Below, in pieces: positions 1-64,000 of a DNA stretch of 64,000 nt. The number at the start of each line of letters is the position of its first letter. Positions within the stretch are counted from its first letter, which is position 1. Source of the DNA: Wenyingzhuangia heitensis (GTDB lineage Bacteria > Bacteroidota > Bacteroidia > Flavobacteriales > Flavobacteriaceae); NCBI RefSeq assembly GCF_011762155.1, contig NZ_JAASQL010000001.1, positions 1,426,001-1,490,000 of the forward strand. Direction: 5' to 3'. The position numbers and the translations under genes were made by a program. The notes beneath the pieces are model-generated. The model had not been told where the DNA came from, searched no databases, and was given only the letters and a program-made list of their open reading frames with translations.

Positions 1-102
1 GCGGCTGCTCAAGGTGATGCTGGAGCACAACAAGGTGAGCCTGCTACAGCTTCTAACGGAGGAGACGATGTTGAAGATGTAGACTTTGAAGAAGTTAAAT
101 AA
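1..102 (+). CDS. dnaK: Chaperone DnaK (Hsp70), C-terminal tail only
   Basis: The window opens inside a reading frame that gives 33 residues and then TAA. The tail is rich in Ala, Gln and Gly and ends in an acidic stretch, DVEDVDFEEVK, the typical flexible C-terminus of bacterial DnaK. DnaK is the ATP-dependent cytosolic Hsp70 chaperone working with DnaJ and GrpE. Only the disordered tail is visible, so the call rests on this ending. A strong bidirectional terminator follows 22 bases after the stop. An Hsp20 gene lies nearby on the opposite strand, so two chaperone genes are close together. Confidence 0.8.
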   Translation, partial: AAAQGDAGAQQGEPATASNGGDDVEDVDFEEVK

Positions 103-123
103 TTAACTACTTTTTAATATATT

Positions 124-156
124 AAAAACCGCTTCAGGCAACTGAAGCGGTTTTTT
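124..156. terminator. Bidirectional intrinsic terminator
   Basis: A 14-bp perfect stem (124-137 with 142-155) closes a GCAA tetraloop and is flanked by A and T runs, so it can end dnaK on the plus strand and the small ORF at 160-360 on the minus strand. Confidence 0.85.
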
Positions 157-159
157 GTG

Positions 160-360
160 TTAAGAGGCTATTTGGTAATTTGGAGAGAGTGTGGCTTCAA
201 TAATTTGATGGTATTTTTGAAATTTAGATTGCAACAACCACTCTTTTAAATTTTCTTGTTCGGTATAAGACAACCATTTTTTAGATTTTATCAACTCTTT
301 AATAAATAACTCTTTGTTATGGTGCACTTGGTTTAATACATGTTTTTGTAATTCTATCAT
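160..360 (-). CDS. Small conserved-looking hypothetical protein (66 aa)
   Basis: An open frame of 66 codons from an ATG at 360. A GTG at 381 could add seven residues, but ATG is preferred. The product is basic and hydrophilic with no signal peptide or membrane segment. It is probably helical, with Lys/Glu/Leu-rich segments such as KELIKSKKWL and LKEWLLQSKF. I do not recognise the family. It sits between two terminators (124-156 and 387-407), so it is an isolated transcription unit in the chaperone neighbourhood. Support is an intact frame and a terminator placed right after its stop; it could still be non-coding. Confidence 0.5.
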   Translation of the reverse strand: MIELQKHVLNQVHHNKELFIKELIKSKKWLSYTEQENLKEWLLQSKFQKYHQIIEATLSPNYQIAS

Positions 361-386
361 AGCTTTAAAATTTAAATACACATAAA

Positions 387-407
387 AAACCGAGTAAAAC
401 TCGGTTT
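387..407 (-). terminator. Intrinsic terminator after hsp20
   Basis: An 8-bp stem (AAACCGAG with CTCGGTTT) and a 5-nt loop; on the minus strand it is followed by six Ts. It lies just after the Hsp20 stop codon. Confidence 0.75.
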
Positions 408-412
408 GTAAT

Positions 413-796
413 TTACTTTACATCAATCACCTTTATAGATTTTGGTTTGGCTTCTTCTTTTTTAGGAATGGCTATTTTTAAAACTCCATCAGTATAGCTA
501 TCTATGGCATCAGATAAAGTAAAAGACCTGCTAAAAGATTGGTAGCTGTATTCCTTAAACGTATAATTCTGATTTTGAGTATTTTCGGTAGTTTCTTTCT
601 TTTCTGATGAAATAGTCAAAACTCCGTTATTAACTTCAATTTTAAAATCTTCTTTTTTGCAACCGGGAATGGCCATTTCAATAGAAAATTCATCATTGTT
701 TTCAGAAACATTTACCAACGGAATGGTTGTGCTGGTTTTAGAAAAATGTTTGTTTGGACTGTTTAAAACATCATCGTTTAAAAAACGATCAAACAA
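413..796 (-). CDS. Hsp20/alpha-crystallin small heat-shock protein with a stop codon in its 5' end
   Basis: The product is an ATP-independent holdase of the Hsp20 family. The alpha-crystallin domain is clear: PLVNVSENNDEFSIEMAIPG, then KEDFKIEVNNGVLTISSEKK, a FSRSFTLSDAID segment and the conserved GVLKIAIPKKEE strand near the C-terminus. The natural start appears to be the ATG at 832-830, whose frame reads MSLTKF, then TAA (814-812), then NSYPDLFDRFLNDD, in the same frame as the rest. Family members usually begin in a similar MSL.KF way, so the TAA looks like a nonsense change near the 5' end. The open part begins with a TTG at 796. No in-frame ATG exists before the conserved domain, so translation would need TTG reinitiation or readthrough. 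A terminator follows the stop and a 9-9-9 palindrome lies upstream. Domain identification is secure; functionality is not. Confidence 0.75.
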   Translation of the reverse strand: MFDRFLNDDVLNSPNKHFSKTSTTIPLVNVSENNDEFSIEMAIPGCKKEDFKIEVNNGVLTISSEKKETTENTQNQNYTFKEYSYQSFSRSFTLSDAIDSYTDGVLKIAIPKKEEAKPKSIKVIDVK

Positions 797-911
797 GTCT
801 GGATACGAATTTTAAAATTTTGTTAGTGACATAATATATTATTTTAAGTTAAATAATCTGTTTTAAAAAAATGGAAACAAAAGATATGCCGATGCTTTTT
901 GAATGAAAAAA

Positions 912-938
912 TGACATTTTGAAATAGAAAAAATGTCA
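912..938. promoter_or_regulatory. Perfect 9-bp inverted repeat with 9-bp spacer upstream of hsp20
   Basis: TGACATTTT (912-920) and AAAATGTCA (930-938) form an exact palindrome. It lies about 80 bases upstream of the ancestral Hsp20 ATG. There is no T tract, so it is more likely an operator than a terminator. The arm and spacer lengths match those of the CIRCE heat-shock operator, but the sequence differs. Confidence 0.4.
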
Positions 939-962
939 GAATAAGGAAAAATAAGACACAAA

Positions 963-990
963 AAAACCAGTGGAGTAGTCCACTGGTTTT
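963..990 (-). terminator. Intrinsic terminator after the 5'-nucleotidase gene
   Basis: A 12-bp stem AAAACCAGTGGA / TCCACTGGTTTT with a 4-nt loop; on the minus strand it runs into a T tract. It lies 30 bases after the stop codon. Confidence 0.8.
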
Positions 991-1019
991 AGGTTAAAAA
1001 GTAAAATTATTGTGTCGTT

Positions 1020-2990
1020 CTAGTTCAATTTAATAATTCTAGTATCGTTATCAATAGTAGTTTCTTCAACATCATATGCAGTTTCTGCAGAAGCGTGTAG
1101 CTCTAACATATATTCTGCAATGGCATCTTGCTCACCTCCTGTATAACTAAACGCAGAATTGTTGTTAGGATCGTTTGTTAAAATTGCTCCAGGGTATGCA
1201 GTGTCTTCTCCAAAACCAGCACCTTCGTAAAAGTTGATTCTGTTTGGAGCAGATAATTCTGAAAAAGGATACAAGTCACCTCCGTTAGCTAAAAAGTTTA
1301 AGGTAACTAAGTTAAAAGTTCTAGTAGATGATCCTTGAATGTTTCCTCCATCAACAACTAAATCTTGTCCAATAGATAATTTTTGTACTCTGTTTCCGGT
1401 TCCCTTTGTGGTTCTTGCTGTTTTAGAAGTATCGTATTCTACAACCATTCCTGCAACTTGTGGAAATTGACCTGGAGTAGCTCCATTTGCAGAAGCAGCA
1501 AAACCATGCTCTAATAAATCTTTTAATTCAGCAGCAGTAACGGTTAATCTTACCAATCCGTTGTCAAATTTAAAAGCAGCTCTTAAATGTCCTTCAGAAA
1601 TTGTTTTATCAGCAGATGGTAATAAAGTAGTTGTTCCATCAGGAGCTACTACAATTTGTCCCATGGCAGCTCTAATTCCACCTCCATTTTTAATAGAGAT
1701 ATCAACCGGTTCTGGAGACAACAAGTTTGCATACCATAAGTTTGCATCTGCTGACATGTTTCCTAAGTTTGTTTCTTCGGTTCTTACTTGTTCTCTTCTT
1801 CCGTCTAAAAATACGTTAGAGTATCCAATCACGTTAGAAAATTGTTCGTCTATTAAATCGCTTACAGCATCTTCTAAATCAGAAACTCCGTTGTTGTTAG
1901 ATGGATAAACACCATTGTAAATAGTACTTAAAGTTTCGGTATCAATAACACCATTTTCATCAAAACCAACAATTAATCTACCTAAGTATTTGTAATCTCC
2001 ATCTACATTTACAACCAATACAGGTTCGTCGTTAGGGTTGGTAGCAGTGTAAGGATATTCTTCGTCAAAAGCAGTATCTGTTTGGAATAGAATATCGTTT
2101 TCATCTCCCATTCTGGTGTTAGATCCACCAGCAACAATAATATCTACATCTGTTAACAATTCAGCTAAAGCTTTTTCTACAGAAATTTGTTGCATGTGTG
2201 CTAACAAAACTATTTTGTTAATTCCCATACCTTTTAAAGTATTTACAGAGGTTTGAATTTCTGCAGCCAATTGTTCGTTTGTAAATTCAACACCCGGAGA
2301 AAATACTAAGTTTCCTACAGAGGTAATTTTAGGAAATGTTGGAGAAGCAGCACCTACAATACCTATTTTTTCTCCTTTAATTGTTTTAACTGCATATTTT
2401 GCAACTTGAGTTCCTAATGTATTTGTTTCGGCACCATCTGTACCTACTGTAAAATCAGATTCTCCAGAAAAATCAATATTGGTTGCTAAGTATGGAAAGT
2501 TAGAGCCAGAAAAAGTAACATCGTTTTTAGATTCAGAAGAAATTGCATCTGCCAATTCTCCAGGACCTTGATCTAATTCGTGATTACCAATTACGGCTGC
2601 ATCTACACCAAAAGCGTTTGCGAAAGCAATGTCTATATGTCCAGGTTCATCACTACCCGTCATAGCTCTAATTACGCTTTCTTCTGCAGTGTTGTAACGT
2701 GGTCCAGGAATAATAATATCTCCAGAGTTTACGGTTAATGTGTTTTCAGAAAAAAGTACATCATTTTGAAAATGTTTTATCATTGTAGCAAATTGGTTGA
2801 TGCTGTTTAAGGCAATTTCTTCATCGCCATCAACATCTGCATAATGTAATAATTGTAAAACAAAAGCAGAATTTTCTAGTTTTGCTTGTACAGAAGCATC
2901 AACTTCTACAATTTTTTCTACTTCTTTAATCTCTTCATCACAACTGTAAAGAGCAAATGCTACAGCAATAGCACAGATTAATTTTTTCAT
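1020..2990 (-). CDS. 5'-nucleotidase / UshA-like metallophosphatase lipoprotein
   Basis: A 656-residue calcineurin-like phosphoesterase joined to a 5'-nucleotidase C-terminal domain. The N-terminus is a lipoprotein signal with a cysteine in LYSCDE, so the mature protein is membrane-anchored and faces outward. Metal-site motifs include the GNHELDQG box near residue 136 and a GGSN segment further on. The C-terminal substrate domain carries NGGGIRA near residue 433. The expected role is hydrolysis of extracellular nucleotides to nucleoside and phosphate. One deviation: the usual D-H-G motif near the N-terminus reads LLHYADVDGDEE, so the first metal motif is atypical, and the true substrate may differ from UshA. 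The gene is monocistronic, with a TAAATTTG -7 element at 3023-3016 and a terminator. Confidence 0.85.
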   Translation of the reverse strand: MKKLICAIAVAFALYSCDEEIKEVEKIVEVDASVQAKLENSAFVLQLLHYADVDGDEEIALNSINQFATMIKHFQNDVLFSENTLTVNSGDIIIPGPRYNTAEESVIRAMTGSDEPGHIDIAFANAFGVDAAVIGNHELDQGPGELADAISSESKNDVTFSGSNFPYLATNIDFSGESDFTVGTDGAETNTLGTQVAKYAVKTIKGEKIGIVGAASPTFPKITSVGNLVFSPGVEFTNEQLAAEIQTSVNTLKGMGINKIVLLAHMQQISVEKALAELLTDVDIIVAGGSNTRMGDENDILFQTDTAFDEEYPYTATNPNDEPVLVVNVDGDYKYLGRLIVGFDENGVIDTETLSTIYNGVYPSNNNGVSDLEDAVSDLIDEQFSNVIGYSNVFLDGRREQVRTEETNLGNMSADANLWYANLLSPEPVDISIKNGGGIRAAMGQIVVAPDGTTTLLPSADKTISEGHLRAAFKFDNGLVRLTVTAAELKDLLEHGFAASANGATPGQFPQVAGMVVEYDTSKTARTTKGTGNRVQKLSIGQDLVVDGGNIQGSSTRTFNLVTLNFLANGGDLYPFSELSAPNRINFYEGAGFGEDTAYPGAILTNDPNNNSAFSYTGGEQDAIAEYMLELHASAETAYDVEETTIDNDTRIIKLN

Positions 2991-3015
2991 GATAATTTTA
3001 TGTTTTGTGTAGCTG

Positions 3016-3023
3016 CAAATTTA
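3016..3023 (-). promoter_or_regulatory. Bacteroidota -7 element (TAAATTTG) for the 5'-nucleotidase
   Basis: The minus strand reads TAAATTTG, a perfect TAnnTTTG, 25 bases upstream of the ATG. No good -33 TTTG is seen at the usual spacing. Confidence 0.5.
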
Positions 3024-3049
3024 TCTTGTTGTGAACCTGTACAGTATTA

Positions 3050-3066
3050 TTACAAAGTTATTGTAA
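3050..3066. promoter_or_regulatory. Inverted repeat TTACAA-N5-TTGTAA
   Basis: A perfect 6-5-6 palindrome just upstream of the -7 element of the minus-strand 5'-nucleotidase gene, roughly where a -33 element would lie. It is a possible operator; AT-rich chance is not excluded. Confidence 0.25.
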
Positions 3067-3150
3067 CATGAAAAAACGATTTGTACAAGTGTAATGTTTA
3101 CTTATTGTAAAGTAAAACAATAAACATGATTTTTTGTTTTTACATTGCCG

Positions 3151-3178
3151 TTGGGAAATTAAAAAGACTACTAGGGAA
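3151..3178 (+). promoter_or_regulatory. Paired direct repeat, putative LytTR site 1 (sensor kinase operon)
   Basis: TTGGGAA (3151-3157) and TAGGGAA (3172-3178) start exactly 21 bp apart. The same arrangement precedes the genes at 7790 and 8905. The second repeat begins 61 bases before the first kinase ATG. A TTAATTTG -7-like sequence follows at 3208-3215. Two short direct repeats separated by two helical turns are typical of LytTR-family targets such as AgrA sites. Assignment to the regulator at 6952 is inference. Confidence 0.6.
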
Positions 3179-3232
3179 GCTAATTAGGAATCTTGTGTTG
3201 GTTTTGTTTAATTTGTTACATTAATTCTTGTT

Positions 3233-4468
3233 ATGATAAAATTGATCAATAGAAAAATAATTAAACAAGGAATTTGTGAAAGCTATTCTGATACTCATAA
3301 CAAAAAGATAGAACTTTTAAATACCTATGCTTTAATTTGGGTTTACTTTGTTTTAGTCTTTCCAATAGCAGATTTTATTTTTGGAATTTTTGTTTTAAAA
3401 ACAACACTAGCCCATATTTGTACTTTTTTAGCTTTGGGGGTAGTGGTTGTATTAAATCGCTTTCATCAGTTTATAATAGCGAGATTTTTTTGGTTGTTAA
3501 CTGCGTTTGTAAACTTTACAGCATTCTCTTTGTATATATTGCCAGGGACTTATATGGAGTATTACTTTATTATTTTATCGGGGATTAGTTTGTCTCTTTA
3601 CGACAAAAAAACGGTTCCTATTATTTGTACAGGATTCAGTTTTATTGGTTTTTTAACGCCTTATTTTTTTATAAAAGTGTATCCTAAAGAGTATGCAGAT
3701 AGAATTGAAGTGCCTGCCGTTTTTGGATTGTTTTTAGCAGTTTATTTTTTGGTGAGTTATTTTAAAAAATTAAACCTAGCAAATGAAAAAAAGTTGTCTT
3801 TAGCCTATGAATCTTTAACAGAATCAAAAAAAAGTGAGGTTGCTCATTTACAGCTAAAATCGTTAAAAGCTCAAATGAATCCTCATTTTATGTTTAATGC
3901 TATGAATTCTATTCAGAATTTGGTATTAAAAGGAGATAGAAATGAAGCGTATAATTATTTGACAAAATTTTCTTTAATGATACGAGAGAATTTAAACATG
4001 AGTGAAAAAAGTTTTGTGCTATTTAAAGAGGAATTATCGTTGCTTAAAAAATATTTAGAGTTAGAAAAATTAAGGTTTAAAGATTCTTTTAAATATAAAA
4101 TTATTGGAGCCAATACAATAGAGAGTATTAAAATTCCTGCTATGATTATTCAGCCTTTTATAGAGAATTCTATCAAGCATGGTTTGTTACATAAAGTGGA
4201 TGGAGTTAAAAAATTAGAAGTAGTTTTTAAATTAGAAAAAGAAGTGTTGGTATGTGTTATTACAGATAATGGAGTAGGAGTAAAAGCTTCTAAAAAAATA
4301 AATGAAGAGAATGAAAGTAAACAAGATTCTTTTTCTACCAGAGCTATACAACAAAGGTTGATTTTTTTAACAGATTTTTATAAAACAGATATTGGTTTTA
4401 CCTATTTACCAACAAGTGTAGGGACAAAAGTAGAGGTTAAAATCCCTTATGTAACAGAGCCTAGTTAA
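3233..4468 (+). CDS. LytS-type membrane sensor histidine kinase, paralogue 1
   Basis: A 411-residue inner-membrane kinase. Residues about 30-178 hold five to six hydrophobic segments with no recognised periplasmic sensor domain. A short coiled linker follows, then a His_kinase-type domain with LKAQMNPHFMFNAMNSIQ, where His218 is the expected phosphorylation site. The ATPase part is complete: the N box QPFIENSIKHGLLHK, the G1 box ITDNGVGV and the SVGTKVEVKIPY strand. It should phosphorylate the LytTR regulator encoded at 6952. It is the first gene of a four-gene unit (three kinases, one regulator) with gaps of 17 and 1 bases and a final 1-base overlap. A pair of 21-bp-phased repeats upstream suggests autoregulation. 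It is closely related to the next two genes, so the group arose by tandem duplication. Confidence 0.88.
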   Translation: MIKLINRKIIKQGICESYSDTHNKKIELLNTYALIWVYFVLVFPIADFIFGIFVLKTTLAHICTFLALGVVVVLNRFHQFIIARFFWLLTAFVNFTAFSLYILPGTYMEYYFIILSGISLSLYDKKTVPIICTGFSFIGFLTPYFFIKVYPKEYADRIEVPAVFGLFLAVYFLVSYFKKLNLANEKKLSLAYESLTESKKSEVAHLQLKSLKAQMNPHFMFNAMNSIQNLVLKGDRNEAYNYLTKFSLMIRENLNMSEKSFVLFKEELSLLKKYLELEKLRFKDSFKYKIIGANTIESIKIPAMIIQPFIENSIKHGLLHKVDGVKKLEVVFKLEKEVLVCVITDNGVGVKASKKINEENESKQDSFSTRAIQQRLIFLTDFYKTDIGFTYLPTSVGTKVEVKIPYVTEPS

Positions 4469-4485
4469 TTTTTAAACAGACTATT

Positions 4486-5712
4486 TTGAGAAAGTTATAT
4501 CAATTTTTTTTAGACATTGGGCAGCAGTCTCATTATTCATCTTTAGAAAATAAGAAAATAAAATTATTAAATATTTATGTTCTTATAACACTTCATTTTG
4601 TAGTAATAATGCCTATTGGTGATACTATTACAGGTATTATTACTTCTAAAATAATCCTGTGTTATTTGGTGTTGTTATTGTTTATGATTGTAATTTTATT
4701 TTTAAACAAACATCAAAAATATTATTTGGCTACAACTTTATGGTTGGCAATTGTATTGTTTGCCGTTTTTATGTTTTCTATAGCTTTATTACCACAATCT
4801 TATAGCGAGTATTATTATGTATTTGTACCCGGAATTGCGTTAACACTTTTTAATAAAAATACAATCCCTGCTATTGTAACTTTATTTAGTTTGTTTTTAT
4901 TTTTTATTCCTTATTATATAATTGTAGTGTATCCTGAATCGGTCGTAAATAAATTAGATCCGTTTGCTGTATTTGGATTGTTTACTTGTGTGTATTTATT
5001 GGTTAATTATTTTAAGAAAATAAATACAGATAACGAGAAAGAGCTAAAGGAAACGTATAAAAAACTAGAAGAGACTAAAAAAAATGAATTGGCCAATTTG
5101 CAGTTAAAACTGTTAAGAGGTAGAATGAATCCTCATTTTATGTTTAATACAATGAATTCTGTTCAGAATTTGGTGATTAAAGGAAATACAATGGATACAT
5201 ATACTTATTTGTCTAAGTTTTCTGCGGTAATAAGGGAAAATTTAAGAATGAGTGAGAAAACCTATGTGTTTTTTGAAGACGAATTTTCTTTATTACAAAA
5301 GTATTTAGAATTAGAAAAACTAAGATTTAAAAATTCTTTAAACTATGTTTTAGAAAAAGGAAATGTAGTAGCTCACCTTAAAATACCTTCTATGATTATT
5401 CAGCCTTTTATAGAAAATTCTTTGCATAGAATGTTTCATAAAACAGAAGGGGTTAAAGATATAGATATTCAATTTTATCAAAATAATAAATTCATTACTT
5501 GTACTATTATAGATAATGGAATTCTGGTGAATGAGATGTTTTTAAATCAACAAGAAGTATTAAAAGAACAAGCTTCTTTTTCGGTAGAAAGCATGAGTCA
5601 ACATTTAGAATTGTTAAAAGAGTTTTATAAAATAAACATTGGTTTTGAGTATACTGTTAAAAACAATAAAACAATATGTTCTGTAAAAATTCCATACGAA
5701 ACAATAAAGTAA
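4486..5712 (+). CDS. LytS-type sensor kinase, paralogue 2, with degenerate ATP-binding motifs
   Basis: A 408-residue paralogue of its two neighbours with the same multi-pass N-terminus and the phosphoacceptor region RMNPHFMFNTMNSVQ. The TTG start is chosen because it aligns with the neighbours (RKLYQFFLDIGQ against FYRRIINIGQ); the next in-frame ATG is about 40 codons in. The ATPase half departs from both intact paralogues at three sites. The N box reads QPFIENSLHRMFHK, losing the KHG segment and one residue. G1 reads DNGILV instead of DNGVGV. The GT of the last box is NKT. All these glycines contact the nucleotide in related kinases, so this member is probably a pseudokinase. It could still act in a heterodimer, as a phosphoacceptor or phosphatase, or as a sensor subunit. 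The frame is fully intact, which argues against simple decay. Confidence 0.85.
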   Translation: MRKLYQFFLDIGQQSHYSSLENKKIKLLNIYVLITLHFVVIMPIGDTITGIITSKIILCYLVLLLFMIVILFLNKHQKYYLATTLWLAIVLFAVFMFSIALLPQSYSEYYYVFVPGIALTLFNKNTIPAIVTLFSLFLFFIPYYIIVVYPESVVNKLDPFAVFGLFTCVYLLVNYFKKINTDNEKELKETYKKLEETKKNELANLQLKLLRGRMNPHFMFNTMNSVQNLVIKGNTMDTYTYLSKFSAVIRENLRMSEKTYVFFEDEFSLLQKYLELEKLRFKNSLNYVLEKGNVVAHLKIPSMIIQPFIENSLHRMFHKTEGVKDIDIQFYQNNKFITCTIIDNGILVNEMFLNQQEVLKEQASFSVESMSQHLELLKEFYKINIGFEYTVKNNKTICSVKIPYETIK

Positions 5713-5713
5713 A

Positions 5714-6952
5714 ATGAATTTTTATAGAAGAATAATCAATATAGGACAACGGCATACAGCCGATAATTTAGTGAAAAAAAAGATTGCTTTGTTAAATACA
5801 TATATTGTTATATGGATGCATTTAAGCCTTTTTTTTATTTTATTAGATCTTCTTTTTAATCCGCCAAATCAACTAAAAGATATAGGAATACATACCGTTT
5901 CTTTGTGTGTTTTGTCTTTTTTGATTTTTCTAAATAAAATAAATCAATTTAATCTAAGTAGAGTTTTATACATAACGTTGTCTTTTATTATTTTTTACAT
6001 TTTGTCTTTTGTCATCACCTTTAGTCCTTATACAATATGTTATTTTATTTTTTTACCTATGGTGGTTATGAGTTTGTATAAAAGCAATGTTCCATCGTAC
6101 TTTTTTTTAGCTCTTTGCTTGTTAACTTATGCATGGAGCGATTTGTGGATGTTAGAACAAATAACAGTAAACCAATACATAAGAGCAGTTGTTTTGTTAA
6201 AAGATCCTGTGGTAACGTCTCTTTTTATAGCAGGGTTTTATTTGTTTTATTACTTTAAAAAGTTAAATCAAAAAAGTGAAGAACAGTTAGAAATAGCTTA
6301 TCAAAAATTAGAAAAAACACAAAAAGGAGAATTGGCTCATTTGCAATTAAAATCTTTAAAAGCACAAATGAATCCTCATTTTATGTTTAATGCCATGAAC
6401 TCAATACAGAGTATGGTCTTAAAAGGAGATAAACACAATGCGTATCAATACTTGTCTAAGTTTTCGGAAATGGTAAGAGATAATTTAAACATGAGCGAAA
6501 AAAGTTTTGTTTCTTTTGATGAGGAAAATTCGTTGTTAAAAAAATATCTAGAATTAGAAAAGTTAAGATTTAGAAACGATTTTTCGTATAAAATAACAGG
6601 AGGTAATTTGGTTGATGATCTTAAAATTCCATCTATGATTATTCAGCCGTTTGTAGAAAATGCCATCAAACACGGCTTGCTGCATAAAGTAAACGGGCAA
6701 AAACAACTTCATATAGAATTTAAGCAAAAAGAAGTTTTTGAATGTATTATAACAGACAATGGAGTGGGAGTTCAAAAATGCAAAGAGATTAATATTCAAA
6801 ATAAAATAGAACACACATCTTTTTCTACCAATGCAATTAAAGAAAGGTTGGCCTTGTTAAAAGATTATTATAAAACAGATATTGGTTTTGAATATATTGC
6901 TGTAGCCAAAGGAACCCAAGTAGTTGTTAAAATACCATACACACTAAAATAA
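5714..6952 (+). CDS. LytS-type membrane sensor histidine kinase, paralogue 3
   Basis: A 412-residue kinase with hydrophobic segments across roughly residues 30-180. The catalytic region is complete: LKAQMNPHFMFNAMNSIQ, QPFVENAIKHGLLHK, ITDNGVGV and AKGTQVVVKIPY. It is closest to paralogue 1 in the cytoplasmic half, while the membrane half has diverged strongly. This suggests that the three proteins sense different cues but share one output. It begins one base after the previous stop, and its TAA overlaps the regulator's ATG by one base. Translational coupling with the regulator is therefore likely. Confidence 0.88.
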   Translation: MNFYRRIINIGQRHTADNLVKKKIALLNTYIVIWMHLSLFFILLDLLFNPPNQLKDIGIHTVSLCVLSFLIFLNKINQFNLSRVLYITLSFIIFYILSFVITFSPYTICYFIFLPMVVMSLYKSNVPSYFFLALCLLTYAWSDLWMLEQITVNQYIRAVVLLKDPVVTSLFIAGFYLFYYFKKLNQKSEEQLEIAYQKLEKTQKGELAHLQLKSLKAQMNPHFMFNAMNSIQSMVLKGDKHNAYQYLSKFSEMVRDNLNMSEKSFVSFDEENSLLKKYLELEKLRFRNDFSYKITGGNLVDDLKIPSMIIQPFVENAIKHGLLHKVNGQKQLHIEFKQKEVFECIITDNGVGVQKCKEINIQNKIEHTSFSTNAIKERLALLKDYYKTDIGFEYIAVAKGTQVVVKIPYTLK

Positions 6953-7689
6953 TGAAAAAGACCAAAGCAATTATAGTTGATGATGAGTTAAGTGCTAGAG
7001 AAAATTTAAATTATTTAATAGAAAATTTTTGTCCAGATATTACGGTGGTAAATACTTGCTGTAATGTGAATGAGGCTGTTGTTAGTATTAAAAAACTAAA
7101 ACCTGATGTGGTTTTTTTAGACATAGAAATGCCTCAAAAAAATGGGTTTCAGTTGATAAAAGAGTTCGATGAAATTAATTTTCAAATCGTATTTATTACT
7201 GCGTATGATCAATATGCAATCAAAGCTTTTGAAGTATCTGCTTTGGATTATTTACTAAAACCTATAGATATTGACCGATTGTTAGAGGTGACCACAAAAC
7301 TTAAAAATCAGTTAGGATTGTTAGGCTTTCAAAAGAGACTTAAGACCTTGTCGTCTAACCAAAAAAAGTTATCTAAAATTTCAATTCCCTATAAAAGTGA
7401 TTATGTAATTATTAACGTTGATGATATTTTGTACATAGAAGCAGATAGAATGTATAGTCACATTTATACTCATCAAGGAAAAAAATATACAGCTTCTAAA
7501 AAATTAAGTCATTACGAAGAGTTGTTTTTTGAAAACTGTAATTTTAAACGTATACACAGGTCGTGGTTGGCAAATTTAGACAAAGTAACCTCTTATTCTA
7601 AGTCCGATAAAAATTTAATTATTAACAATAAAGAAATCCCTGTAGGAAAAACATATAAAGAGCAAACAGAGGCCTACCTAAACAACTAA
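6952..7689 (+). CDS. LytTR-family response regulator
   Basis: A 245-residue two-domain regulator. The receiver domain (about 1-125) has the acidic pair IIVDDE near residues 8-12, the phosphorylation site Asp57 in VVFLDIEMP, a FITAYDQYA segment and the conserved Lys in YLLKPI. The LytTR DNA-binding domain (about 140-245) includes DDILYIEADRMYSHIYT, FKRIHRSWLANLDKV and a final PVGKTYKEQTEAYL. LytTR proteins bind short direct repeats spaced by about two helical turns. Three such pairs, phased by 21 bp, lie before this operon and before the lipoprotein genes that follow. It is the only response regulator next to three kinases, so they probably converge on it. Confidence 0.9.
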   Translation: MKKTKAIIVDDELSARENLNYLIENFCPDITVVNTCCNVNEAVVSIKKLKPDVVFLDIEMPQKNGFQLIKEFDEINFQIVFITAYDQYAIKAFEVSALDYLLKPIDIDRLLEVTTKLKNQLGLLGFQKRLKTLSSNQKKLSKISIPYKSDYVIINVDDILYIEADRMYSHIYTHQGKKYTASKKLSHYEELFFENCNFKRIHRSWLANLDKVTSYSKSDKNLIINNKEIPVGKTYKEQTEAYLNN

Positions 7690-7696
7690 AAATGTG

Positions 7697-7724
7697 TTTG
7701 GAAACAAGAATTGACTCTTGGGAA
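7697..7724 (+). promoter_or_regulatory. Paired direct repeat, putative LytTR site 2 (lipoprotein 1)
   Basis: TTTGGAA (7697-7703) and TTGGGAA (7718-7724) start 21 bp apart. A CATTTTTG -7-like box at 7756-7763 begins 38 bases after the second repeat, and the lipoprotein ATG is at 7790. This spacing is the same as at the site before 8905. Confidence 0.65.
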
Positions 7725-7789
7725 ACTATCTAAATATAAACCTTTATTAAAATATCATTTTTGATGAAAATTAACTAAATCAATTAAAA

Positions 7790-8725
7790 ATGAAAAAGAT
7801 AGATTTATTTTGTAAAGCAATCATAACTTGTGTTTTAGGTTTTTCCCTAGCATTGGTAAGCTGTACTAAAAGTGATACGGAAGTAGAAGATATTATTACA
7901 GAGGAACCAGAACCTGTATACCTAGATAAAAGTATTACAAGTGCAGGTTTTTTAGTTTTTGATGGAGTTAGATCGGACAACGAGTACGACTTTAAATATA
8001 CACCTGTTATAGAAGTAAATGGATATAATGAAGATTATAACTACGAATTAAAACTAACAGGAGAAAATTTCAATGAAGAATATACATTAAGTTTAACAGA
8101 GCCTACCCCAAAAGTTGATGCAGGAAAAGAAGTTGGAGAAATTTTAGCAGCACTTGTTGCTCCTACAGAACCTATAGTAACAACACCTAAACTACAAGCA
8201 GATATTACTGCTTTAGATATGGAACCAGATACATATACTGTTGTTATTCTAGAAAAAGAAAGTAATACAGAATTAAGTGTAGCGGGTATAGACAATGCAA
8301 CTTATGTTGTTGTAGATAGTGATGCAACTAATTTTTTAAGTGGAACTCAGCTAGAAAGTGATGCATGGGCTAAATTGTCTGAATTAAATTTAAATACACA
8401 TGCCAGTTTTAGAGTACGACCTACTATTGTAAACTACATTAATGGAATAGGTGTTGTGTTAGGTATCTATAATGTAGACGGAAGTAAAATAGGATATGTT
8501 TCTTCAAATGGATCCAATGGTGCTACACAAGGAACTTATTCTTATAAATTTCAAGCATCTAAGGTTGATGATTTAATCACAGAAGATGGAACGTATTTGC
8601 TACGATTAGAAGAAAGAACAAGTACCATTGATGCAAATGATACAGGATATAGAAATGGACTGTTTCAAAAAATACAAATCACAAAACTTACAAAGGGAGG
8701 ATTCCTTGTAGATAAAAGTAAATAG
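7790..8725 (+). CDS. Lipoprotein of unknown function, paralogue 1
   Basis: A 311-residue protein with a lipoprotein signal ending at Cys25 (LALVSCTKSD), so it should be anchored to the outer membrane or the surface. I do not recognise the family. It is acidic and looks beta-rich. It shares a three-part layout with the two following lipoproteins: an early Y-x-Y/K-LKLxG repeat (YNYELKLTGENFNEEY), a middle LDMEPDTYTVVILEKESNTELSV segment, and a C-terminal GTYLLRLEE segment. Its own promoter carries a 21-bp-phased repeat pair, which ties it to the upstream kinase/regulator operon. A role as sensor accessory, target or surface product of that pathway is inference. Confidence 0.7.
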   Translation: MKKIDLFCKAIITCVLGFSLALVSCTKSDTEVEDIITEEPEPVYLDKSITSAGFLVFDGVRSDNEYDFKYTPVIEVNGYNEDYNYELKLTGENFNEEYTLSLTEPTPKVDAGKEVGEILAALVAPTEPIVTTPKLQADITALDMEPDTYTVVILEKESNTELSVAGIDNATYVVVDSDATNFLSGTQLESDAWAKLSELNLNTHASFRVRPTIVNYINGIGVVLGIYNVDGSKIGYVSSNGSNGATQGTYSYKFQASKVDDLITEDGTYLLRLEERTSTIDANDTGYRNGLFQKIQITKLTKGGFLVDKSK

Positions 8726-8812
8726 CATTATTTTAATTTAATAGTTTTTGTTTTAAACCTTTATAGATATTGTTCTGTAGAGGTTTTTTATGTTATAGTA
8801 TATGGCTAATAC

Positions 8813-8840
8813 TTGGGAAATAATATATGCTGTTTAGGAA
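8813..8840 (+). promoter_or_regulatory. Paired direct repeat, putative LytTR site 3 (lipoproteins 2 and 3)
   Basis: TTGGGAA (8813-8819) and TTAGGAA (8834-8840) start 21 bp apart. CATTTTTG at 8872-8879 begins 38 bases after the second repeat, and the ATG is at 8905. Both distances are nearly identical to those at site 2. Confidence 0.65.
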
Positions 8841-8904
8841 ATAATCCATCAATATATAGATAGATAAAACTCATTTTTGTTTAGAAATAATCAAAAAACA
8901 AAAC

Positions 8905-9810
8905 ATGAAAATTTTATTTAAAAGCACACTACTAATTTTATTTGTATTGATGAGTTGTGCTACATCTGATAGTATAGAAGAACAACCAGACATAGTAAAT
9001 ACAGATGGAAGTTTTTCAGTTGGTTCTAAAGATATAGAAGCTACTAAGGTGACTATTTCTGGAGTTGTTGTAAATTCTGACGATCAATTTAATTTTACAA
9101 CGCTAGATTTAGATATTTCTAGTGAAACAAGCACTACGCTAACTATAGAGAATTACAAAAATTCTTATAAGTATCAATTAAAACTAAAAGGGAGCTATAC
9201 AGACAATGTATATTATGTAAATATTAAAAATATAGAAGCCGAAAAAAATACGAGTATTAACAATGTTTCACCTTCGGTTTCTAACACAACAGTTGGGGTA
9301 GATTTGTCTGGTTTAGAAATGTTATCAGATTTTTACACCGCTAAATTGATAGAAGTAGATAGTGGAAATGAATTAAGTTTAGAAAACAATACGAGTACAA
9401 ATAGTACCGAAATAAGATTTATAGATCAAGGAAGTGATGACTTTTACACGACCATAAGAGCATCAGATACTAGTGGAGCTATTTCTAGTACAGGACATCC
9501 TAAAGGATATGGATTAAAACTAGAAACTTATAAATTATCTAAAGCAAAAGCATTTATAATACCAGGGAATACACAACGATTGGCTTTTTACAAACCGTCA
9601 GATAAGTCATTGATAAAGTCTACACAATCTCCAAGTAGATATTCATCTACTTCTACTAATGGAGGGCAAGCTTATTATACCTATTTAATATACTTAAGTC
9701 CAGAAAGAATAGGAGTTGTTGCCGGTGATTATTTAATAAGAATGGAAGAGTTAAACGCTTCAGGTACTATCATAAAATCATCTCCTTATCAAAAATTTAA
9801 AATTAAGTAG
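8905..9810 (+). CDS. Lipoprotein of unknown function, paralogue 2
   Basis: A 301-residue lipoprotein with a short signal ending at Cys18 (VLMSCATSD). Related to its neighbours through YKYQLKLKGSYTDNVYYVNI, LEMLSDFYTAKLIEVDSGNELSLEN and GDYLIRMEELNASG. It is rich in Ser, Thr and Asn and probably beta-stranded. The 179-bp gap upstream holds the third 21-bp-phased repeat pair and a -7-like box. The next gene starts 38 bases downstream with no promoter signal, so the two are probably cotranscribed. No enzymatic motif is visible. Confidence 0.7.
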   Translation: MKILFKSTLLILFVLMSCATSDSIEEQPDIVNTDGSFSVGSKDIEATKVTISGVVVNSDDQFNFTTLDLDISSETSTTLTIENYKNSYKYQLKLKGSYTDNVYYVNIKNIEAEKNTSINNVSPSVSNTTVGVDLSGLEMLSDFYTAKLIEVDSGNELSLENNTSTNSTEIRFIDQGSDDFYTTIRASDTSGAISSTGHPKGYGLKLETYKLSKAKAFIIPGNTQRLAFYKPSDKSLIKSTQSPSRYSSTSTNGGQAYYTYLIYLSPERIGVVAGDYLIRMEELNASGTIIKSSPYQKFKIK

Positions 9811-9848
9811 AACCTGCAGAAAATTTATAAATCAAAAAAAAACAAAAC

Positions 9849-10778
9849 ATGAAATTAAAACAAAAAACACTAATAACCGCTTTAGCAACAACCTTGCTTT
9901 TTGCATGTAGCTCTAATTCTAATGACATAGAACCGGTTAAAGAACCAGAAGCAATAAAAGCGACAAAAGCAACACTAAAAGAGAAATCTGGGCAAGGTTA
10001 TCCTAGAGTTTCTGATGAGACAAACACAACAGAAACGTATGATATAACAGCTACAGCCCAAGTAACTATAGAAGATTACGATGCTACCTATGATTATAAA
10101 TTAAAATTTACAGGGAAACAATATGGTAAAGTTTATGAAGCCTTTGAAGTAGAAGAAACAGAAGAGGTAGAAGAAAGAAAATCTAAAACAAGTGCAGTTT
10201 CAGAATCTATAGATAGTAGTACTGGTACCGTAATTAAATTTGATGTTGATAATTTAAAAATGGATGTAGATTTTTATGACGTAACTCTAATAGAAGTGCA
10301 GAGTGAAAATGAAATCTCGGTAGAAAATTATTCAGATAATACCCAACCGTATAGAATTTTAGATGTTAATAGTTCAAAATTAGCAACTTCAATAGCAATA
10401 CAACTAACAGGTAGTATTGGATATGTAACCAGTATTACAGAGGATCAAAATTATACTCTAAATTTTGTAGGTAGAAACCAGAAAAGATTAGATGTAAAAA
10501 GTACAGAAACTCCATATTTGGTTTTCTTAAACAAAAGTGATAAATCTTTAGTAAAAAAACGAGAAGTATTTTACGCTAATACAATTTATGATGACAATAC
10601 AAGTACCCGTTATTACAATCACGATGTAATGAATAGTGCTAAATCAACAGGAGTATCAGTAGGTGATTATTGGGTCCGTTTAGAAATGATCAATAGTAGT
10701 GATGAAGTAGTATCACAATCTCCATTAGTTCCTTTAGAGATAGTGGCAGGTAAAGGTATTATACGCGAACTAGATTAG
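9849..10778 (+). CDS. Lipoprotein of unknown function, paralogue 3
   Basis: A 309-residue lipoprotein with a signal ending at Cys20 (LLFACSSNSND). It repeats the family pattern: YDYKLKFTGKQYGKVYEAFEV, LKMDVDFYDVTLIEVQSENEISVEN and GDYWVRLEMINSSDEV. It differs by a highly acidic, Glu-rich insertion (EEVEERKSK) about a third of the way along. It is the last gene of the two-lipoprotein unit, and a strong terminator follows. The number of lipoprotein paralogues equals the number of kinase paralogues, which may be meaningful or coincidental. Confidence 0.7.
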   Translation: MKLKQKTLITALATTLLFACSSNSNDIEPVKEPEAIKATKATLKEKSGQGYPRVSDETNTTETYDITATAQVTIEDYDATYDYKLKFTGKQYGKVYEAFEVEETEEVEERKSKTSAVSESIDSSTGTVIKFDVDNLKMDVDFYDVTLIEVQSENEISVENYSDNTQPYRILDVNSSKLATSIAIQLTGSIGYVTSITEDQNYTLNFVGRNQKRLDVKSTETPYLVFLNKSDKSLVKKREVFYANTIYDDNTSTRYYNHDVMNSAKSTGVSVGDYWVRLEMINSSDEVVSQSPLVPLEIVAGKGIIRELD

Positions 10779-10807
10779 AGATTGAATTTAATTAAGTAGT
10801 AAAACTT

Positions 10808-10846
10808 AAAAAGGTCTTTGAATTTAAATATTCAAAGACCTTTTTT
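10808..10846 (+). terminator. Intrinsic terminator closing the lipoprotein unit
   Basis: A 12-bp stem AAGGTCTTTGAA / TTCAAAGACCTT with an 8-nt loop and a T run. It marks the right edge of the kinase/lipoprotein module. Confidence 0.85.
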
Positions 10847-10872
10847 ACATTTATATTTGTAAAAAAGGAGAG

Positions 10873-11298
10873 ATGCAGTTTTATCAAAAAGAAATTAAGT
10901 TACAAGCAAAAAAAAGAGGCTATCATCTAGTTACAGATGAAATAGTAGTGGCTATTCCCGAAATATCTAAAATTAAAACGGGACAATTACAGGTGTTTAT
11001 TAAGCATACCTCTGCCAGTTTAACCATAAACGAAAATGCAGATCCTACAGTACGTTTAGATTTTGAAACCCATATTAACAAAATGATTCCAGAAGATATG
11101 CCGTATTATCAACATAATTACGAAGGTAGTGATGATATGCCTGCTCACATAAAAGCATCTATGTTAGGTTGCTCTGTTACTATCCCTATTACCAACGGAA
11201 AATTAAATTTAGGTATTTGGCAAGGAATTTATTTAGGAGAGCACAGAAATTACGGAGGTGCAAGAATTCTTGTAGTTACAGTTTTTGGAACTTTTTAA
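10873..11298 (+). CDS. YjbQ/UPF0047 family protein
   Basis: A 141-residue cytosolic protein matching the small YjbQ (UPF0047) family over its whole length. Hallmarks are HTSASLTINENADP (around 45-58), EGSDDMPAHIKASMLG (around 84-99) and LGIWQGIYLGEHRNYGGAR. The invariant His, Asn and Glu residues cluster in the family's presumed active site. Some members show a weak thiamine-phosphate synthase activity, but the physiological role is unsettled. The gene lies between a terminator and a convergent SGNH hydrolase gene, so it is probably transcribed alone. An AAGGAG sequence sits just before the ATG, unusual for Bacteroidota, where such sites are normally unused. Confidence 0.88.
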   Translation: MQFYQKEIKLQAKKRGYHLVTDEIVVAIPEISKIKTGQLQVFIKHTSASLTINENADPTVRLDFETHINKMIPEDMPYYQHNYEGSDDMPAHIKASMLGCSVTIPITNGKLNLGIWQGIYLGEHRNYGGARILVVTVFGTF

Positions 11299-11305
11299 AC
11301 ACGTC

Positions 11306-12226
11306 TTATTGGTTTAATAAAAACTTAATTTTATGTTCTGTCTTAAGGTAGTTTTCTTGAGCTTCATTTATAGGAATACCAACATTCATATTAGGTCGTT
11401 TATGTCCAGTATAAGTTAACCAAGCATCTTTCATTAAAATTTGTCTCTCATCTACAAGTTTAAAAATACTATTTCCGTTATTGTATTTTAGCAACGCTTT
11501 GTTAAAGGTTGTAAAGTTGGTAAACGTATGAATTCCCAATCCTGATAAAATTTGTTGAGTCATAATCCAGTGTCCCTGTGGTTTGGGATGAATTCCATCA
11601 CGGGTAAACATAAAATCAGGATTTGTTTTTCTCTCGTTTAGTAATTGGTTCTTCATTCCTTGGTGCACATCAATTACTTTCCAATGGTTTGTGTATTTTA
11701 GACTCATTAACCAATTGGCATAAATGTCCATTACGTTGCTATAAGCAGCATTGGTAATTTTATCATAGGGGATAGGAGTTAAATAAATAACGGGAATATT
11801 ACGTTTGGTTATTTGATGATTTAACCACATCATTCCTTTTTTATATTTTTTAAAACGTTTTTCATCAAAAGGCATATAAATACCATCATTTATTCCATAG
11901 CTAGCAAATATAAAATCGGGTTGAGTTTTGTCTAATATTCTTTTGAGCCTTTCTCTTAAATCCGGACGAGGAAATTTCCCTTTAGCATGATCGGGTTCTG
12001 ACAAACCTGAAACTGTTTCGCTTGGCAAACCAACATTAATGTACTCTCTTTTTATGGATGGATTTTCTAAAGTTAGAATGGTTTCTAGATAACTAATATA
12101 ATCTCCTTGGTAAGTAATGCTGTTTCCTAAAAATAAAATGCGTTTGGCATCTGTAGGTATTTTATAAACCGTTTGAGCGGTTAGAGATATACTTATAAAT
12201 AAGAATAGGAAATTTAATTTTTTCAT
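11306..12226 (-). CDS. Secreted SGNH/GDSL-family hydrolase
   Basis: A 306-residue protein with a Sec signal peptide (first 17 residues, ending LTAQ) and an SGNH fold. Block I is FLGNSITYQG with Ser36 as nucleophile. The block III region has ASYGINDGIY with Asn113. Block V is RDGIHPKPQGH with Asp211 and His214. Such enzymes are esterases or acetyl-esterases acting on carbohydrate or lipid esters. The substrate cannot be told from sequence. It converges on the YjbQ gene with only a 7-base gap, and no terminator is evident between them. Confidence 0.82.
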   Translation of the reverse strand: MKKLNFLFLFISISLTAQTVYKIPTDAKRILFLGNSITYQGDYISYLETILTLENPSIKREYINVGLPSETVSGLSEPDHAKGKFPRPDLRERLKRILDKTQPDFIFASYGINDGIYMPFDEKRFKKYKKGMMWLNHQITKRNIPVIYLTPIPYDKITNAAYSNVMDIYANWLMSLKYTNHWKVIDVHQGMKNQLLNERKTNPDFMFTRDGIHPKPQGHWIMTQQILSGLGIHTFTNFTTFNKALLKYNNGNSIFKLVDERQILMKDAWLTYTGHKRPNMNVGIPINEAQENYLKTEHKIKFLLNQ

Positions 12227-12445
12227 TTGATTTCATCTTAGGAAGTTATAAATGTAATCAAAACTATTTTTAGAAAATAAGACTTAAAGATTGTAGTTAG
12301 AAATTAGTTGAGTAATCATAACATACAAGTTAATAAGTGATATAAGAATAATAATAACTTTTTGCTTTCTAGTCATACTTAAAAGATTGTTGTTTAAGAG
12401 TCTAAAAATGACTAAAAACTTACATCTTGATTTCTTTAAAAAAAG

Positions 12446-12829
12446 TTAAGAAAGTTTCCATTTGTAATCTGTATGTACTTTGTAGATAATATATCCAAAA
12501 GGAATCCACCAGATTAAATCATTAAAAATTAGGGTGTAAAAAAACTCAAAAGGAACAATACCTTGTATGTAATTTCCTACAAATCCAATAGGGCCAAAAA
12601 TTTTACCCAAAAAACCGACAACTACAATAGGCCAATGTTTCATAGGATTGTAAGATGCTAGCCAATAACCAATTCCGTAAACTCCAACAATCATTCCCAT
12701 ACCTTGCCAAATCATAGGTAGGTTTAAACGCTCCATGCCTACCAAATCAAAAAAATGATTGGGGAATAAAACCACCCAAGTTCCCCAAAGAATATTATAA
12801 ATAGCGGCTAGTTTTAAAATTGTTTTCAT
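12446..12829 (-). CDS. Small multi-pass membrane protein, last gene of the carotenoid operon
   Basis: A 127-residue hydrophobic protein with about four transmembrane segments and conserved-looking motifs such as YNILWGTWVVLFP, MIWQGMGMIVGVYGIGY and GFLGKIFGPIGF. I do not recognise the family. It starts three bases after the photolyase stop, so it is translated from the same transcript as the carotenoid genes. A link to light or pigment physiology is inferred only from position. The 219-bp region beyond its stop has an imperfect inverted repeat but no convincing terminator. Confidence 0.7.
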   Translation of the reverse strand: MKTILKLAAIYNILWGTWVVLFPNHFFDLVGMERLNLPMIWQGMGMIVGVYGIGYWLASYNPMKHWPIVVVGFLGKIFGPIGFVGNYIQGIVPFEFFYTLIFNDLIWWIPFGYIIYKVHTDYKWKLS

Positions 12830-12832
12830 GTG

Positions 12833-14119
12833 TTATATACTTTGAAGTGCTTTTTTATACGTTTCTATGGCTCTTTCTCTAGCAAATTTATGGTCTACTA
12901 TAGGTTTTGGGTAAGATAATTCGTTTAATTCTGGAATCCATTTTTTTATGTAGATCAAATCTTTATCAAACCGTTGTATTTGTGTGGTAGGATTAAAGAC
13001 TCTAAAATATGGAGCAGCATCGCAACCTGTTCCTGCAGCCCATTGCCAATTTCCGTTGTTAGCAGCTAGTTCGTAGTCCAATAGTTTTTCGGCAAAATAA
13101 GCTTCTCCCCATTGCCAATCAATCAATAAATGTTTGCATAAAAATCCGGCAGTAATCATACGTACTCTGTTATGCATGTGTCCGGTAGCATTCAATTCAC
13201 GCATACCTGCATCTACTAGCGGATATCCAGTTTGTCCGTTGCACCATTTTTTAAAATCCTCTTCGTTATTACGCCAAGGAATTACATCGTATTTAGACTT
13301 AAAATTATGGTTCTTTACTTTAGGAAAATGGAATAGAATCTGCATAAAAAATTCTCTCCAAATCAATTCACTTAAATAAACATCACTCTGCTCTGGCAAG
13401 TCCAAAATTATTTGTCTAATACTTACGGTTCCAAAACGTAAATGGGGTCCAATATGCGTGGTGTGGTCTATAGCAGGAAAATCTCTATAATCTCCATAGT
13501 TTTTAATTTTTGTAGGATTAAAATCAGAAACTTGTAGGGTTGAGGTTTTAAAACCAATTTCTTCTAAGGATGGAATTTCTAAATGGTGCTGAATTAAATT
13601 TTGAAAGTTACCCTTTTCTGTAATTAATTCTAATTTTTTAAAAGCAGCCAACCACTTGTTCTTAAATGGAGTATAAATGGTATAAGGTTTTCCGTCGGCT
13701 TTTACAATTTCACCTTCTTCAAAAATTACTTGGTCTTTAAAACGATGAAATTCAGCCTTGTGCTCTTTGGCTAATTTATAAACGTTTCTATCCCTTTCCA
13801 ACGCATAAGGTTCGTAATCTTTGTTGGTATAAATGTTCTGAATATCATATTCTTTAAAGAGATCCTCCCAAACCTCTAAAGTTTTTCCTTTTAACACCAA
13901 CAAACCACTGTTTTGTTCTTTTAATTGCTGATTAATTTTAGACAAACAATTATAAATAAAATTTACTCGTGCATCGTCTTTTTCTAAAAACTCTAAAATA
14001 GCATCGTCAAAAATAAAAATAGGCAATACAGGAAAATCAGAAGCCAAGGCCTTGTTTAAAGCTGTATTGTCAAACAAACGTAAATCTCTTCTAAACCAAA
14101 AAATATTAACTTTCTGCAT
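12833..14119 (-). CDS. phrB: Deoxyribodipyrimidine photolyase / cryptochrome family
   Basis: A 428-residue flavoprotein of the photolyase/cryptochrome family. The N-terminal alpha/beta antenna domain begins NIFWFRRDLRLFDNTAL. The C-terminal FAD domain includes LIWREFFMQIL, WCNGQTGYPLVDAGMRELNATG, MHNRVRM and NNGNWQWAAGTGCDAAPYFRVFNP. These match class I CPD photolyases, which repair UV-induced pyrimidine dimers with visible light. The start overlaps the lycopene cyclase gene by 14 bases, placing it inside the carotenoid operon, so quenching pigments and repair are coexpressed. A cryptochrome-like sensor role cannot be excluded from sequence. Confidence 0.9.
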   Translation of the reverse strand: MQKVNIFWFRRDLRLFDNTALNKALASDFPVLPIFIFDDAILEFLEKDDARVNFIYNCLSKINQQLKEQNSGLLVLKGKTLEVWEDLFKEYDIQNIYTNKDYEPYALERDRNVYKLAKEHKAEFHRFKDQVIFEEGEIVKADGKPYTIYTPFKNKWLAAFKKLELITEKGNFQNLIQHHLEIPSLEEIGFKTSTLQVSDFNPTKIKNYGDYRDFPAIDHTTHIGPHLRFGTVSIRQIILDLPEQSDVYLSELIWREFFMQILFHFPKVKNHNFKSKYDVIPWRNNEEDFKKWCNGQTGYPLVDAGMRELNATGHMHNRVRMITAGFLCKHLLIDWQWGEAYFAEKLLDYELAANNGNWQWAAGTGCDAAPYFRVFNPTTQIQRFDKDLIYIKKWIPELNELSYPKPIVDHKFARERAIETYKKALQSI

Positions 14120-14795
14120 TTAATTTTTGTTTAAAGTATTGATGTAAATAAAGGTTGCTAAAAATTAACAACATACCGTAAAAAGTATCTTCTACAGGAA
14201 TGGTAAACATTCTAATTCCTAAATTTTCTGTATTGTTGTACCAAACTATTGGAGCTTTTAAAAAACTCCCCGTTAAAATTCCGTTACTGATAAAGAAAAA
14301 AGGTAAAATAGTAGCAAAGGCTAAGTAATAATAGAACAGATTTATTTTTTTAGCATGTAGGTACAATAAAAAGATTCCCAAAAACAAAAAGGTTAAAAAA
14401 GTATACCATCTATTGTAGTTTAAAATACTTAAACCTAATAAAAACAAAGCTAAAATATAATTTGTTTTTTTTAGACGAATACTGTGTTGTTTGTTTTTTA
14501 GTAAGTACTGAAAAGCAAAAAAAGTAAAAGAACAGGCATAGGGAATGCAAATAAAAAACAAGATTTCTTCAATAGGTAAATGACCAACATAAACTCCAGT
14601 TAAATAATCTGGATTAAATCCCCAGAAACCGAGTTTGGTGAAAATTTCATCCCACACTAAAAAAAAAGTAGCGACTACAATACAGCTTATAAAAAAAGGT
14701 TTCCATTCCTTATAAAATGGATGTTTTTTATAAAAACTACACAAAAAAGGAATAAGCAAACAACCTAAATCTATTAATAAATATGTGTATTGCAT
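14106..14795 (-). CDS. Lycopene cyclase (CrtYc/CrtYd fusion type)
   Basis: A 229-residue membrane protein with about six hydrophobic helices. It looks like two fused copies of the lycopene cyclase domain. The first half has the PIEEILFF signature in VGHLPIEEILFFICIPYACSF, and the second half has a matching TIPVEDTFYGMLLI. In this family the acidic residues of these motifs are catalytic. The expected reaction is cyclisation of lycopene ends to beta-ionone rings, giving beta-carotene. It overlaps crtZ by one base and the photolyase by 14, consistent with translational coupling. Confidence 0.88.
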   Translation of the reverse strand: MQYTYLLIDLGCLLIPFLCSFYKKHPFYKEWKPFFISCIVVATFFLVWDEIFTKLGFWGFNPDYLTGVYVGHLPIEEILFFICIPYACSFTFFAFQYLLKNKQHSIRLKKTNYILALFLLGLSILNYNRWYTFLTFLFLGIFLLYLHAKKINLFYYYLAFATILPFFFISNGILTGSFLKAPIVWYNNTENLGIRMFTIPVEDTFYGMLLIFSNLYLHQYFKQKLNAES

Positions 14796-15253
14796 TAAAA
14801 ATATTGTTTAAAATATTTAATAGGAACGTACAACATTCCAAAACATTCTCCTTCTTCTTTACCTAAATGTTTGTGATGTACTTTGTGAGCTTTTCGTAAC
14901 GATTTTATGTATGGATTTTTAATGTTTTTAAACCAATTAAAACGTTGGTGAATAATAATATCATGGACTAAGAAGTAGGCAATTCCGTAAAATAAAATTC
15001 CCAAACCAATAAAAAACAAAAAGTTAAGTTGCGGATGAATTCCATAATAAAATAAGGCAATACTGGGAATGGCAAAAATCACAAAAAAGGCATCGTTTTT
15101 TTCAAACACACCTTGGTATTTGGGTTGATGATGATCTTCATGCAAATACCATAAAAATCCATGCATTACAAATTTGTGTGTACACCAAGTAATACATTCC
15201 ATTACTAAAAATGTAGCAACGGTGGTTAAAATATATATAGCTACACTATTCAT
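14795..15253 (-). CDS. crtZ: Beta-carotene hydroxylase CrtZ
   Basis: A 152-residue membrane di-iron hydroxylase of the fatty acid hydroxylase/sterol desaturase superfamily. All four histidine clusters are present: HKFVMH (26-31), HEDHH (38-42), HDIIIH (97-102) and HKVHHKH (123-129). It hydroxylates the beta-ionone rings of beta-carotene to give zeaxanthin, which makes zeaxanthin the likely end product of this operon. It overlaps the preceding gene by eight bases and the lycopene cyclase by one. Confidence 0.92.
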   Translation of the reverse strand: MNSVAIYILTTVATFLVMECITWCTHKFVMHGFLWYLHEDHHQPKYQGVFEKNDAFFVIFAIPSIALFYYGIHPQLNFLFFIGLGILFYGIAYFLVHDIIIHQRFNWFKNIKNPYIKSLRKAHKVHHKHLGKEEGECFGMLYVPIKYFKQYF

Positions 15254-15707
15254 TCTGTATTTTTTTTAGGTGATTTAAAATCGTTTTTTGATAACTTTTT
15301 TCAATATTACTTTCATCAATATTTTGGATGATAAAAGCATAATCTTTATCAATAGAACTATTGTAATTTAAAAAGCTAGGAGCCATCTTTTGAGTGAGCC
15401 ACCTAATGTATCTAGCTTCTATGTTTTTATTGTTTTTATCAATAAAGTTTTCTAGCATTTTTTTTCCTTTGTTAAAGTTACTCAACTTGCTAATTGGAGA
15501 CCAAACAAATTCTGCTTTTTTCATGGTTGCTGCAGCGTGGTAGGGTGTTGTTTTGTCACAGGTAGATTTTTTACATAAAAGAAGCATGTCTTCTAATTGT
15601 TCCTCATTTACACCCGCCTGAAAAATAGCTCTAATTTTAGGCAATTCGCTACAATTTTGTGCTTGTAGATTTAATGACAACAAAAGGAAAAAAACAACAT
15701 TTTTCAT
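15246..15707 (-). CDS. Small secreted protein of unknown function inside the carotenoid operon
   Basis: A 153-residue protein with a signal peptide (hydrophobic stretch to LQAQ at about residue 17) and a hydrophilic, probably helical mature part. It has three cysteines in the mature region, two of them in a LLLCKKSTC pair, and an HAAATMKKAEFVWSP segment. I do not recognise a domain. It lies between crtB (one base gap) and crtZ (eight-base overlap), so it is part of the same message. A secreted helper of a membrane pigment pathway would be unusual. Its role in the envelope is unknown. Confidence 0.65.
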   Translation of the reverse strand: MKNVVFFLLLSLNLQAQNCSELPKIRAIFQAGVNEEQLEDMLLLCKKSTCDKTTPYHAAATMKKAEFVWSPISKLSNFNKGKKMLENFIDKNNKNIEARYIRWLTQKMAPSFLNYNSSIDKDYAFIIQNIDESNIEKSYQKTILNHLKKIQNE

Positions 15708-15708
15708 A

Positions 15709-16545
15709 CTAGACCAATCTTAATGAGTACTTTGTGTAAGCTCTCATTAAAATTAAAATTTTTGTTGGATTAGACACACGAATTCTTTCATTCATAATCT
15801 GTTCACTAGTAGTTGCTTTAAGTTTATGTAGCAGTTTTAAATAATATTTATAAGCCAAATAAACTCCCATTTTACTTTCTAAAGGCAATTTTTTAATTCC
15901 GATTAAAGCTTCTTCAAAATCATTTTCTATATCTAAAATAATATCCTGTTTGGTTTGTGCATCCATGGGGAAACTAGTTAAGTTAGGAAAGTAGGACCTA
16001 TCTAAACCTTCAATGTCATCTTTTAAATCCCTTAAAAAATTTACTTTCTGAAAAGCTGAACCTAATTTCATCGCATAAGGCTTAAGCTCTTGGTATTTTT
16101 CTTCATCATTGTTTACAAAAACACGCAAACACATTAAACCCACAACATCTGCAGAACCATAAATATAAGCTTCATAGTCTTGTTGAGAGGCATAAGTGGT
16201 TTGAGACAAATCACGTCGCATACTTTTTAAAAAGTCTTTTACAAATGGCTGCAAATCATAACGATGAACTACTTCTTGAAATGCATTTAAAATAGGGTTT
16301 AAACTAATTTTTCTATCTAAAGATTTATGGTACTCTTCTTCAAATTCGTTTAATAATATTTTTTGCGGATAGTCCATAAAGGTATCTACAATCTCATCGG
16401 CATAGCGAACAAAACCGTAAATGGCATATATAGCAGGTCTTATAGTAGGTTTAAATAGTAAAATACCCATAGAAAATGAGGTACTGTAACTTTTGGTAAT
16501 CAATTGGCTGCATTGGTAGCTGGTACTGTCAAAAAGTGCTTTCAT
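15709..16545 (-). CDS. crtB: Phytoene synthase CrtB
   Basis: A 278-residue squalene/phytoene synthase family enzyme. The two aspartate-rich, Mg-pyrophosphate-binding motifs are DEIVD (50-54) and DLKDD (173-177), the latter in FLRDLKDDIEGLDRSYFP. A family-typical QKVNFLRD precedes it. It condenses two geranylgeranyl diphosphates to phytoene, the committed step of carotenoid synthesis. It sits two bases after crtI, the usual crtI-crtB pair. No GGPP synthase gene is in the window, so that precursor enzyme must be encoded elsewhere. Confidence 0.93.
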   Translation of the reverse strand: MKALFDSTSYQCSQLITKSYSTSFSMGILLFKPTIRPAIYAIYGFVRYADEIVDTFMDYPQKILLNEFEEEYHKSLDRKISLNPILNAFQEVVHRYDLQPFVKDFLKSMRRDLSQTTYASQQDYEAYIYGSADVVGLMCLRVFVNNDEEKYQELKPYAMKLGSAFQKVNFLRDLKDDIEGLDRSYFPNLTSFPMDAQTKQDIILDIENDFEEALIGIKKLPLESKMGVYLAYKYYLKLLHKLKATTSEQIMNERIRVSNPTKILILMRAYTKYSLRLV

Positions 16546-16547
16546 AA

Positions 16548-18017
16548 TTACTGATTTTTGTTGATTAAAGTACTTACAATTTCACCCGAAATAATGGCAG
16601 GTGGCACTCCAGGTCCGGGTACCGTTAATTGTCCTGTAAAATATAAATTGTTAATTTTTTTACTTTTTAATTTAGGTCTTAAAATATGTGTTTGTAATAA
16701 GGTATTTGCCAAACCGTAGGCATTTCCTTTATAGGAATTAAATTGCTCTTTAAAATCGTTTACACAATAACTCTCTTTAAAATGTACGAAAGGAGCAATG
16801 CTTTGGTTTGTTATTTTTTCTAATCTTTCTATGATAATATTAAAATAAGTTTCTCTAATTTTTGGAGTATCTTCTAATCCGGGTGCAATAGGAATTAAAA
16901 ATGTACCTGCTTCTTTTCCTTCTGGTGCAAAATAAGCATCTGTAATACTAGGGAAACTTGCGTAGAATAATGGTTTTTCTGGCCATTCGGGAGTATCGTA
17001 TATAGATTTTGAATGTGCTGAAAAATCGGTATCAAAAAACAAGGTGTGATGTGATACATTTTCTATTTTTTTATCAAAAGCCACAAAAAATAATAGGGCA
17101 GAAGGAGCAAAGGTTTTTTTGTCCCAATAGTTTTCAGAATATTGTCTAAACTGCTTGGGTAGCAATGTTTCTGTAAAATGATAATCTGCACCACTTAATA
17201 AAATATCACAAGTATAGGTTTTATTGTTTGTGGTAACAGAAGTAACCTTATTGTCTTTTAGGTTGATATTGGTAATGTCTTTATTACATAAAATTTTAAC
17301 TCCCAATTCTTTTGCCAAATTGGCCATTCCCACAGCAACTTGATGCATTCCTTTGTTAGGATGCCAGGTTCCTAATTTAAAATCGGCATAATTCATAAAG
17401 TTGTAAAAACCAGGAGTAGTTTCTGGTTTGGCTCCTAAGAATAATACTGGGAATTCTAAAATTTGTTTTAACTCTGGATTTTTAAGATGTTTGGCAACTT
17501 GCGATTTTATATTGCTAAAAAAAGCTCCTACTTTTAAAGCTGTTTTGGGTGTAATAATTTCAAAAACATTTTCTCCAGGTTGATACACCAAATCTTTAAT
17601 GGCTAAATTGTAGTTTTCTTCGGCATCTGCAATAAACTTTTGCAAAGCTTTTCCGGCACCTTTTTCTTTTTCTTCAAAAGTATTTACAATGGTATCAAAA
17701 TTAGCAGCAATGCAAATGGAATTTTCAATATCTGAATAAACTTGATATCCAGGATCTAGTTTTGTAATTTGATAATAGTCTGAAGTTTCTTTTCCAAAAT
17801 CGGAAAAAAACTTATCAAATACATCTGGCATCCAATAAAAAGTAGGTCCCATATCAAAAACATAACCTTCTTTTTTTAGTTGTTGCGCTCTACCTCCTAC
17901 ATGACTGTTTTTTTCTAAAATGGTGACATCATATCCCATTTTAGTCAAATAACAACTAGCAGATAAGGATGAAAATCCTGCACCAATTATGATTACCTTT
18001 TTCTTGTTCATACTCAT
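16548..18017 (-). CDS. crtI: Phytoene desaturase CrtI
   Basis: A 489-residue FAD-dependent CrtI-type desaturase. The N-terminal dinucleotide-binding motif is VIIIGAGFSSLSASCYL, followed by ILEKNSHVGGRAQ and GYVFDMGPTFYWMPD. The C-terminal family signature is NLYFTGQLTVPGPGVPPAIISGEI. It converts phytoene to lycopene. It is the first gene of a seven-gene minus-strand operon, so its upstream region carries the operon's promoter. A start at either ATG (18017 or 18011) is possible. A perfect palindrome lies 37-53 bases upstream. Confidence 0.94.
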   Translation of the reverse strand: MSMNKKKVIIIGAGFSSLSASCYLTKMGYDVTILEKNSHVGGRAQQLKKEGYVFDMGPTFYWMPDVFDKFFSDFGKETSDYYQITKLDPGYQVYSDIENSICIAANFDTIVNTFEEKEKGAGKALQKFIADAEENYNLAIKDLVYQPGENVFEIITPKTALKVGAFFSNIKSQVAKHLKNPELKQILEFPVLFLGAKPETTPGFYNFMNYADFKLGTWHPNKGMHQVAVGMANLAKELGVKILCNKDITNINLKDNKVTSVTTNNKTYTCDILLSGADYHFTETLLPKQFRQYSENYWDKKTFAPSALLFFVAFDKKIENVSHHTLFFDTDFSAHSKSIYDTPEWPEKPLFYASFPSITDAYFAPEGKEAGTFLIPIAPGLEDTPKIRETYFNIIIERLEKITNQSIAPFVHFKESYCVNDFKEQFNSYKGNAYGLANTLLQTHILRPKLKSKKINNLYFTGQLTVPGPGVPPAIISGEIVSTLINKNQ

Positions 18018-18053
18018 AAATATAATCGTTTATTCGTTATCTAAGAACAATAT

Positions 18054-18070
18054 TACAAATAGGATTTGTA
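18054..18070. promoter_or_regulatory. Palindrome TACAAAT-AGG-ATTTGTA before the carotenoid operon
   Basis: A perfect 7-3-7 inverted repeat in the only upstream region of the crtI-led operon. A TAATATTG sequence, one mismatch from the Bacteroidota -7 consensus, overlaps its crtI-proximal arm. It is a candidate operator for light or stress control. The cognate regulator is not identified. Confidence 0.4.
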
Positions 18071-18163
18071 CAGAACTAAAAAAAGGGGTGGTTTGGTAGT
18101 ATTTGTGATTGGTGGGATGATTGGACTATTTACAACACTAAAAATGGGTGAATTGGTTGCTTG

Positions 18164-19009
18164 TTACAGTAATTGTTCTTTGGGAAAAGATCTAGAAACA
18201 GGAAGTATATCGTCCGTTTGTTTTAAATATACTTGTAGAGATCTAGCGTTTCCTTCCACTTTAAAAATTTCATCTTTATTAACTAAATAGGAACGATGGC
18301 ATCTTACAAATTGAGGATACTTTTCTAAAATAATAGCTACTTTTTTTAAAGTAATACGAATGAGTTCTTTTTTTTTTTTTTTGTTTTCTATAAAAAAGAT
18401 AGTTGTGTAGTTGTTGTTAGATTGTGCGTATATAATAGAGTCAATATCTAAAACTAAAGGAGCTTCTTTTAAATTGTCTGATGGAATCTCTATTAGTTCC
18501 TTTCTTTCTTTTCTAATAGTTTCTATAATTTTTTGTGTAGGAATATTATGCTTTCTGTACAAATAACGTTCTATCATAAAAATGATAAAAAACACAGGGA
18601 ATACTCCAATAGAAAATACAACAGAAACAAATCTTAAAAAAGAAAAATTAGGTAAATACTGCGCTACGTATATAGTATGATAAAAATAATTACTGCTACT
18701 AATAATAATAAAAGAAATAAGTAGGAATAAAGCTTCTTTTTGAACCGTCCAACTTTTAACGCTAAAGTAAAACGGGAAAAGTTTGGGTAAAACAAAATAG
18801 CTAATAAATAAACTTACACTTACCAAAGCTCCGTAACCTGCAATTAAAAAGTGATTAGTCTTAACTATTCGCTCAATTCCATAGGGTTGAAAGATGAATA
18901 AAAATAAATAAGTAAACAATCCAACACCTAAAACCATGGTTAGTTTAATTGATGTATTATCAATTAAAAAATAAGGTTTGTTGCACCATGTTTTAAATTG
19001 TTCTACCAT
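18164..19009 (-). CDS. Membrane-anchored LytTR-domain transcriptional regulator
   Basis: A 281-residue protein with four hydrophobic segments in the first 150 residues and a LytTR DNA-binding domain at about 185-281 (DIDSIIYAQSNNNYTTIF, then PQFVRCHRSYLVNKDEIFKVEGN and LPVSRSFPKEQLL). It has no receiver domain, so it is a one-component, membrane-tethered regulator rather than a two-component partner. It starts two bases after the acyltransferase stop and is probably cotranscribed with it. Its 3' end faces the carotenoid operon promoter on the same strand, 146 bases away, so it may influence that operon. That link is only positional. Confidence 0.85.
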   Translation of the reverse strand: MVEQFKTWCNKPYFLIDNTSIKLTMVLGVGLFTYLFLFIFQPYGIERIVKTNHFLIAGYGALVSVSLFISYFVLPKLFPFYFSVKSWTVQKEALFLLISFIIISSSNYFYHTIYVAQYLPNFSFLRFVSVVFSIGVFPVFFIIFMIERYLYRKHNIPTQKIIETIRKERKELIEIPSDNLKEAPLVLDIDSIIYAQSNNNYTTIFFIENKKKKKELIRITLKKVAIILEKYPQFVRCHRSYLVNKDEIFKVEGNARSLQVYLKQTDDILPVSRSFPKEQLL

Positions 19010-19011
19010 GT

Positions 19012-19926
19012 TTATTTCTTTTTAACATATATTTTTTCGGTACTACCGTCTTTTTTCATGTGTTTAAACCTGTTGTGAGTCCAAAAATAAATTTCTGGAT
19101 TGGCAGTAATATCTCTTTCTAATTTTTTCCAATAAAGATCTGTTAGCGGATATTTATCTGTTCTTTCCGGAGCTTTAGAAATTAGTTCAAAAGTAATTTC
19201 GTAATGACCACGTTTGGGCATTTCTACATGCATGTAAATTACAGCAAAATCAAAACGAGAAGCTAACATTTCTGCACCTGTATGAATAGGAACTAGGTTT
19301 CCAAAAATAGGAGCCCAATAATGTGTTTTGCTAGGTCTAGGAGATTGATCGCTAAGCAAACCATACATAGATTTTATACCCTTTTTGTGATTAGAAATAA
19401 TAGTAGGAATGGTTTGGTAGGTAGGAATAAAATGAGAACCAAATCGACCTCTGTTTTCTTTTACGTATTTATCAAAATAAGGATTTTCTACCTCTGTATA
19501 AGCACCAAAACATTTTAAATTGGTGTGGTTGTTAATGTTAAAAAGCCATTCCCAGTTCCCTTGGTGTGCTCCTAAAAGAATTACGCTTTTGTCTAAACTT
19601 TCAATTTCTTTAAAAATCTCAGGATTTACGTATTTGTATCTGCGGTCTAATTCTTTTTGTGGAATGCTAAACCCTTTTAACATTTCTATAAAAATATCAA
19701 CAAAATGTCTGTAAGATTTTTTTTCTATTTGTAGTCGTTCTTTATCTGATTTGTTAGGGAAACAAAGCTTTAAATTCTTTTTTATAACTTTTTTTCTGTA
19801 ACCAAATATGTAGTAAATAAAATAATAGATGATATTTGATACTCCATATAATATCCAAAGTGGTAATTTTGATATTAGAAAAATAATAGGATATAAAATC
19901 CAAAATGTTATTTTGTCTTTATTCAT
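19012..19926 (-). CDS. Lipid A biosynthesis acyltransferase (LpxL/HtrB family)
   Basis: A 304-residue membrane-associated acyltransferase of the LpxL/LpxM family. It has an N-terminal hydrophobic anchor (about 8-42), the catalytic H-x4-E motif in GAHQGNWEW (His121, Glu126), and downstream GLLSDQSPRP and PIHTGAEMLA segments typical of the family. The expected role is addition of a secondary acyl chain to lipid A on the inner membrane. It is the first gene of a two-gene unit with the LytTR membrane regulator. Confidence 0.88.
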   Translation of the reverse strand: MNKDKITFWILYPIIFLISKLPLWILYGVSNIIYYFIYYIFGYRKKVIKKNLKLCFPNKSDKERLQIEKKSYRHFVDIFIEMLKGFSIPQKELDRRYKYVNPEIFKEIESLDKSVILLGAHQGNWEWLFNINNHTNLKCFGAYTEVENPYFDKYVKENRGRFGSHFIPTYQTIPTIISNHKKGIKSMYGLLSDQSPRPSKTHYWAPIFGNLVPIHTGAEMLASRFDFAVIYMHVEMPKRGHYEITFELISKAPERTDKYPLTDLYWKKLERDITANPEIYFWTHNRFKHMKKDGSTEKIYVKKK

Positions 19927-19950
19927 TTTTTATAAATAGGTAAGAGCAAA

Positions 19951-19968
19951 TATCGGATATATATCGGA
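19951..19968. promoter_or_regulatory. TATCGGA direct repeats with 11-bp period
   Basis: TATCGGA at 19951-19957 and again at 19962-19968 in the 61-bp divergent region between the acyltransferase and rhomboid genes. One helical turn of spacing suits a regulator site. With only two copies the support is thin. Confidence 0.25.
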
Positions 19969-19987
19969 CAAAACTAAATCAATTAAA

Positions 19988-20632
19988 ATGAAATTTATAT
20001 CAATAGCCTTAATCGTAGCCAATGTATTGTTTAGCATACAAGGCTTTAAAGATCTTGTGTTTTTTAATAAGTATAAATTCAGTGTGTTAGCTGTGCAAAG
20101 AGGAGAGAAATACCGATTGTTTTCTTCGGGTTTTTTACATGCAGACTATATGCATTTGGGTTTTAATATGTTTGCCTTGTACTTGTTTTCGGAAACTGTG
20201 TTGAATTATTTTAGCCCCCTACAATACCTTATTATTTACGGATTAAGTTTGTTGGCAGGTAATTATTTGTCTTTGTTAATTCATAAATCAGAAAGTTACT
20301 ACACCGCAGTAGGAGCCTCTGGAGCAGTTACAGGAATTGTGTATGCAAGTATTGTGTTATTTCCAGACATGTCTTTGTATATTTTTCCACTGCCCATAGC
20401 TATTAAAGGATATGTTTTTGGAATAGGGTACTTGTTTTACTCTATTTACGGAATGAAAAATCAGGTTGGGAATATAGGTCATACAGCTCATTTAGGCGGT
20501 GCTGTTGCAGGTTATGTTCTTTCTATAGTGTTTATGCCTAGTGTGTTGCAGGTGCATTCATTACAAACATTATTATTGGCAGTTCCTATTGTTGTATTAA
20601 TTGTATTGCAAAAAAAGAACTTATTTCAATAA
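19988..20632 (+). CDS. Rhomboid-family intramembrane serine protease
   Basis: A 214-residue protein with six hydrophobic segments and the rhomboid catalytic features. These are HLGFN (56-60) in the second helix region, GASGAVTG with Ser111 as nucleophile, and AHLGGAVAGY with His168 as the general base. Rhomboids cleave transmembrane proteins within the membrane. The length fits a minimal six-helix bacterial rhomboid. The substrate is unknown. It is transcribed divergently from the acyltransferase, and the SulP gene downstream has its own promoter. Confidence 0.88.
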   Translation: MKFISIALIVANVLFSIQGFKDLVFFNKYKFSVLAVQRGEKYRLFSSGFLHADYMHLGFNMFALYLFSETVLNYFSPLQYLIIYGLSLLAGNYLSLLIHKSESYYTAVGASGAVTGIVYASIVLFPDMSLYIFPLPIAIKGYVFGIGYLFYSIYGMKNQVGNIGHTAHLGGAVAGYVLSIVFMPSVLQVHSLQTLLLAVPIVVLIVLQKKNLFQ

Positions 20633-20675
20633 ATAATTCAGAACTGTATTGTTGGTTTAGGTCACTTTTAAATCC

Positions 20676-20683
20676 TATTTTTG
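20676..20683 (+). promoter_or_regulatory. Bacteroidota -7 element (TATTTTTG) for the SulP gene
   Basis: A perfect TAnnTTTG, with a TTG 21 bases upstream (20652-20654). It overlaps an in-frame TTG at 20681, so that TTG cannot be the start; translation should begin at ATG 20702. Confidence 0.6.
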
Positions 20684-20701
20684 CCGTTCAAAATAAAGAA
20701 A

Positions 20702-22354
20702 ATGAGTAAGTTTTTTAACGGGTTTACTATAAACCCAAAAGATGATATTTTAGCTGGGATGACTGTGTCTTTAGCTATGATACCCGAAGTAGTTGCCTTT
20801 GCTTTTGTAGCACAAATAGATCCTCTAGTAGCTTTATCAGGAGCTTTTATTATTGGAATTATTACGGCTGTTTTTGGAGGTAGACCAGGATTGATTTCTG
20901 GAGCTGCTGGTGCTGTAGCTGTTATTTTTGTTCATATGATTCAAGAAGGTCACCAAAAAGGTATGTTGTTTGATAATCCGATAGAAAATATGGGGTATTT
21001 CTATTTGTTAGGAGCCGTTATTTTGATGGGATTGATTCAGATTTTTGCAGGAGTTTTTAAATTAGGACGTTTTGTACGTTTAATTCCGCACCCCGTAATG
21101 TTAGGGTTTGTAAACGGATTGGCAATTGTTATTTTTTGGGCACAAGTAAAAATGTTTAGCCATAAAACGTTAGAGGTTTCTACAGAGGGAGTAAAAAACT
21201 ACGTAACCACTTTTATGTCTGGTACCGAGTTGTATATCATGATTGGATTGGTGGCTTTTACTATGGCGATTATATTTTTATTACCTAAACTGACTAAAAA
21301 ACTACCAGCATCTTTAACGGCTATTGTAGTGGTTACTTTAATTGTAGTTGTTTCTGGAATGGATGTTTCTACCGTAGGATCTTATATTCGTGAAGGTGGA
21401 GGAGAAGGTTTAAAAGGTGTGTTTCCTACACCTAATTTAGAATTGTGGCAAAATTTACCAATTAACTTAGACACATTTAGTTTTTTATTGCCTTATGCAT
21501 TTTTAGCAGCTTCTGTTGGTTTGATAGAATCTTTAATGACCATGAATTTAGTTGATGAATTAACAGACACTAGAGGAGATGGAAACCGTGAGTGTATTGC
21601 ACAAGGAGTTGGTAATATTACTAGTGGTTTGTTAGGAGGAACAGGAGGTTGTGGTATGATTGGACAAACCGTAATCAACATTAATGCAAAAGGTAGAGGA
21701 CGTTTGTCTGGAGTTATGATGGCTTTAACTTTGCTATCTTTTATTTTATTTGCAGATAAATATATAGAGCAAGTGCCAATTGCAGCTTTAATAGGAGTAA
21801 TGTTTGTAATGGTGATAGAAACTTTTGCTTGGTCTAGTATTCGTATTTTAAGAAAAATACCAAAAGCCGATGCATTTGTATTAATAGCAGTATCTGCCAT
21901 TACAGTAGTGTTCGATTTAGCAATTGCAGTATTTGCAGGAGTAATTATTTCTGCCTTAGTTTTTGCATGGGAAAATGCGATTAGAATTAGAGCACGTAAA
22001 AGAATTAAAGACGGAGTTCCTACATACGAAATTTGGGGGCCTTTATTTTTTGGTTCGGTAAATGTGTTTAATGAAAAATTTGATCCTAAAAACGATCCTA
22101 AATACGTTGAGATAGATTTTATTGAATCTAGAGTAAGTGATCATTCAGGTCTAGAAGCTATTAAAAACATAGTAAATAAATACAATGAATTAGGAAAAGA
22201 AGTAAAGTTAAGACACTTAAGTACTGACTGTAAAATTCTATTAAAGAAAGCAGATCCTAAGTTTGCTGATATGATTGTAGAAGATATAGAAGATCCTCGT
22301 TACCATTTGGTAGAAGATCCTGAAAAATTTAAAAAAGGATTAAACGAAGCATAA
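20702..22354 (+). CDS. SulP-family inorganic anion transporter
   Basis: A 550-residue transporter of the SulP/SLC26 family. About ten to twelve transmembrane segments span residues 15-430, starting with DDILAGMTVSLAMIPEVVAFAF, followed by a cytosolic STAS-like domain (about 440-530) with the YVEIDFIESRVSDHSGLEAI core. Substrates in the family include sulfate, bicarbonate and chloride; none is predictable here. The ATG at 20702 is chosen because a perfect -7 element lies across the upstream TTG. A terminator follows, then a two-component pair. Confidence 0.88.
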   Translation: MSKFFNGFTINPKDDILAGMTVSLAMIPEVVAFAFVAQIDPLVALSGAFIIGIITAVFGGRPGLISGAAGAVAVIFVHMIQEGHQKGMLFDNPIENMGYFYLLGAVILMGLIQIFAGVFKLGRFVRLIPHPVMLGFVNGLAIVIFWAQVKMFSHKTLEVSTEGVKNYVTTFMSGTELYIMIGLVAFTMAIIFLLPKLTKKLPASLTAIVVVTLIVVVSGMDVSTVGSYIREGGGEGLKGVFPTPNLELWQNLPINLDTFSFLLPYAFLAASVGLIESLMTMNLVDELTDTRGDGNRECIAQGVGNITSGLLGGTGGCGMIGQTVININAKGRGRLSGVMMALTLLSFILFADKYIEQVPIAALIGVMFVMVIETFAWSSIRILRKIPKADAFVLIAVSAITVVFDLAIAVFAGVIISALVFAWENAIRIRARKRIKDGVPTYEIWGPLFFGSVNVFNEKFDPKNDPKYVEIDFIESRVSDHSGLEAIKNIVNKYNELGKEVKLRHLSTDCKILLKKADPKFADMIVEDIEDPRYHLVEDPEKFKKGLNEA

Positions 22355-22377
22355 TAATTCGTTCACATAAACAAGAG

Positions 22378-22415
22378 AAGAGAAAAATGGTATCACTGTT
22401 TTTCTCTTTTTTTTT
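22378..22415 (+). terminator. Intrinsic terminator after the SulP gene
   Basis: A 10-bp stem AAGAGAAAAA / TTTTTCTCTT with an 11-nt loop and a long T run. Confidence 0.75.
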
Positions 22416-22511
22416 AGAGATTATTAGAAATTTATATACAGATTAATTGTAGTTTGGATTTATAGATTTTTTTATATTTTTAGGAGTTATTATTATAGGA
22501 TCAAAGTCAAA

Positions 22512-23216
22512 ATGCATAAAATATTATTAGTAGAAGATGATGTAAAAGTTTGTTCGTTTATCAATCAAGGGTTGACAGAGCAAAGTTTTGATGTGACCAT
22601 TGCTTTAAATGGAACGCAAGGCTATGAATTGGCTAGTAATACAAATTTTGACTTGCTAATTTTGGATATTATGCTACCGGAAATGAATGGATTGGATATT
22701 TGTAAAGCCGTAAGAGCAAAAAATAACCAAGTCCCTATTTTATTTTTAACAGCTTTGGGGAGTTCAGAAAATATAGCTTTAGGATTAAATAGTGGTGCAG
22801 ATGATTATTTGACAAAACCCTTTAAGTTTATTGAGTTGACAGCTCGTGTAAATAGTTTGATAAGACGTTCTGTTAATTTTAAAACACAAGATGTTGCCGA
22901 AACTGTTTTTTCTTATGCAGATGTAACTATAAATGATACCGCTAAAAAAGTCACAAGAAATAATGATACTTTAAACTTAACATCTACAGAATATAAGTTG
23001 TTATTGGCATTTTTAAAAATTCCTAATAGAGTTGTTTCAAGAACAGAATTATTAGAAAACGTATGGGGAGTAAATTACGATATAGGGACTAATGTGGTAG
23101 ATGTTTATGTAAATTATTTACGTAAAAAATTAGAGAAAAATAATCCTCAAAGATTAATTCACACAGTGATAGGAATGGGTTATGTTTTAAAAGAAGAGAA
23201 TGAAGACACAAACTAA
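22512..23216 (+). CDS. OmpR-family response regulator
   Basis: A 234-residue regulator. The receiver domain (about 1-120) has LLVEDD, Asp52 in LLILDIMLPEMNG, the Thr in FLTALGS and the Lys in YLTKPFKF. The winged-helix output domain (about 130-230) has LNLTSTEYKLLLAFLK, RTELLENVWG and VVDVYVNYLRKKLEK. It overlaps its partner kinase by 17 bases. OmpR-type proteins usually bind direct repeats phased by 10-11 bp; such repeats occur 3' of the kinase gene, ahead of the Usp-like operon, which is a likely target. Confidence 0.93.
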   Translation: MHKILLVEDDVKVCSFINQGLTEQSFDVTIALNGTQGYELASNTNFDLLILDIMLPEMNGLDICKAVRAKNNQVPILFLTALGSSENIALGLNSGADDYLTKPFKFIELTARVNSLIRRSVNFKTQDVAETVFSYADVTINDTAKKVTRNNDTLNLTSTEYKLLLAFLKIPNRVVSRTELLENVWGVNYDIGTNVVDVYVNYLRKKLEKNNPQRLIHTVIGMGYVLKEENEDTN

Positions 23217-24558
23217 AATACTCATAATTTCTACCTCAATATTTCTTACCTATATTCTTATTTTTAGTGGATTTATTTATTACTCAATTAGTGATTACAC
23301 CTATACTGATTTTTATAAACGTTTAGAAATTAGAGCCATTACAATGGCCAAAATAGAACTAGAAAGTCATAAAAGTGTAGAAATGGTTAAAGAAATTCGA
23401 CAAGAATTTTTAGAGCAACTCCCCGATGAAAAAATTTCTGTTATAGAAATAAATAAAGAGTCTAATTTACAGTCTAAAATAGACTTTCCAACTTCTTTTA
23501 TTCAACAGATAAAGTTAAATGAAAGAGCCTTTTATCATAACGAAAATATTTTTTATTCAGGAATAAAATACCTAACCAAGGGGAAAGAATATTTAGTTAT
23601 AGTATCTGCAAAAAACGAATACAGTATTAAGTTGGTAAAATATTTAAGGAACCTATTGTTTGTTGCGTTAGCTTTTTCAGTTCTTATTTTAGGAATGTTG
23701 GTTTTTGTGTTTTCTAGAAAAATAATGAGACCTATAAAAAAAATGGTATCAGAAATAAAGAAAATTAGCACAGAAAATTTAAACTTTAGATTAATAGAAC
23801 CCAATAATAATGATGAGTTAAAAATATTGGCCTCTGCATTTAATGATATGCTAAATAGATTAGAAACATCTTTTGAAACTCAGAAAAATTTTATAAGTAA
23901 CGCATCACATGAATTAAATACACCACTAACTTCTATTATAGGTGAAGCAGAAGTTGTACTGTCTAAAGAGAGAACCGTAAATGATTATATAAAATCGTTA
24001 AATACCATTTTAGAATCTGCAGGCAAGCTAAGTAAAAAAACAAAAGCATTGTTGTTTTTGGCTCAAACCGGGTATAATGGTAAAATTCAACAGGTTAGTG
24101 GGTTAAGAATTGATGAGTTGGTAATTGATGTAAAAACAACAGTAGCAAAAATATATCCCGAAGCTAAAATTCATTTAGATTTTAATTTATTACCAGACAA
24201 TCCAGAAGATTTAAAGGTGAAAGGTAATGAACAACTGCTGCATTTGGCAATTTCTAATGTGGTGATGAATGCTTGTAAATATTCAGATTTTAAAAAAGTT
24301 GATGTAGCTATTTTAGTCCTTAATAAAGATGTGGTTGTAAAAATTAAAGATAATGGTATTGGAATACCAAGAGAAGAAATACAATACATTTACGATCCTT
24401 TTTTTAGAGCATCCAATACCTCAAAATATGGAGGTTATGGTATTGGGTTGCCATTAACAAGAAATGTAATGAGAATGCATAACGGAATTATTATTGTAAA
24501 TTCTTATCAAGATCAAGGAACAATTATAGAATTAAAACTTCCTGTGGATCAACTTTAA
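23200..24558 (+). CDS. HAMP-domain sensor histidine kinase
   Basis: A 452-residue kinase. It has a first membrane helix at about 7-27, a periplasmic loop of roughly 120 residues with no obvious ligand fold, and a second helix at about 150-172. A HAMP linker (RKIMRPIKKMVSEIKKIS) follows, then an HisKA domain with His237 in SNASHELNTPLTSIIGE. The ATPase part has NACKYSDFKK, IKDNGIGIPREEI, YDPFFRASNTSKYGGYGIGLPL and the final GTIIELKLP. All catalytic boxes are intact. It pairs with the overlapping upstream OmpR-type regulator. The stimulus is unknown; neighbours suggest ion or stress physiology. Confidence 0.92.
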   Translation: MKTQTKILIISTSIFLTYILIFSGFIYYSISDYTYTDFYKRLEIRAITMAKIELESHKSVEMVKEIRQEFLEQLPDEKISVIEINKESNLQSKIDFPTSFIQQIKLNERAFYHNENIFYSGIKYLTKGKEYLVIVSAKNEYSIKLVKYLRNLLFVALAFSVLILGMLVFVFSRKIMRPIKKMVSEIKKISTENLNFRLIEPNNNDELKILASAFNDMLNRLETSFETQKNFISNASHELNTPLTSIIGEAEVVLSKERTVNDYIKSLNTILESAGKLSKKTKALLFLAQTGYNGKIQQVSGLRIDELVIDVKTTVAKIYPEAKIHLDFNLLPDNPEDLKVKGNEQLLHLAISNVVMNACKYSDFKKVDVAILVLNKDVVVKIKDNGIGIPREEIQYIYDPFFRASNTSKYGGYGIGLPLTRNVMRMHNGIIIVNSYQDQGTIIELKLPVDQL

Positions 24559-24559
24559 A

Positions 24560-24600
24560 TTCTAATCTCATTCTAATGTTGCTTTAATCTCTTTTTAAAG
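24560..24600 (+). promoter_or_regulatory. Four imperfect direct repeats with 11-bp period (putative OmpR-type site)
   Basis: Starting at 24560, 24571, 24582 and 24593 the sequence reads TTCTAAT, TTCTAAT, CTTTAAT and TTTTAAA. The series lies just after the kinase stop and about 40 bases before the Usp-like ATG. The 11-bp phasing is what tandem OmpR/PhoB-family dimers recognise, so the regulator at 22512 is the natural candidate. Confidence 0.55.
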
Positions 24601-24639
24601 ACTCGGTCATAGTTTTGTTTTAACAAAAAGAAACAAATT

Positions 24640-25116
24640 ATGAGTAAAATTTTAATACCCACAGACTTCTCTGTATCATCATTGTCATTGTTAATAGATG
24701 CTATTGAAAACGAAAATGAACAAATAGATATTGTTTTGGTTTATGGTATGTCTTTGCCAACTTCTATAACAGAATTGTTATTCTTTTCTAAACAGCAAAC
24801 CTTAAATGAATTACAAAGTGCGGAATTTTTAGATGCCTTATACAGCATTCAAAAAAGGTATCAACATAAATTAAATTCTGTTGTCTCAGATTTTTTTCAT
24901 GGCTTAAATAAAAATGCTTTTCATAGTTATTTAGAAGGACAAAAGATTAACAAAGCATATATTCCAAACGACAAAAATTCCATTTTAACAAATACCAAAA
25001 AAGGATTTAATATGATTTCTTTTATTAAGAAGTCAACTATCAATGTGTGCGAAATTACGTACCCCAATGGAGATAATTTAAAGCTAGTAGGTCTTAATAC
25101 ATTAATTGCCAGGTAA
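24640..25116 (+). CDS. Universal stress protein-like, short and divergent
   Basis: A 158-residue cytosolic protein that begins SKILIPTDFSVSSLSLL, the opening strand and loop typical of UspA-like proteins. The rest is divergent, and the family's C-terminal nucleotide-binding glycine motif is not visible, so it probably does not bind ATP in the standard way. It starts a three-gene unit (1-base and 17-base overlaps follow) behind the 11-bp-phased repeats. The family call is moderate; the function is unknown. Confidence 0.6.
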   Translation: MSKILIPTDFSVSSLSLLIDAIENENEQIDIVLVYGMSLPTSITELLFFSKQQTLNELQSAEFLDALYSIQKRYQHKLNSVVSDFFHGLNKNAFHSYLEGQKINKAYIPNDKNSILTNTKKGFNMISFIKKSTINVCEITYPNGDNLKLVGLNTLIAR

Positions 25117-25598
25117 TGAAAAATAAGGTTTTGTATATATATACTGCCATTGTTATTGCTTGTACTTTTTTAGTTTCATTGGCTATACATAAAACAAAAA
25201 ATCCTACAGAGGGGATTGTAGGAACTTGGAAAGAGGTTGAATGGAGATATGAGAAAATTCCGCATAAAAACACCCCTGTTTTAATAGAAGAAAACAAAAA
25301 ACAAATTACAGAAGATTTAATGATTCATAAAGCTGAACTATGGCAGTTTTTGCCCAATGGAGAAATTAAATTGACCAGTGGAAAGGGAGGTACAAAACTT
25401 TTAAACTGGACCTTAAAGGGGAGAGGACACGTTTTAAAATTGACAGAGAAAAATGTAAATAATGAACATTATAATTTATACTATATAGGTAATAATACCA
25501 TGGAATTACATTTTAGAACAGATTTACAAGCCAAGGGAATTGTAAAATTAACTTTTAAAAGAATAAACAACACAACAAAGTATGCTCAGGAAATTTAA
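25116..25598 (+). CDS. Lipocalin-like membrane-anchored or secreted protein
   Basis: A 160-residue protein with an N-terminal hydrophobic segment (about 4-24) that is either a signal anchor or a signal peptide; no lipobox cysteine is evident. The mature part begins IVGTWKEVEW, a motif typical of lipocalin-like domains. It continues with alternating strands (AELWQFLPNGEIKLTS, NWTLKGRGHVLKL, NNTMELHF). A small ligand-binding barrel is likely but not proven. The ATG overlaps the previous stop by one base, and the 3' end overlaps the DUF1275 gene by 17 bases. Confidence 0.6.
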   Translation: MKNKVLYIYTAIVIACTFLVSLAIHKTKNPTEGIVGTWKEVEWRYEKIPHKNTPVLIEENKKQITEDLMIHKAELWQFLPNGEIKLTSGKGGTKLLNWTLKGRGHVLKLTEKNVNNEHYNLYYIGNNTMELHFRTDLQAKGIVKLTFKRINNTTKYAQEI

Positions 25599-26340
25599 CA
25601 ACAGTAGAACAGTAAAAGATAATATGCAATTAGGTGCTTTAACAGCTTTTTCTGCTGGAATGGTAAATGTAGTGTCTGTTATTATATTTTTTGCTTTTAC
25701 GTCTAATGTAACAGGTCACTATGCAATTTTGGCAGAAGAGATGGCTAAAGGGAATTGGAATCAGGTTTTTGTAGTTTTAACATGGATTTTTTTATTTTTT
25801 ATAGGAAACTTTGTATCCAATTTAATCATTATTAATTTTAATGAGAAAAATTCTTATATAGCTCATTCCACCCCTTTAATTTTAGAAATACTTTGTTTGT
25901 TTGCAGTGGGGACATATGGTGCATTTTACTATACAGAAACTTTGTGGGAAACAGAAATAATGGTTGGGTTTATGTTATTTGCTATGGGATTGCAAAATGG
26001 ATTAACGGCAAGTATTTCTAATTTTTCTGTAAAAACAACTCATTTAACGGGTCTGACTACAGATCTAGGGATTCTAGCCTCCTTGTATACTCAAAAAAAA
26101 TACAGAACGAACAAAGTGTTAATTGCAAAAAGAAAAATTTTATTATCTATTGTTGTGGCTTATTTGTTAGGAGGAGTTTTTGCAGGAATGGTATATTTAA
26201 AAATTCAGTTTTTTGTATTCTATGTTGCTTGTTTGGTAATTGGTGTTATTATAGGTTATGAGTACTATAAATTAAAAATAAATAAATTAATGCGTTATAA
26301 AAGGCATAATTTTTCTAGAATGAAAAGAAGAGTTGCTTAA
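25582..26340 (+). CDS. DUF1275 (YoaK-family) membrane protein
   Basis: A 252-residue protein with about six membrane segments. Matches to the DUF1275/YoaK family include LGALTAFSAGMVNVVSVIIF, FTSNVTGHYAILAEEMAKG, FAMGLQNGLTASIS and KTTHLTGLTTDLGI. The family is widespread but its function is unknown. It ends the three-gene unit and is followed by a terminator. A tail of basic residues (KRHNFSRMKRRVA) is cytosolic by the positive-inside rule. Confidence 0.85.
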   Translation: MLRKFNNSRTVKDNMQLGALTAFSAGMVNVVSVIIFFAFTSNVTGHYAILAEEMAKGNWNQVFVVLTWIFLFFIGNFVSNLIIINFNEKNSYIAHSTPLILEILCLFAVGTYGAFYYTETLWETEIMVGFMLFAMGLQNGLTASISNFSVKTTHLTGLTTDLGILASLYTQKKYRTNKVLIAKRKILLSIVVAYLLGGVFAGMVYLKIQFFVFYVACLVIGVIIGYEYYKLKINKLMRYKRHNFSRMKRRVA

Positions 26341-26370
26341 AGGAATTTAGTTTCGTTAGTTTTTTTATGT

Positions 26371-26410
26371 AAAAGTCTCTCAGCAAATTTTTGTTGTAGA
26401 GACTTTTCTT
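26371..26410 (+). terminator. Intrinsic terminator after the DUF1275 gene
   Basis: A 10-bp stem AAAAGTCTCT / AGAGACTTTT (26371-26380 with 26398-26407) and a T-rich tail. Confidence 0.75.
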
Positions 26411-26477
26411 TTACTATAAAATTTTAGATTATAGTAACGTGTAATTTATCCCACAAGGAATTCCCTTGTAAAAACAA

Positions 26478-26510
26478 AAAAACCTTATAAACATTAAGTT
26501 TATAAGGTTT
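26478..26510 (-). terminator. Intrinsic terminator after tRNA-Asp
   Basis: A 13-bp stem AAACCTTATAAAC / GTTTATAAGGTTT with a 5-nt loop; the minus strand continues into a T run. It lies 25 bases beyond the tRNA 3' end. Confidence 0.8.
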
Positions 26511-26534
26511 TAGCAGAGTTTAAATAAACTCTTG

Positions 26535-26608
26535 CGGTCTGGACGGGACTCGAACCCGCGACCCCCTGCGTGACAGGCAGGTATTCTAACCAGCTGAACT
26601 ACCAGACC
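26535..26608 (-). tRNA. tRNA-Asp (anticodon GTC)
   Basis: A 74-nt cloverleaf on the minus strand. Acceptor GGTCTGG pairs with CCAGACC. The anticodon arm CCTGC-CTGTCAC-GCAGG gives anticodon GTC, and the T arm holds GTTCGAGTC. The discriminator is G. CCA is not encoded. Together with two terminators it accounts for most of the 389-bp gene-free stretch 26341-26729. Confidence 0.95.
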
Positions 26609-26680
26609 GTTGCTGTTAGCGGTTGCAAATATACAACCTTTTTAGAGTTACACAATAAAAAAATAAAACTTTTTTCAAAA

Positions 26681-26710
26681 AAAATAGCGATGTAGAAACA
26701 TCGCTATTTT
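26681..26710 (-). terminator. Intrinsic terminator after the acyl-CoA dehydrogenase gene
   Basis: A 13-bp stem AAAATAGCGATGT / ACATCGCTATTTT with an AGAA loop, flanked by A and T runs on both sides. Confidence 0.85.
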
Positions 26711-26729
26711 ATATTTTTTTAGTTGAATA

Positions 26730-28238
26730 TTAGACCAGGTTTAACCAGGTGCTATCTTCTTTATAATCAGTTATTAATGCTGTGCTTTCTTGAAAAGTTA
26801 AAGAGCTTACACAAGCTGTAACTTCATGTTTTAAAGAGGTAATGCATTCCGATACCAAATCAGATCTAAACCCTTTAATCCCTAAATCTACTACAAAGTT
26901 AGCAGAAACTACTCTACCAATAATCTTACCTAAATCTACCATTTTACGTTGTGGCAACTCCATGTTTAAATTAAAGTTTAGTAATTCTTTAAAAAATTCA
27001 GACGACTTAATTGTTAAATCATAACTGCTTAAAAAATCAAATAAGTTGGTTACTTTCTTACGTCTCATTAATTTCATTACTGCTTCAGAAATTTGAGTAT
27101 ATAACATTTCGTTAGATCCTTCAAAAATCATAAACGCTCTACTGTCCATAATTCCTCTAGCACCAATGTTTTCTTCTTTGTATCCAGATGAACCAGATAG
27201 TTGAACTAAAGTTTGAGCAGAAAATTGCATCATGTCTGTAATTACAGATTTCATACTATTTGCTTCAACTTGACTCATAGCCAATTCATTGTCAATTCCG
27301 CTATTTTCACTACTACGTGCACACATGGCAGAACATACTGTAAAAGCAGCTTGAATATTAGAAATTTGTTCTCTAACCTTGTCTAAAGCTAATAAGTTCT
27401 TACCACCAACAATTCTGTTGTTACAGTGGTCAATAGCTTCATCCATCATTCTTTTAATGAATCCCATGGCCATACCCGGAAACTGCATTCTAGATCTGTG
27501 TAATAAATCTAGCATCAGTTTAATTCCTGTGCTACCTCCTTCTAATTTTTGATTTTCAGGAACTTTTAAATCTAGTTTGTTGTTTCCGTAAGGAATTGCA
27601 TACAAACCAGCATTGTTGTAATATTCTTCTACAATCACTCTTTGTTCTGGATCTTGATTGTCTGCAATAAAGAAGTCAATATCTCTTCCTAATTGCCCGC
27701 TTTCAGCTTTTTTACGAGAAGTAATCAACCAATAATCGGCCAAACCAGTTAATCCTTGCCAGTGTTTGTAACCTTCTATATGGTATTTTCCATCTTTAAA
27801 AGTGTTTGATGTTTCCATGCTTAATGCATCCGAACCAAAACTAGGTTCTGTAATCATCAATCCTCCCATGTTTCTATCTTCTAAGAAACGCTTAAATATA
27901 GGGGCTTTCACTTCTGGTTTTGCATATTTAGCAACAGGTTCTAAAAACAAAGCAATGTTAATTCCAAATGTTAAAGAAAGGGGCAGCGATTCATATGAAG
28001 CAGCTTCTAAAACACCTAAACATTCTTTTACTTTTACACCTCTACCTCCAAATTCAGTTGGAATGGCTACAGATAAAGGTTTTTTAGCCATTATATCTCT
28101 AAAAACTAAAGAAGGAAAACCTCTTACTTGGCTAAATTTTTGAATATCATCTTTTTCGTAAAAAACACTCTTTAATGTTTCTTTAAAATCCTTTAAAAAA
28201 TCATTGTAAGAAATGTTTTGAATATCTTTAATTGACAT
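26730..28238 (-). CDS. Acyl-CoA dehydrogenase family protein
   Basis: A 502-residue flavoenzyme of the acyl-CoA dehydrogenase superfamily, somewhat longer than the usual 380-400 residues. FAD and substrate motifs include GGLMITEPSFGSDALSMET, YHIEGYKHWQGLTG and a C-terminal RAFMIFEGSNEMLYTQISEAV. The order of domains (helical N-terminus, beta middle, helical C-terminus) fits the family. The role is presumably oxidation of an acyl-CoA or related thioester; the substrate cannot be assigned. The gene is monocistronic, with a perfect -7 element (28275-28268) and its own terminator. Confidence 0.85.
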   Translation of the reverse strand: MSIKDIQNISYNDFLKDFKETLKSVFYEKDDIQKFSQVRGFPSLVFRDIMAKKPLSVAIPTEFGGRGVKVKECLGVLEAASYESLPLSLTFGINIALFLEPVAKYAKPEVKAPIFKRFLEDRNMGGLMITEPSFGSDALSMETSNTFKDGKYHIEGYKHWQGLTGLADYWLITSRKKAESGQLGRDIDFFIADNQDPEQRVIVEEYYNNAGLYAIPYGNNKLDLKVPENQKLEGGSTGIKLMLDLLHRSRMQFPGMAMGFIKRMMDEAIDHCNNRIVGGKNLLALDKVREQISNIQAAFTVCSAMCARSSENSGIDNELAMSQVEANSMKSVITDMMQFSAQTLVQLSGSSGYKEENIGARGIMDSRAFMIFEGSNEMLYTQISEAVMKLMRRKKVTNLFDFLSSYDLTIKSSEFFKELLNFNLNMELPQRKMVDLGKIIGRVVSANFVVDLGIKGFRSDLVSECITSLKHEVTACVSSLTFQESTALITDYKEDSTWLNLV

Positions 28239-28267
28239 AAATTTATTGTCTTTACTATTTATTGTGA

Positions 28268-28275
28268 CAAATATA
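28268..28275 (-). promoter_or_regulatory. Bacteroidota -7 element (TATATTTG) for the acyl-CoA dehydrogenase gene
   Basis: The minus strand reads TATATTTG, a perfect TAnnTTTG, 29 bases upstream of the ATG. The same box serves the tRNA-Met and tRNA-Gln genes. Confidence 0.55.
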
Positions 28276-28372
28276 CAATTCTTAAAGTGATATAAATGAC
28301 TACATTGTCTTAAATACCATTATTTATAATTAATTTTATGTAGATTAAAAGGGTGGTTTTTAAATAATTTCT

Positions 28373-28380
28373 TAATTTTG
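28373..28380 (+). promoter_or_regulatory. -7 element (TAATTTTG) ahead of the threonine leader
   Basis: A perfect TAnnTTTG without a clear -33 TTTG. Transcription would begin near 28386, at or next to the GTG of the leader ORF. A weaker TAATTTTA at 28331-28338 could give a longer leader. Confidence 0.4.
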
Positions 28381-28385
28381 AAACC

Positions 28386-28466
28386 GTGAAAAATATAGAG
28401 ACTACATATTTAACAACTTCTTTCTATACAACCCTTTGGGGTTCTTCTAGTTATTTATATATATAA
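28386..28466 (+). CDS. Putative threonine-rich leader peptide of the thr operon
   Basis: A 26-codon ORF (GTG start, TAA stop) 82 bases before thrA. It encodes six threonines in three adjacent pairs (codons 6-7, 10-11, 15-16), interspersed with aromatic residues, and ends in GSSSYLYI. Threonine is far above its usual frequency, and the genes that follow make threonine. This is the classical layout of a ribosome-stalling attenuation leader. A short AACCC/GGGTT hairpin with a TTTG loop lies in its second half, and a weak stem followed by a T tract lies after the stop. No ATG is available. It is the main content of the 310-bp gap 28239-28548. Confidence 0.5.
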   Translation: MKNIETTYLTTSFYTTLWGSSSYLYI

Positions 28467-28476
28467 ACCGTAAAAT

Positions 28477-28527
28477 CTTGAAGTTAATTGATATGATTTC
28501 CATTAAACATCAAGTATTGTCTTTTTT
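28477..28527 (+). terminator. Weak stem-loop and T tract before thrA (possible attenuator)
   Basis: CTTGAAGTTAAT (28477-28488) can pair, with bulges, to ATTAAACATCAAG (28502-28514). Seven bases later comes CTTTTTT. The stem is AT-rich and the T tract is offset, so attenuator function is only a possibility. I did not find a convincing antiterminator. Confidence 0.25.
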
Positions 28528-28548
28528 CTCAATCATTCCAAGAAACTT

Positions 28549-30999
28549 ATGAAAATCTTAAAATTTGGAGGTTCATCAATCGCCTCAGCTCAAAATATCG
28601 TTCGTGTACTAGATATTTTAAAATCAAATAACAACCAACAAATAGCAGTGGTTTTTTCTGCCATTGGTAAAACGACCGATGCTTTATTAAATATAGCCTC
28701 TAAAGCACAAAAACAAGAAGATGCTTATAATAATTTATTAAGTGAATTAGAAAACATTCATTTTGATATTGTTAGAGAGTTAATTCCTGTAAACAATCAA
28801 AGTGGAGTTTTAAGTGGTGTTAAAAAAATATTTAACGAATTAGAAAATATTTTAGAAGGTGTGTACTTGTTACAAGAACTATCTCCTAAAACCAAAGATA
28901 CTATTGTCAGTTACGGAGAGTTTTTATCAACTTTTATTATTACAAAAGCATTACAATGTCAAGAAATTGATGCTGTTTATAAAAACACAGGAGAACTAAT
29001 TGTAACTAATAATTACTTTGGAAATGCAACTCCTATAGTAGATCTTACAAATAACAATATAAAAGAATACTTTACAAACAACAACCATAGTATCACAGTA
29101 CTTCCTGGTTTTGTAGCTTGTACAGAAAACGGAGACAAAACTACTTTGGGTCGTGGAGGTTCTGATTATACTTCTGCCATTATAGCTGCTGCTTTAGAAG
29201 TAGAGCAATTAGAAATTTGGACAGATGTTAGCGGTATGTATACAGCAAACCCTACCATTGTAAAACAAGCAAAACCAATTAAAAGTTTGTCTTATAACGA
29301 AGCAATGGAGTTGTCTCATTTTGGAGCTTCTGTTTTGTACCCACCAACAGTACAACCTGTAATGCACAAAAACATTCCGTTATACATTAAAAATACGTTT
29401 AAACCCGAAGATTCAGGTTCTTATATTTCTAATGAAAATATTAAAGATGGAGGAGTGGTAAAAGGAATTAGTCATATAGATAATATTGCTTTGGCTACCG
29501 TTGAAGGAAATGGGTTAATTGGTATTCCAGGAGTTTCTAAAAGATTGTTTAGTGCTTTGTCTGAAAAAGAGGTGAATGTAATTTTAATTACTCAAGCATC
29601 ATCAGAACATTCTATTTGTATTGCTATTGATGGAGATGATGTTGAAAAAGCAGAATTGGCTATTCAAGATGAGTTTGCTTTTGAATTAAGTTTGGGTAAA
29701 ATAGATCCGTTACATACACAAACTAAAATGGCAATTGTAGCCATTGTAGGTGAAGAAATGAAAAGTCACCAAGGAATTAGTGGGAAAATGTTTAGCGCTT
29801 TAGGAAAAGACAATGTAAATATTCATGCCATTGCTCAAGGAGCTTCAGAAAGAAACATTTCTACTGTTATAGATAGTAAAAATGTAAGCAAAGCTTTAAA
29901 CAGCTTGCACGAAGAGTTTTTTGAAGGACACATTACCAAATTAAACTTATTTGTAATAGGTGTTGGTAACGTAGGTGGTAAATTAATAGAACAAATAGAA
30001 AAGCAAAAAGCTTATTTATTAGATAAATTACAATTAAGTATAGAAGTTGCTGGAATGGCAAATTCTAAAAAAATGATTTTTAATGCAGAAGGGATTGATT
30101 TAACTTCTGAATGGAAACAAAACTTAATAGACAACGGAGAAGATTTAAATTTAGATTTATTTTTAGAAAACGTAAAAGAATTAAACCTAATTAATAGTGT
30201 ATTTGTAGACAATACTGCAAACGCAACAATTGCAGGTTTGTATGCCGATTATTTAAAAGAAAGTATTGGAGTGGTTACTTGTAACAAAATTGCTGCTTCA
30301 TCAGAATATAGTGTGTATGCAGATTTAAAAAGATTGTCTCAAGAATACAATGCTCCTTATTTATTTGAAACCAACGTAGGAGCAGGTTTGCCTATTATCA
30401 ATACATTAAATAATTTGGTGCAGTCTGGAGATCAAATTGTGAAAATTCAAGCAGTAGCTTCAGGATCGTTAAACTTTATTTTTAACTCTTTTGTTGGTGA
30501 TGCTAATTTTGCAGAAATTGTTGATGAAGCAGGAGCGTTAGGATTTACGGAACCAGATCCAAGAATTGATTTAAGTGGAGTAGATGTAGCTCGTAAAATT
30601 TTAATTTTAGCTCGTGAAAGTGGTGCTAAAATGGATTTAGAAGATATTGAAAATAAATCATTTTTGCCAAAATCTAGTTTAGAAGCAGAGTCTATAGCAG
30701 ATTTTAAAAAGACATTAATTACAGAAGCTGCTCACTTTGAAGCAATCAAAGAAAAAGCTGCAGCTAACAATGCAGAATTAAAGTATGTAGCTGAATTTGT
30801 AAATGGAAAAGCCAATGTTTCTTTGCAAGAAGTAGATAATAAGCATCCGTTTTCTAACTTACAAGGAAGTGATAATATTGTTTTATTCTTTACAGAAAGA
30901 TACCCAGAATATCCTTTAATTGTAAAAGGAGCAGGAGCAGGAGCAGATGTAACAGCATCGGGTATTTTTGCGGATATTATTAGAATTGGAAAAGGATAA
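28549..30999 (+). CDS. thrA: Bifunctional aspartokinase / homoserine dehydrogenase
   Basis: An 816-residue fusion. The aspartokinase half begins with KFGGSS and carries GFVACTENGDKTTLGRGGSDYTSA. Two ACT regulatory regions follow (NVILITQASSEHSI; NVNIHAIAQGASERNIS), where threonine feedback is usual. The homoserine dehydrogenase half starts near residue 465 with NLFVIGVGNVGGKLIEQI and contains NVGAGLPIINTLNNLVQSGD and GFTEPDPRIDLSGVDVARK. It catalyses the first and third steps from aspartate to threonine. It heads a thrA-thrB-thrC operon behind a Thr-rich leader ORF. Start and length match the family. Confidence 0.96.
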   Translation: MKILKFGGSSIASAQNIVRVLDILKSNNNQQIAVVFSAIGKTTDALLNIASKAQKQEDAYNNLLSELENIHFDIVRELIPVNNQSGVLSGVKKIFNELENILEGVYLLQELSPKTKDTIVSYGEFLSTFIITKALQCQEIDAVYKNTGELIVTNNYFGNATPIVDLTNNNIKEYFTNNNHSITVLPGFVACTENGDKTTLGRGGSDYTSAIIAAALEVEQLEIWTDVSGMYTANPTIVKQAKPIKSLSYNEAMELSHFGASVLYPPTVQPVMHKNIPLYIKNTFKPEDSGSYISNENIKDGGVVKGISHIDNIALATVEGNGLIGIPGVSKRLFSALSEKEVNVILITQASSEHSICIAIDGDDVEKAELAIQDEFAFELSLGKIDPLHTQTKMAIVAIVGEEMKSHQGISGKMFSALGKDNVNIHAIAQGASERNISTVIDSKNVSKALNSLHEEFFEGHITKLNLFVIGVGNVGGKLIEQIEKQKAYLLDKLQLSIEVAGMANSKKMIFNAEGIDLTSEWKQNLIDNGEDLNLDLFLENVKELNLINSVFVDNTANATIAGLYADYLKESIGVVTCNKIAASSEYSVYADLKRLSQEYNAPYLFETNVGAGLPIINTLNNLVQSGDQIVKIQAVASGSLNFIFNSFVGDANFAEIVDEAGALGFTEPDPRIDLSGVDVARKILILARESGAKMDLEDIENKSFLPKSSLEAESIADFKKTLITEAAHFEAIKEKAAANNAELKYVAEFVNGKANVSLQEVDNKHPFSNLQGSDNIVLFFTERYPEYPLIVKGAGAGADVTASGIFADIIRIGKG

Positions 31000-31078
31000 A
31001 AAACAGTACAAAGTATTAAGTAAACAGGATTAAATACAGTGTTAAAACTCTGTGCTTAATCCTAAATACTATAAAATA

Positions 31079-32005
31079 ATGAACGAAATTAAATTGTTTT
31101 GCCCAGGTACTATTGCCAACGTTTCTTGTGGGTTTGATGTGTTAGGATTGTGTTTAGATACTACAGGTGATGAAATGATCATCCGTAAAGTTGCAACTCC
31201 TGGTGTAAAAATCACAAAAATTATAGGTCAGGACTTACCTTTAGAAACAGAAAAAAATGTAGCTGGTGTAGCAGTTGTAGCGATGTTACAAAAGCTAAAC
31301 AATACTACAGATGGTTTTGAAATTGAAATTTACAAAAACATAAAACCAGGTAGCGGAATTGGTAGTTCTGCTGCAAGTAGTGCTGGTGCTGTTTATGGGG
31401 TAAATGAATTGTTAGGAAAACCATATAACAATCACGATTTGATTGAATTTGCCATGAAAGGGGAAGAGTTAGCAAGTGGTGTACCACATGCAGACAATGT
31501 AGCTCCTGCTTTGTTGGGTGGTTTTACATTGGTTCGTTCTACAACTCCTTTAGATGTGATTAAATTAAATACACCTTCTCAATTATACGCAACGGTTATT
31601 CATCCACAAATAGAAGTGAAAACGGCTGATGCTCGTCAAATTTTAAAAAGTAAATTAAGATTAAAAACAGCCATCACACAGTGGGGGAATATTGGTGCTT
31701 TGGTAAGTGCTTTGTATACCGAAGATTATGATTTATTATCTCGTTCTTTACACGATGAAATTATAGAGCCTATCCGTTCTATATTAATTCCGGCTTTTGA
31801 TAAGGTAAAAGAAGAATGTAAAAACGCAGGAGCTTTAGGATCTGGAATTTCAGGTTCTGGTCCCTCAATTTTTGCATTGAGTAAAGGTGAAGAAACAGCT
31901 AAAAAAGTAGCGGAAGCGATGAAAGCTGTGTATAATAAGGTGGGGGTTGATTATGATATTCACATTTCAAAAATAAATACAAAAGGAATAAAGATTATTT
32001 CTTAA
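31079..32005 (+). CDS. thrB: Homoserine kinase
   Basis: A 308-residue GHMP-family kinase that phosphorylates homoserine on the way to threonine. Motifs are NVSCGFDVLGLCLD near the start, the ATP-binding PGSGIGSSAASSAGAVYGVNELLG, and GALGSGISGSGPSIFAL near the C-terminus. The ATG at 31079 is chosen over an upstream in-frame GTG at 31052 because the protein then opens with EIKLFCPGTIANVSCGFD, as usual. It lies 79 bases after thrA and 69 before thrC. Confidence 0.95.
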   Translation: MNEIKLFCPGTIANVSCGFDVLGLCLDTTGDEMIIRKVATPGVKITKIIGQDLPLETEKNVAGVAVVAMLQKLNNTTDGFEIEIYKNIKPGSGIGSSAASSAGAVYGVNELLGKPYNNHDLIEFAMKGEELASGVPHADNVAPALLGGFTLVRSTTPLDVIKLNTPSQLYATVIHPQIEVKTADARQILKSKLRLKTAITQWGNIGALVSALYTEDYDLLSRSLHDEIIEPIRSILIPAFDKVKEECKNAGALGSGISGSGPSIFALSKGEETAKKVAEAMKAVYNKVGVDYDIHISKINTKGIKIIS

Positions 32006-32074
32006 TTCTAAAAAAATAGATGATTGGTGTTCGATTGGATTCGAGAACCAAATAATATCAAACAATATAATACC

Positions 32075-33373
32075 ATGAAATATTTTAGTTTAAACGAAAA
32101 TGCACCAAACGTATCTTTTAGAGATGCTGTTGTTAATGGAATTGCTCCAGACAGAGGATTGTATTTTCCTGAAAGTATTACGCCTTTATCCAAAGAGTTT
32201 ATAGATAACTTAGACAACTACAGCAATGATGAAATCGCTTATGAAATCATCAAACAGTTTGTAGGAGATGAAATTCCTGAACAAGATTTAAAGGAGATTG
32301 TAAAAGAAACATTATGTTTTGATTTTCCTGTTGTTCCTATTGAAGAAAATATAGGTTCTTTAGAGTTGTTTCACGGACCTACCATGGCTTTTAAAGATGT
32401 GGGAGGACGTTTTATGGCTCGTTGTTTAGGATACTTTAATAAAAAAGAAAAAAACGACAAAGATATTACTGTTTTAGTAGCAACTTCTGGAGATACAGGA
32501 GGAGCAGTTGCTAGCGGTTTTTTGGGAGTAAAGGGAGTTAATGTTGTAATCTTATACCCTAGTGGTAAAGTTTCTAACGTGCAAGAAAAACAATTAACAG
32601 CTTTAGGACAAAACATTACTGCTTTAGAGGTAGAGGGGGCTTTTGATGATTGTCAAGACATGGTTAAAACTGCTTTTTTAGATGAATCTTTAAAAGGACA
32701 CAGAACATTAACTTCTGCAAATTCTATCAATGTTGCTCGTTGGTTGCCACAAGCGTTTTATTTTTTCTTTGCCTACAAGCAAATCAAAGACAAATCAAAA
32801 GACATTGTGTTTTCTGTGCCTAGTGGAAATTATGGAAACATTTGTGCTGGTATGATTGCACAGAGATTAGGATTGCCAATTAAAGAATTTGTAACAGGTA
32901 CCAATGCAAACAAAGTAGTTCCTACTTATTTAGAAACAGGTAAATATGAGCCTAAACCAACCATTGCTACTATTTCTAATGCAATGGATGTGGGAGCACC
33001 AAGTAACTTTATCAGAATAGAAAAGTTACATGATTTTGATGTTGATAAATTACGTAAAAACTTAAAAGGATATTCTTATACAGATGCTGAAGCTACAGCA
33101 GCAATGGGACATTTATATAAAAAGTTTAATTACGTAGCAGAACCTCATGGAGCTATTGGTTATTTAGCGTTAAAAAATTATTTAAAAACTGCTGAAAATA
33201 CACAAGGAGTTTTCTTAGAAACAGCACATCCTGTTAAATTTATGGACGTTCTATATCCAGGTGTAGCAGAAACTATTGAACTGCCAGAGCAGATAAAAGC
33301 GGTAATAGACAAGCCAAAAGTAGCCATCAAAATTTCGGACTATAAAGGATTGACAGATTTTTTGAAATCATAA
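32075..33373 (+). CDS. thrC: Threonine synthase
   Basis: A 432-residue PLP enzyme that converts O-phosphohomoserine to threonine. Signatures are FHGPTMAFKDVGGRFMA with the PLP lysine, VATSGDTGGAVASGF, VPSGNYGNICAGMIA and the late ETAHPVKF. The ATG at 32075 gives the standard opening KYFSLNENAPNVSFRDAV. It is the last gene of the thr operon; a strong terminator follows. Confidence 0.95.
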   Translation: MKYFSLNENAPNVSFRDAVVNGIAPDRGLYFPESITPLSKEFIDNLDNYSNDEIAYEIIKQFVGDEIPEQDLKEIVKETLCFDFPVVPIEENIGSLELFHGPTMAFKDVGGRFMARCLGYFNKKEKNDKDITVLVATSGDTGGAVASGFLGVKGVNVVILYPSGKVSNVQEKQLTALGQNITALEVEGAFDDCQDMVKTAFLDESLKGHRTLTSANSINVARWLPQAFYFFFAYKQIKDKSKDIVFSVPSGNYGNICAGMIAQRLGLPIKEFVTGTNANKVVPTYLETGKYEPKPTIATISNAMDVGAPSNFIRIEKLHDFDVDKLRKNLKGYSYTDAEATAAMGHLYKKFNYVAEPHGAIGYLALKNYLKTAENTQGVFLETAHPVKFMDVLYPGVAETIELPEQIKAVIDKPKVAIKISDYKGLTDFLKS

Positions 33374-33390
33374 AAAAGAAGAAATTAAAT

Positions 33391-33424
33391 AAAAAAATCC
33401 TCAACAGCTGTTGAGGATTTTTTT
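33391..33424 (+). terminator. Intrinsic terminator of the thr operon
   Basis: A self-complementary stem AAATCCTCAACAG / CTGTTGAGGATTT with practically no loop beyond the turn, flanked by A and T runs. Confidence 0.85.
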
Positions 33425-33442
33425 ATTTAGATGTTTTCAAAC

Positions 33443-33742
33443 TTATTTTAAAAGACCTAACAAACCTGTTAATTCAGTAAGGTTTAAGCTAGAGTTGTTA
33501 TTGGTGTCCAATACATTAAAGTTTTGAGAGACCTTACCAATAGCTTCAGTAGTACTAATAGCCTCATCATTATTAGTATCTAACAAACTAAAAAGAGAGG
33601 ATATTTGTTGAACGGTTGAATTAGAACTCATAGATCCTAACAATTGTGCTGCACTAGCAACATTTGATGTGTTCATTTTTTTAAGACCATCACAACTAAA
33701 CATCGTAAAAGCAACAGCTAACAATAATGTAATTTTTTTCAT
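33443..33742 (-). CDS. Small EF-hand-like lipoprotein
   Basis: A 99-residue lipoprotein (Cys17 in FTMFSCDG). The mature part contains two 12-residue EF-hand-type loops 24 residues apart: DTNNDEAISTTE (55-66) and DTNNNSSLNLTE (79-90). Each has Asp at positions 1 and Asn/Asp at 3 and 5, and Glu at position 12. The second loop has Asn at position 5. This suggests a small calcium-binding protein anchored outside the inner membrane, useful in seawater calcium. It is monocistronic and convergent with thrC. The role is unknown. Confidence 0.7.
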   Translation of the reverse strand: MKKITLLLAVAFTMFSCDGLKKMNTSNVASAAQLLGSMSSNSTVQQISSLFSLLDTNNDEAISTTEAIGKVSQNFNVLDTNNNSSLNLTELTGLLGLLK

Positions 33743-33955
33743 AAGTAAAAGTTTAATTTTTTAAAACTTTGGCTAAAGTAGTCTTCATTTCTGTTAAATA
33801 GAAGACGAATAGATAAACAACACTTATTTACCCGTTAATTAGTGTATCTAGTAGATAAGGTTGATTGTAATTTGTAAACTACTTAGTTCATGTAACTATT
33901 TAATTCAATTGTAAAAGGCATTCATAAAAGTCTTTTTTATGAATACATTATCCAT

Positions 33956-33963
33956 TAAATTTG
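33956..33963 (+). promoter_or_regulatory. Bacteroidota -7 element (TAAATTTG) for gcvT
   Basis: A perfect TAnnTTTG, 20 bases before the gcvT ATG. A 10-bp inverted repeat (33920-33944, ATTCATAAAA and TTTTATGAAT) lies just upstream, near the expected -33 region, and may be an operator. Confidence 0.5.
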
Positions 33964-33982
33964 TTCTCTCAAAAGCATTACA

Positions 33983-35065
33983 ATGAAAAACACAGCACTT
34001 ACACATATACACGAACAATTAGGAGCTAAAATGGTTCCTTTTGCAGGTTTTAATATGCCTGTACAATACGAAGGAGTAAAAGCAGAACACGAAACGGTAA
34101 GAACTGCTGTGGGAGTTTTTGATGTATCTCATATGGGAGAGTTTTTATTAGAAGGGCCTAAAGCATTGTCTTTAATTCAGAAAGTAGTTTCTAACGATGC
34201 TAGTAAATTAGCCATTGGAGATGCTCAATATGCTTGCATGCCAAATAATACAGGTGGAATTGTAGATGATTTGTTGATTTATAGAGTAAAACAAGAATTG
34301 TATTTGTTGGTTGTAAATGCCTCTAATATAGAAAAAGATTGGAATTGGATAGAGAGTCATAACGACTTAAATGTAGCTATGAAAAATCTTTCAGATGTTT
34401 ATTCTTTATTAGCTATTCAAGGACCAAAAACAACACAAGCTTTGCAAAGTTTAACTTCAGTTGACTTAACTTCTATTCCATTTTACAAATTTGTAGTGGG
34501 AGATTTTGCAGGAATTGAAAACGTAATTATTTCTGCAACAGGATATACAGGAGCTGGTGGTTTTGAAATTTACTGTAAAAATGATGAAGTTGCTCAGGTT
34601 TGGGAAAAAGTTTTTAAAGCTGGAGCTGAATTTGGAATTAAACCTATTGGATTGGCTGCCCGCGATACTTTGCGTTTAGAAATGGGATATTGCTTGTATG
34701 GTAATGATATTAACGATACTACTTCTCCTATTGAAGCTGGTTTAGGTTGGGTTACCAAGTTCAATAAAGATTTTATCAATAAAGAAAATATAGAAGCTCA
34801 AAAGAAAAATGGAGTTTCTAAAAAATTAGTTGGTTTTGAAGTAATTGATAAAGGTATTGCTAGACACGATTATCCTATTGTAGATGCTGATGGAAATGAA
34901 ATTGGAATTGTAACTTCAGGAACCATGTCTCCAACTTTAAACAAAGCCATTGGTTTGGGATACGTAAAAACAGAATTTTCTAAAGTTGGTGATGAAATTT
35001 ACATTCAAGTAAGAAAAAAACAGTTAAAAGCCAATGTAGTAAAATTACCCTTTTACAAAGGATAA
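33983..35065 (+). CDS. gcvT: Glycine cleavage system T protein (aminomethyltransferase)
   Basis: A 360-residue tetrahydrofolate-dependent aminomethyltransferase of the glycine cleavage complex. Typical segments are [61 protein letters not shown] and [18 protein letters not shown]. It releases ammonia and 5,10-methylene-THF from the aminomethyl group held on GcvH. The other gcv genes are not in this window. rmuC starts 18 bases downstream, so the two may be cotranscribed. Confidence 0.95.
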
Positions 35066-35083
35066 TCTAAAAAAGAATTGATT

Positions 35084-36508
35084 ATGGAAATGATTTTTAT
35101 GTTGATAAGCCTTTTAATAGGTGGAGGAATTGGTTTTGTAATAGCCAAAAAAATAACAGCTTTACAGGCAGATAAAGAAGCTACTGCTGCTAATGAACAA
35201 TTGGTTTTGTTGCAAAAAGAAAATCAATACCAGCTACAAAACGCAAAAGAGCAAATAGCGCGTTTAGATCAATTGTTAGTAGATCATAAATTAGAGGCTC
35301 AAAAACAGTTAGAAAATTCTAAAAAGGAACTAGAGGAGTTGCGTACTCAAAAAGAAACTCAAATTTTAGAAATTAATAAAGAAAAAGAAGTATTAGCTGT
35401 TACTTTAGAAAGAGCTAATGCCAAAACAGAAGAATTAACTACAGATTTACAAGAGAATAAAGCTGAAATTGAAAAACTACAAGAAAAATTTACTAAAGAG
35501 TTTGAAAACTTAGCGAATAAAATTTTAGAAGAAAAATCTAAAACATTCTCAGATCAAAATCAGAAAAACATCAATGATATTCTTAAACCTTTACAAGAGA
35601 AAATTCAATCTTTTGAAAAGAAAGTAGAGGATACGAACAAAGAGGGAATTGAAAGAAATTCTGGTTTAAGACAGCAAATAGAAAGTTTAAAAGATTTAAA
35701 CAACCGAATGAGTAAAGATGCTGAAAACTTAACCAAAGCACTAAAAGGAGATAGTAAAACCCAAGGGAATTGGGGAGAAATGATTTTAGAGCGTGTGCTT
35801 GAAAAATCAGGTTTAGAAAAAGGGAGAGAGTACGAGTTAGAAAAAAGTTTTGATACAGATGCTGAATCAAAAACCCGTTTAAGACCCGATGTTATTATTA
35901 ACCTACCAGACAATCGTAAAATGATTGTGGATTCTAAAGTAACTTTAACAGCTTACGAAAAATTAGTAGGTTCTGATGATGAAACCGAGAGAGTTCAATA
36001 TATAAAAGAACATTTATTATCATTACACAGACATATAGATCAGTTAAGTGCAAAAAAATATTCTGAATTGTATCAAATAGAATCACCAGATTTTGTGTTG
36101 ATGTTTATTCCTATAGAACCGGCTTTTGCTTTAGCACTGGAACAAGATACAGATTTGTACAACAAAGCGTTTGCTAAAAATATTGTAATTGTTACTCCAA
36201 GTACTTTATTAGCTACTTTGCGTACTATAGAAAGTATGTGGAAAAATGAGAAACAACAAAAGAACGCTTTAGAAATAGCTACCCAAGCAACAAGATTGTA
36301 CGAGCAATTTGTGTCTCTTACAGAAGAATTGATTAAATTAGGGAAACAATTAAAAACAGTTGAAGGAACCTATGACACAACAATGAAAAAGTTAACGGGT
36401 AGAGGAAACTTAATTGTAAAAGTTGAAAATTTAAAACAATTAGGAATTAAAACCAATAGTAAAGAGTTTAATCAAAAACTGTTAGAAAGAGCTTCTGAGG
36501 AATCATAG
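35084..36508 (+). CDS. rmuC: RmuC-family DNA recombination protein
   Basis: A 474-residue protein. It has an N-terminal membrane helix (about 3-23), a long coiled coil rich in Lys, Glu and Gln (about 30-230), then the RmuC nuclease-like core. The core has GNWGEMILERVLEKSGL, TRLRPDVIINLPDNRKMIVDSKVTLTAYE and FVLMFIPIEPAFALAL. In E. coli RmuC limits inversions at short inverted repeats. The ATG at 35084 is chosen over an in-frame TTG at 35078. It follows gcvT by 18 bases. Confidence 0.92.
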   Translation: MEMIFMLISLLIGGGIGFVIAKKITALQADKEATAANEQLVLLQKENQYQLQNAKEQIARLDQLLVDHKLEAQKQLENSKKELEELRTQKETQILEINKEKEVLAVTLERANAKTEELTTDLQENKAEIEKLQEKFTKEFENLANKILEEKSKTFSDQNQKNINDILKPLQEKIQSFEKKVEDTNKEGIERNSGLRQQIESLKDLNNRMSKDAENLTKALKGDSKTQGNWGEMILERVLEKSGLEKGREYELEKSFDTDAESKTRLRPDVIINLPDNRKMIVDSKVTLTAYEKLVGSDDETERVQYIKEHLLSLHRHIDQLSAKKYSELYQIESPDFVLMFIPIEPAFALALEQDTDLYNKAFAKNIVIVTPSTLLATLRTIESMWKNEKQQKNALEIATQATRLYEQFVSLTEELIKLGKQLKTVEGTYDTTMKKLTGRGNLIVKVENLKQLGIKTNSKEFNQKLLERASEES

Positions 36509-36582
36509 TAAAAACTTTTTTAAAGCCTAACAAATTGATATTAAATAAAATATAAAATGCGTTAAAAAAAGTTAATTTTTTC

Positions 36583-36614
36583 TTTTGCTATAACAGAGTT
36601 ATCCCTTATATTTG
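36583..36614 (+). promoter_or_regulatory. Consensus promoter of the tRNA cluster
   Basis: TTTTG ending at 36587, a 19-nt spacer, then TATATTTG at 36607-36614, about 10 bases before tRNA-Met. This is a full match to the Bacteroidota -33/-7 consensus and is the same as the tRNA-Gln promoter at 53223-53254. Confidence 0.8.
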
Positions 36615-36624
36615 CATCCGCAAT

Positions 36625-36698
36625 GGCGAGGTAGCTCAGTTGGTTAGAGCGTCGGATTCATAACCCGGAGGTCACGAGTTCAACTCTCGTTCTCGCTA
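36625..36698 (+). tRNA. tRNA-Met (anticodon CAT), elongator type
   Basis: A 74-nt cloverleaf with acceptor GGCGAGG, D arm GCTC...GAGC, anticodon loop TTCATAA and T loop TTCAACT. The acceptor ends in G-T wobble pairs, and discriminator A is at 36698. It lacks the three G-C pairs of an initiator anticodon stem, so it is an elongator. First gene of a five-tRNA cluster. Confidence 0.92.
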
Positions 36699-36736
36699 CA
36701 AGTTCTTTTATAAGATGATTACCAAATAAAAAATAA

Positions 36737-36809
36737 GCGAAAGTAGCTCAGTTGGTAGAGCGTCAGCCTTCCAAGCTGAATGTCGCCGGTTCGAACCCGG
36801 TCTTTCGCT
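36737..36809 (+). tRNA. tRNA-Gly (anticodon TCC), copy 1
   Basis: A 73-nt cloverleaf with acceptor GCGAAAG / CTTTCGC, anticodon arm TCAGC-CTTCCAA-GCTGA and T arm GCCGG-TTCGAAC-CCGGT. The sequence is identical to the next two copies. Confidence 0.96.
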
Positions 36810-36846
36810 CTAAGTTTTTTATCTAAATTAAATATATTTTAATTAT

Positions 36847-36919
36847 GCGAAAGTAGCTCAGTTGGTAGAGCGTCAGCCTTCCAAGCTGAATGTCGCCGGT
36901 TCGAACCCGGTCTTTCGCT
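36847..36919 (+). tRNA. tRNA-Gly (anticodon TCC), copy 2
   Basis: Identical over 73 nt to copies 1 and 3, with a 37-nt spacer whose sequence resembles the following spacer, which indicates tandem duplication. Confidence 0.96.
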
Positions 36920-36952
36920 CTAAGTTTATACTTATTAAATATATTTAATTAT

Positions 36953-37025
36953 GCGAAAGTAGCTCAGTTGGTAGAGCGTCAGCCTTCCAAGCTGAATGTC
37001 GCCGGTTCGAACCCGGTCTTTCGCT
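36953..37025 (+). tRNA. tRNA-Gly (anticodon TCC), copy 3
   Basis: Identical over 73 nt to copies 1 and 2. A terminator follows six bases later. Confidence 0.96.
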
Positions 37026-37030
37026 CTACG

Positions 37031-37057
37031 AACACCATTTATTTGGTGTTTTTTTTT
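37031..37057 (+). terminator. Intrinsic terminator inside the tRNA cluster
   Basis: A 7-bp stem AACACCA / TGGTGTT and a T run, between tRNA-Gly copy 3 and tRNA-Pro. It may be a partial read-through terminator, since tRNA-Pro follows only 12 bases later. Confidence 0.6.
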
Positions 37058-37068
37058 AGATGACTATT

Positions 37069-37143
37069 CGGGGTGTAGCGTAGCCCGGTCATCGCGCCTC
37101 GTTTGGGACGAGGAGGTCGCAGGTTCGAATCCTGCCACCCCGA
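37069..37143 (+). tRNA. tRNA-Pro (anticodon TGG)
   Basis: A 75-nt cloverleaf with acceptor CGGGGTG / CACCCCG, anticodon arm CCTCG-TTTGGGA-CGAGG and T arm GCAGG-TTCGAAT-CCTGC; discriminator A. Confidence 0.96.
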
Positions 37144-37144
37144 C

Positions 37145-37183
37145 AAAAGCCAGTAAACAATTTGTTTACTGGCTTTTTTTTAC
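37145..37183 (+). terminator. Intrinsic terminator after tRNA-Pro
   Basis: A long stem AAAAGCCAGTAAACAA pairing with TTGTTTACTGGCTTTT and a T run directly after the tRNA. Beyond it, 37184-37349 holds only the upstream region of the next gene. Confidence 0.85.
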
Positions 37184-37349
37184 TCTTTACTTAACACTTG
37201 TTCTTAAATTGTCTAGTTATATAATAGTTTAATTGTTTTTATTCAAATAATCATCATTAAGCTTAAAAAACATATGTTCTATTCTTTTAATCTTATGTTT
37301 TTAGGTGAAAACGAATTAGTTATAACTTTAGTTTTCTAAACAATTAACT

Positions 37350-39185
37350 ATGACAAATAAAACTACCTACATTTTTTTAGCTACGTTGATTTTCTTTACA
37401 GGAATCATAAAAACGGCTGCTCAAAGTGATATAAAATACGGAAACGACTATATAGTATTTGAAGCCGAAGACACGAATTTAAACAGCAATTGGACGATTA
37501 GGACTCCAACAGATCCAGACTATTTAAAATATTTAACGAACCTAGGTTCATCACCTGCTCCTGTTAATGATACTTACTTAGAATACACGGGACCTTGGCA
37601 GGGTGAAGGTACTGAGTTGACTTATGTTTTTACGGCTCCTAAAACAGGAACGTATCAACTGGCAATGCGTATGCATTCTCCGTTAAGAGATGGAGAGTTG
37701 GCTGATCAGAGAAATGATTTTTATATAAAAATGGAAGGAAACTTTACTAGTGGTTCTTCTAAGCATTCAGAGTCTGATTTAAGAACTTTTCATAAAATGT
37801 TTGGTAGAGGAGCTAACAAGTGGGGGACTTGTATCAACTTAGAACACAATGGAAATAATGGTGCTTTTTACAATTTAACAGAAGGAGAGTCTTATTCGTT
37901 TTATTTAAAAGGAAGATCATCAACCACAGTAGTTGATTATATAACTTTTTATGATACCAATTATTTAGCTCATGATATTAGTAATCAAGGGCCCGATTTG
38001 GCTTTACAGTTGCCAGAAGAAATAAGACCTTATGTGGCTCCTACAGCTATTAATTTTGTAAATAATATCACTAAAATTAGAGTAAATACATCTTTAGATT
38101 TAGGAATAAAAACGACTCCAACAAATGGCAATCCTTCGGTGGTATGGAGTTCTAGTAATACTAGTATCATTGCTGTTAATCAAACAGGAACAATTACAGC
38201 TCTAGGTAATATTGGAGATAAAGCAATTATTACAGCAACAAGTACTATTGATAATAGTATTATAGTTGCAAATGAAATAGAAGTGATTACGTTTTATACA
38301 ATTCCAGTTACAGGTATTACAATCAGTCCTGATAAAACTGTAGTTATAGAAAGTTCTACAGAACAGTTAATGGCAACTGTAAATCCTATTGATGCAGATG
38401 ATAAAACAGTTACATGGACAAGTAGTAATGAAACAATAGCAACAGTAGCTACTGATGGTACTGTAACAGGAATAAGTAATGGTGTTGTAATAATTAGAGC
38501 AACATCTAATGAAAATGCTACTGTTTTTGATGAAGCAGAAGTGGAAATAGGTCAGTTTTTTGCACAATCTATTAGTTTTGATGATAATAGTAAATACACA
38601 TCAACCAATTATTATAACAACGGAAATATGGAGGTTTCCTTTAATTATCATGCAGGATCTTTAGAAACTATAAAAAGTCTTAAATTGTATTTAAGAGAGG
38701 TTGATAGTAGTTGGAAGGTAGTAAAAGATATAGTACTTGATTTAACAGACTCGCTAAGTGAAAATAACGGAAGTTATACTGCTAATATTTCTTTAACAGG
38801 TATTACTCCAACAGCAAATTTAACAGAAGGAAATTTTTATTACCTTTTTATAAAAAATGAAAACACTAGTGGTGGTAATGTTACCAAAGGTATACGAGAT
38901 ATTATTGTTTTAGATGAATCTGAATTATCTACAGATGAACATTTTTTTAATAAAAACTTTACCATTTATCCTATACCCGCAGATGATTATTTTATTATTG
39001 AGTCAAAGACAAGTATTGCTGAAATGAATGTAGATTTATATACAATAACAGGAAGAGTGGTTTATACGAACTTCTTTACATTAACGACTAATAGAATAGA
39101 TACTTCTCTTTTAAATCCGGGTATTTATATTCTTAAAATAAAATCTAAAGGATTGGTTGTTAGTAAAAGAATACTTGTTAAATAA
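37350..39185 (+). CDS. Secreted T9SS cargo protein with CBM-like, Big_2 and sorting domains
   Basis: A 611-residue secreted protein. It has a signal peptide to about residue 25 (KTAAQ), then a roughly 190-residue beta-rich region reading like a carbohydrate-binding module (DYIVFEAEDTNLNSNW, YLEYTGPWQGEG, GTYQLAMRMHSP, DYITFYDTN). Two bacterial Ig-like group 2 repeats follow (about 228-312 and 315-400; the second has VWSSSN and VTWTSSN-type cores). A further beta domain comes next, then a C-terminal type A sorting domain (FTIYPIPADDYFIIES to GIYILKIKSKGLVVSKRILVK). It should be exported by the type IX system and attached or released at the surface. No catalytic motif is seen. Confidence 0.75.
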   Translation: MTNKTTYIFLATLIFFTGIIKTAAQSDIKYGNDYIVFEAEDTNLNSNWTIRTPTDPDYLKYLTNLGSSPAPVNDTYLEYTGPWQGEGTELTYVFTAPKTGTYQLAMRMHSPLRDGELADQRNDFYIKMEGNFTSGSSKHSESDLRTFHKMFGRGANKWGTCINLEHNGNNGAFYNLTEGESYSFYLKGRSSTTVVDYITFYDTNYLAHDISNQGPDLALQLPEEIRPYVAPTAINFVNNITKIRVNTSLDLGIKTTPTNGNPSVVWSSSNTSIIAVNQTGTITALGNIGDKAIITATSTIDNSIIVANEIEVITFYTIPVTGITISPDKTVVIESSTEQLMATVNPIDADDKTVTWTSSNETIATVATDGTVTGISNGVVIIRATSNENATVFDEAEVEIGQFFAQSISFDDNSKYTSTNYYNNGNMEVSFNYHAGSLETIKSLKLYLREVDSSWKVVKDIVLDLTDSLSENNGSYTANISLTGITPTANLTEGNFYYLFIKNENTSGGNVTKGIRDIIVLDESELSTDEHFFNKNFTIYPIPADDYFIIESKTSIAEMNVDLYTITGRVVYTNFFTLTTNRIDTSLLNPGIYILKIKSKGLVVSKRILVK

Positions 39186-39205
39186 GTGGTTCTAAAACAA
39201 CAAAG

Positions 39206-39237
39206 AATGCCAAGTATTTATACTTGGCATTTTTTTG
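39206..39237 (+). terminator. Intrinsic terminator after the T9SS cargo gene
   Basis: An 11-bp stem AATGCCAAGTA / TACTTGGCATT with a T run, placed between convergent genes. Confidence 0.8.
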
Positions 39238-39243
39238 TTTTCT

Positions 39244-41583
39244 TTATTTATGATTTTTTTTGCTTTTCTTAGCCATATTTCTTTCAAATGTAAGTAACAA
39301 AGATGGTAAAATAATCAAGTTAGATATCATAGCAAATAATAAGGTGATAGAAACAAGTCCACCTAAAGCTTTGGTTCCTCCAAAACTAGAAATAACAAAG
39401 ACTAAGAAACCAAAGAACAATACAATTGAGGTGTAAAACATACTGATTCCTGTTTCTTTTAAAGCTTTGTATACAGACTTTCTAATTTTTCCGTTACTGG
39501 CTAATAATTCTTGTCTATATTTTGCTAAAAAGTGGATGGTATCATCAACAGAAATACCAAATGCTATGCTAAACACAAGTATGGTTGATGGTTTTAAAGG
39601 AATCCCTAAATATCCCATTAAACCTGCTGTTAATAGCAAAGGAAATAAGTTTGGAACTAAGGAAATTAGTACCATTTTGTAATCTTTAAAAAGAGATCCA
39701 ATAAATAGTGAAATTAATAGAATAGCCAAGCCTAAAGAGATGGTTAAATTATTAATTAAATAATTAGTTCCTTTTACAAAGACCAAAGCCTTACCTGTCA
39801 TACTAACCGTGTATCTTTCTGTAGGAAAATGATCGTCAATAATTAATTGTAGTCTATTTAAAATTTGCTCCATACGCTCTGTACCAATATCCTTCATAAA
39901 GGTGGTGATACGAGCATATTGTCCTTTTTTATCTACCATATTATCTAAAGCGTTTGTGTTACCGCCAGAGTTTTGTGCATAACTTAAAATAAAGTTTTGT
40001 TCTTGTGAAGTAGGCAAGGAGTAAAAATCTGCATTTCCATTGTAAAATGCTTGCTTGGAGTATTTTACTAAATTGTTAATTGAAATAGGTTTAGAGAGTT
40101 CAGGAATTTTTAAAATTTCTTCTTCCATTCTTTCAATACGTTTTAGGGTACTTAATTTCATGACCCCTTTTTCTTTTTTGGTATCTATTAATATTTCTAA
40201 AGGTAAAATTCCTCCAAACTCTTTTTCAAAGAAAATAATGTCTTTATAAAATTGAGTTTTTTTAGACATATCTTCAATCAAACTACCTGATACTTTTATT
40301 TGATCTGCTCCAATTAAAGCAACAATAGCTAAAATAAAGGTTGCTAAATATACGTAAGGTTTTTTGTGACGTACAATTTGCATCATTCCGTTAATAATAT
40401 TGTCTGCCCACTTTTTTTCTAAATGCTTTAAATGCTTTGCTTTTGGCAAAGGCATAAAACTATATAAAATAGGAATTAGGCAAATAGAAAGAATAAAAAT
40501 TCCTAAAATATTAATGGCCGCAATTACTCCAAATTCTTTTAAAATTTGACTTTTGGTAAAAATAAAAGTGGCAAAACCAGCAGCAGTAGTTACGTTGGTC
40601 ATTAATGTTGCATTTCCAACTTTAGTTATAACTCTCTGTAAAGATTTTGCTTTGTTACCGTGTTTGTGTACCTCTTGTTGGTATTTATGAATTAGAAAAA
40701 TAGCATTAGGTACTCCAATAACAATAATTAGTGGTGGAATTAAAGCGGTTAAAATAGAGATTCTGTAATCAAACAATCCAATAGTACCAAATGACCAAAC
40801 AACACCTACAATTACAACAGATAGAGTAATTAAGGTGGCTCTAAATGATCTGAAAAATAAAAAGAAAATTAACCCTGTAACTCCTAAACCTAGTACCACA
40901 AACATTCCCATTTCTGATTTTACGCTAGCAGCATTCATACTTCTAACGTAAGGCATTCCTGAAACTCTAACTTGTAAGTTATTGTCTTTGTTAAATTTTG
41001 TTATTAATGGATTAAAAGTATTTTTGATAAAATCTGAACGTACTTTGGTGTTTACAACTTCTTTGTCTATATAAATAATTGTCTGTACCGTACCCGTCTT
41101 TTTATTGAATAATAAATTGTCATAAAAAGGTAAATCACTAAAAATATGTAATTTAATACTATCTATTTCTTTTTGATTGAATTGTTTTTTACTAAATAAA
41201 GGTTGTAATTCAAAACGTTTTTTTTCTTGATTCTTTTTTAATTCTTTTATGTTGCTAAAAGAAATAACACCTTCTATCTCTGTTTTAAAATTAGAAATGT
41301 CATCAGCTAGTTTTAGCCAATTGTTAAATTTAGAAACGTTGTTAAATAGGGTACTATCTTTTACCGCTAAAACAACAATGTTTCCTTCTTCTCCAAAAAT
41401 GTCTAAAAATTGATTGTATTGTACGTTAACAGGATTGTCTTCCGGTAGTAAATTTGCTTCTGTATAAGAAAATTGTACATTTTTAAATTGCAGTGCTAAC
41501 AAACAGGTGATTACTGCAATAAAAATAAGAGTAGCTACTCTATGAGTAAGTATGGTTCTAGCAAGATTGTTCCAAAAATTCAT
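39244..41583 (-). CDS. RND/MMPL-family transporter
   Basis: A 779-residue inner-membrane protein with the duplicated RND layout. Helix 1 (about 12-32) is followed by a large periplasmic loop, then five helices (about 215-380). A second loop and a second helix bundle (about 610-760) follow. Each bundle carries a GxxxD-like motif, the second being VFSIAFGISVDDTIHFLAKYR, typical of MMPL/hopanoid or sterol-type exporters. It likely moves lipids or hydrophobic molecules using proton flow. ATG 41583 is chosen over an in-frame TTG at 41598. It is a single gene convergent with the T9SS cargo gene. Confidence 0.85.
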   Translation of the reverse strand: MNFWNNLARTILTHRVATLIFIAVITCLLALQFKNVQFSYTEANLLPEDNPVNVQYNQFLDIFGEEGNIVVLAVKDSTLFNNVSKFNNWLKLADDISNFKTEIEGVISFSNIKELKKNQEKKRFELQPLFSKKQFNQKEIDSIKLHIFSDLPFYDNLLFNKKTGTVQTIIYIDKEVVNTKVRSDFIKNTFNPLITKFNKDNNLQVRVSGMPYVRSMNAASVKSEMGMFVVLGLGVTGLIFFLFFRSFRATLITLSVVIVGVVWSFGTIGLFDYRISILTALIPPLIIVIGVPNAIFLIHKYQQEVHKHGNKAKSLQRVITKVGNATLMTNVTTAAGFATFIFTKSQILKEFGVIAAINILGIFILSICLIPILYSFMPLPKAKHLKHLEKKWADNIINGMMQIVRHKKPYVYLATFILAIVALIGADQIKVSGSLIEDMSKKTQFYKDIIFFEKEFGGILPLEILIDTKKEKGVMKLSTLKRIERMEEEILKIPELSKPISINNLVKYSKQAFYNGNADFYSLPTSQEQNFILSYAQNSGGNTNALDNMVDKKGQYARITTFMKDIGTERMEQILNRLQLIIDDHFPTERYTVSMTGKALVFVKGTNYLINNLTISLGLAILLISLFIGSLFKDYKMVLISLVPNLFPLLLTAGLMGYLGIPLKPSTILVFSIAFGISVDDTIHFLAKYRQELLASNGKIRKSVYKALKETGISMFYTSIVLFFGFLVFVISSFGGTKALGGLVSITLLFAMISNLIILPSLLLTFERNMAKKSKKNHK

Positions 41584-41616
41584 GCAAAAGGGGATCAAAA
41601 AAATAGTAGTTAATAT

Positions 41617-41661
41617 AAAAGCTATCTAATGTAGCAATAAACGACTTTATTAGATAGCTTT
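41617..41661 (-). terminator. Probable terminator after frr
   Basis: A 13-bp stem AAAGCTATCTAAT / ATTAGATAGCTTT with a long loop lies just beyond the frr stop on the minus strand. The T tract is short. Confidence 0.55.
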
Positions 41662-41685
41662 AAGTAAGTTTTATAATGATTGAAA

Positions 41686-42240
41686 TTAAACTTTCATTAT
41701 TTCGGCATCTTTAACACCATATAATTCATCAACTTTTTTAATGAATTTGTCTGTTAAATTCTGAATATCATCTTCCGCTACTTTCTTTTCATCATCAGAT
41801 ACTTCTACTTTTTTAATATCATTATTAGCATCTCTACGAATGTTACGGATACTAATTTTAGCATGCTCTGCTTCTGATTTTGCTGTTTTAGAAAGTTCTT
41901 TACGTCGTTCTTCAGTAAGTGCAGGAACATTAATAATAATGTTTTCTCCGTTATTCATAGGATTAAATCCTAAGTTAGAAAGTAAAATACCTTTTTCAAT
42001 TTCAGGAATCATTGCTTTTTCCCAAGGTTGTACGGTAATGGTTTGTGCATCTGGAGTACTTATGTTAGCTACTTGGCTTAATGGTGTTTTAGAACCATAA
42101 TAATCTACCATTACGCTTCCTAACATTGCTGGACTTGCTTTACCAGCTCTAATGTTTCCAAACTCTTTTACTAAATGTGCAATGGCATCATCCATTCCTT
42201 CTTTAGCTGTGTCAATAATAAATGTAACTTCTTCGTTCAT
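41686..42240 (-). CDS. frr: Ribosome recycling factor
   Basis: A 184-residue cytosolic protein that, with EF-G, splits post-termination ribosomes. Matches are LVKEFGNIRAGKASPAMLGSVMVDYYG, TPLSQVANISTPDAQTI, QPWEKAMIPEIEKGI, NDGEN-type LNPMNNGENIIINVPALTEERRKEL and a C-terminal helix ending in VDELYGVKDAEIMKV. It starts eight bases after pyrH and is the last gene of the conserved translation block. Confidence 0.97.
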   Translation of the reverse strand: MNEEVTFIIDTAKEGMDDAIAHLVKEFGNIRAGKASPAMLGSVMVDYYGSKTPLSQVANISTPDAQTITVQPWEKAMIPEIEKGILLSNLGFNPMNNGENIIINVPALTEERRKELSKTAKSEAEHAKISIRNIRRDANNDIKKVEVSDDEKKVAEDDIQNLTDKFIKKVDELYGVKDAEIMKV

Positions 42241-42248
42241 CTTATGTA

Positions 42249-42959
42249 TTATTTATCTGTAACTATTGTACCAATATTTTCACCTTCAATTAATTTCTGT
42301 AGGTTTCCTTTTGTATTCATATCAAATACTAATATAGGTAAACTATTTTCTTCACTTAATGTAAATGCTGTAGAGTCCATCACTTTTAAACCTTTGTCTA
42401 ATACATCTCTATAAGAGATAGAGTCAAATTTAGTTGCATCTGGATCTTTTTCTGGATCTGCTGTGTAAATACCATCTACACGTGTTCCTTTTAGAATAAC
42501 ATCAGCCTGAATTTCTATAGCTCTTAACACAGATGCTGTATCTGTAGTAAAATAAGGATTTCCGGTTCCTGCTCCAAAAATAACTACACGTCCTTTTTCT
42601 AAGTGCCTAACCGCTCTTCTTTTTATAAAAGGTTCTGCAATTTCTTCCATTTTAATAGCTGTAAGTAATCTCGTTTTAACTCCAACAGCTTCTATAGCGC
42701 TTTGTAAAGCCATACCGTTAATACAAGTTGCCAACATTCCCATGTAGTCTCCTTGTACTCTGTCCATACCTTGAGCAGCTCCAGAAACACCTCTAAAAAT
42801 ATTACCACCTCCAATAACAATTGCTATTTCTAAACCAGTATCTACGGCTGCTTTAATTTCTTGTGCATATTCTGCCAATCTTTTTGGGTCTATACCATAC
42901 TGGTTGTTTCCCATTAAAGCTTCTCCACTTAATTTTAATAGTATTCTTTTGTATTGCAT
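42249..42959 (-). CDS. pyrH: UMP kinase
   Basis: A 236-residue amino-acid-kinase-fold UMP kinase, which makes UDP from UMP. Motifs are [68 protein letters not shown] and [19 protein letters not shown]. It is followed after eight bases by frr. A perfect -7 element lies 20 bases upstream. Confidence 0.97.
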
Positions 42960-42978
42960 GATTGTTATTTAAGTAGTG

Positions 42979-42986
42979 CAAATATA
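42979..42986 (-). promoter_or_regulatory. Bacteroidota -7 element (TATATTTG) for pyrH-frr
   Basis: The minus strand has a perfect TAnnTTTG 20 bases upstream of the pyrH ATG. With the terminator at 43045-43072 it makes pyrH-frr a separate transcript from tsf. Confidence 0.55.
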
Positions 42987-43044
42987 AAATTTTAGATGAA
43001 TATTTACAGATTGATGTATTGGTTTATTGATTTAATTACATAAA

Positions 43045-43072
43045 AAAACCTCTCATAAAAATGAGAGGTTTT
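43045..43072 (-). terminator. Intrinsic terminator after tsf
   Basis: A 12-bp stem AAAACCTCTCAT / ATGAGAGGTTTT with an AAAA loop and flanking A/T runs. Confidence 0.85.
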
Positions 43073-43094
43073 AAATATGGGTATTAGGAATAAA

Positions 43095-44060
43095 TTATCC
43101 TAAAGTAACTCTAGAGAAAGCCACAACTTCAACGTCAAAACCAGCAACATAATCAGCAACTGTTTTCTTTTCGTCTTTAATAAAGTTTTGGTCTAATAAA
43201 CATTGCTCTTGATCTAAAGTAGTGTTGTCAGAAACAAATCTTTCCATTTTACCTGGTAAAATTCTATCCCAGATTTTTTCTGGTTTTCCTTCAGCAGTTA
43301 ATTCAGCTTTTGCAGCCTCTTCAGCTTTAGCTAATACTTCTTCAGTTAATTGAGATTTAGAAATAAATTGAGGAACGTTTTTTAACGTTTTTCCTAATCT
43401 ACCTAATTCGATGTTATCTTTTTCAATAGCAGCAATTCTAGCTTCAGTTTCAGCAGCAACAAATGCAGCATCAAAATCTTTGTAAGATAATGAAGTAGCT
43501 CCCATAGAAGCAACTTGCATAGCGATGTCTCTAGATAAACTATCAGCATCATCAATTACTTTTGATAAACCAACTAAAGAAGCAATTTTGTTTCCTACGT
43601 GAATGTAAGATCCTACAAAAGGAGCTTCTACTCTTGAGAAATCATTGATTTCTAATTTTTCACCAACTACACCTGTTTGCTCAACTAATTTATCTGCAAC
43701 AGAAACTCCACCAAATTGAGAAGCTAAAAATTCTTCTTTTGTGTTATAGTTTAATGCATGTGCAGCTAATTCTTTTGCCAAAGCAACAAAATCATCATTC
43801 TTTCCAACAAAATCAGTTTCACATCCTAATACGATAGAAACTCCTGCAGTGTTAGATTCGTTAACAACAGCAATAGCAGCACCTTCGCTAGACTCACGGT
43901 CAGCTCTTTTTGCAGCCATTTTTTGACCTCTTTTACGTAGAACGTCAACAGCTTTGTCAAAATCTCCTTCAGCTTCGATTAAAGCTTTTTTACAGTCCAT
44001 CATTCCAGCTCCAGATGATTTTCTTAATTTCATCACGTCAGCTGCCTTAATATCTGCCAT
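43095..44060 (-). CDS. tsf: Translation elongation factor Ts
   Basis: A 321-residue guanine-nucleotide exchange factor for EF-Tu. The N-terminal UBA-like part has KLRKSSGAGMMDCKKALIEAEGD and KRGQKMAAKRADRESSEG. The core includes CETDFVGKNDDFVALA, AMQVASMG and, near the C-terminus, PEKIWDRILPGKMERFVSDN and CLLDQNFIKDEKKTVADYV. It lies 83 bases after rpsB with a terminator-like hairpin in between. It fits the usual rpsB-tsf pairing. Confidence 0.97.
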   Translation of the reverse strand: MADIKAADVMKLRKSSGAGMMDCKKALIEAEGDFDKAVDVLRKRGQKMAAKRADRESSEGAAIAVVNESNTAGVSIVLGCETDFVGKNDDFVALAKELAAHALNYNTKEEFLASQFGGVSVADKLVEQTGVVGEKLEINDFSRVEAPFVGSYIHVGNKIASLVGLSKVIDDADSLSRDIAMQVASMGATSLSYKDFDAAFVAAETEARIAAIEKDNIELGRLGKTLKNVPQFISKSQLTEEVLAKAEEAAKAELTAEGKPEKIWDRILPGKMERFVSDNTTLDQEQCLLDQNFIKDEKKTVADYVAGFDVEVVAFSRVTLG

Positions 44061-44091
44061 AGTATTGTGTTTTAAAGTTTTTATAAAAATG

Positions 44092-44124
44092 AACGGTACA
44101 AAATTATAATTTTTTTGTACCGTT
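44092..44124 (-). terminator. Hairpin with T tract between rpsB and tsf
   Basis: AACGGTACAAAA pairs with the matching TTTTGTACCGTT. The loop is AT-rich, and T residues follow on the minus strand. It probably attenuates rpsB read-through into tsf. Confidence 0.6.
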
Positions 44125-44143
44125 ACATGTTAAGTTTGTGTGA

Positions 44144-44881
44144 TTATTTAGCTTCTTCTACTGGAGCTTCTTTTGCTTCAGGAGCAGCTTCTTTACCAGC
44201 TTTTCTTTCGCTTAACGCATTAGCAACAGCCGATGTAGTTAAAGTTAAGATTTTGTCAATAGACTTAGAAGCATCATCGTTAGATGGGATTACGAAATCT
44301 ATATCGTTAGGATCAGAGTTTGTATCTACCATCGCGAAAACAGGAATATTTAATTTCTTAGCTTCGGCAACAGCAATGTGTTCTTTTTTTACGTCAATTA
44401 CAAATAACGCTCCTGGTAAACGAGTCATATCAGAGATAGAACCTAAGTTCTTTTCTAATTTAGCACGTTGACGATCGATTTGTAATTTTTCTCTTTTTGA
44501 TAAAGCATCAAAAGAACCGTCAGTCTTCATTCTATCAATTTGAGACATTTTTTTAACTGCCTTACGGATAGTAACAAAGTTAGTTAACATTCCTCCAGGC
44601 CATCTTTCAGTGATGTAAGGCATGTTTACAGCTGCAGCTTTTTCAGCAACAATATCTTTAGCTTGTTTTTTTGTTGCAACAAATAAGATTTTTCTTCCTG
44701 ATGCAGCAATTTTAGCTAAAGCAGCTGATGCTTCGTCAATTTTAGCTGAAGTTTTGTATAAATCGATGATATGTACTCCGTTACGTTCTGTATAGATGTA
44801 AGGAGCCATACTTGGATTCCATTTTCTTGTTAAGTGTCCAAAGTGTACACCAGCTTCTAATAATTCTTGAATATTTGCCAT
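44144..44881 (-). CDS. rpsB: 30S ribosomal protein S2
   Basis: A 245-residue S2 protein with [72 protein letters not shown] and [19 protein letters not shown]. It ends in an Ala/Glu-rich tail ([13 protein letters not shown]), common in this phylum. It lies downstream of rplM-rpsI. Its 107-nt upstream region contains a hairpin that could serve S2 autoregulation. Confidence 0.97.
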
Positions 44882-44916
44882 AATATGGGATCTTGTTTAG
44901 ATGTTAGCAATAGCGG

Positions 44917-44942
44917 AGTAGTTCTGTGTAGAAGTCTCTACT
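44917..44942 (-). promoter_or_regulatory. Hairpin in the rpsB 5' leader
   Basis: On the minus strand AGTAG (44942-44938) can pair with CTACT (44921-44917), while an internal GTAGA/TCTAC pair offers an alternative shorter stem. It lies 36 bases upstream of rpsB. Two competing stems before a ribosomal protein gene suggest a regulatory leader, but no conserved family was checked. Confidence 0.3.
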
Positions 44943-44988
44943 ATTTTTGCTAAACAATCGATTAATTTTATTATATAATTGTAAAAGA

Positions 44989-45375
44989 TTAACGCTTTGA
45001 GAATTGGAACTTCTTTCTTGCTTTCTTTTGACCAAATTTCTTACGTTCAACCATTCTAGGGTCACGAGTTAATAATCCTTCTGGTTTTAAGATCAATCTG
45101 TTTTCAGCATCAAGTTCACATAAAGCTCTAGAAATAGCTAAACGGATAGCTTCTGCTTGTCCTGTTACACCACCTCCAAATACATTTACTGTAATATCGA
45201 AAGATTCTAAGTTGTCTGTTAATAATAAAGCTTGTTTTGCTTTGTACTGTAAAGTTCCAGTAGTAAAGTAAGCAGGTAAATCTTTACCATTAATAGTCAT
45301 GTTTCCTGTACCTTCAGAAACATATACTCTTGCTACGGCAGTTTTACGTCTACCAATTTTGTGAATAGTATCCAT
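44989..45375 (-). CDS. rpsI: 30S ribosomal protein S9
   Basis: A 128-residue S9 protein: IGRRKTAVARVYVSEGTGNMTING, VTGQAEAIRLAISRALCE, and the characteristic C-terminus RDPRMVERKKFGQKKARKKFQFSKR, whose last residues reach the ribosomal P site. It starts two bases after rplM, the usual rplM-rpsI pair. Confidence 0.97.
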   Translation of the reverse strand: MDTIHKIGRRKTAVARVYVSEGTGNMTINGKDLPAYFTTGTLQYKAKQALLLTDNLESFDITVNVFGGGVTGQAEAIRLAISRALCELDAENRLILKPEGLLTRDPRMVERKKFGQKKARKKFQFSKR

Positions 45376-45377
45376 AA

Positions 45378-45833
45378 TTATAAAAGGTCGTTTAAGTTAA
45401 TAGCTGTTGGCTGTTGTGCTTCTTGAGCATGCTCAGTACCAGCATATACATATAAGTTTTTGTAAAGAGCGCTTCCTAATTTGTTTTTAGGTAACATTCC
45501 TTTTACTGCTTTTTCAATTAATCTTGTAGGATCTTTTTCAAACATTTCTGTTGCAGTTAAACTTCTCTGACCTCCTGGATATCCTGTGTGACGGATGTAA
45601 GACTTATCAGTCCATTTTTTTCCAGTTAAATTAATTTTTTCAGCGTTGATAATAACAACGTTGTCTCCACAATCCACGTGAGGAGTGTAGCTAGGTTTGT
45701 ACTTACCTCTAATTAGTTTTGCAACTATAGAAGATAAACGACCCAATGTTTGTCCGTCCGCATCAACCAAAACCCATTGCTTGTCAGCAGTTGCTTTGTT
45801 AGCCGATACTGTTTTGTAACTTAATGTGTTCAT
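45378..45833 (-). CDS. rplM: 50S ribosomal protein L13
   Basis: A 151-residue L13 protein: WVLVDADGQTLGRLSSIVAKLIRGK, YTPHVDCGDNVVIINAEKI, SYIRHTGYPGGQRSLTA and AVKGMLPKNKLGSALYKNLYVYAGTEHAQEAQQP. First gene of the minus-strand ribosomal block. Its upstream region has a full consensus promoter and a compact hairpin in the leader. Confidence 0.97.
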   Translation of the reverse strand: MNTLSYKTVSANKATADKQWVLVDADGQTLGRLSSIVAKLIRGKYKPSYTPHVDCGDNVVIINAEKINLTGKKWTDKSYIRHTGYPGGQRSLTATEMFEKDPTRLIEKAVKGMLPKNKLGSALYKNLYVYAGTEHAQEAQQPTAINLNDLL

Positions 45834-45870
45834 TTACACTAGTTTTTGTAATAATTAAACAATAATTCTT

Positions 45871-45885
45871 CTTGGATTCTCCAAG
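45871..45885 (-). promoter_or_regulatory. Leader hairpin of rplM-rpsI
   Basis: CTTGGA-GAA-TCCAAG on the minus strand, a perfect 6-bp stem with a 3-nt loop. It begins a few bases after the predicted transcription start and 38 bases before the rplM ATG. It may be part of an L13 autoregulatory leader, which is known for some Bacteroidota; that is inference. Confidence 0.35.
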
Positions 45886-45891
45886 GGATTG

Positions 45892-45921
45892 CAAAAGTAT
45901 AATTATTTTTCTGAATAACAA
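45892..45921 (-). promoter_or_regulatory. Consensus promoter of rplM-rpsI
   Basis: TTG at 45921-45919, a 19-nt spacer, then TACTTTTG at 45899-45892 on the minus strand: -33 and perfect -7 elements of the Bacteroidota primary sigma factor. Confidence 0.75.
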
Positions 45922-45993
45922 TAAGATAGTACGGCTGTTTTTCTTAAAAATTAATAAATAAAATTTGATTTTTGTTTATTAAGGTTTTTAATA

Positions 45994-48801
45994 TTAATGT
46001 GCATCTAACCAATTGTCTCCCATGTCAGTATCAACAACTAATGGAACACTAATTTTATAAGCATTTTGCATTTTTGAAATAATCAAAGGTTTTAAGGTGT
46101 CAATTTCGTCTTTGTGCATATCAAAGACCAATTCATCATGTACTTGTAGTAACATTTTTGTTTGATAACCTCCTTCTTCTAATGCTTTTTGAATATCAAT
46201 CATGGCAATTTTAATAATGTCTGCAGCAGTTCCTTGTATAGGAGCGTTTACAGCATTACGTTCATCTGCAGAACGAACAATAGCATTGGCAGAGTTGATG
46301 TTTTTTAAATATCTACGTCTGTCTAAAAGTGTTTTTACATATCCGTGTTCTTTGGCAAAATCTACTTGACTTGCCATGTATTTTTTTAAGGTAGGATAGG
46401 TTTCGTAATACGTATCAATCAACTCTTTAGATTCTTTTCTACTCAAGTTGGTTTGTTGACTTAATCCAAAGGCAGAAACACCATAAATAATTCCAAAGTT
46501 TACGGTTTTTGCATGACTACGTTGTTCTCTGGTAACTTCATCAATAGTGACTCCAAATACTTTGGCAGCGGTAGAACGGTGAATATCATCTCCGTTTTTA
46601 AAAGCAGATAACATTTCTGGATCCTGACTTAACTCGGCAATTAAACGCAATTCTATCTGAGAATAATCGGCAGCGAATAATGTATAATCCTCATTTTTTT
46701 TAATAAATGCTTTTCTTACTTGTTTTCCTCTTTCTGTACGAATAGGAATGTTTTGTAAGTTAGGGTTTGTAGAACTTAATCTACCTGTAGAAGCCGTTGC
46801 TTGGCTATAGGTTGTGTGTACTCTTTGGGTAATTGGGTTTACTTCGTTTGGTAACGCATCTACATACGTATTTTTAAGTTTTACCAATCCTCTATATTCT
46901 AAAATTTTAGCCACAATTTCATGCTCAGTAGCCAACTTGCTTAAAATGTCCTCTCCAGTTGCGTATTGTCCAGTTTTGGTTTTTTTAGGTTTTTCTACCA
47001 GTTTCATGTTTTCAAACAAGACAATCCCTAGTTGTTTTGGTGATGCTATGTTAAACTCTTCTCCAGAAAGGCTGTAAATGTTTTCTTCTAAGGTTGTAAT
47101 ATCTGTAGTTAAAGTTTTTGATAATGTAGCTAAATAATCAACATCTAAATTAATTCCTTCTAATTCCATTTTAGCCAACACTTTTAATAAAGGAAGTTCT
47201 ATGTTGTTAAATAGATTTTCTAAGTTGTTTTCTACAAGTTCTTTACTAAAATGAGTTTCTAACTGAAAACAAACATCTGATTGTTCACAACAAAAAGGAG
47301 TGATAGTAGCTAAATCTACTTCAGCTAATTTTACCTTGTTACGACCTTTACCGATTACATTGTCTTGGTGAGTTACTTCATAATTTAAATAGGTTTCTGA
47401 TAAAACATCCAATTGATGTCTCATGTCTGGGTGCAATAAATAATGAGCCAAACTAATATCAAAAATAGTTCCTTGTAGGTTAATGTTGTAATGGGCTAAA
47501 AACTTAATGTTGCTCTTAAGGTCGTAAGCTATTTTTTGAATGTTGTCACTTTCAAAAAAAGGTTTTAATTCATTTAAAATAGCATTGGTGTTTTCTGTTA
47601 CGGGAATATAATATCCTGTTCCAGTATCATAAGAAAAACCAAAACCAATAATAGTATCTATAAAATTTTCTCGTTGGGTAACAATTTCAAAAGCTACTTT
47701 AGGTTGATTCATCAGTTTGTTGATGAATAATTTTCTAGCAGTAGTTGTATTTATGTATTGATAAACTGGTTTTAGGTTGCTTAATGTATCAAAACCAAAA
47801 GAAGATGTTGTGTTTGAGGTTTGTTCTGGGCTTGCAAATAAGTCTAATTGTGGTTCTGTACCTGTATTAGTTGTAATTGTTTCTTCTTTTTTAGGAATTT
47901 CCATTTTAGGAGCATCCATTCCAAAAAGTTTGTTAAAACTATCTGCAATTCTTCTAAACTCTAATTCCTGAAAAATTTTAGCAGTTTCATCAGCATTGGG
48001 CTTACACATGGTAAAATCCTCTTCATGATATTCTACAGGACAATCTAAAATAATAGTTGCTAGTTCTTTGGAAAGGATTCCTAACTCTTTATTAGCTTCA
48101 ATCTTTTCTTTCATCTTTCCTTTTAGCTCGTGTGTGTTGGCTAAAAGATTTTCCATAGAACCGTACTGTTTTATAAATTTTTTAGCTGTTTTGTCTCCAA
48201 CTCCAGGTAAACCAGGAATGTTGTCTACGGCATCGCCCATCATACCTAGATAATCTATAACTTGTAAGGGATTTTCTACTTCAAATTTTTCTTTTACTTT
48301 TTCTACATCCCAAATTTCTATACCATTTCCCATTCTAGCAGGACGGTACATAAAAATATTTTCAGAAACTAGTTGAGCGTAATCTTTATCGGGAGTTACC
48401 ATATAAACTTGGCATCCTTCTTTTTCGGCCTGTTTTGCTAAAGTTCCAATTAAATCATCAGCTTCAAAACCAGCTACTTCAATAATAGGAATATTCATAG
48501 CTTTTAAAATCTCGTGAATATAAGGAATGGCAATTTTAATAGCCTCAGGTGTTTCTTGTCTATTAGCTTTATATGCTTCAAAAGCTTCTGTTCTAGTTGC
48601 AGATCCTCCTTTGTCAAAAGCTACGGCTAATAATTCGGGTTTTTCTCTACGGATTACATCTAATAAAGAGTTGGTAAAGCCTAAAATTGCAGAGGTATCC
48701 ATCCCTTTGGAATTAATTCTAGGGTTTTTAATTAATGCATAATAACCTCTAAAAATTAAAGCAAAAGCATCTAGTAAAAAAAGTCTTTTTTGACCAGCCA
48801 T
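45994..48801 (-). CDS. polA: DNA polymerase I with altered proofreading motifs
   Basis: A 935-residue polymerase with a 5'-nuclease domain (about 1-290: LFLLDAFALIFRGYYAL, GFEADDLIGTLA, GDAVDNIPGLPGVGDKTA). A 3'-5' exonuclease-like domain (about 340-520) and a polymerase domain follow. The polymerase has RLSSTNPNLQNIPIRTERGKQVR, AADYSQIELRLIAELS, the O helix RSHAKTVNFGIIYG and QVHDELVF. The polymerase active site is intact. The exonuclease is not: motif I, normally FDTE, reads FEIV (371-374). Motif II, normally NLKYD, reads DLKSN (427-431). Motif III keeps an aspartate (HQLDVLSE). It probably fills gaps and removes RNA primers without proofreading. Confidence 0.95.
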   Translation of the reverse strand: MAGQKRLFLLDAFALIFRGYYALIKNPRINSKGMDTSAILGFTNSLLDVIRREKPELLAVAFDKGGSATRTEAFEAYKANRQETPEAIKIAIPYIHEILKAMNIPIIEVAGFEADDLIGTLAKQAEKEGCQVYMVTPDKDYAQLVSENIFMYRPARMGNGIEIWDVEKVKEKFEVENPLQVIDYLGMMGDAVDNIPGLPGVGDKTAKKFIKQYGSMENLLANTHELKGKMKEKIEANKELGILSKELATIILDCPVEYHEEDFTMCKPNADETAKIFQELEFRRIADSFNKLFGMDAPKMEIPKKEETITTNTGTEPQLDLFASPEQTSNTTSSFGFDTLSNLKPVYQYINTTTARKLFINKLMNQPKVAFEIVTQRENFIDTIIGFGFSYDTGTGYYIPVTENTNAILNELKPFFESDNIQKIAYDLKSNIKFLAHYNINLQGTIFDISLAHYLLHPDMRHQLDVLSETYLNYEVTHQDNVIGKGRNKVKLAEVDLATITPFCCEQSDVCFQLETHFSKELVENNLENLFNNIELPLLKVLAKMELEGINLDVDYLATLSKTLTTDITTLEENIYSLSGEEFNIASPKQLGIVLFENMKLVEKPKKTKTGQYATGEDILSKLATEHEIVAKILEYRGLVKLKNTYVDALPNEVNPITQRVHTTYSQATASTGRLSSTNPNLQNIPIRTERGKQVRKAFIKKNEDYTLFAADYSQIELRLIAELSQDPEMLSAFKNGDDIHRSTAAKVFGVTIDEVTREQRSHAKTVNFGIIYGVSAFGLSQQTNLSRKESKELIDTYYETYPTLKKYMASQVDFAKEHGYVKTLLDRRRYLKNINSANAIVRSADERNAVNAPIQGTAADIIKIAMIDIQKALEEGGYQTKMLLQVHDELVFDMHKDEIDTLKPLIISKMQNAYKISVPLVVDTDMGDNWLDAH

Positions 48802-49038
48802 AAATATAGTTTTGAAAGTCGTAAATGTAATTAAAAACTACTAATTTAAATCGTCTTCAGGTCTTGTTTTTGCGTATTATATAAGTCATTATAGTGTTCT
48901 TTGTTAAATTATTGATGAATTTTGTTAAAAATTAACTTGTTTTTTTTGTTTAATTCAAAAAAAAGTTACATTGCATTGTAATTCGTGTCTATTTGTCAGA
49001 TAGATGACATAAATTTTACAAACTTTATACATTTATAT

Positions 49039-49338
49039 ATGACTAAATTTGGTGATTTAATTAATGTTGAAATTCCTGTGTTGATTGATTTTTATGCTCA
49101 ATGGAGTGATGAAGAAGATGAGCCAACAGGATTGGTGTTAAGAGATGTGGTTGCTGCTTTAGGAGACAAAGCAAAGGTGATTAAGATAGATATTCAAAAG
49201 AATGAAATTTTAGCATCTGCTCTAAAAGTAAAGTCAAATCCTACGTTTGTTATTTACAAAAATGGAGTAATGAAATGGAGACAAGGAGGAGAACAAGATG
49301 CAAATACGTTAATTAACTTGGTACAACAATATGTTTAG
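49039..49338 (+). CDS. Thioredoxin-fold protein lacking the CxxC motif
   Basis: A 99-residue cytosolic protein with the thioredoxin fold pattern (VLIDFYAQWSD, KVIKIDIQKNEILASALKVKSNPTFVIYKNG). The cis-proline of SNPTF and the WRQGG end are kept. Where thioredoxins have W-C-G-P-C, this has WSDEEDEPTG with no cysteine at all, so it cannot act as a thiol oxidoreductase. A binding or chaperone role is possible. ATG 49039 gives a natural thioredoxin N-terminus; an earlier in-frame start at 48985 lacks support. Its stop codon overlaps the stop of the convergent deacetylase gene. Confidence 0.75.
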   Translation: MTKFGDLINVEIPVLIDFYAQWSDEEDEPTGLVLRDVVAALGDKAKVIKIDIQKNEILASALKVKSNPTFVIYKNGVMKWRQGGEQDANTLINLVQQYV

Positions 49339-49967
49339 GGAATTACTTTAAACAAAAAACCTTTTTTGCTTAATTCTTCTAAGACTTTAGGAAGTGTTTC
49401 TTTTAGTCTTGGGTAGGCTTTTTGGCTATCGTGAAAAACGATAATACTTCCGTTTTTAACATTTTTTAGTACATTTTCTGTACAGTTTTTAGCCGTTAAT
49501 TGTTGATCAAAATCGGCACTTAAAACGTCCCACATAATAATTTGATAACCTAGTTTTCTTAGTTTTTTAGATTGAGTATTGGTAATTTTACCATAAGGAG
49601 GTCTAAAAATTTTAGGATTATTGTGTGTTTCTAATTTTTTTTCTGCTTTTAAAACGTTTTGTATATAAACATTTGTATTGGTTTTCCATCCTTTTAAATG
49701 ATTAAAGGTATGGTTTCCAACTCGATGTCCTTTGTTTGTGATTTGATTGAAAATACGTGGATATTTTCTAATATTATCACCAATGCAAAAAAAGGTAGCT
49801 TTTGCGTTGTACATTGATAATTGTTCTAGAACCCAAGGAGTAGTTGTTGGGATAGGTCCATCGTCAAATGTAAGGTAGATTTCTTTTTTATCTGTATCAA
49901 AGCTCCAAATCCATTTGTTAAAAATGGATTTGAAAATTGATATTGTTTTTACAGGATATAGCCTCAT
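49335..49967 (-). CDS. Polysaccharide deacetylase (NodB domain)
   Basis: A 210-residue carbohydrate esterase family 4-type protein. Catalytic motifs are TFDDGP (33-38), the zinc motif HTFNH (86-90) and RPPYG (122-126), followed by IIMWDVLSADFD and IIVFHDS. It has no clear cleavable signal; the N-terminus is basic with a short hydrophobic stretch. It should remove N-acetyl groups from a cell-wall or surface glycan. It begins one base from the end of the DUF2723 gene, so both are one transcript and may work on the same surface polymer. Confidence 0.9.
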   Translation of the reverse strand: MRLYPVKTISIFKSIFNKWIWSFDTDKKEIYLTFDDGPIPTTTPWVLEQLSMYNAKATFFCIGDNIRKYPRIFNQITNKGHRVGNHTFNHLKGWKTNTNVYIQNVLKAEKKLETHNNPKIFRPPYGKITNTQSKKLRKLGYQIIMWDVLSADFDQQLTAKNCTENVLKNVKNGSIIVFHDSQKAYPRLKETLPKVLEELSKKGFLFKVIP

Positions 49968-52900
49968 TTATTCTTGAAAGAGTTCTTCAAATAATTTAAT
50001 GTGTCCTATAAATTCAGTTTCTACTTTTTTCTTGTAATTATCGTCTTTTTCGTATTTATTTACATCCGAAGCGATGGTTTGATACATTTTAAATTCTGTT
50101 TCCACTTCGCTAAATAAATATTCTAAGTCTGTGGTGTTAAATTGTGAGTAATACAATAGTTTTTCTTGAAATACTTTAATTAGTACATCTGCAGCATTTC
50201 TTGCTTTTTCTGGACGATTTAATAGATAGTATTGTTCTGGAAATGCCAAACAAACACCGTATTGGTGGTATTTTAGAATTGGCATTTTTGTATAGCTAAG
50301 ATCTAGTATTTCTTCGGCTTCTTTTAATTTGTTTTCATTCATTAAAGCCTCTACCAATCTAGAGATGTTGTTTCTGTATGAAATAGAATTTTTTCTAGAT
50401 TCTACATCTACATAAAAATCTTTTCCATGGTTTCCAAAATCCCAGTTCTTAACCATACTGTACATTTTGTCAGTATCAATTCTACCCATTCCTAGAATAC
50501 CATATTCACTTTTGGTTCTTATTGGAACTAATTGAAAAGCCATCCCATCTAATTGTAAATAATCTTTAAGCCATAAATATTCTTCATCGGCATTAGATCC
50601 TCCTGTAAAATAAATAGGTCTTTCCCAATTGTTGTTAGCCAAAATATCTAACATTAAAGTTCTATTTTTTGTTAGACCACGGTTATCAATATCTAAATCC
50701 ATATAGGCTACAATAGAATCTGCATCTTTAGCATTTACAATTCCGTTTTTTAAAACAGTTTCTTTATTTACGGGTAATCTTAGTTTATTTGTAGGATAGA
50801 ATTTTTCAAACTTTCCATCTCCCACTTCAATATAAGTACGTTTGTCAGAAGAGGCAATCCACTTCATAAAATTGTCTATATCCCATCTTTCTTTAACCTG
50901 TCCTGTATGATAGGCAACATCTAAAGTACCGTGTCTGTATTGTTTGTGTTCTAGTTGAGACGGAATAGGGGGGGCTGTATATGTTTCGCGTTTCATTTGG
51001 TCTATGTACCAATCTGTAGCTAACAAGCTAGTGTTTACAATTTTTACATCAGTTCTGTAGCCTTCTACCTCTTGCATGTACCATAGTGGAAAAGTATCAT
51101 TGTCTCCAATTGTAAATAGAATTGCATTCTTGTCGCAAGAATCTAAGTAGGTTTTTGCGTTAAAATAAGCGGTGTATTTGTTAGATCTATCATGATCGTC
51201 CCAATTTTCTGATGCCATTACAATAGGAGAAAGTAATAGGCATAAAGTAGGAACTGCAATGGCTATAGATTTGGATGCTTTGTAGCTATTTATTTTATCA
51301 AAAACAGCATATACTCCAAATCCTACCCACATGGCAAAAATATAAAAAGAACCTACAATAGCGTAATCTCTTTCTCTAGGTTCAAAAGGTTTAGGGTTGG
51401 TGTAAAAGATAATAGCAAAACCTGTAAACACAAAAAATAATAGTAAATTATAAAAGTTACGAGGATCTCTTTTTAATTGATAAATTAATCCAATTAGCCC
51501 TAATAGAAAAGGAATACCGTAATAGAAATTCCTTCCTTTGTTCTCTAGTGTTTCACTAGGTAAATTTTGTTGAGTACCTACAAACATTTCATCTATAGCT
51601 GTAATACCAGACATCCAATTTCCGTTTAAAGGATCCATTCTACCTTGAATGTCATTTTGTTTTCCAATAAAGTTCCAAAACAAATACCTAAAATACATAT
51701 AGCCAAATTGGTACTTTACCATAAACTCTATATTTTCTGAAAAAGTAGGTCTTACTTGGCTTTTTTGAGGAATGCCTACAATAGACTTGTAGTTTTGTTC
51801 TAGGCCAGGGTTTACCATTCTAGGAATAAAACCTTTGTGTTTGTCCGATGTTTTTTCTTGAGCATTCTTGTAATCATTTACAATAATATACTTTCCACTT
51901 TTATCATCTTTTTCGTATTTGGGTTTTACATCTTCCATAATAGGCTCTCCATTAGCATCTAGTGCAGCCTCTCTATGGTATTTAGATGAATAATAAGTAT
52001 CATAAAAAATATTAGCATCTCCATATTGCTCACGGTTGTAGTACGCTAACAATTCTCTGGCAGATGATGGATTGTTTTCATTAATAGTGGTATTTGCATT
52101 GGCTCTAATTGGTAACATTAACCAACAAGAAAATCCAATCATAACAAACAAAACAGATAGTAAGGCTATATTAGCTAAGTATTTTTTGTTTTTACGAGTG
52201 TAATTTAATCCAAAGTAAAAACCAGCAATAATTAGAATTGCCGCAATAATAGTTCCTGTATGAAACGGCATGCTTAAATTGTTTACAAAAAACAATTCTG
52301 AAGCACTGAAGAATTTAAGTGTGAAAGGAAATAAGAATTTAAAAATAAAAATTAAAGCTCCAATAGCAATTGCATTGGCTATTATAAAATTCTTGATCGT
52401 ATATTTTTGATAGTAGTGATTTAAATAGATAAATACCAATGATGGAATTACTAATAAGGATAATATGTGTACACCAAAAGAAAGTCCAATAATAAAACAG
52501 ATTAAAATTAACCATTTATTACCTCTAGGTTCAGAAAATGATTTTTCCCATTTTAAACCTAACCAAAAAAGTAAAGCCATTAAGAAAGAAGACATGGCAT
52601 ATACTTCTGCTTCTACGGCACTAAACCAAAAGCTATCAGAAAACGTATAAGTTAAACTACCTACTACGGCTGCACCTAATACTGCAATTGCTTTATTGGT
52701 GGTTAATTCAGCGTTTTTTAAAGCAACTCTTTTAATAAGGTTGCTTAAAGACCAAAACATAAACAAAATGGTAAAGGCACTTACCAATCCAGACATAAAG
52801 TTTACCATATAAGCCACATTACTGGCAGTGTTACTAAACATAGCAAAAAAGGCACCTAACATTTGAAATAAAGGAGCACCTGGTGGATGACCTACTTCTA

Positions 52901-53042
52901 GTTTTACAGCGGTTGATATATATTCTCCACAATCCCAAAAACTAACAGTGGGTTCTAGGGTTAATGTGTAAGTTGCTAAGGATATAATAAAGACAATCCA
53001 TCCAAGGATTGTATTCCACTTTTGATAAGTATTTTGTTTCAT
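49968..53042 (-). CDS. DUF2723 / glycosyltransferase family 117 membrane protein
   Basis: A 1024-residue membrane protein. About twelve helices (residues 10-370 and 500-640) begin with the DUF2723 region: [42 protein letters not shown]. A large extracytoplasmic C-terminal region follows ([32 protein letters not shown], then TPR-like helices from about 860). The family resembles the eukaryotic protein O-mannosyltransferase TMEM260; the bacterial proteins are thought to be lipid-sugar-dependent glycosyltransferases. The Asp in WDCGEY is the presumed catalytic acid. ATG 53042 is chosen over an in-frame GTG at 53072. It is cotranscribed with a polysaccharide deacetylase. Confidence 0.85.
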   Translation of the reverse strand: [1024 protein letters not shown]

Positions 53043-53222
53043 TTGAAGTGTTCGAACTAAAATTTTAGTCACAAATTTAATTAAATATTAATGCTGATAG
53101 TGATATTGATGAAAAATGTTCTGATGAATTCATAAAAATGAAATCATCTATTTCATTAAACGATTGATATTCAAACATTATTATAGGGGCTTAAAAAAAA
53201 AGTGAATTTTTTTGCAAAAAAA

Positions 53223-53254
53223 TTTTGCAGAATTGTAGATGTACTGTATATTTG
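53223..53254 (+). promoter_or_regulatory. Consensus promoter of tRNA-Gln
   Basis: TTTTG ending at 53227, a 19-nt spacer, and TATATTTG at 53247-53254, followed 15 bases later by the tRNA. It has the same elements and spacing as the promoter before tRNA-Met. Confidence 0.8.
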
Positions 53255-53269
53255 CACCCGCAAACGCAC

Positions 53270-53340
53270 TGTCCCATGGTGTAATGGTAACACAGCGGTT
53301 TTTGGTACCGTCGTTCAAGGTTCGAGTCCTTGTGGGACAA
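53270..53340 (+). tRNA. tRNA-Gln (anticodon TTG)
   Basis: A 71-nt cloverleaf with acceptor TGTCCCA / TGGGACA, anticodon stem GCGGT/ACCGT with loop TTTTGGT, and T arm CAAGG-TTCGAGT-CCTTG; discriminator A. With its promoter and terminator it fills the gap 53073-53459. Confidence 0.95.
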
Positions 53341-53341
53341 C

Positions 53342-53378
53342 AAAAAAGTCTTAAATCTTTGATTTAAGGCTTTTTTTT
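53342..53378 (+). terminator. Intrinsic terminator after tRNA-Gln
   Basis: AAAAAGTCTTAAATC pairs with GATTTAAGGCTTTTT across a TTT loop, with one G-T pair, and a T run follows. Confidence 0.8.
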
Positions 53379-53459
53379 ATTTTAATAACTTTTTTATTTT
53401 TTAAAAAGTATCATCTTCTTTATGTTTTGTAAATTGTACTGTATTTAAATGTTGTACAA

Positions 53460-54449
53460 ATGAAAAAAGTCTTCTCTTTATTAGTTACCGTTGTTATTAC
53501 TTCAATATCATATTCACAAAATCCTTTTATTAAACATAAGTACACGGCAGATCCTTCCGCTAGAGTATTTAATGGAAGGTTGTATGTGTATACGTCTCAC
53601 GATAGAGATGATGCAACTTATTTTGATATGTTAGATTGGGCATGTTTTTCTACTGATAATATGAAAGATTGGAAAGATCATGGGGCTATATTTTCTTTAA
53701 AAGACATTAGTTGGGCAGAAAAATGGGCTTGGGCTCCAGATGCAGTAAAGAGAAACAATAAATATTATTTGTATTATCCTGTAGAACGCAAAAAAATAGG
53801 AGTTGCTGTTGCAAATAAACCAGAAGGGCCTTTTAAAGATATAATAGGTAAGCCTTTGGTTGATGGAATTGCTGAACCTTTTGCAGGGGCAGAACCTATT
53901 GACCCTGCTATTTTAATAGATGATGATGGACAGGCATATATGTATTTTGGTTGTAGAGAGGCAAGAGTGGTAAAGTTAAAGGAGAATATGGTAGAGCTAG
54001 ATGGTTCTTTGCAAGAGGTGATTATTTTAGACAAACAAGGAAAACGTTTGTTATGGAAAGAGAAATCTGAAAAAGAGCCTAATCTACAAATAAATCATGG
54101 AGGAGATGGGGTTTATGGTGAAGGACCTTGGATGTTTAAACGAAACGGATTGTATTATTATGTATATTCTAATGGATGGTCTAAAGATGCAACAATGATA
54201 TATGCAACCTCTCAAAATCCAATGGGGCCTTTTGTGTATCAGGGTAAAGTAATGAAACCTGTTAGTTCAGGAACCTCACATGGTTCTATTGTAACGTATA
54301 AAAATCAATGGTATGTTTTTTATCACACACAAGATTTATCAGGAAATGGATTTAAAAGATCTATTTGTGTAGATAAATTATTTTTTAATAAAAATGGAGA
54401 CATTATACCTGTTGCTCCAACAAAAGAAGGAGTAAAAAAAGTAGATTAA
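53460..54449 (+). CDS. Secreted glycoside hydrolase family 43 protein
   Basis: A 329-residue secreted enzyme with a signal peptide (to SYSQ, about 20) and a five-bladed GH43 propeller. The catalytic triad can be read as Asp31 (TADPSARVFNGRLYVYTSHD), Asp148 (EPIDPAILIDDDGQAYMYFG) and Glu221 (GVYGEGPWMFKRNGLYYYVYS). The final GTSHGSIVTYKNQWYVFYH also fits. GH43 enzymes release arabinose, xylose or galactose units from side chains; the specificity is not predictable. First gene of the polysaccharide cluster. A terminator after it suggests separate transcription from the GH2 gene. Confidence 0.87.
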   Translation: MKKVFSLLVTVVITSISYSQNPFIKHKYTADPSARVFNGRLYVYTSHDRDDATYFDMLDWACFSTDNMKDWKDHGAIFSLKDISWAEKWAWAPDAVKRNNKYYLYYPVERKKIGVAVANKPEGPFKDIIGKPLVDGIAEPFAGAEPIDPAILIDDDGQAYMYFGCREARVVKLKENMVELDGSLQEVIILDKQGKRLLWKEKSEKEPNLQINHGGDGVYGEGPWMFKRNGLYYYVYSNGWSKDATMIYATSQNPMGPFVYQGKVMKPVSSGTSHGSIVTYKNQWYVFYHTQDLSGNGFKRSICVDKLFFNKNGDIIPVAPTKEGVKKVD

Positions 54450-54470
54450 AAATATTGAAACTATTCAAAT

Positions 54471-54506
54471 AAAAAAGTCATAAGCAAAAATGTTTATGAC
54501 TTTTTT
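54471..54506 (+). terminator. Intrinsic terminator after the GH43 gene
   Basis: A 13-bp stem AAAAAAGTCATAA / TTATGACTTTTTT with a 10-nt loop and a T run. Confidence 0.8.
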
Positions 54507-54570
54507 ATTTTATAATACTATGAGGTACATTTAATATATTCAGAGACAAATAAGCGTAGATACTTTCTGT

Positions 54571-54578
54571 TAGTTTTG
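54571..54578 (+). promoter_or_regulatory. -7 element (TAGTTTTG) for the GH2 gene
   Basis: A perfect TAnnTTTG 21 bases upstream of the GH2 ATG. No clear -33 TTTG, which may mean an activator is needed. Confidence 0.45.
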
Positions 54579-54598
54579 AAATAATCAAAAATAACAAC

Positions 54599-57016
54599 AT
54601 GAAGTATCAATTTTTATTAATAGTGTTTTTAAGCACTGTTAATTTTTCTGTATTTGCTCAGAAAGAAGAAGTTAGAAAAAAAGTAAACTTTAATGCGGAT
54701 TGGAAATTTACCCTGTCTGATAGTTTAGAGTATTCAGAAGTAGGTTTTGATGATGCGAATTGGGAAAAAATAAATTTACCTCATGATTGGAGTATAGAAA
54801 CAAAGCTGAGTAAAGAAAATTCAGGAAGAAATGCTTGGTTTTCTTGTGGTATAGGTTGGTATAGAAAAGAGTTTACAATAACTAAAGAACAAAAAGGAGA
54901 ACACGTAGAATTGCAGTTTGATGCTATTTATCGAAATTCTAAAATTTGGATAAACGGTACCTATGTAGGGGCTCAGTATAATGGTTTTACAAGTTTTTAT
55001 TTTGATATATCAGAATATTTAAATTATGATAAGCCTAATAGAGTTGCTGTAAGAGTAGATAATTCTATACAGCCAAGTGCACGTTGGTATACAGGATCTG
55101 GAATATACAGAAATACTTGGTTAACAATCACACATCCAACTCACGTAAAAAATTGGGGAACTAAAATAACAACTCCTTCTGTATCGTTAAAAGAAGCATT
55201 AATTTCTATAGAAACTACTATAGAAAATTACAAAAACAAAGAGGAGGTAGAAGTGCAAACAACGCTGTACGATGCAAACAATACTAAAGTAGGAATTGCT
55301 AAAACTAAAATAAAAACAACTTTAAATAAATCGTATACAGCTTTACAAAACATAAAAATTATCAATCCAAAATTGTGGACTATTGATAGCCCTAATATGT
55401 ATACGGCAAAATCAGAAGTGCTAATAAACGGAAAAGTAGTAGATGATTATATCAGTTCTTTTGGAGTTAGGTCTATTCGTTTTGATGCTAAAAAAGGTTT
55501 TTTCTTAAATGATAAAAACATTAAAATGAAAGGGGTCTGTTTACATGTAGATGCAGGTTCTTTAGGAGTTTCCGTTCCTATTCAGGTTTGGGAACGTAGA
55601 CTAAAGCACTTAAAATCTATAGGTTGTAATGCTATTAGAACTGCTCATAACGTTGCTGCTCCAGAGTTTATGGACTTATGTGATCAAATGGGGTTTTTAG
55701 TGATGGATGAGTTTGCAGATAAGTGGAATGATGATGGATTTGTAAGAAAAAAAAATAAAAAAGGAAATTTCTTTAACCCAAGTGGGTTTGCCAATCCGTA
55801 TTTTGAATTAGAGTGGCAAAAAAACTATGAACAATCAGTTAGGAGAGATGTAAATCACCCAAGTGTTGTTATTTGGAGTGTTGGTAACGAGAATCACGCT
55901 CCAGAAAGTATAGAACAAAAAGTAGGATTGAAAAAATATACCAGTTTTGTGAGGTCTATAGATGATACAAGACCTGTAATATCTGGAATGGAAAGAGGAA
56001 GAGATGGAGTTCCTGCTCAAAAAGTAAAACAAATTATAGAAACTTGTGAATATATGGATTTGATTGCTCTTAATTATGGAGAACAATGGTGTACTGCTAT
56101 AGGAAATCAACATCCTGGAAAACCTTTTGTAAGTACAGAAAGCTATACGTATTTTAATAGTACTCCAGAAAAAAGATTTGCCAATATAGAAAAATCTCCT
56201 TGGTTAGATGTTTTAGAAAATGATCATAATATGGGCTTATTTTTATGGGTAGGAGCAGATTATTTAGGAGAATCTAAAAAATGGCCAAAATTAGGATCAG
56301 ATAGTGGTTTGTTAGATTTTGCAGGTTTTAAATCTAACAAAGCCGATTTTTATCAATCTCAATGGACAGAAGAACCCATGATAAAAACGTATGTGTATAA
56401 TGGAGATGCCGATGATTTTTCTACATCAGGTCGTTGGGGGTGGCCTCCTATGCATAGCAGTTGGAACTTAGAAAAAGGAAAACAATACGATTTAGTAACC
56501 TATACCAATTGTGAAGTTGTTGAGTTGTATTTAAATGGTAAAAAAATTGGAGCTCAAAATAGGGTAGATTTTCCAAATAAAATAATGAAATGGAAAAACA
56601 TCACTCATCAACCAGGAGAATTAAAAGCGGTTGGTTTTATTAATGGAAAACAGGTTTGTGATTTTATGCTTGTTACCACCGGAAATACATACAAATTAAA
56701 ATTGTTGCCTCAATCTAGTAAGGTGAAGTCTGGTGATGTTGTTCATGTAGAAGTAAATATGTTGGACAAAAAAAAGAATTTGGTGAATGACTCTAAAGCA
56801 ATCGTAGATTTTACAGTAGAGGGAAATGCTAAAATATTGGCTATTGAAAACGGAGACGTTAATGATGTAGCGTATTTTGGAAATAAAAAATCAATGGTGT
56901 TAAATAACGGAAAGTGTTTGGTGATTTTAAAAATCTTAAATACAGATAAAGAGATTGTTTTAAAAACAACATCAAAAAAAAATAAAGGAGATATGCTTGT
57001 TTTTAAAACTAAATAA
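54599..57016 (+). CDS. Glycoside hydrolase family 2 (beta-galactosidase-like)
   Basis: An 805-residue secreted enzyme with a signal peptide (to VFAQ, about 21). Domain order is GH2 sugar-binding (about 25-190), Ig-like (about 190-300), a TIM barrel (about 305-600), then C-terminal Ig-like domains. The barrel has IRTAHNVAAPEFMDLCDQMG and NHPSVVIWSVGNENHAP with the acid/base Glu431. The nucleophile is Glu514 in FVSTESYTYF. The overall layout fits periplasmic GH2 beta-galactosidases of marine Bacteroidota, which act on galactan oligosaccharides. The exact sugar is unproven. The next gene, a transporter, follows after 108 bases. Confidence 0.88.
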   Translation: MKYQFLLIVFLSTVNFSVFAQKEEVRKKVNFNADWKFTLSDSLEYSEVGFDDANWEKINLPHDWSIETKLSKENSGRNAWFSCGIGWYRKEFTITKEQKGEHVELQFDAIYRNSKIWINGTYVGAQYNGFTSFYFDISEYLNYDKPNRVAVRVDNSIQPSARWYTGSGIYRNTWLTITHPTHVKNWGTKITTPSVSLKEALISIETTIENYKNKEEVEVQTTLYDANNTKVGIAKTKIKTTLNKSYTALQNIKIINPKLWTIDSPNMYTAKSEVLINGKVVDDYISSFGVRSIRFDAKKGFFLNDKNIKMKGVCLHVDAGSLGVSVPIQVWERRLKHLKSIGCNAIRTAHNVAAPEFMDLCDQMGFLVMDEFADKWNDDGFVRKKNKKGNFFNPSGFANPYFELEWQKNYEQSVRRDVNHPSVVIWSVGNENHAPESIEQKVGLKKYTSFVRSIDDTRPVISGMERGRDGVPAQKVKQIIETCEYMDLIALNYGEQWCTAIGNQHPGKPFVSTESYTYFNSTPEKRFANIEKSPWLDVLENDHNMGLFLWVGADYLGESKKWPKLGSDSGLLDFAGFKSNKADFYQSQWTEEPMIKTYVYNGDADDFSTSGRWGWPPMHSSWNLEKGKQYDLVTYTNCEVVELYLNGKKIGAQNRVDFPNKIMKWKNITHQPGELKAVGFINGKQVCDFMLVTTGNTYKLKLLPQSSKVKSGDVVHVEVNMLDKKKNLVNDSKAIVDFTVEGNAKILAIENGDVNDVAYFGNKKSMVLNNGKCLVILKILNTDKEIVLKTTSKKNKGDMLVFKTK

Positions 57017-57124
57017 GCTTTATCTATACTATTAAAAGCACTATGAATTCTTATAGGCTTGTCTAAAAATAATAAATATTAACATTGTAATCCTGTTAAT
57101 AAAAGGAACTGAAAAACTAGAAAT

Positions 57125-58558
57125 ATGATATCATTTATTGTCTCAATTATCATTTTAATTGTAGCTTATTTTGTGTACGGAAACATTATCGAAAGAATTT
57201 TTGGAATAGAAAAAGATAGAGAAACTCCAGCTATATCTCAGCGTGATGATGTAGATTATATGCCACTTCCTACATGGAAGGTTTTTTTAATTCAGTTTTT
57301 AAACATAGCAGGTCTAGGGCCTATTTTTGGAGCCATTGCGGGAGCTATGTATGGTCCGTCTGCTTTTTTATGGATTGTTTTTGGGTGTATTTTTGGAGGA
57401 GCGGTTCACGATTATTTTTCAGGAATGTTATCGTTAAGGCATAATGGATTAAGCATTAGTGAGGTAGTGGGAATTTATTTGGGGCCTTATATCAAACAGT
57501 TTATGCGTTTGTTTACCGTGGTTTTGTTAATTTTTGTAGGAACGGTTTTTTTAGTAGGGCCTGCAAAAATTATTGATGGAATGACAGATAGTATGTTGGG
57601 AATAGGTGTTTGGGTATCTATTATATTGGTTTATTATGTATTGTCAACTTTGTTACCTATAGATAAATTAATAAGCAAACTGTATCCTGTTTTTGGAGCA
57701 GCAATGTTATTTATGGCCTTAGGTTTGTTGTTGGTGTTGTTTGTGGGCGATTATCAAATACCCGAAGTGATTCCTGCCAATTTAGTGAATATGAAACACA
57801 ATGCAGAAAATACTCCTATTTTTCCTATGTTGTTTGTGACCATTGCTTGCGGAGCTATATCAGGGTTTCATGCCACACAATCTCCTTTAATGTCTAGGTG
57901 TATTCACAACGAAACAGAAGGGAAAAAAGTGTTTTTTGGAGCTATGATAACAGAAGGGATTGTGGCTTTAATTTGGGCAGCAGCAGCTATGACATTTTTT
58001 GGAAATGTAGATGGATTGAATGTAGAAATGGCAGCGAATGGAAATAATGCTGCATGGGCAGCAAATGAAATTTCGTTAAATATGTTAGGTAAGTTTGGAG
58101 GTGTATTAGCGGTATTGGGAATTGTAGCTGCTCCCATTACTTCTGGAGATACAGCTTTTAGATCTGCTAGGTTAATTTTAGCAGATACTTTTAAGTATGA
58201 CCAAAAATCAATATTAAAAAGACTGTATATATCTATTCCTTTATTTGTGATAGCTTTTGTGTTAACAAAAGTAGATTTTGCAATAATTTGGAGGTATTTT
58301 GCTTGGTCTAACCAAACATTGGCTATGATTGTTTTGTGGGCTATTACAGCTTTTTTAATATATACTAAAAAGGCTTATTTGGTAACTTTTATACCAGCTG
58401 TGTTTATGACCATGGTTTGTAGTCTATATATTTTAATTGCACCAGAGGGGTTTCAGTTAAATAACACTATTTCTTATGTGCTTTCTGTAATTGTGACAAT
58501 CATTATTTCTGTGTTTTTTCTATTATATGTTAAGCGCAATAAGCCTAAAAGTGAGTAA
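57125..58558 (+). CDS. Carbon starvation protein CstA-family transporter (short form)
   Basis: A 477-residue inner-membrane protein with about twelve to thirteen helices. It matches the CstA family: PLPTWKVFLIQFLNIAGLGPIFGAIAGAMYGP, FGGAVHDYFSGMLSLRHNGLSISEVVG, CGAISGFHATQSPLMSRC and GVLAVLGIVAAPITSGDTAFRSARLI. E. coli CstA and BtsT are about 700 residues; this belongs to the shorter type common in Bacteroidota. Family members transport pyruvate or peptides. Its place between a beta-galactosidase and glycan-binding proteins suggests uptake of a breakdown product, which is inference. Confidence 0.85.
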   Translation: MISFIVSIIILIVAYFVYGNIIERIFGIEKDRETPAISQRDDVDYMPLPTWKVFLIQFLNIAGLGPIFGAIAGAMYGPSAFLWIVFGCIFGGAVHDYFSGMLSLRHNGLSISEVVGIYLGPYIKQFMRLFTVVLLIFVGTVFLVGPAKIIDGMTDSMLGIGVWVSIILVYYVLSTLLPIDKLISKLYPVFGAAMLFMALGLLLVLFVGDYQIPEVIPANLVNMKHNAENTPIFPMLFVTIACGAISGFHATQSPLMSRCIHNETEGKKVFFGAMITEGIVALIWAAAAMTFFGNVDGLNVEMAANGNNAAWAANEISLNMLGKFGGVLAVLGIVAAPITSGDTAFRSARLILADTFKYDQKSILKRLYISIPLFVIAFVLTKVDFAIIWRYFAWSNQTLAMIVLWAITAFLIYTKKAYLVTFIPAVFMTMVCSLYILIAPEGFQLNNTISYVLSVIVTIIISVFFLLYVKRNKPKSE

Positions 58559-58673
58559 TATAGGTATCTGTTGATTTTTTTATGGATACACACATTTGGT
58601 TTATTTAAGAACACACATTAATAATAAATTGATTGTTAATTTGTGAGTATACTAAACTTAATAATGTATTATT

Positions 58674-60023
58674 ATGAAAAAACAATTACTTAAAATTTCA
58701 GCTTTGGCAGTTTTGTTAGGGGCTGGTTTACAGTCAAACGCACAAATTTTAAATGCAGATGCCTTTGGGTTTGAATTGACAAATGTTGATTGGTCTACAC
58801 CAAGCAACCCAACTACAGGTCCAGGAAATATTGTACAGGCATGGTCTCAAACGGCAGGTTTTACTCAGTCTAATGAAGAGGCACATTCAGGTACCTACAG
58901 TATGAAAGCAATTTTTGATTATACTGCGGGAAATCCAACACCAAAATTACAAACCTTTCGTTCTAACACTAATAAAGAAGGAGCATTTAGTTTAACCGTA
59001 CGTGATTATTTAGTTTCTGCATGGATAAAAGTAACTAGTGGTACACAACCTTCTCAATTAAACTTAGCGATAAAAGGAGCTGGGGTTAATATTGATATTT
59101 CTGCAGTTCCTGCAAATGAATGGACTAAAGTGTATACGGTGATTACTACTGTAGCAGATGCTGCATTAGGAGATAACAAAAACTGGATGACAGTGAATTA
59201 CACAGGAGCTGAACCAGAAACTGGTGCTTGTACTATTTATTTAGATGATATTAAAATAGTAGAATATAATGGTATACAAAGTTATACTTTTGATGAGTAC
59301 TACGGTTTTGAAGGAGCAGATGCTGTTGTAGACGGTAGTATTGAACCAGAAACAAATGGAAATTCAAGTGCAACAGGGTGGTTTTTACAACACAATGATT
59401 ATTTTTCTTTTTCTGATGAACAAGCTAAAACAGGAGATTATAGTTTAAAGTTTGATTCTGCTGTTGGTGCTGCTGAAAAGCAAATTCAAGGAGGATCTGA
59501 AGATACTGAAGGAACGTCGTTAATTTCTTTTGCGGCAGGAGATTATGTAATTCAAGCAGATATCTATATTCCTTCAGGAAAATCGATACCTTCTAAATTA
59601 ACATTAAATGTTAAAGATAATGCAAGCTCTGTTCCTGCAACTTCTTTTAAAGCAGCAGTAATTAATATAGATCCTAGTTTAACCAAAGATACTTGGCATA
59701 CTATTGTATCAGAGACTGTTACTTATGGACAAACTACAGATGCAGGTAGTGCATTTAAATTAAAGGCAGATGATGCCAACACGGTTGCTTATGTAGATAA
59801 TTTAAAGTGGGTAGATGCTGCAACTTTATCAACTACTACCTCTAAAATAGAAGGAGCTTCTGTAAATGCTAGTAATGGAACTATTTCGGTTTCTGGAGCA
59901 ACTTTACAAGCAGTATATTCTATAACAGGACAAGCAGTAGGAACTTCTGGTTTGGCAAACGGAGTTTATATTGTTAAAATATCTAAAGGAGCTAAGCAAG
60001 ATGCTATAAAAGTAGTTTTGTAA
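58674..60023 (+). CDS. Secreted two-module glycan-binding protein with T9SS sorting domain
   Basis: A 449-residue secreted protein with a signal peptide (to SNAQ, about 24). Two jelly-roll-like modules follow. Module 1 (about 28-200) has AHSGTYSMKAIFDY, PKLQTFRSN, NWMTVNYTG and YLDDIKIVE. Module 2 (about 210-385) has AKTGDYSLKFDS, GDYVIQADIYIPSGK and AYVDNLKWVD. The C-terminus (ASNGTISVSGATLQAVYS to GVYIVKISKGAKQDAIKVVL) is a type A sorting signal of the type IX system. The modules look like CBM4/9-type binding domains. No catalytic residues are evident. It is homologous to the next gene through module 1 and probably tethers or captures the substrate at the cell surface. Confidence 0.7.
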   Translation: MKKQLLKISALAVLLGAGLQSNAQILNADAFGFELTNVDWSTPSNPTTGPGNIVQAWSQTAGFTQSNEEAHSGTYSMKAIFDYTAGNPTPKLQTFRSNTNKEGAFSLTVRDYLVSAWIKVTSGTQPSQLNLAIKGAGVNIDISAVPANEWTKVYTVITTVADAALGDNKNWMTVNYTGAEPETGACTIYLDDIKIVEYNGIQSYTFDEYYGFEGADAVVDGSIEPETNGNSSATGWFLQHNDYFSFSDEQAKTGDYSLKFDSAVGAAEKQIQGGSEDTEGTSLISFAAGDYVIQADIYIPSGKSIPSKLTLNVKDNASSVPATSFKAAVINIDPSLTKDTWHTIVSETVTYGQTTDAGSAFKLKADDANTVAYVDNLKWVDAATLSTTTSKIEGASVNASNGTISVSGATLQAVYSITGQAVGTSGLANGVYIVKISKGAKQDAIKVVL

Positions 60024-60054
60024 TCAATTAAACATAGTTAATTTTTATTTATAC

Positions 60055-60095
60055 AAAAGAGGTTCTTAAGATTGTATTCTTATGGCCTCTTTTTC
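60055..60095 (+). terminator. Terminator after the two-module binding protein gene
   Basis: AAAAGAGG pairs with CCTCTTTT (60055-60062 with 60086-60093) around an imperfect inner stem, with a T-rich tail. Confidence 0.65.
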
Positions 60096-60215
60096 TTTTT
60101 AAATAAATGTAAGCATACATACTATGTATGTTTGCGCACGTATAAAAGAGGTATAATTAAGTTATTTGTAAACAAGCATATAAGCCTAATTACTAACCAT
60201 TAAAACAGATTAAAA

Positions 60216-60770
60216 ATGATTCAAAAATTATTTAAAAACACATGTGTTGCTTTCACGGTTTTGGGAATTTCTTTTGCTGCCAGCGCACAAATTTCGGGAG
60301 TAGACAAAGCTTCTTTTGATTTTGAAAATGGATCACCAGAAAATTGGACTCAATCTAAAGGTTTTGAAACTTCTACAGAACAAGTTGCTTCTGGTAAAAA
60401 AAGCATGAAAGTTACTTTTAAGAGTTATGATAATATTGGTGCAGGTCCAAAACTGCAATCTTTTAGAGGGAAAAAAGTGTCACCAGGTTTTTTCAATCTT
60501 AAAGCAGGTACTTACGAGGTTTCTGCTAAAGTATTTTTAGAAGGAGAGGTTCCTGGGTTTTTACAAATTTCGTTATCAGGAGATCCTAAAGTAAATTCAA
60601 AATTTAAACGCTTAGACAAGTTGCCACAAAAATCTTGGCAAACATTAACGTCTACCTTTACTATAGATAAAGATTCTCATAAAAATTGGTTGTCTATCGG
60701 TTTTTTTGTATTTCCAAAATCGGGATCAGGAACAGTTTATGTAGATGATTTAAACATTGTTAAAAAGTAA
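60216..60770 (+). CDS. Stand-alone secreted carbohydrate-binding-like protein
   Basis: A 184-residue protein with a signal peptide (to ASAQ, about 25) and one jelly-roll-like module. It aligns with module 1 of the preceding protein: ASGKKSMKVTFKSY, PKLQSFRGKKVS, HKNWLSIGFFVFP and GTVYVDDLNIVKK. It lacks a sorting domain and a lipobox, so it should be periplasmic or released. It is probably a duplicated binding module with a different location or ligand. The 192-bp upstream gap holds only a short CATACATA/TATGTATG palindrome and a terminator. Confidence 0.7.
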   Translation: MIQKLFKNTCVAFTVLGISFAASAQISGVDKASFDFENGSPENWTQSKGFETSTEQVASGKKSMKVTFKSYDNIGAGPKLQSFRGKKVSPGFFNLKAGTYEVSAKVFLEGEVPGFLQISLSGDPKVNSKFKRLDKLPQKSWQTLTSTFTIDKDSHKNWLSIGFFVFPKSGSGTVYVDDLNIVKK

Positions 60771-60787
60771 AAGCTATTTTAATTAGT

Positions 60788-60832
60788 AAACTCCGTTATC
60801 AACTAAATTTTAGTATTGATAACGGAGTTTTT
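60788..60832 (+). terminator. Intrinsic terminator after the stand-alone binding protein gene
   Basis: A 15-bp stem AAACTCCGTTATCAA / TTGATAACGGAGTTT with a 13-nt loop, then Ts. Confidence 0.85.
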
Positions 60833-60924
60833 GTTTCTATATACTTTGGAGGACAAAAAATAAATTTTCAGATAAAATATTATGCTAATAAATAGATAGT
60901 TTTATAAAAATATATCAAATTAAA

Positions 60925-63738
60925 ATGAATAAAAAATACAGTTATTTAATAGTGTCACTTTTGTTAAGTGTACTAACTATTTATCCGTCTTTTGCGAATA
61001 ACTCTAAAGGGTTATCGAAAAAAAAATCAAAAGAATTATATAGTATAGAAACAGGTTATACTATTCAGAAAGTTAGAACCGCCAATTTTAAAAATAAAAC
61101 CAATATTATAGCCAGTTCTTATGAAGGGACTATATTGGCAATTGATTTTGACGGAAAAAAACTATGGGAAAATAAACTCTCAGGTTTTATGGTGTATGAT
61201 ATTTGGTGTGCAGATATTAATGGAAACGGAAATGATGAAATTTTAGTAGCCAATGCAGATGGAGCTGTTTATTGTATAAATGCTAAAGGAAAAACACTTT
61301 GGAAACATCAAAAAAATGAAGTGCCTATGTATGCTGTTTGTACAGTTCAAAAAGAAGGAACTTCTTATGTTGTTGCAGGTGGATACGATTTAAGTGTTTA
61401 TTATTTGTCTGCCAAAGATGGTAGTTTGGTTAAAGAATTAAAATCATCTACCTATTCTAAAGCAAAACCTTGGGGGGCAAATAAACCCAAAGCAGGGTTG
61501 CATTACGCTAATTTTTTAAGACCTATTAAAAAAGCAGATGGAACAGATATGTTGGCTATTCATGGAAGTAGTAACCATATGCAAGACAAGGGTATTATTT
61601 ATTTGTTTGATGTGTTGGCAGATCAACCTTTAAGAGATATCAAAATAACGGCTTCTGCAACTATAGGAGAGTTTAGAACATCGGATTATAATAAAGACGG
61701 GATTCCAGAAATATTATTAGGGATTTCTGGACATCAAAATAATGTAGGAACGGTTCGTGTAGATTTGGCAAAAGAAAAGTCAGAACAATACAAACTTAAA
61801 AAATTAGGATTTGGGTATTCTGTTACACAGCCAGAGTTGATAAATGACCAAGGAACTGACAAGTATTTGTTTTTAACAGGAAATCACATATCATTAGTTG
61901 CAACTAATTTTAGCTCTAAATCAGAAGAAAAACTAGAAACTAAATTTTCTTACAACGATATATGGAAAGTACCTGGTACCAATCAATTGGTTTTAGCAAG
62001 TGCACAAAGTGGAGGGAGTGAAATACATGTAATTGATACTGAAAAATCAGGTTGGAAATCTGCTTATGAAGCTTTAAAACCTAAAGGGAAAATAGAGCAA
62101 ATTATAGACAATACTGCTAAAATAAGAAAGGATTTGGAAAATTATAAAAAGCCAAAATCGGAAAGAGATCCTTTGCCTGTTTATTTTATGACTTCTCAAA
62201 CAAAAAACGGAGTCGCTAAAAAAACGGCAGATGAAATAAAATCAAAATACCAAAGTCCTGTATTTTTAGGAGGTAGTCATATGTCTCAAGCAGAAAATTG
62301 GGATAGGTCTGCCATGCCAAATGAAAAGTATAAAAAGAGAAAAGACAGAAGACGAAAGTATGTGTATTCTCAAGAACAAGCAGTAGATCATATTACGAAA
62401 TGGTACAAAGGAGAACCTGGAATTGCATACTGGGGAGGACATGGTAATGATCCGTACATGTTTCAATTAAGTACTACTAAAAAAATAATTGACTATGCTG
62501 ATGGTAAAAAAACAGTATTAATATACCCTGAATTAGAAGATCATACGAAAGATTTTGCTTGGGTAATGGACGATTTGTTTTATCCGTTGGCAAAGTATGC
62601 ACAAGGTAAAAATGCAAATATCTTTGTGCGTACCAAACATAACTTTTGGCAAGGGAATATTTACTTGCCAATGTGGGAACCTGTAATGGATGGAGGTTTT
62701 TCTGAAGTTTTTGTGCCTTCTATGGAAGAGACTACGGACAAAGCCATGGATATTAGTATTGCTGGTAGAGCAGGAGTATGGGCAAGTGGAGCTTTTAATA
62801 GCTGGGGAACTCGTGCAGTACCAGACAACCCAAGTTTTGATAGATCTAGACAATTTAGCAACCAAAGATTACCAAATCATTTTTTACGTCATTTGGTGTT
62901 TCATATGGCTAACGGTGCTCAGTATATTAACAATTTAGCAGTAGATTCAGATTATATTAGTGTGTTGTGGGAGTTGGTAGCTAAAGGAGCTTTGTATGTA
63001 CCCAAACCGAATGAAATTGTAAGTTTTTCGCCAGTGCATTTAAGTATGATGACTCCAGATCATGAATTTATAGAAAGAGGAAGCAATGCAAAATGGTCTA
63101 CATTTTACGAAGAAAGTAAAGAGTCTTATTTTGATAATTTTGTTTTTAGTAGACAAAACGGAACTTGGCCAGCAGCAAAAGTAACTCCTTGGGATTTTTC
63201 TAGCTACGCTGGAAACGTTAAAGACCGTCGTCAAAACTTTTTACCAAATTATTCAAATGGATTGGTATTAATTACACCACCTCAAGCAGGCACATCGGCT
63301 AGTAAAACAGCTAAGAGAAAACCTTTAAAAGAGAACTTAAATCCTATTTATAAAAATATTTTAAAGGAATATTATACAGATGGTCATTATTACTATTCGG
63401 CAGACGGAACTCAAAAATACAATGCAAACGAGTATTACAAAACAATAGAAAAAGATATTAAGGAAAGCGCTAATAAATTACCGTTAACTGTTACAGGTGA
63501 TGTTGCTTGGGTGGTGGCTCAAACATCTCCTACCAATTTAAGATTAACGCTTATAGATGGAGGTTATTTAAACCCGAGTGATAAAGTTGCTACAGTAAAA
63601 TTACATACCATACAACCAAAAAGCATGACTGATATTTTAAATGGAGAAACTTTTGATACTAACAAATCAGAAATAAAAATAGAAATTCCGTGTGGAGCTT
63701 TTCGATTTATTGATATAGAATTAAAGAAAAGTTTATAG
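60925..63738 (+). CDS. Large secreted beta-propeller enzyme, lambda-carrageenase-like (GH150?) candidate
   Basis: A 937-residue secreted protein with a signal peptide (to about 25). Residues about 40-390 read as a PQQ/WD-like propeller (GTILAIDFDGKKLWENKL, DINGNGNDEILVANADGAVYCINAKGKTLWKH, DYNKDGIPEILLG). A basic linker (KYKKRKDRRRKYVY) lies within the second half. The C-terminal part (about 400-830) looks like a TIM-barrel hydrolase: IAYWGGHGNDPYMFQ, KTVLIYPELEDHTKDFAW, NIFVRTKHNFW, EVFVPSMEETTDKAMDISIAGRAGVW, HMANGAQYINNL. Length and layout recall lambda-carrageenases (GH150). I cannot verify this, and another propeller-bearing glycanase or lyase is possible. A sulfated galactan target would fit the neighbouring GH2. 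Confidence 0.5.
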   Translation: MNKKYSYLIVSLLLSVLTIYPSFANNSKGLSKKKSKELYSIETGYTIQKVRTANFKNKTNIIASSYEGTILAIDFDGKKLWENKLSGFMVYDIWCADINGNGNDEILVANADGAVYCINAKGKTLWKHQKNEVPMYAVCTVQKEGTSYVVAGGYDLSVYYLSAKDGSLVKELKSSTYSKAKPWGANKPKAGLHYANFLRPIKKADGTDMLAIHGSSNHMQDKGIIYLFDVLADQPLRDIKITASATIGEFRTSDYNKDGIPEILLGISGHQNNVGTVRVDLAKEKSEQYKLKKLGFGYSVTQPELINDQGTDKYLFLTGNHISLVATNFSSKSEEKLETKFSYNDIWKVPGTNQLVLASAQSGGSEIHVIDTEKSGWKSAYEALKPKGKIEQIIDNTAKIRKDLENYKKPKSERDPLPVYFMTSQTKNGVAKKTADEIKSKYQSPVFLGGSHMSQAENWDRSAMPNEKYKKRKDRRRKYVYSQEQAVDHITKWYKGEPGIAYWGGHGNDPYMFQLSTTKKIIDYADGKKTVLIYPELEDHTKDFAWVMDDLFYPLAKYAQGKNANIFVRTKHNFWQGNIYLPMWEPVMDGGFSEVFVPSMEETTDKAMDISIAGRAGVWASGAFNSWGTRAVPDNPSFDRSRQFSNQRLPNHFLRHLVFHMANGAQYINNLAVDSDYISVLWELVAKGALYVPKPNEIVSFSPVHLSMMTPDHEFIERGSNAKWSTFYEESKESYFDNFVFSRQNGTWPAAKVTPWDFSSYAGNVKDRRQNFLPNYSNGLVLITPPQAGTSASKTAKRKPLKENLNPIYKNILKEYYTDGHYYYSADGTQKYNANEYYKTIEKDIKESANKLPLTVTGDVAWVVAQTSPTNLRLTLIDGGYLNPSDKVATVKLHTIQPKSMTDILNGETFDTNKSEIKIEIPCGAFRFIDIELKKSL

Positions 63739-63760
63739 TTTTTAACAAATAACCAATAGT

Positions 63761-63798
63761 AAACAGTGTCTAAACGTAAGTTTTGACACTGTTTTTTT
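63761..63798 (+). terminator. Intrinsic terminator after the propeller enzyme gene
   Basis: AAACAGTGTC pairs with GACACTGTTT (63761-63770 with 63785-63794), followed by Ts. Confidence 0.85.
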
Positions 63799-63921
63799 AT
63801 GTGAATACATTAATTATTGAAATTAAGTCAAAAAAGTACTATGGCTTGTGATTTAGATGTTTATATTTTTTTTAATGATTTATTATTTTTATCGAATATT
63901 ACTAACTAAAAAATTATTAAA

Positions 63922-64000
63922 ATGATAAAAAAACTACTAAAATCAACAATTGTTGTTAGTTTCTTGTTTTTAGGAACAGCATTACAAGCACAAACATTTA
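63922..64000 (+). CDS. Truncated secreted protein at the window edge
   Basis: A frame from ATG at 63922 with 26 codons before the window ends. It encodes a signal peptide (basic start IKKLLKS, hydrophobic core VVSFLFLG, cleavage near LQAQ) of the kind seen in the other secreted proteins of this cluster. The rest is outside the window, so the function is unknown. It shows that the polysaccharide cluster continues to the right. Confidence 0.75.
   Translation, partial: MIKKLLKSTIVVSFLFLGTALQAQTF

Follow-up and report, generated by a model that had tools for sequence, protein, structure and literature searches.

Direct-repeat pairs phased at 21 bp, predicted operators of a LytTR regulator adjoining lipoprotein genes in Wenyingzhuangia heitensis

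We examined a window of 64,000 nucleotides from Wenyingzhuangia heitensis, in which three sensor kinase genes, a response regulator gene and three lipoprotein genes follow one another on the forward strand. The three adjacent kinases (3233-4468, 4486-5712 and 5714-6952) carry His_kinase domains of family PF06580 (80.5, 69.2 and 80.4 bits, respectively; cut-off 25.2). The ATPase motifs are intact in the first (N box ENSIKHG, and DNGVG) and the third, and degenerate in the second (ENSL-HRMF and DNGILV), in which the histidine of the acceptor region is retained. The N-terminus of the first kinase looks membrane-embedded. Two Wenyingzhuangia relatives have two kinases each, compared with three in the window; several clusters have two or more kinases, including one whose ATPase motifs are degenerate, and such a kinase is, as read from its motifs, recurrent and not general. 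The response regulator (6952-7689) combines a receiver domain (PF00072, 78.2 bits; cut-off 30.2) with a LytTR DNA-binding domain (PF04397, 57 bits; cut-off 22.6), and is the predicted binder of the sites described below. Lipoprotein 1 (7790-8725), with a lipobox read from the sequence, is a paralog of lipoprotein 2 (8905-9810; 24% identity), and lipoprotein 3 (9849-10778) is a further paralog, 29% identical to lipoprotein 2. No Pfam family scored above cut-off in the three window lipoproteins, nor was there a Pfam match in 3 of the 7 effector proteins examined from the regulator clade; the clade outputs with nameable domains are secreted or surface proteins. The structure model of lipoprotein 1 was poor (mean pLDDT 60.8) and Foldseek searches with it returned mostly antibody-type folds (TM 0.16-0.30), so that the fold is taken only as beta-rich and no more.

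Heptamers resembling TTGGGAA occur in direct-repeat pairs at three promoters of this cluster. Pair 1 (TTGGGAA-N14-TAGGGAA, 3151-3178) precedes the kinase/regulator operon that begins at 3233, pair 2 (TTTGGAA-N14-TTGGGAA, 7697-7724) starts 7 bases past the regulator stop codon and precedes the gene at 7790, and pair 3 (TTGGGAA-N14-TTAGGAA, 8813-8840) precedes the gene at 8905; all three are on the forward strand. The heptamers start at 3151/3172, 7697/7718 and 8813/8834, that is, 21 bp apart in every pair, and each pair has 13/14 identity to TTGGGAA-N14-TTGGGAA. The ATG lies 72 and 71 bases past the second repeat at the 7697 and 8813 promoters, respectively. The positions, the 21-bp phasing, the order of pairs and genes and the distance of about 71 bases to the lipoprotein start codons had all been claimed in an earlier note made from the sequence, and they are borne out by the coordinates. 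Over both strands of the window, pairs with at least 13/14 identity number three at spacing 21 and four in total across the other 30 spacings from 10 to 40; 60 shuffles of the window, in which dinucleotides were kept only approximately, gave on average 0.05 pairs at spacing 21 and never more than 1. By itself the shuffle test is circular, because the consensus was derived from the same window sites. A matrix made from 26 sites of other genera is a non-circular test: it ranks 7697 (24.7 bits), 8813 (21.0) and 3151 (17.5) as the top three places in the window, followed by one at 13.6. A pair upstream of lipoprotein 3 was absent among the best matches of this matrix; the gene starts only 38 bases past lipoprotein 2 and is therefore probably co-transcribed with it.

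Next to close orthologs of the regulator the pair is conserved. Among 79 loci retained, 13 (the window and 12 relatives with at least 50% regulator identity) were compared; L046 was omitted, having been judged the same genome as L083 from identical genome-scan matches. An exact TTNGGAA-N14-TTNGGAA pair was found in 13/13 loci from six genera. When spacings were tallied in positions 2001-12000 of the window, the whole of L077 and positions 4501-15500 of the other loci, 22 exact sense pairs fell at 21 bp, no other spacing up to 60 held more than 2, and antisense pairs were absent. A pair also stands before the kinase operon in both Wenyingzhuangia relatives, and in each of them the other-genera matrix gives its two highest scores to the kinase promoter and the effector promoter. 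The 13 orthologs lie on one side of a branch with support 99/88 in a tree of 92 regulators, a clustering that is partly built in because the loci were selected by regulator identity. Scanning found no sense-strand pair in L087 (regulator identity 47%), and no pair was detected upstream of the 2,128-aa protein of L078.

The Flavobacteriaceae sigma-A consensus is given as a -7 box TAnnTTTG at -12 to -5 (PMC9723704). At lipoproteins 1 and 2 the predicted -7 box CATTTTTG (7756-7763 and 8872-8879) starts 38 bases after the second-repeat start, exactly as had been proposed for these two promoters. The nearest -7-like box of the kinase promoter, the weak putative TTAATTTG (3208-3215), starts at 36 and not 38, a distance that had been claimed for the lipoprotein promoters alone. 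From 35 sites in all, L085 was removed on account of masked bases, leaving 34, and the exclusion of three near-duplicates (two in L082, one in L080) left 31 for the phasing count. Sites were labelled kinase-side or effector-side by hand from gene tables, with site 8151 of L079 and site 7912 of L086, which precedes a 643-aa protein, counted as kinase-side. The TTTG of the -7 box falls exactly at +42 in 16/19 effector-promoter sites vs. 1/12 kinase-side sites, and in 2,000 composition shuffles no single TTTG offset ever held more than 4/31 sites. The one kinase-side exception (8151 in L079) is 532 bases from its kinase; eight of the 12 kinase-side sites lack TTTG anywhere in +38 to +44. TTTG at +40, as at the window kinase promoter, was seen in W. 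aestuarii and at one Tenacibaculum site. Of the 16 effector promoters with TTTG at +42, for which the starts are predicted, nine have a box that begins with C in place of T. At lipoproteins 1 and 2 the predicted starts are near 7768 and 8884.

A TTG at the offset expected for a -33 element (16-18) is present in at most 3/34 sites, and relative to the predicted start the pairs span about -71 to -44, with the centre near -57. The position of the pair, the fixed distance to the box and the absence of the -33 TTG together form the pattern expected of an activator. The pairs are most likely activator sites that are self-controlled and local. The second heptamer of site 1 (TAGGGAA) is a weaker match, and its box distance differs from that of the lipoprotein promoters. 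A division of roles, in which the effectors are activated while the kinase-side pairs either autoregulate weakly or negatively or else control the divergent gene at 1020-2990, would fit the contrast in +42 phasing between kinase-side and effector sites as well as the location of the pair at 3151 between divergent genes. It has to be set against both Wenyingzhuangia relatives, where dnaK, encoded on the same strand, is the next gene upstream and a pair nevertheless precedes the kinase; the site therefore goes with the kinase, not with the divergent gene. We consider such a division rather unlikely, and regard autoregulation of the kinase operon as the weaker, less certain arm of the system.

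Repression by the regulator would have a precedent in CoxC, a LytTR protein that represses when its repeats overlap the -35 box (PMC11347149). The pairs described here span about -71 to -44 from the predicted start, at a fixed distance from the -7 box at effector promoters, and the -33 TTG is missing from nearly all sites, which makes a repressor improbable.

No 21-bp peak was seen at the loci of 67 more distantly related LytTR regulators, which served as controls. Two of these loci, L110 and L121, each hold a sense pair at 21 bp, and when the three best places were taken from each control locus (1.1 Mb in all), L121 (23.5) and L123 (17.9) scored above the weakest window site. The strong match in L121, which is outside the clade, could mean that another LytTR regulator or an unrelated factor binds the pairs and that the 6952 regulator acts elsewhere; the W. 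heitensis genome has seven LytTR matches, and recognition by the 6952 regulator is predicted from sequence. We think this quite improbable, as a pair lies within 300 bases downstream of the stop codon of this regulator's gene copy in 13/13 loci, and the peak is missing beside the 67 other LytTR regulators. Three congeners with regulator homologs of only 34-36% identity also gave zero matches to the pair plus box, which is weak evidence because fewer than one match was expected. The suggestion that these are LytTR-type direct repeats two turns apart is thus supported by the domains above cut-offs, by the ortholog loci and by the control loci without a peak.

Genome-wide, the bare TTNGGAA-N14-TTNGGAA pattern matched seven places in the 3.67-Mb W. 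heitensis genome, compared with three for a reversed-pattern control, and two of the seven are the lipoprotein sites (7697 and 8813). With one mismatch allowed there were 128 matches vs. 90 in the control. The bare-pair scan is too unspecific to be used alone. The other five perfect-core places were not retained as LytTR sites: four are inside ORFs, and the fifth, between genes that we take from the look of their sequences to be LacI-like and oxidoreductase-like, is in DNA that resembles a LacI-type operator. When the downstream TTTG was added, exactly three matches remained in this genome, the three window sites (contig positions 1429151, 1433697 and 1434813), with none in the reversed control. 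Thus equally good pairs elsewhere, which the earlier note had named as evidence against its proposal, occur for the bare core and disappear for the full architecture. Because that architecture is limited to the three cluster promoters, "small" and "self-controlled" fit the regulon that had been predicted, control of the kinase operon being its weaker part. In 14 of the 17 genomes used for the bare-pair scan (the L077 genome is in neither scan), 7/23 matches to pair plus box were outside the clusters, the same number as the 7 control matches. In a scan of 397 genomes of the family, 21 contained the pair with the box at exactly +42, vs. about 36 (counted by hand) for the reversed control; not exceeding its control, the DNA pattern is therefore useless for finding new members without the regulator. 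Several of the 21 genomes matched through simple repeats. Chance likeness of AT-rich promoter DNA has in its favour that a few bare pairs occur per genome, and is of negligible probability for the window sites given the spacing histogram, the control loci, the fixed box distance and the other-genera matrix, all strongly contrary to it.

We concluded that the three pairs are very probably operators of the cluster's own LytTR regulator, with a role that includes activation of the lipoprotein units. In the mechanism we propose, the membrane kinases would sense a signal and bring about phosphorylation of the regulator, which would bind as a dimer with one LytTR domain per heptamer, the two heptamers being presented on one DNA face two turns apart. 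Centred near -57, the regulator may touch RNA polymerase and compensate for the absent -33 element, and would thereby turn on lipoprotein 1 (7790) and the unit of lipoproteins 2 and 3 (8905-10778). With less certainty, it would also activate the operon that encodes the kinases and itself, by way of the pair at 3151.

The 21-bp spacing agrees with published LytTR sites, which are 9-bp direct repeats in pairs, 10-13 bp apart, at two-helical-turn intervals (PMC11347149). The RcoM1 and CoxC operators treated there share LytTR domains, direct repeats and two-turn spacing with the present system, but consist of three 8-bp repeats of the TTCNNGCA type instead of two repeats; CoxC also differs from the system here in being a repressor whose own MHYT domain is the CO sensor. 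In BtsS/BtsR and YpdA/YpdB of E. coli, a LytS-type kinase is likewise paired with a LytTR regulator that has a named target and a conserved motif (PMC5552118). Their targets are transport proteins, whereas those predicted here are adjoining surface proteins, and several of the present clusters differ in having two or more kinases, one degenerate in its ATPase motifs. AgrA binds promoter-proximal repeats near -60 as a LytTR dimer and controls its own operon (PMC4227749); here a pair of direct repeats with a similar centre likewise precedes the promoter, and dimer binding and own-operon control are both predicted. The half-site here, TTCGGAA/TTGGGAA, probably differs from the AgrA consensus, and the promoter has a predicted flavobacterial -7 box without a -33 element. 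The neighbouring kinases are of the PF06580 type, whereas AgrC is a kinase of another type.

The kind of switch is thus already known, and the W. heitensis cluster is a new, well-supported example of it. Among the literature matches listed (titles and abstract beginnings), the half-site, the fixed phasing and the recurrent ATPase-degenerate kinase were undescribed, and a LytTR binding site from Flavobacteriaceae was not found. It is possible, though somewhat doubtful, that these features make up a portable surface-protein switch of Flavobacteriaceae, in which a LytTR regulator would read TTCGGAA-N14-TTCGGAA, the pair would replace the -33 element at a fixed +42, a degenerate-ATPase kinase would partner an intact one, and the whole would be coupled to an adjoining surface protein (a lipoprotein, a cadherin-like or propeller protein, or a type IX secretion client with fibronectin/InlB repeats). 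For one clade of Flavobacteriaceae LytTR regulators there is now a sequence code that can be tested, and in six genera the regulated genes adjoining the regulator can be predicted from sequence alone. The findings connect variable surface proteins of marine bacteria with a two-component switch, and hint at a class of promoters in which an activator pair, held at one fixed distance, stands in place of the -33 element.

All three pairs of TTGGGAA-like heptamers that the earlier note had described, with starts 21 bp apart at 3151/3172, 7697/7718 and 8813/8834, were found in the window sequence, and each matches TTGGGAA-N14-TTGGGAA at 13 of 14 positions. The 38-base distance that it had given from the start of the second repeat to a CATTTTTG box is also true at both lipoprotein promoters (7718 to 7756 and 8834 to 8872). 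Downstream of the 3151 pair are three kinase genes (3233-4468, 4486-5712 and 5714-6952) and then the LytTR response-regulator gene (6952-7689), with intergenic gaps of 17 and 1 bases followed by a one-base overlap. The 7697 pair lies 7 bases past the regulator stop, upstream of one lipoprotein gene (7790-8725); the 8813 pair precedes two further lipoprotein genes (8905-9810 and 9849-10778). Upstream of the kinases, a divergent gene (1020-2990, minus strand) encodes a 656-aa lipoprotein-like protein, presumably of 5'-nucleotidase type by a look at its sequence; this position is taken by dnaK in both Wenyingzhuangia relatives, as it is at several loci from Tenacibaculum and Polaribacter.

Within the window, pairs with at least 13 of 14 matches number three at spacing 21 versus four summed over 30 other spacings, with a consensus derived from the same sites. 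An independent matrix was built from 26 sites in loci of other genera (Tenacibaculum, Polaribacter, Aquimarina, Lacinutrix and Winogradskyella). Scanned on both strands of the 64 kb window, it ranked the pairs at 7697 (24.7 bits), 8813 (21.0 bits) and 3151 (17.5 bits) first to third, followed by a fourth match at 13.6 bits. In each of two other Wenyingzhuangia loci, the top two matches fell at the promoters of the kinase and the effector (effector being the output gene beside the regulator). Control loci totalling 1.1 Mb scored at best 23.5 bits in L121 and 17.9 bits in L123, and by score alone the weakest window site therefore falls within background. L121, from a Bacteroidales metagenome and outside the clade, has its match at position 1225, with TTTG at a different distance. 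Judged on these sequence comparisons, the three window pairs are not due to chance.

Twelve of 79 loci kept had at least 50% regulator identity, giving 13 loci with the window, and at least one exact TTNGGAA pair at spacing 21 was present in 13 of 13. Near the regulator, the sense strand of these loci carries 22 exact pairs at spacing 21 and six in total at other spacings up to 60 (maximum two each); no antisense exact pair was found near the regulator at spacings up to 60. Around more distant LytTR regulators (67 loci, 1.1 Mb), the same count gave two sense pairs at 21 (L110 and L121), two at 7 and three at 60. A phylogeny of 92 regulators places all 13 together on one side of a branch (support 99/88); label shuffles needed a mean of 12.3 changes, and none of the 500 went down to 1. 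This clustering is partly built in because the 13 regulators were picked by identity; the informative part is that the loci of all 13 carry the pair. Among 35 sites that match the core at 11 or more of its 12 bases, the half-site consensus is approximately TTCGGAAAYAA (first) and TTCGGAARYAA (second).

With near-duplicates removed, 17 of 31 sites have TTTG exactly 42 bases downstream of the first base of the second heptamer, and 2,000 composition shuffles never placed more than four sites at any single offset. By downstream gene, this TTTG is found at 16 of 19 effector promoters and one of 12 kinase-side promoters; of the latter, three have TTTG at +40 and eight have none from +38 to +44. The usual spacing would put the -33 element at offset 16-18, and no more than 3 of 34 sites have a TTG there. 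For flavobacterial sigma-A, the -7 box is TAnnTTTG, from -12 to -5 (PMC9723704). Transcription starts are predicted near 7768 and 8884, which would leave leaders of about 22 bases and center the pair near -57, as compared with near -60 for AgrA promoter-proximal repeats (PMC4227749). Published LytTR sites are 9-bp direct-repeat pairs with 10-13 bp between (PMC11347149), or 19-22 bp start to start. The LytTR interpretation of the repeats is supported at the sequence level. Repression is the less favored sign: box phasing, the mostly missing -33 TTG, pair position and the published LytTR sites make activation by the regulator likelier. Confidence in autoregulation of the kinase operon through the 3151 pair is lower than in the effector arm, on account of the different geometry of the kinase-operon promoter.

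For genome searches, the pattern was a pair plus TTTG 33-37 bases beyond the second heptamer, with the reversed pattern as control. The own genome gave exactly three matches, the three window sites, and no control match. Three congener genomes (G002-G004), whose regulator homologs are only distant (34-36%), gave zero matches and one control match each. Across 14 genomes there were 23 matches, 16 inside clusters and seven outside, and seven control matches. The Lacinutrix genome had no match, a probable effect of masking in the sequence that follows its pair; in Tenacibaculum piscium no match fell within the cluster. The bare core TTNGGAA pair was much less specific, and in 397 family genomes the exact pair-and-box architecture was no commoner than the control. 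Since out-of-cluster and family-wide counts do not exceed the control, the code is informative beside the regulator and unfit as a stand-alone detector. Two Wenyingzhuangia genomes (L203, G000 C2, 2006-2033; L204, 2101-2128) share a conserved intergenic pair of TTCGGAA heptamers phased at 21 bp. It is flanked by genes for a LacI-like regulator and an oxidoreductase-like protein, lies beside GGAAACGTT-type sequence and is probably a LacI-type operator. The window also encodes a second LytTR protein (~18164-19009, minus strand), apparently membrane-anchored and, by a look at the sequence, without a receiver domain. We take the gene directly after it to be phytoene-desaturase-like, with carotenoid-type genes presumably likewise nearby in two relatives.

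Part of the kinases from 10 loci were aligned, and in seven of the 10 one kinase shows loss of ATPase motifs and retains the acceptor-region histidine. In kinase 2 (4486-5712) and its counterparts in both Wenyingzhuangia relatives, the N and G1 boxes are degenerate and this histidine is kept: ENSL or ENAL plus a one-residue gap replaces ENSIKHG, and DNGILV, DNGVYL or DNGISI replaces DNGVG. In four Tenacibaculum kinases from four loci the N-box Asn is gone (EEAI or ERAV), and two of the four have lost the glycines as well; each of the four adjoins an intact kinase, with or without a propeller fusion. Only intact kinases were seen among those aligned from Polaribacter, one Aquimarina and one Tenacibaculum locus. 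Loss of the ATPase motifs is read here as an alignment pattern.

Wenyingzhuangia loci have from one to three lipoproteins as outputs. All three in the window are mutual paralogs (24-29% identity, with 48-68% between orthologs of different species) and gave no Pfam family above cut-off. The gene behind the Aquimarina pair encodes a cadherin-like lipoprotein; those behind Tenacibaculum pairs include a type IX secretion client (fibronectin and InlB-like repeats) and an NHL-propeller protein, and three more (450, 105 and 125 aa) had no domain match. At one Tenacibaculum locus (L078, 10001-18385), two regulator copies flank a 2,128-aa type IX secretion client, with no pair detected before the client. 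We concluded that the system is best described as a putative LytTR two-component regulon, of an already known type, and that the common thread of its outputs, where domains are nameable, is secreted or surface protein.
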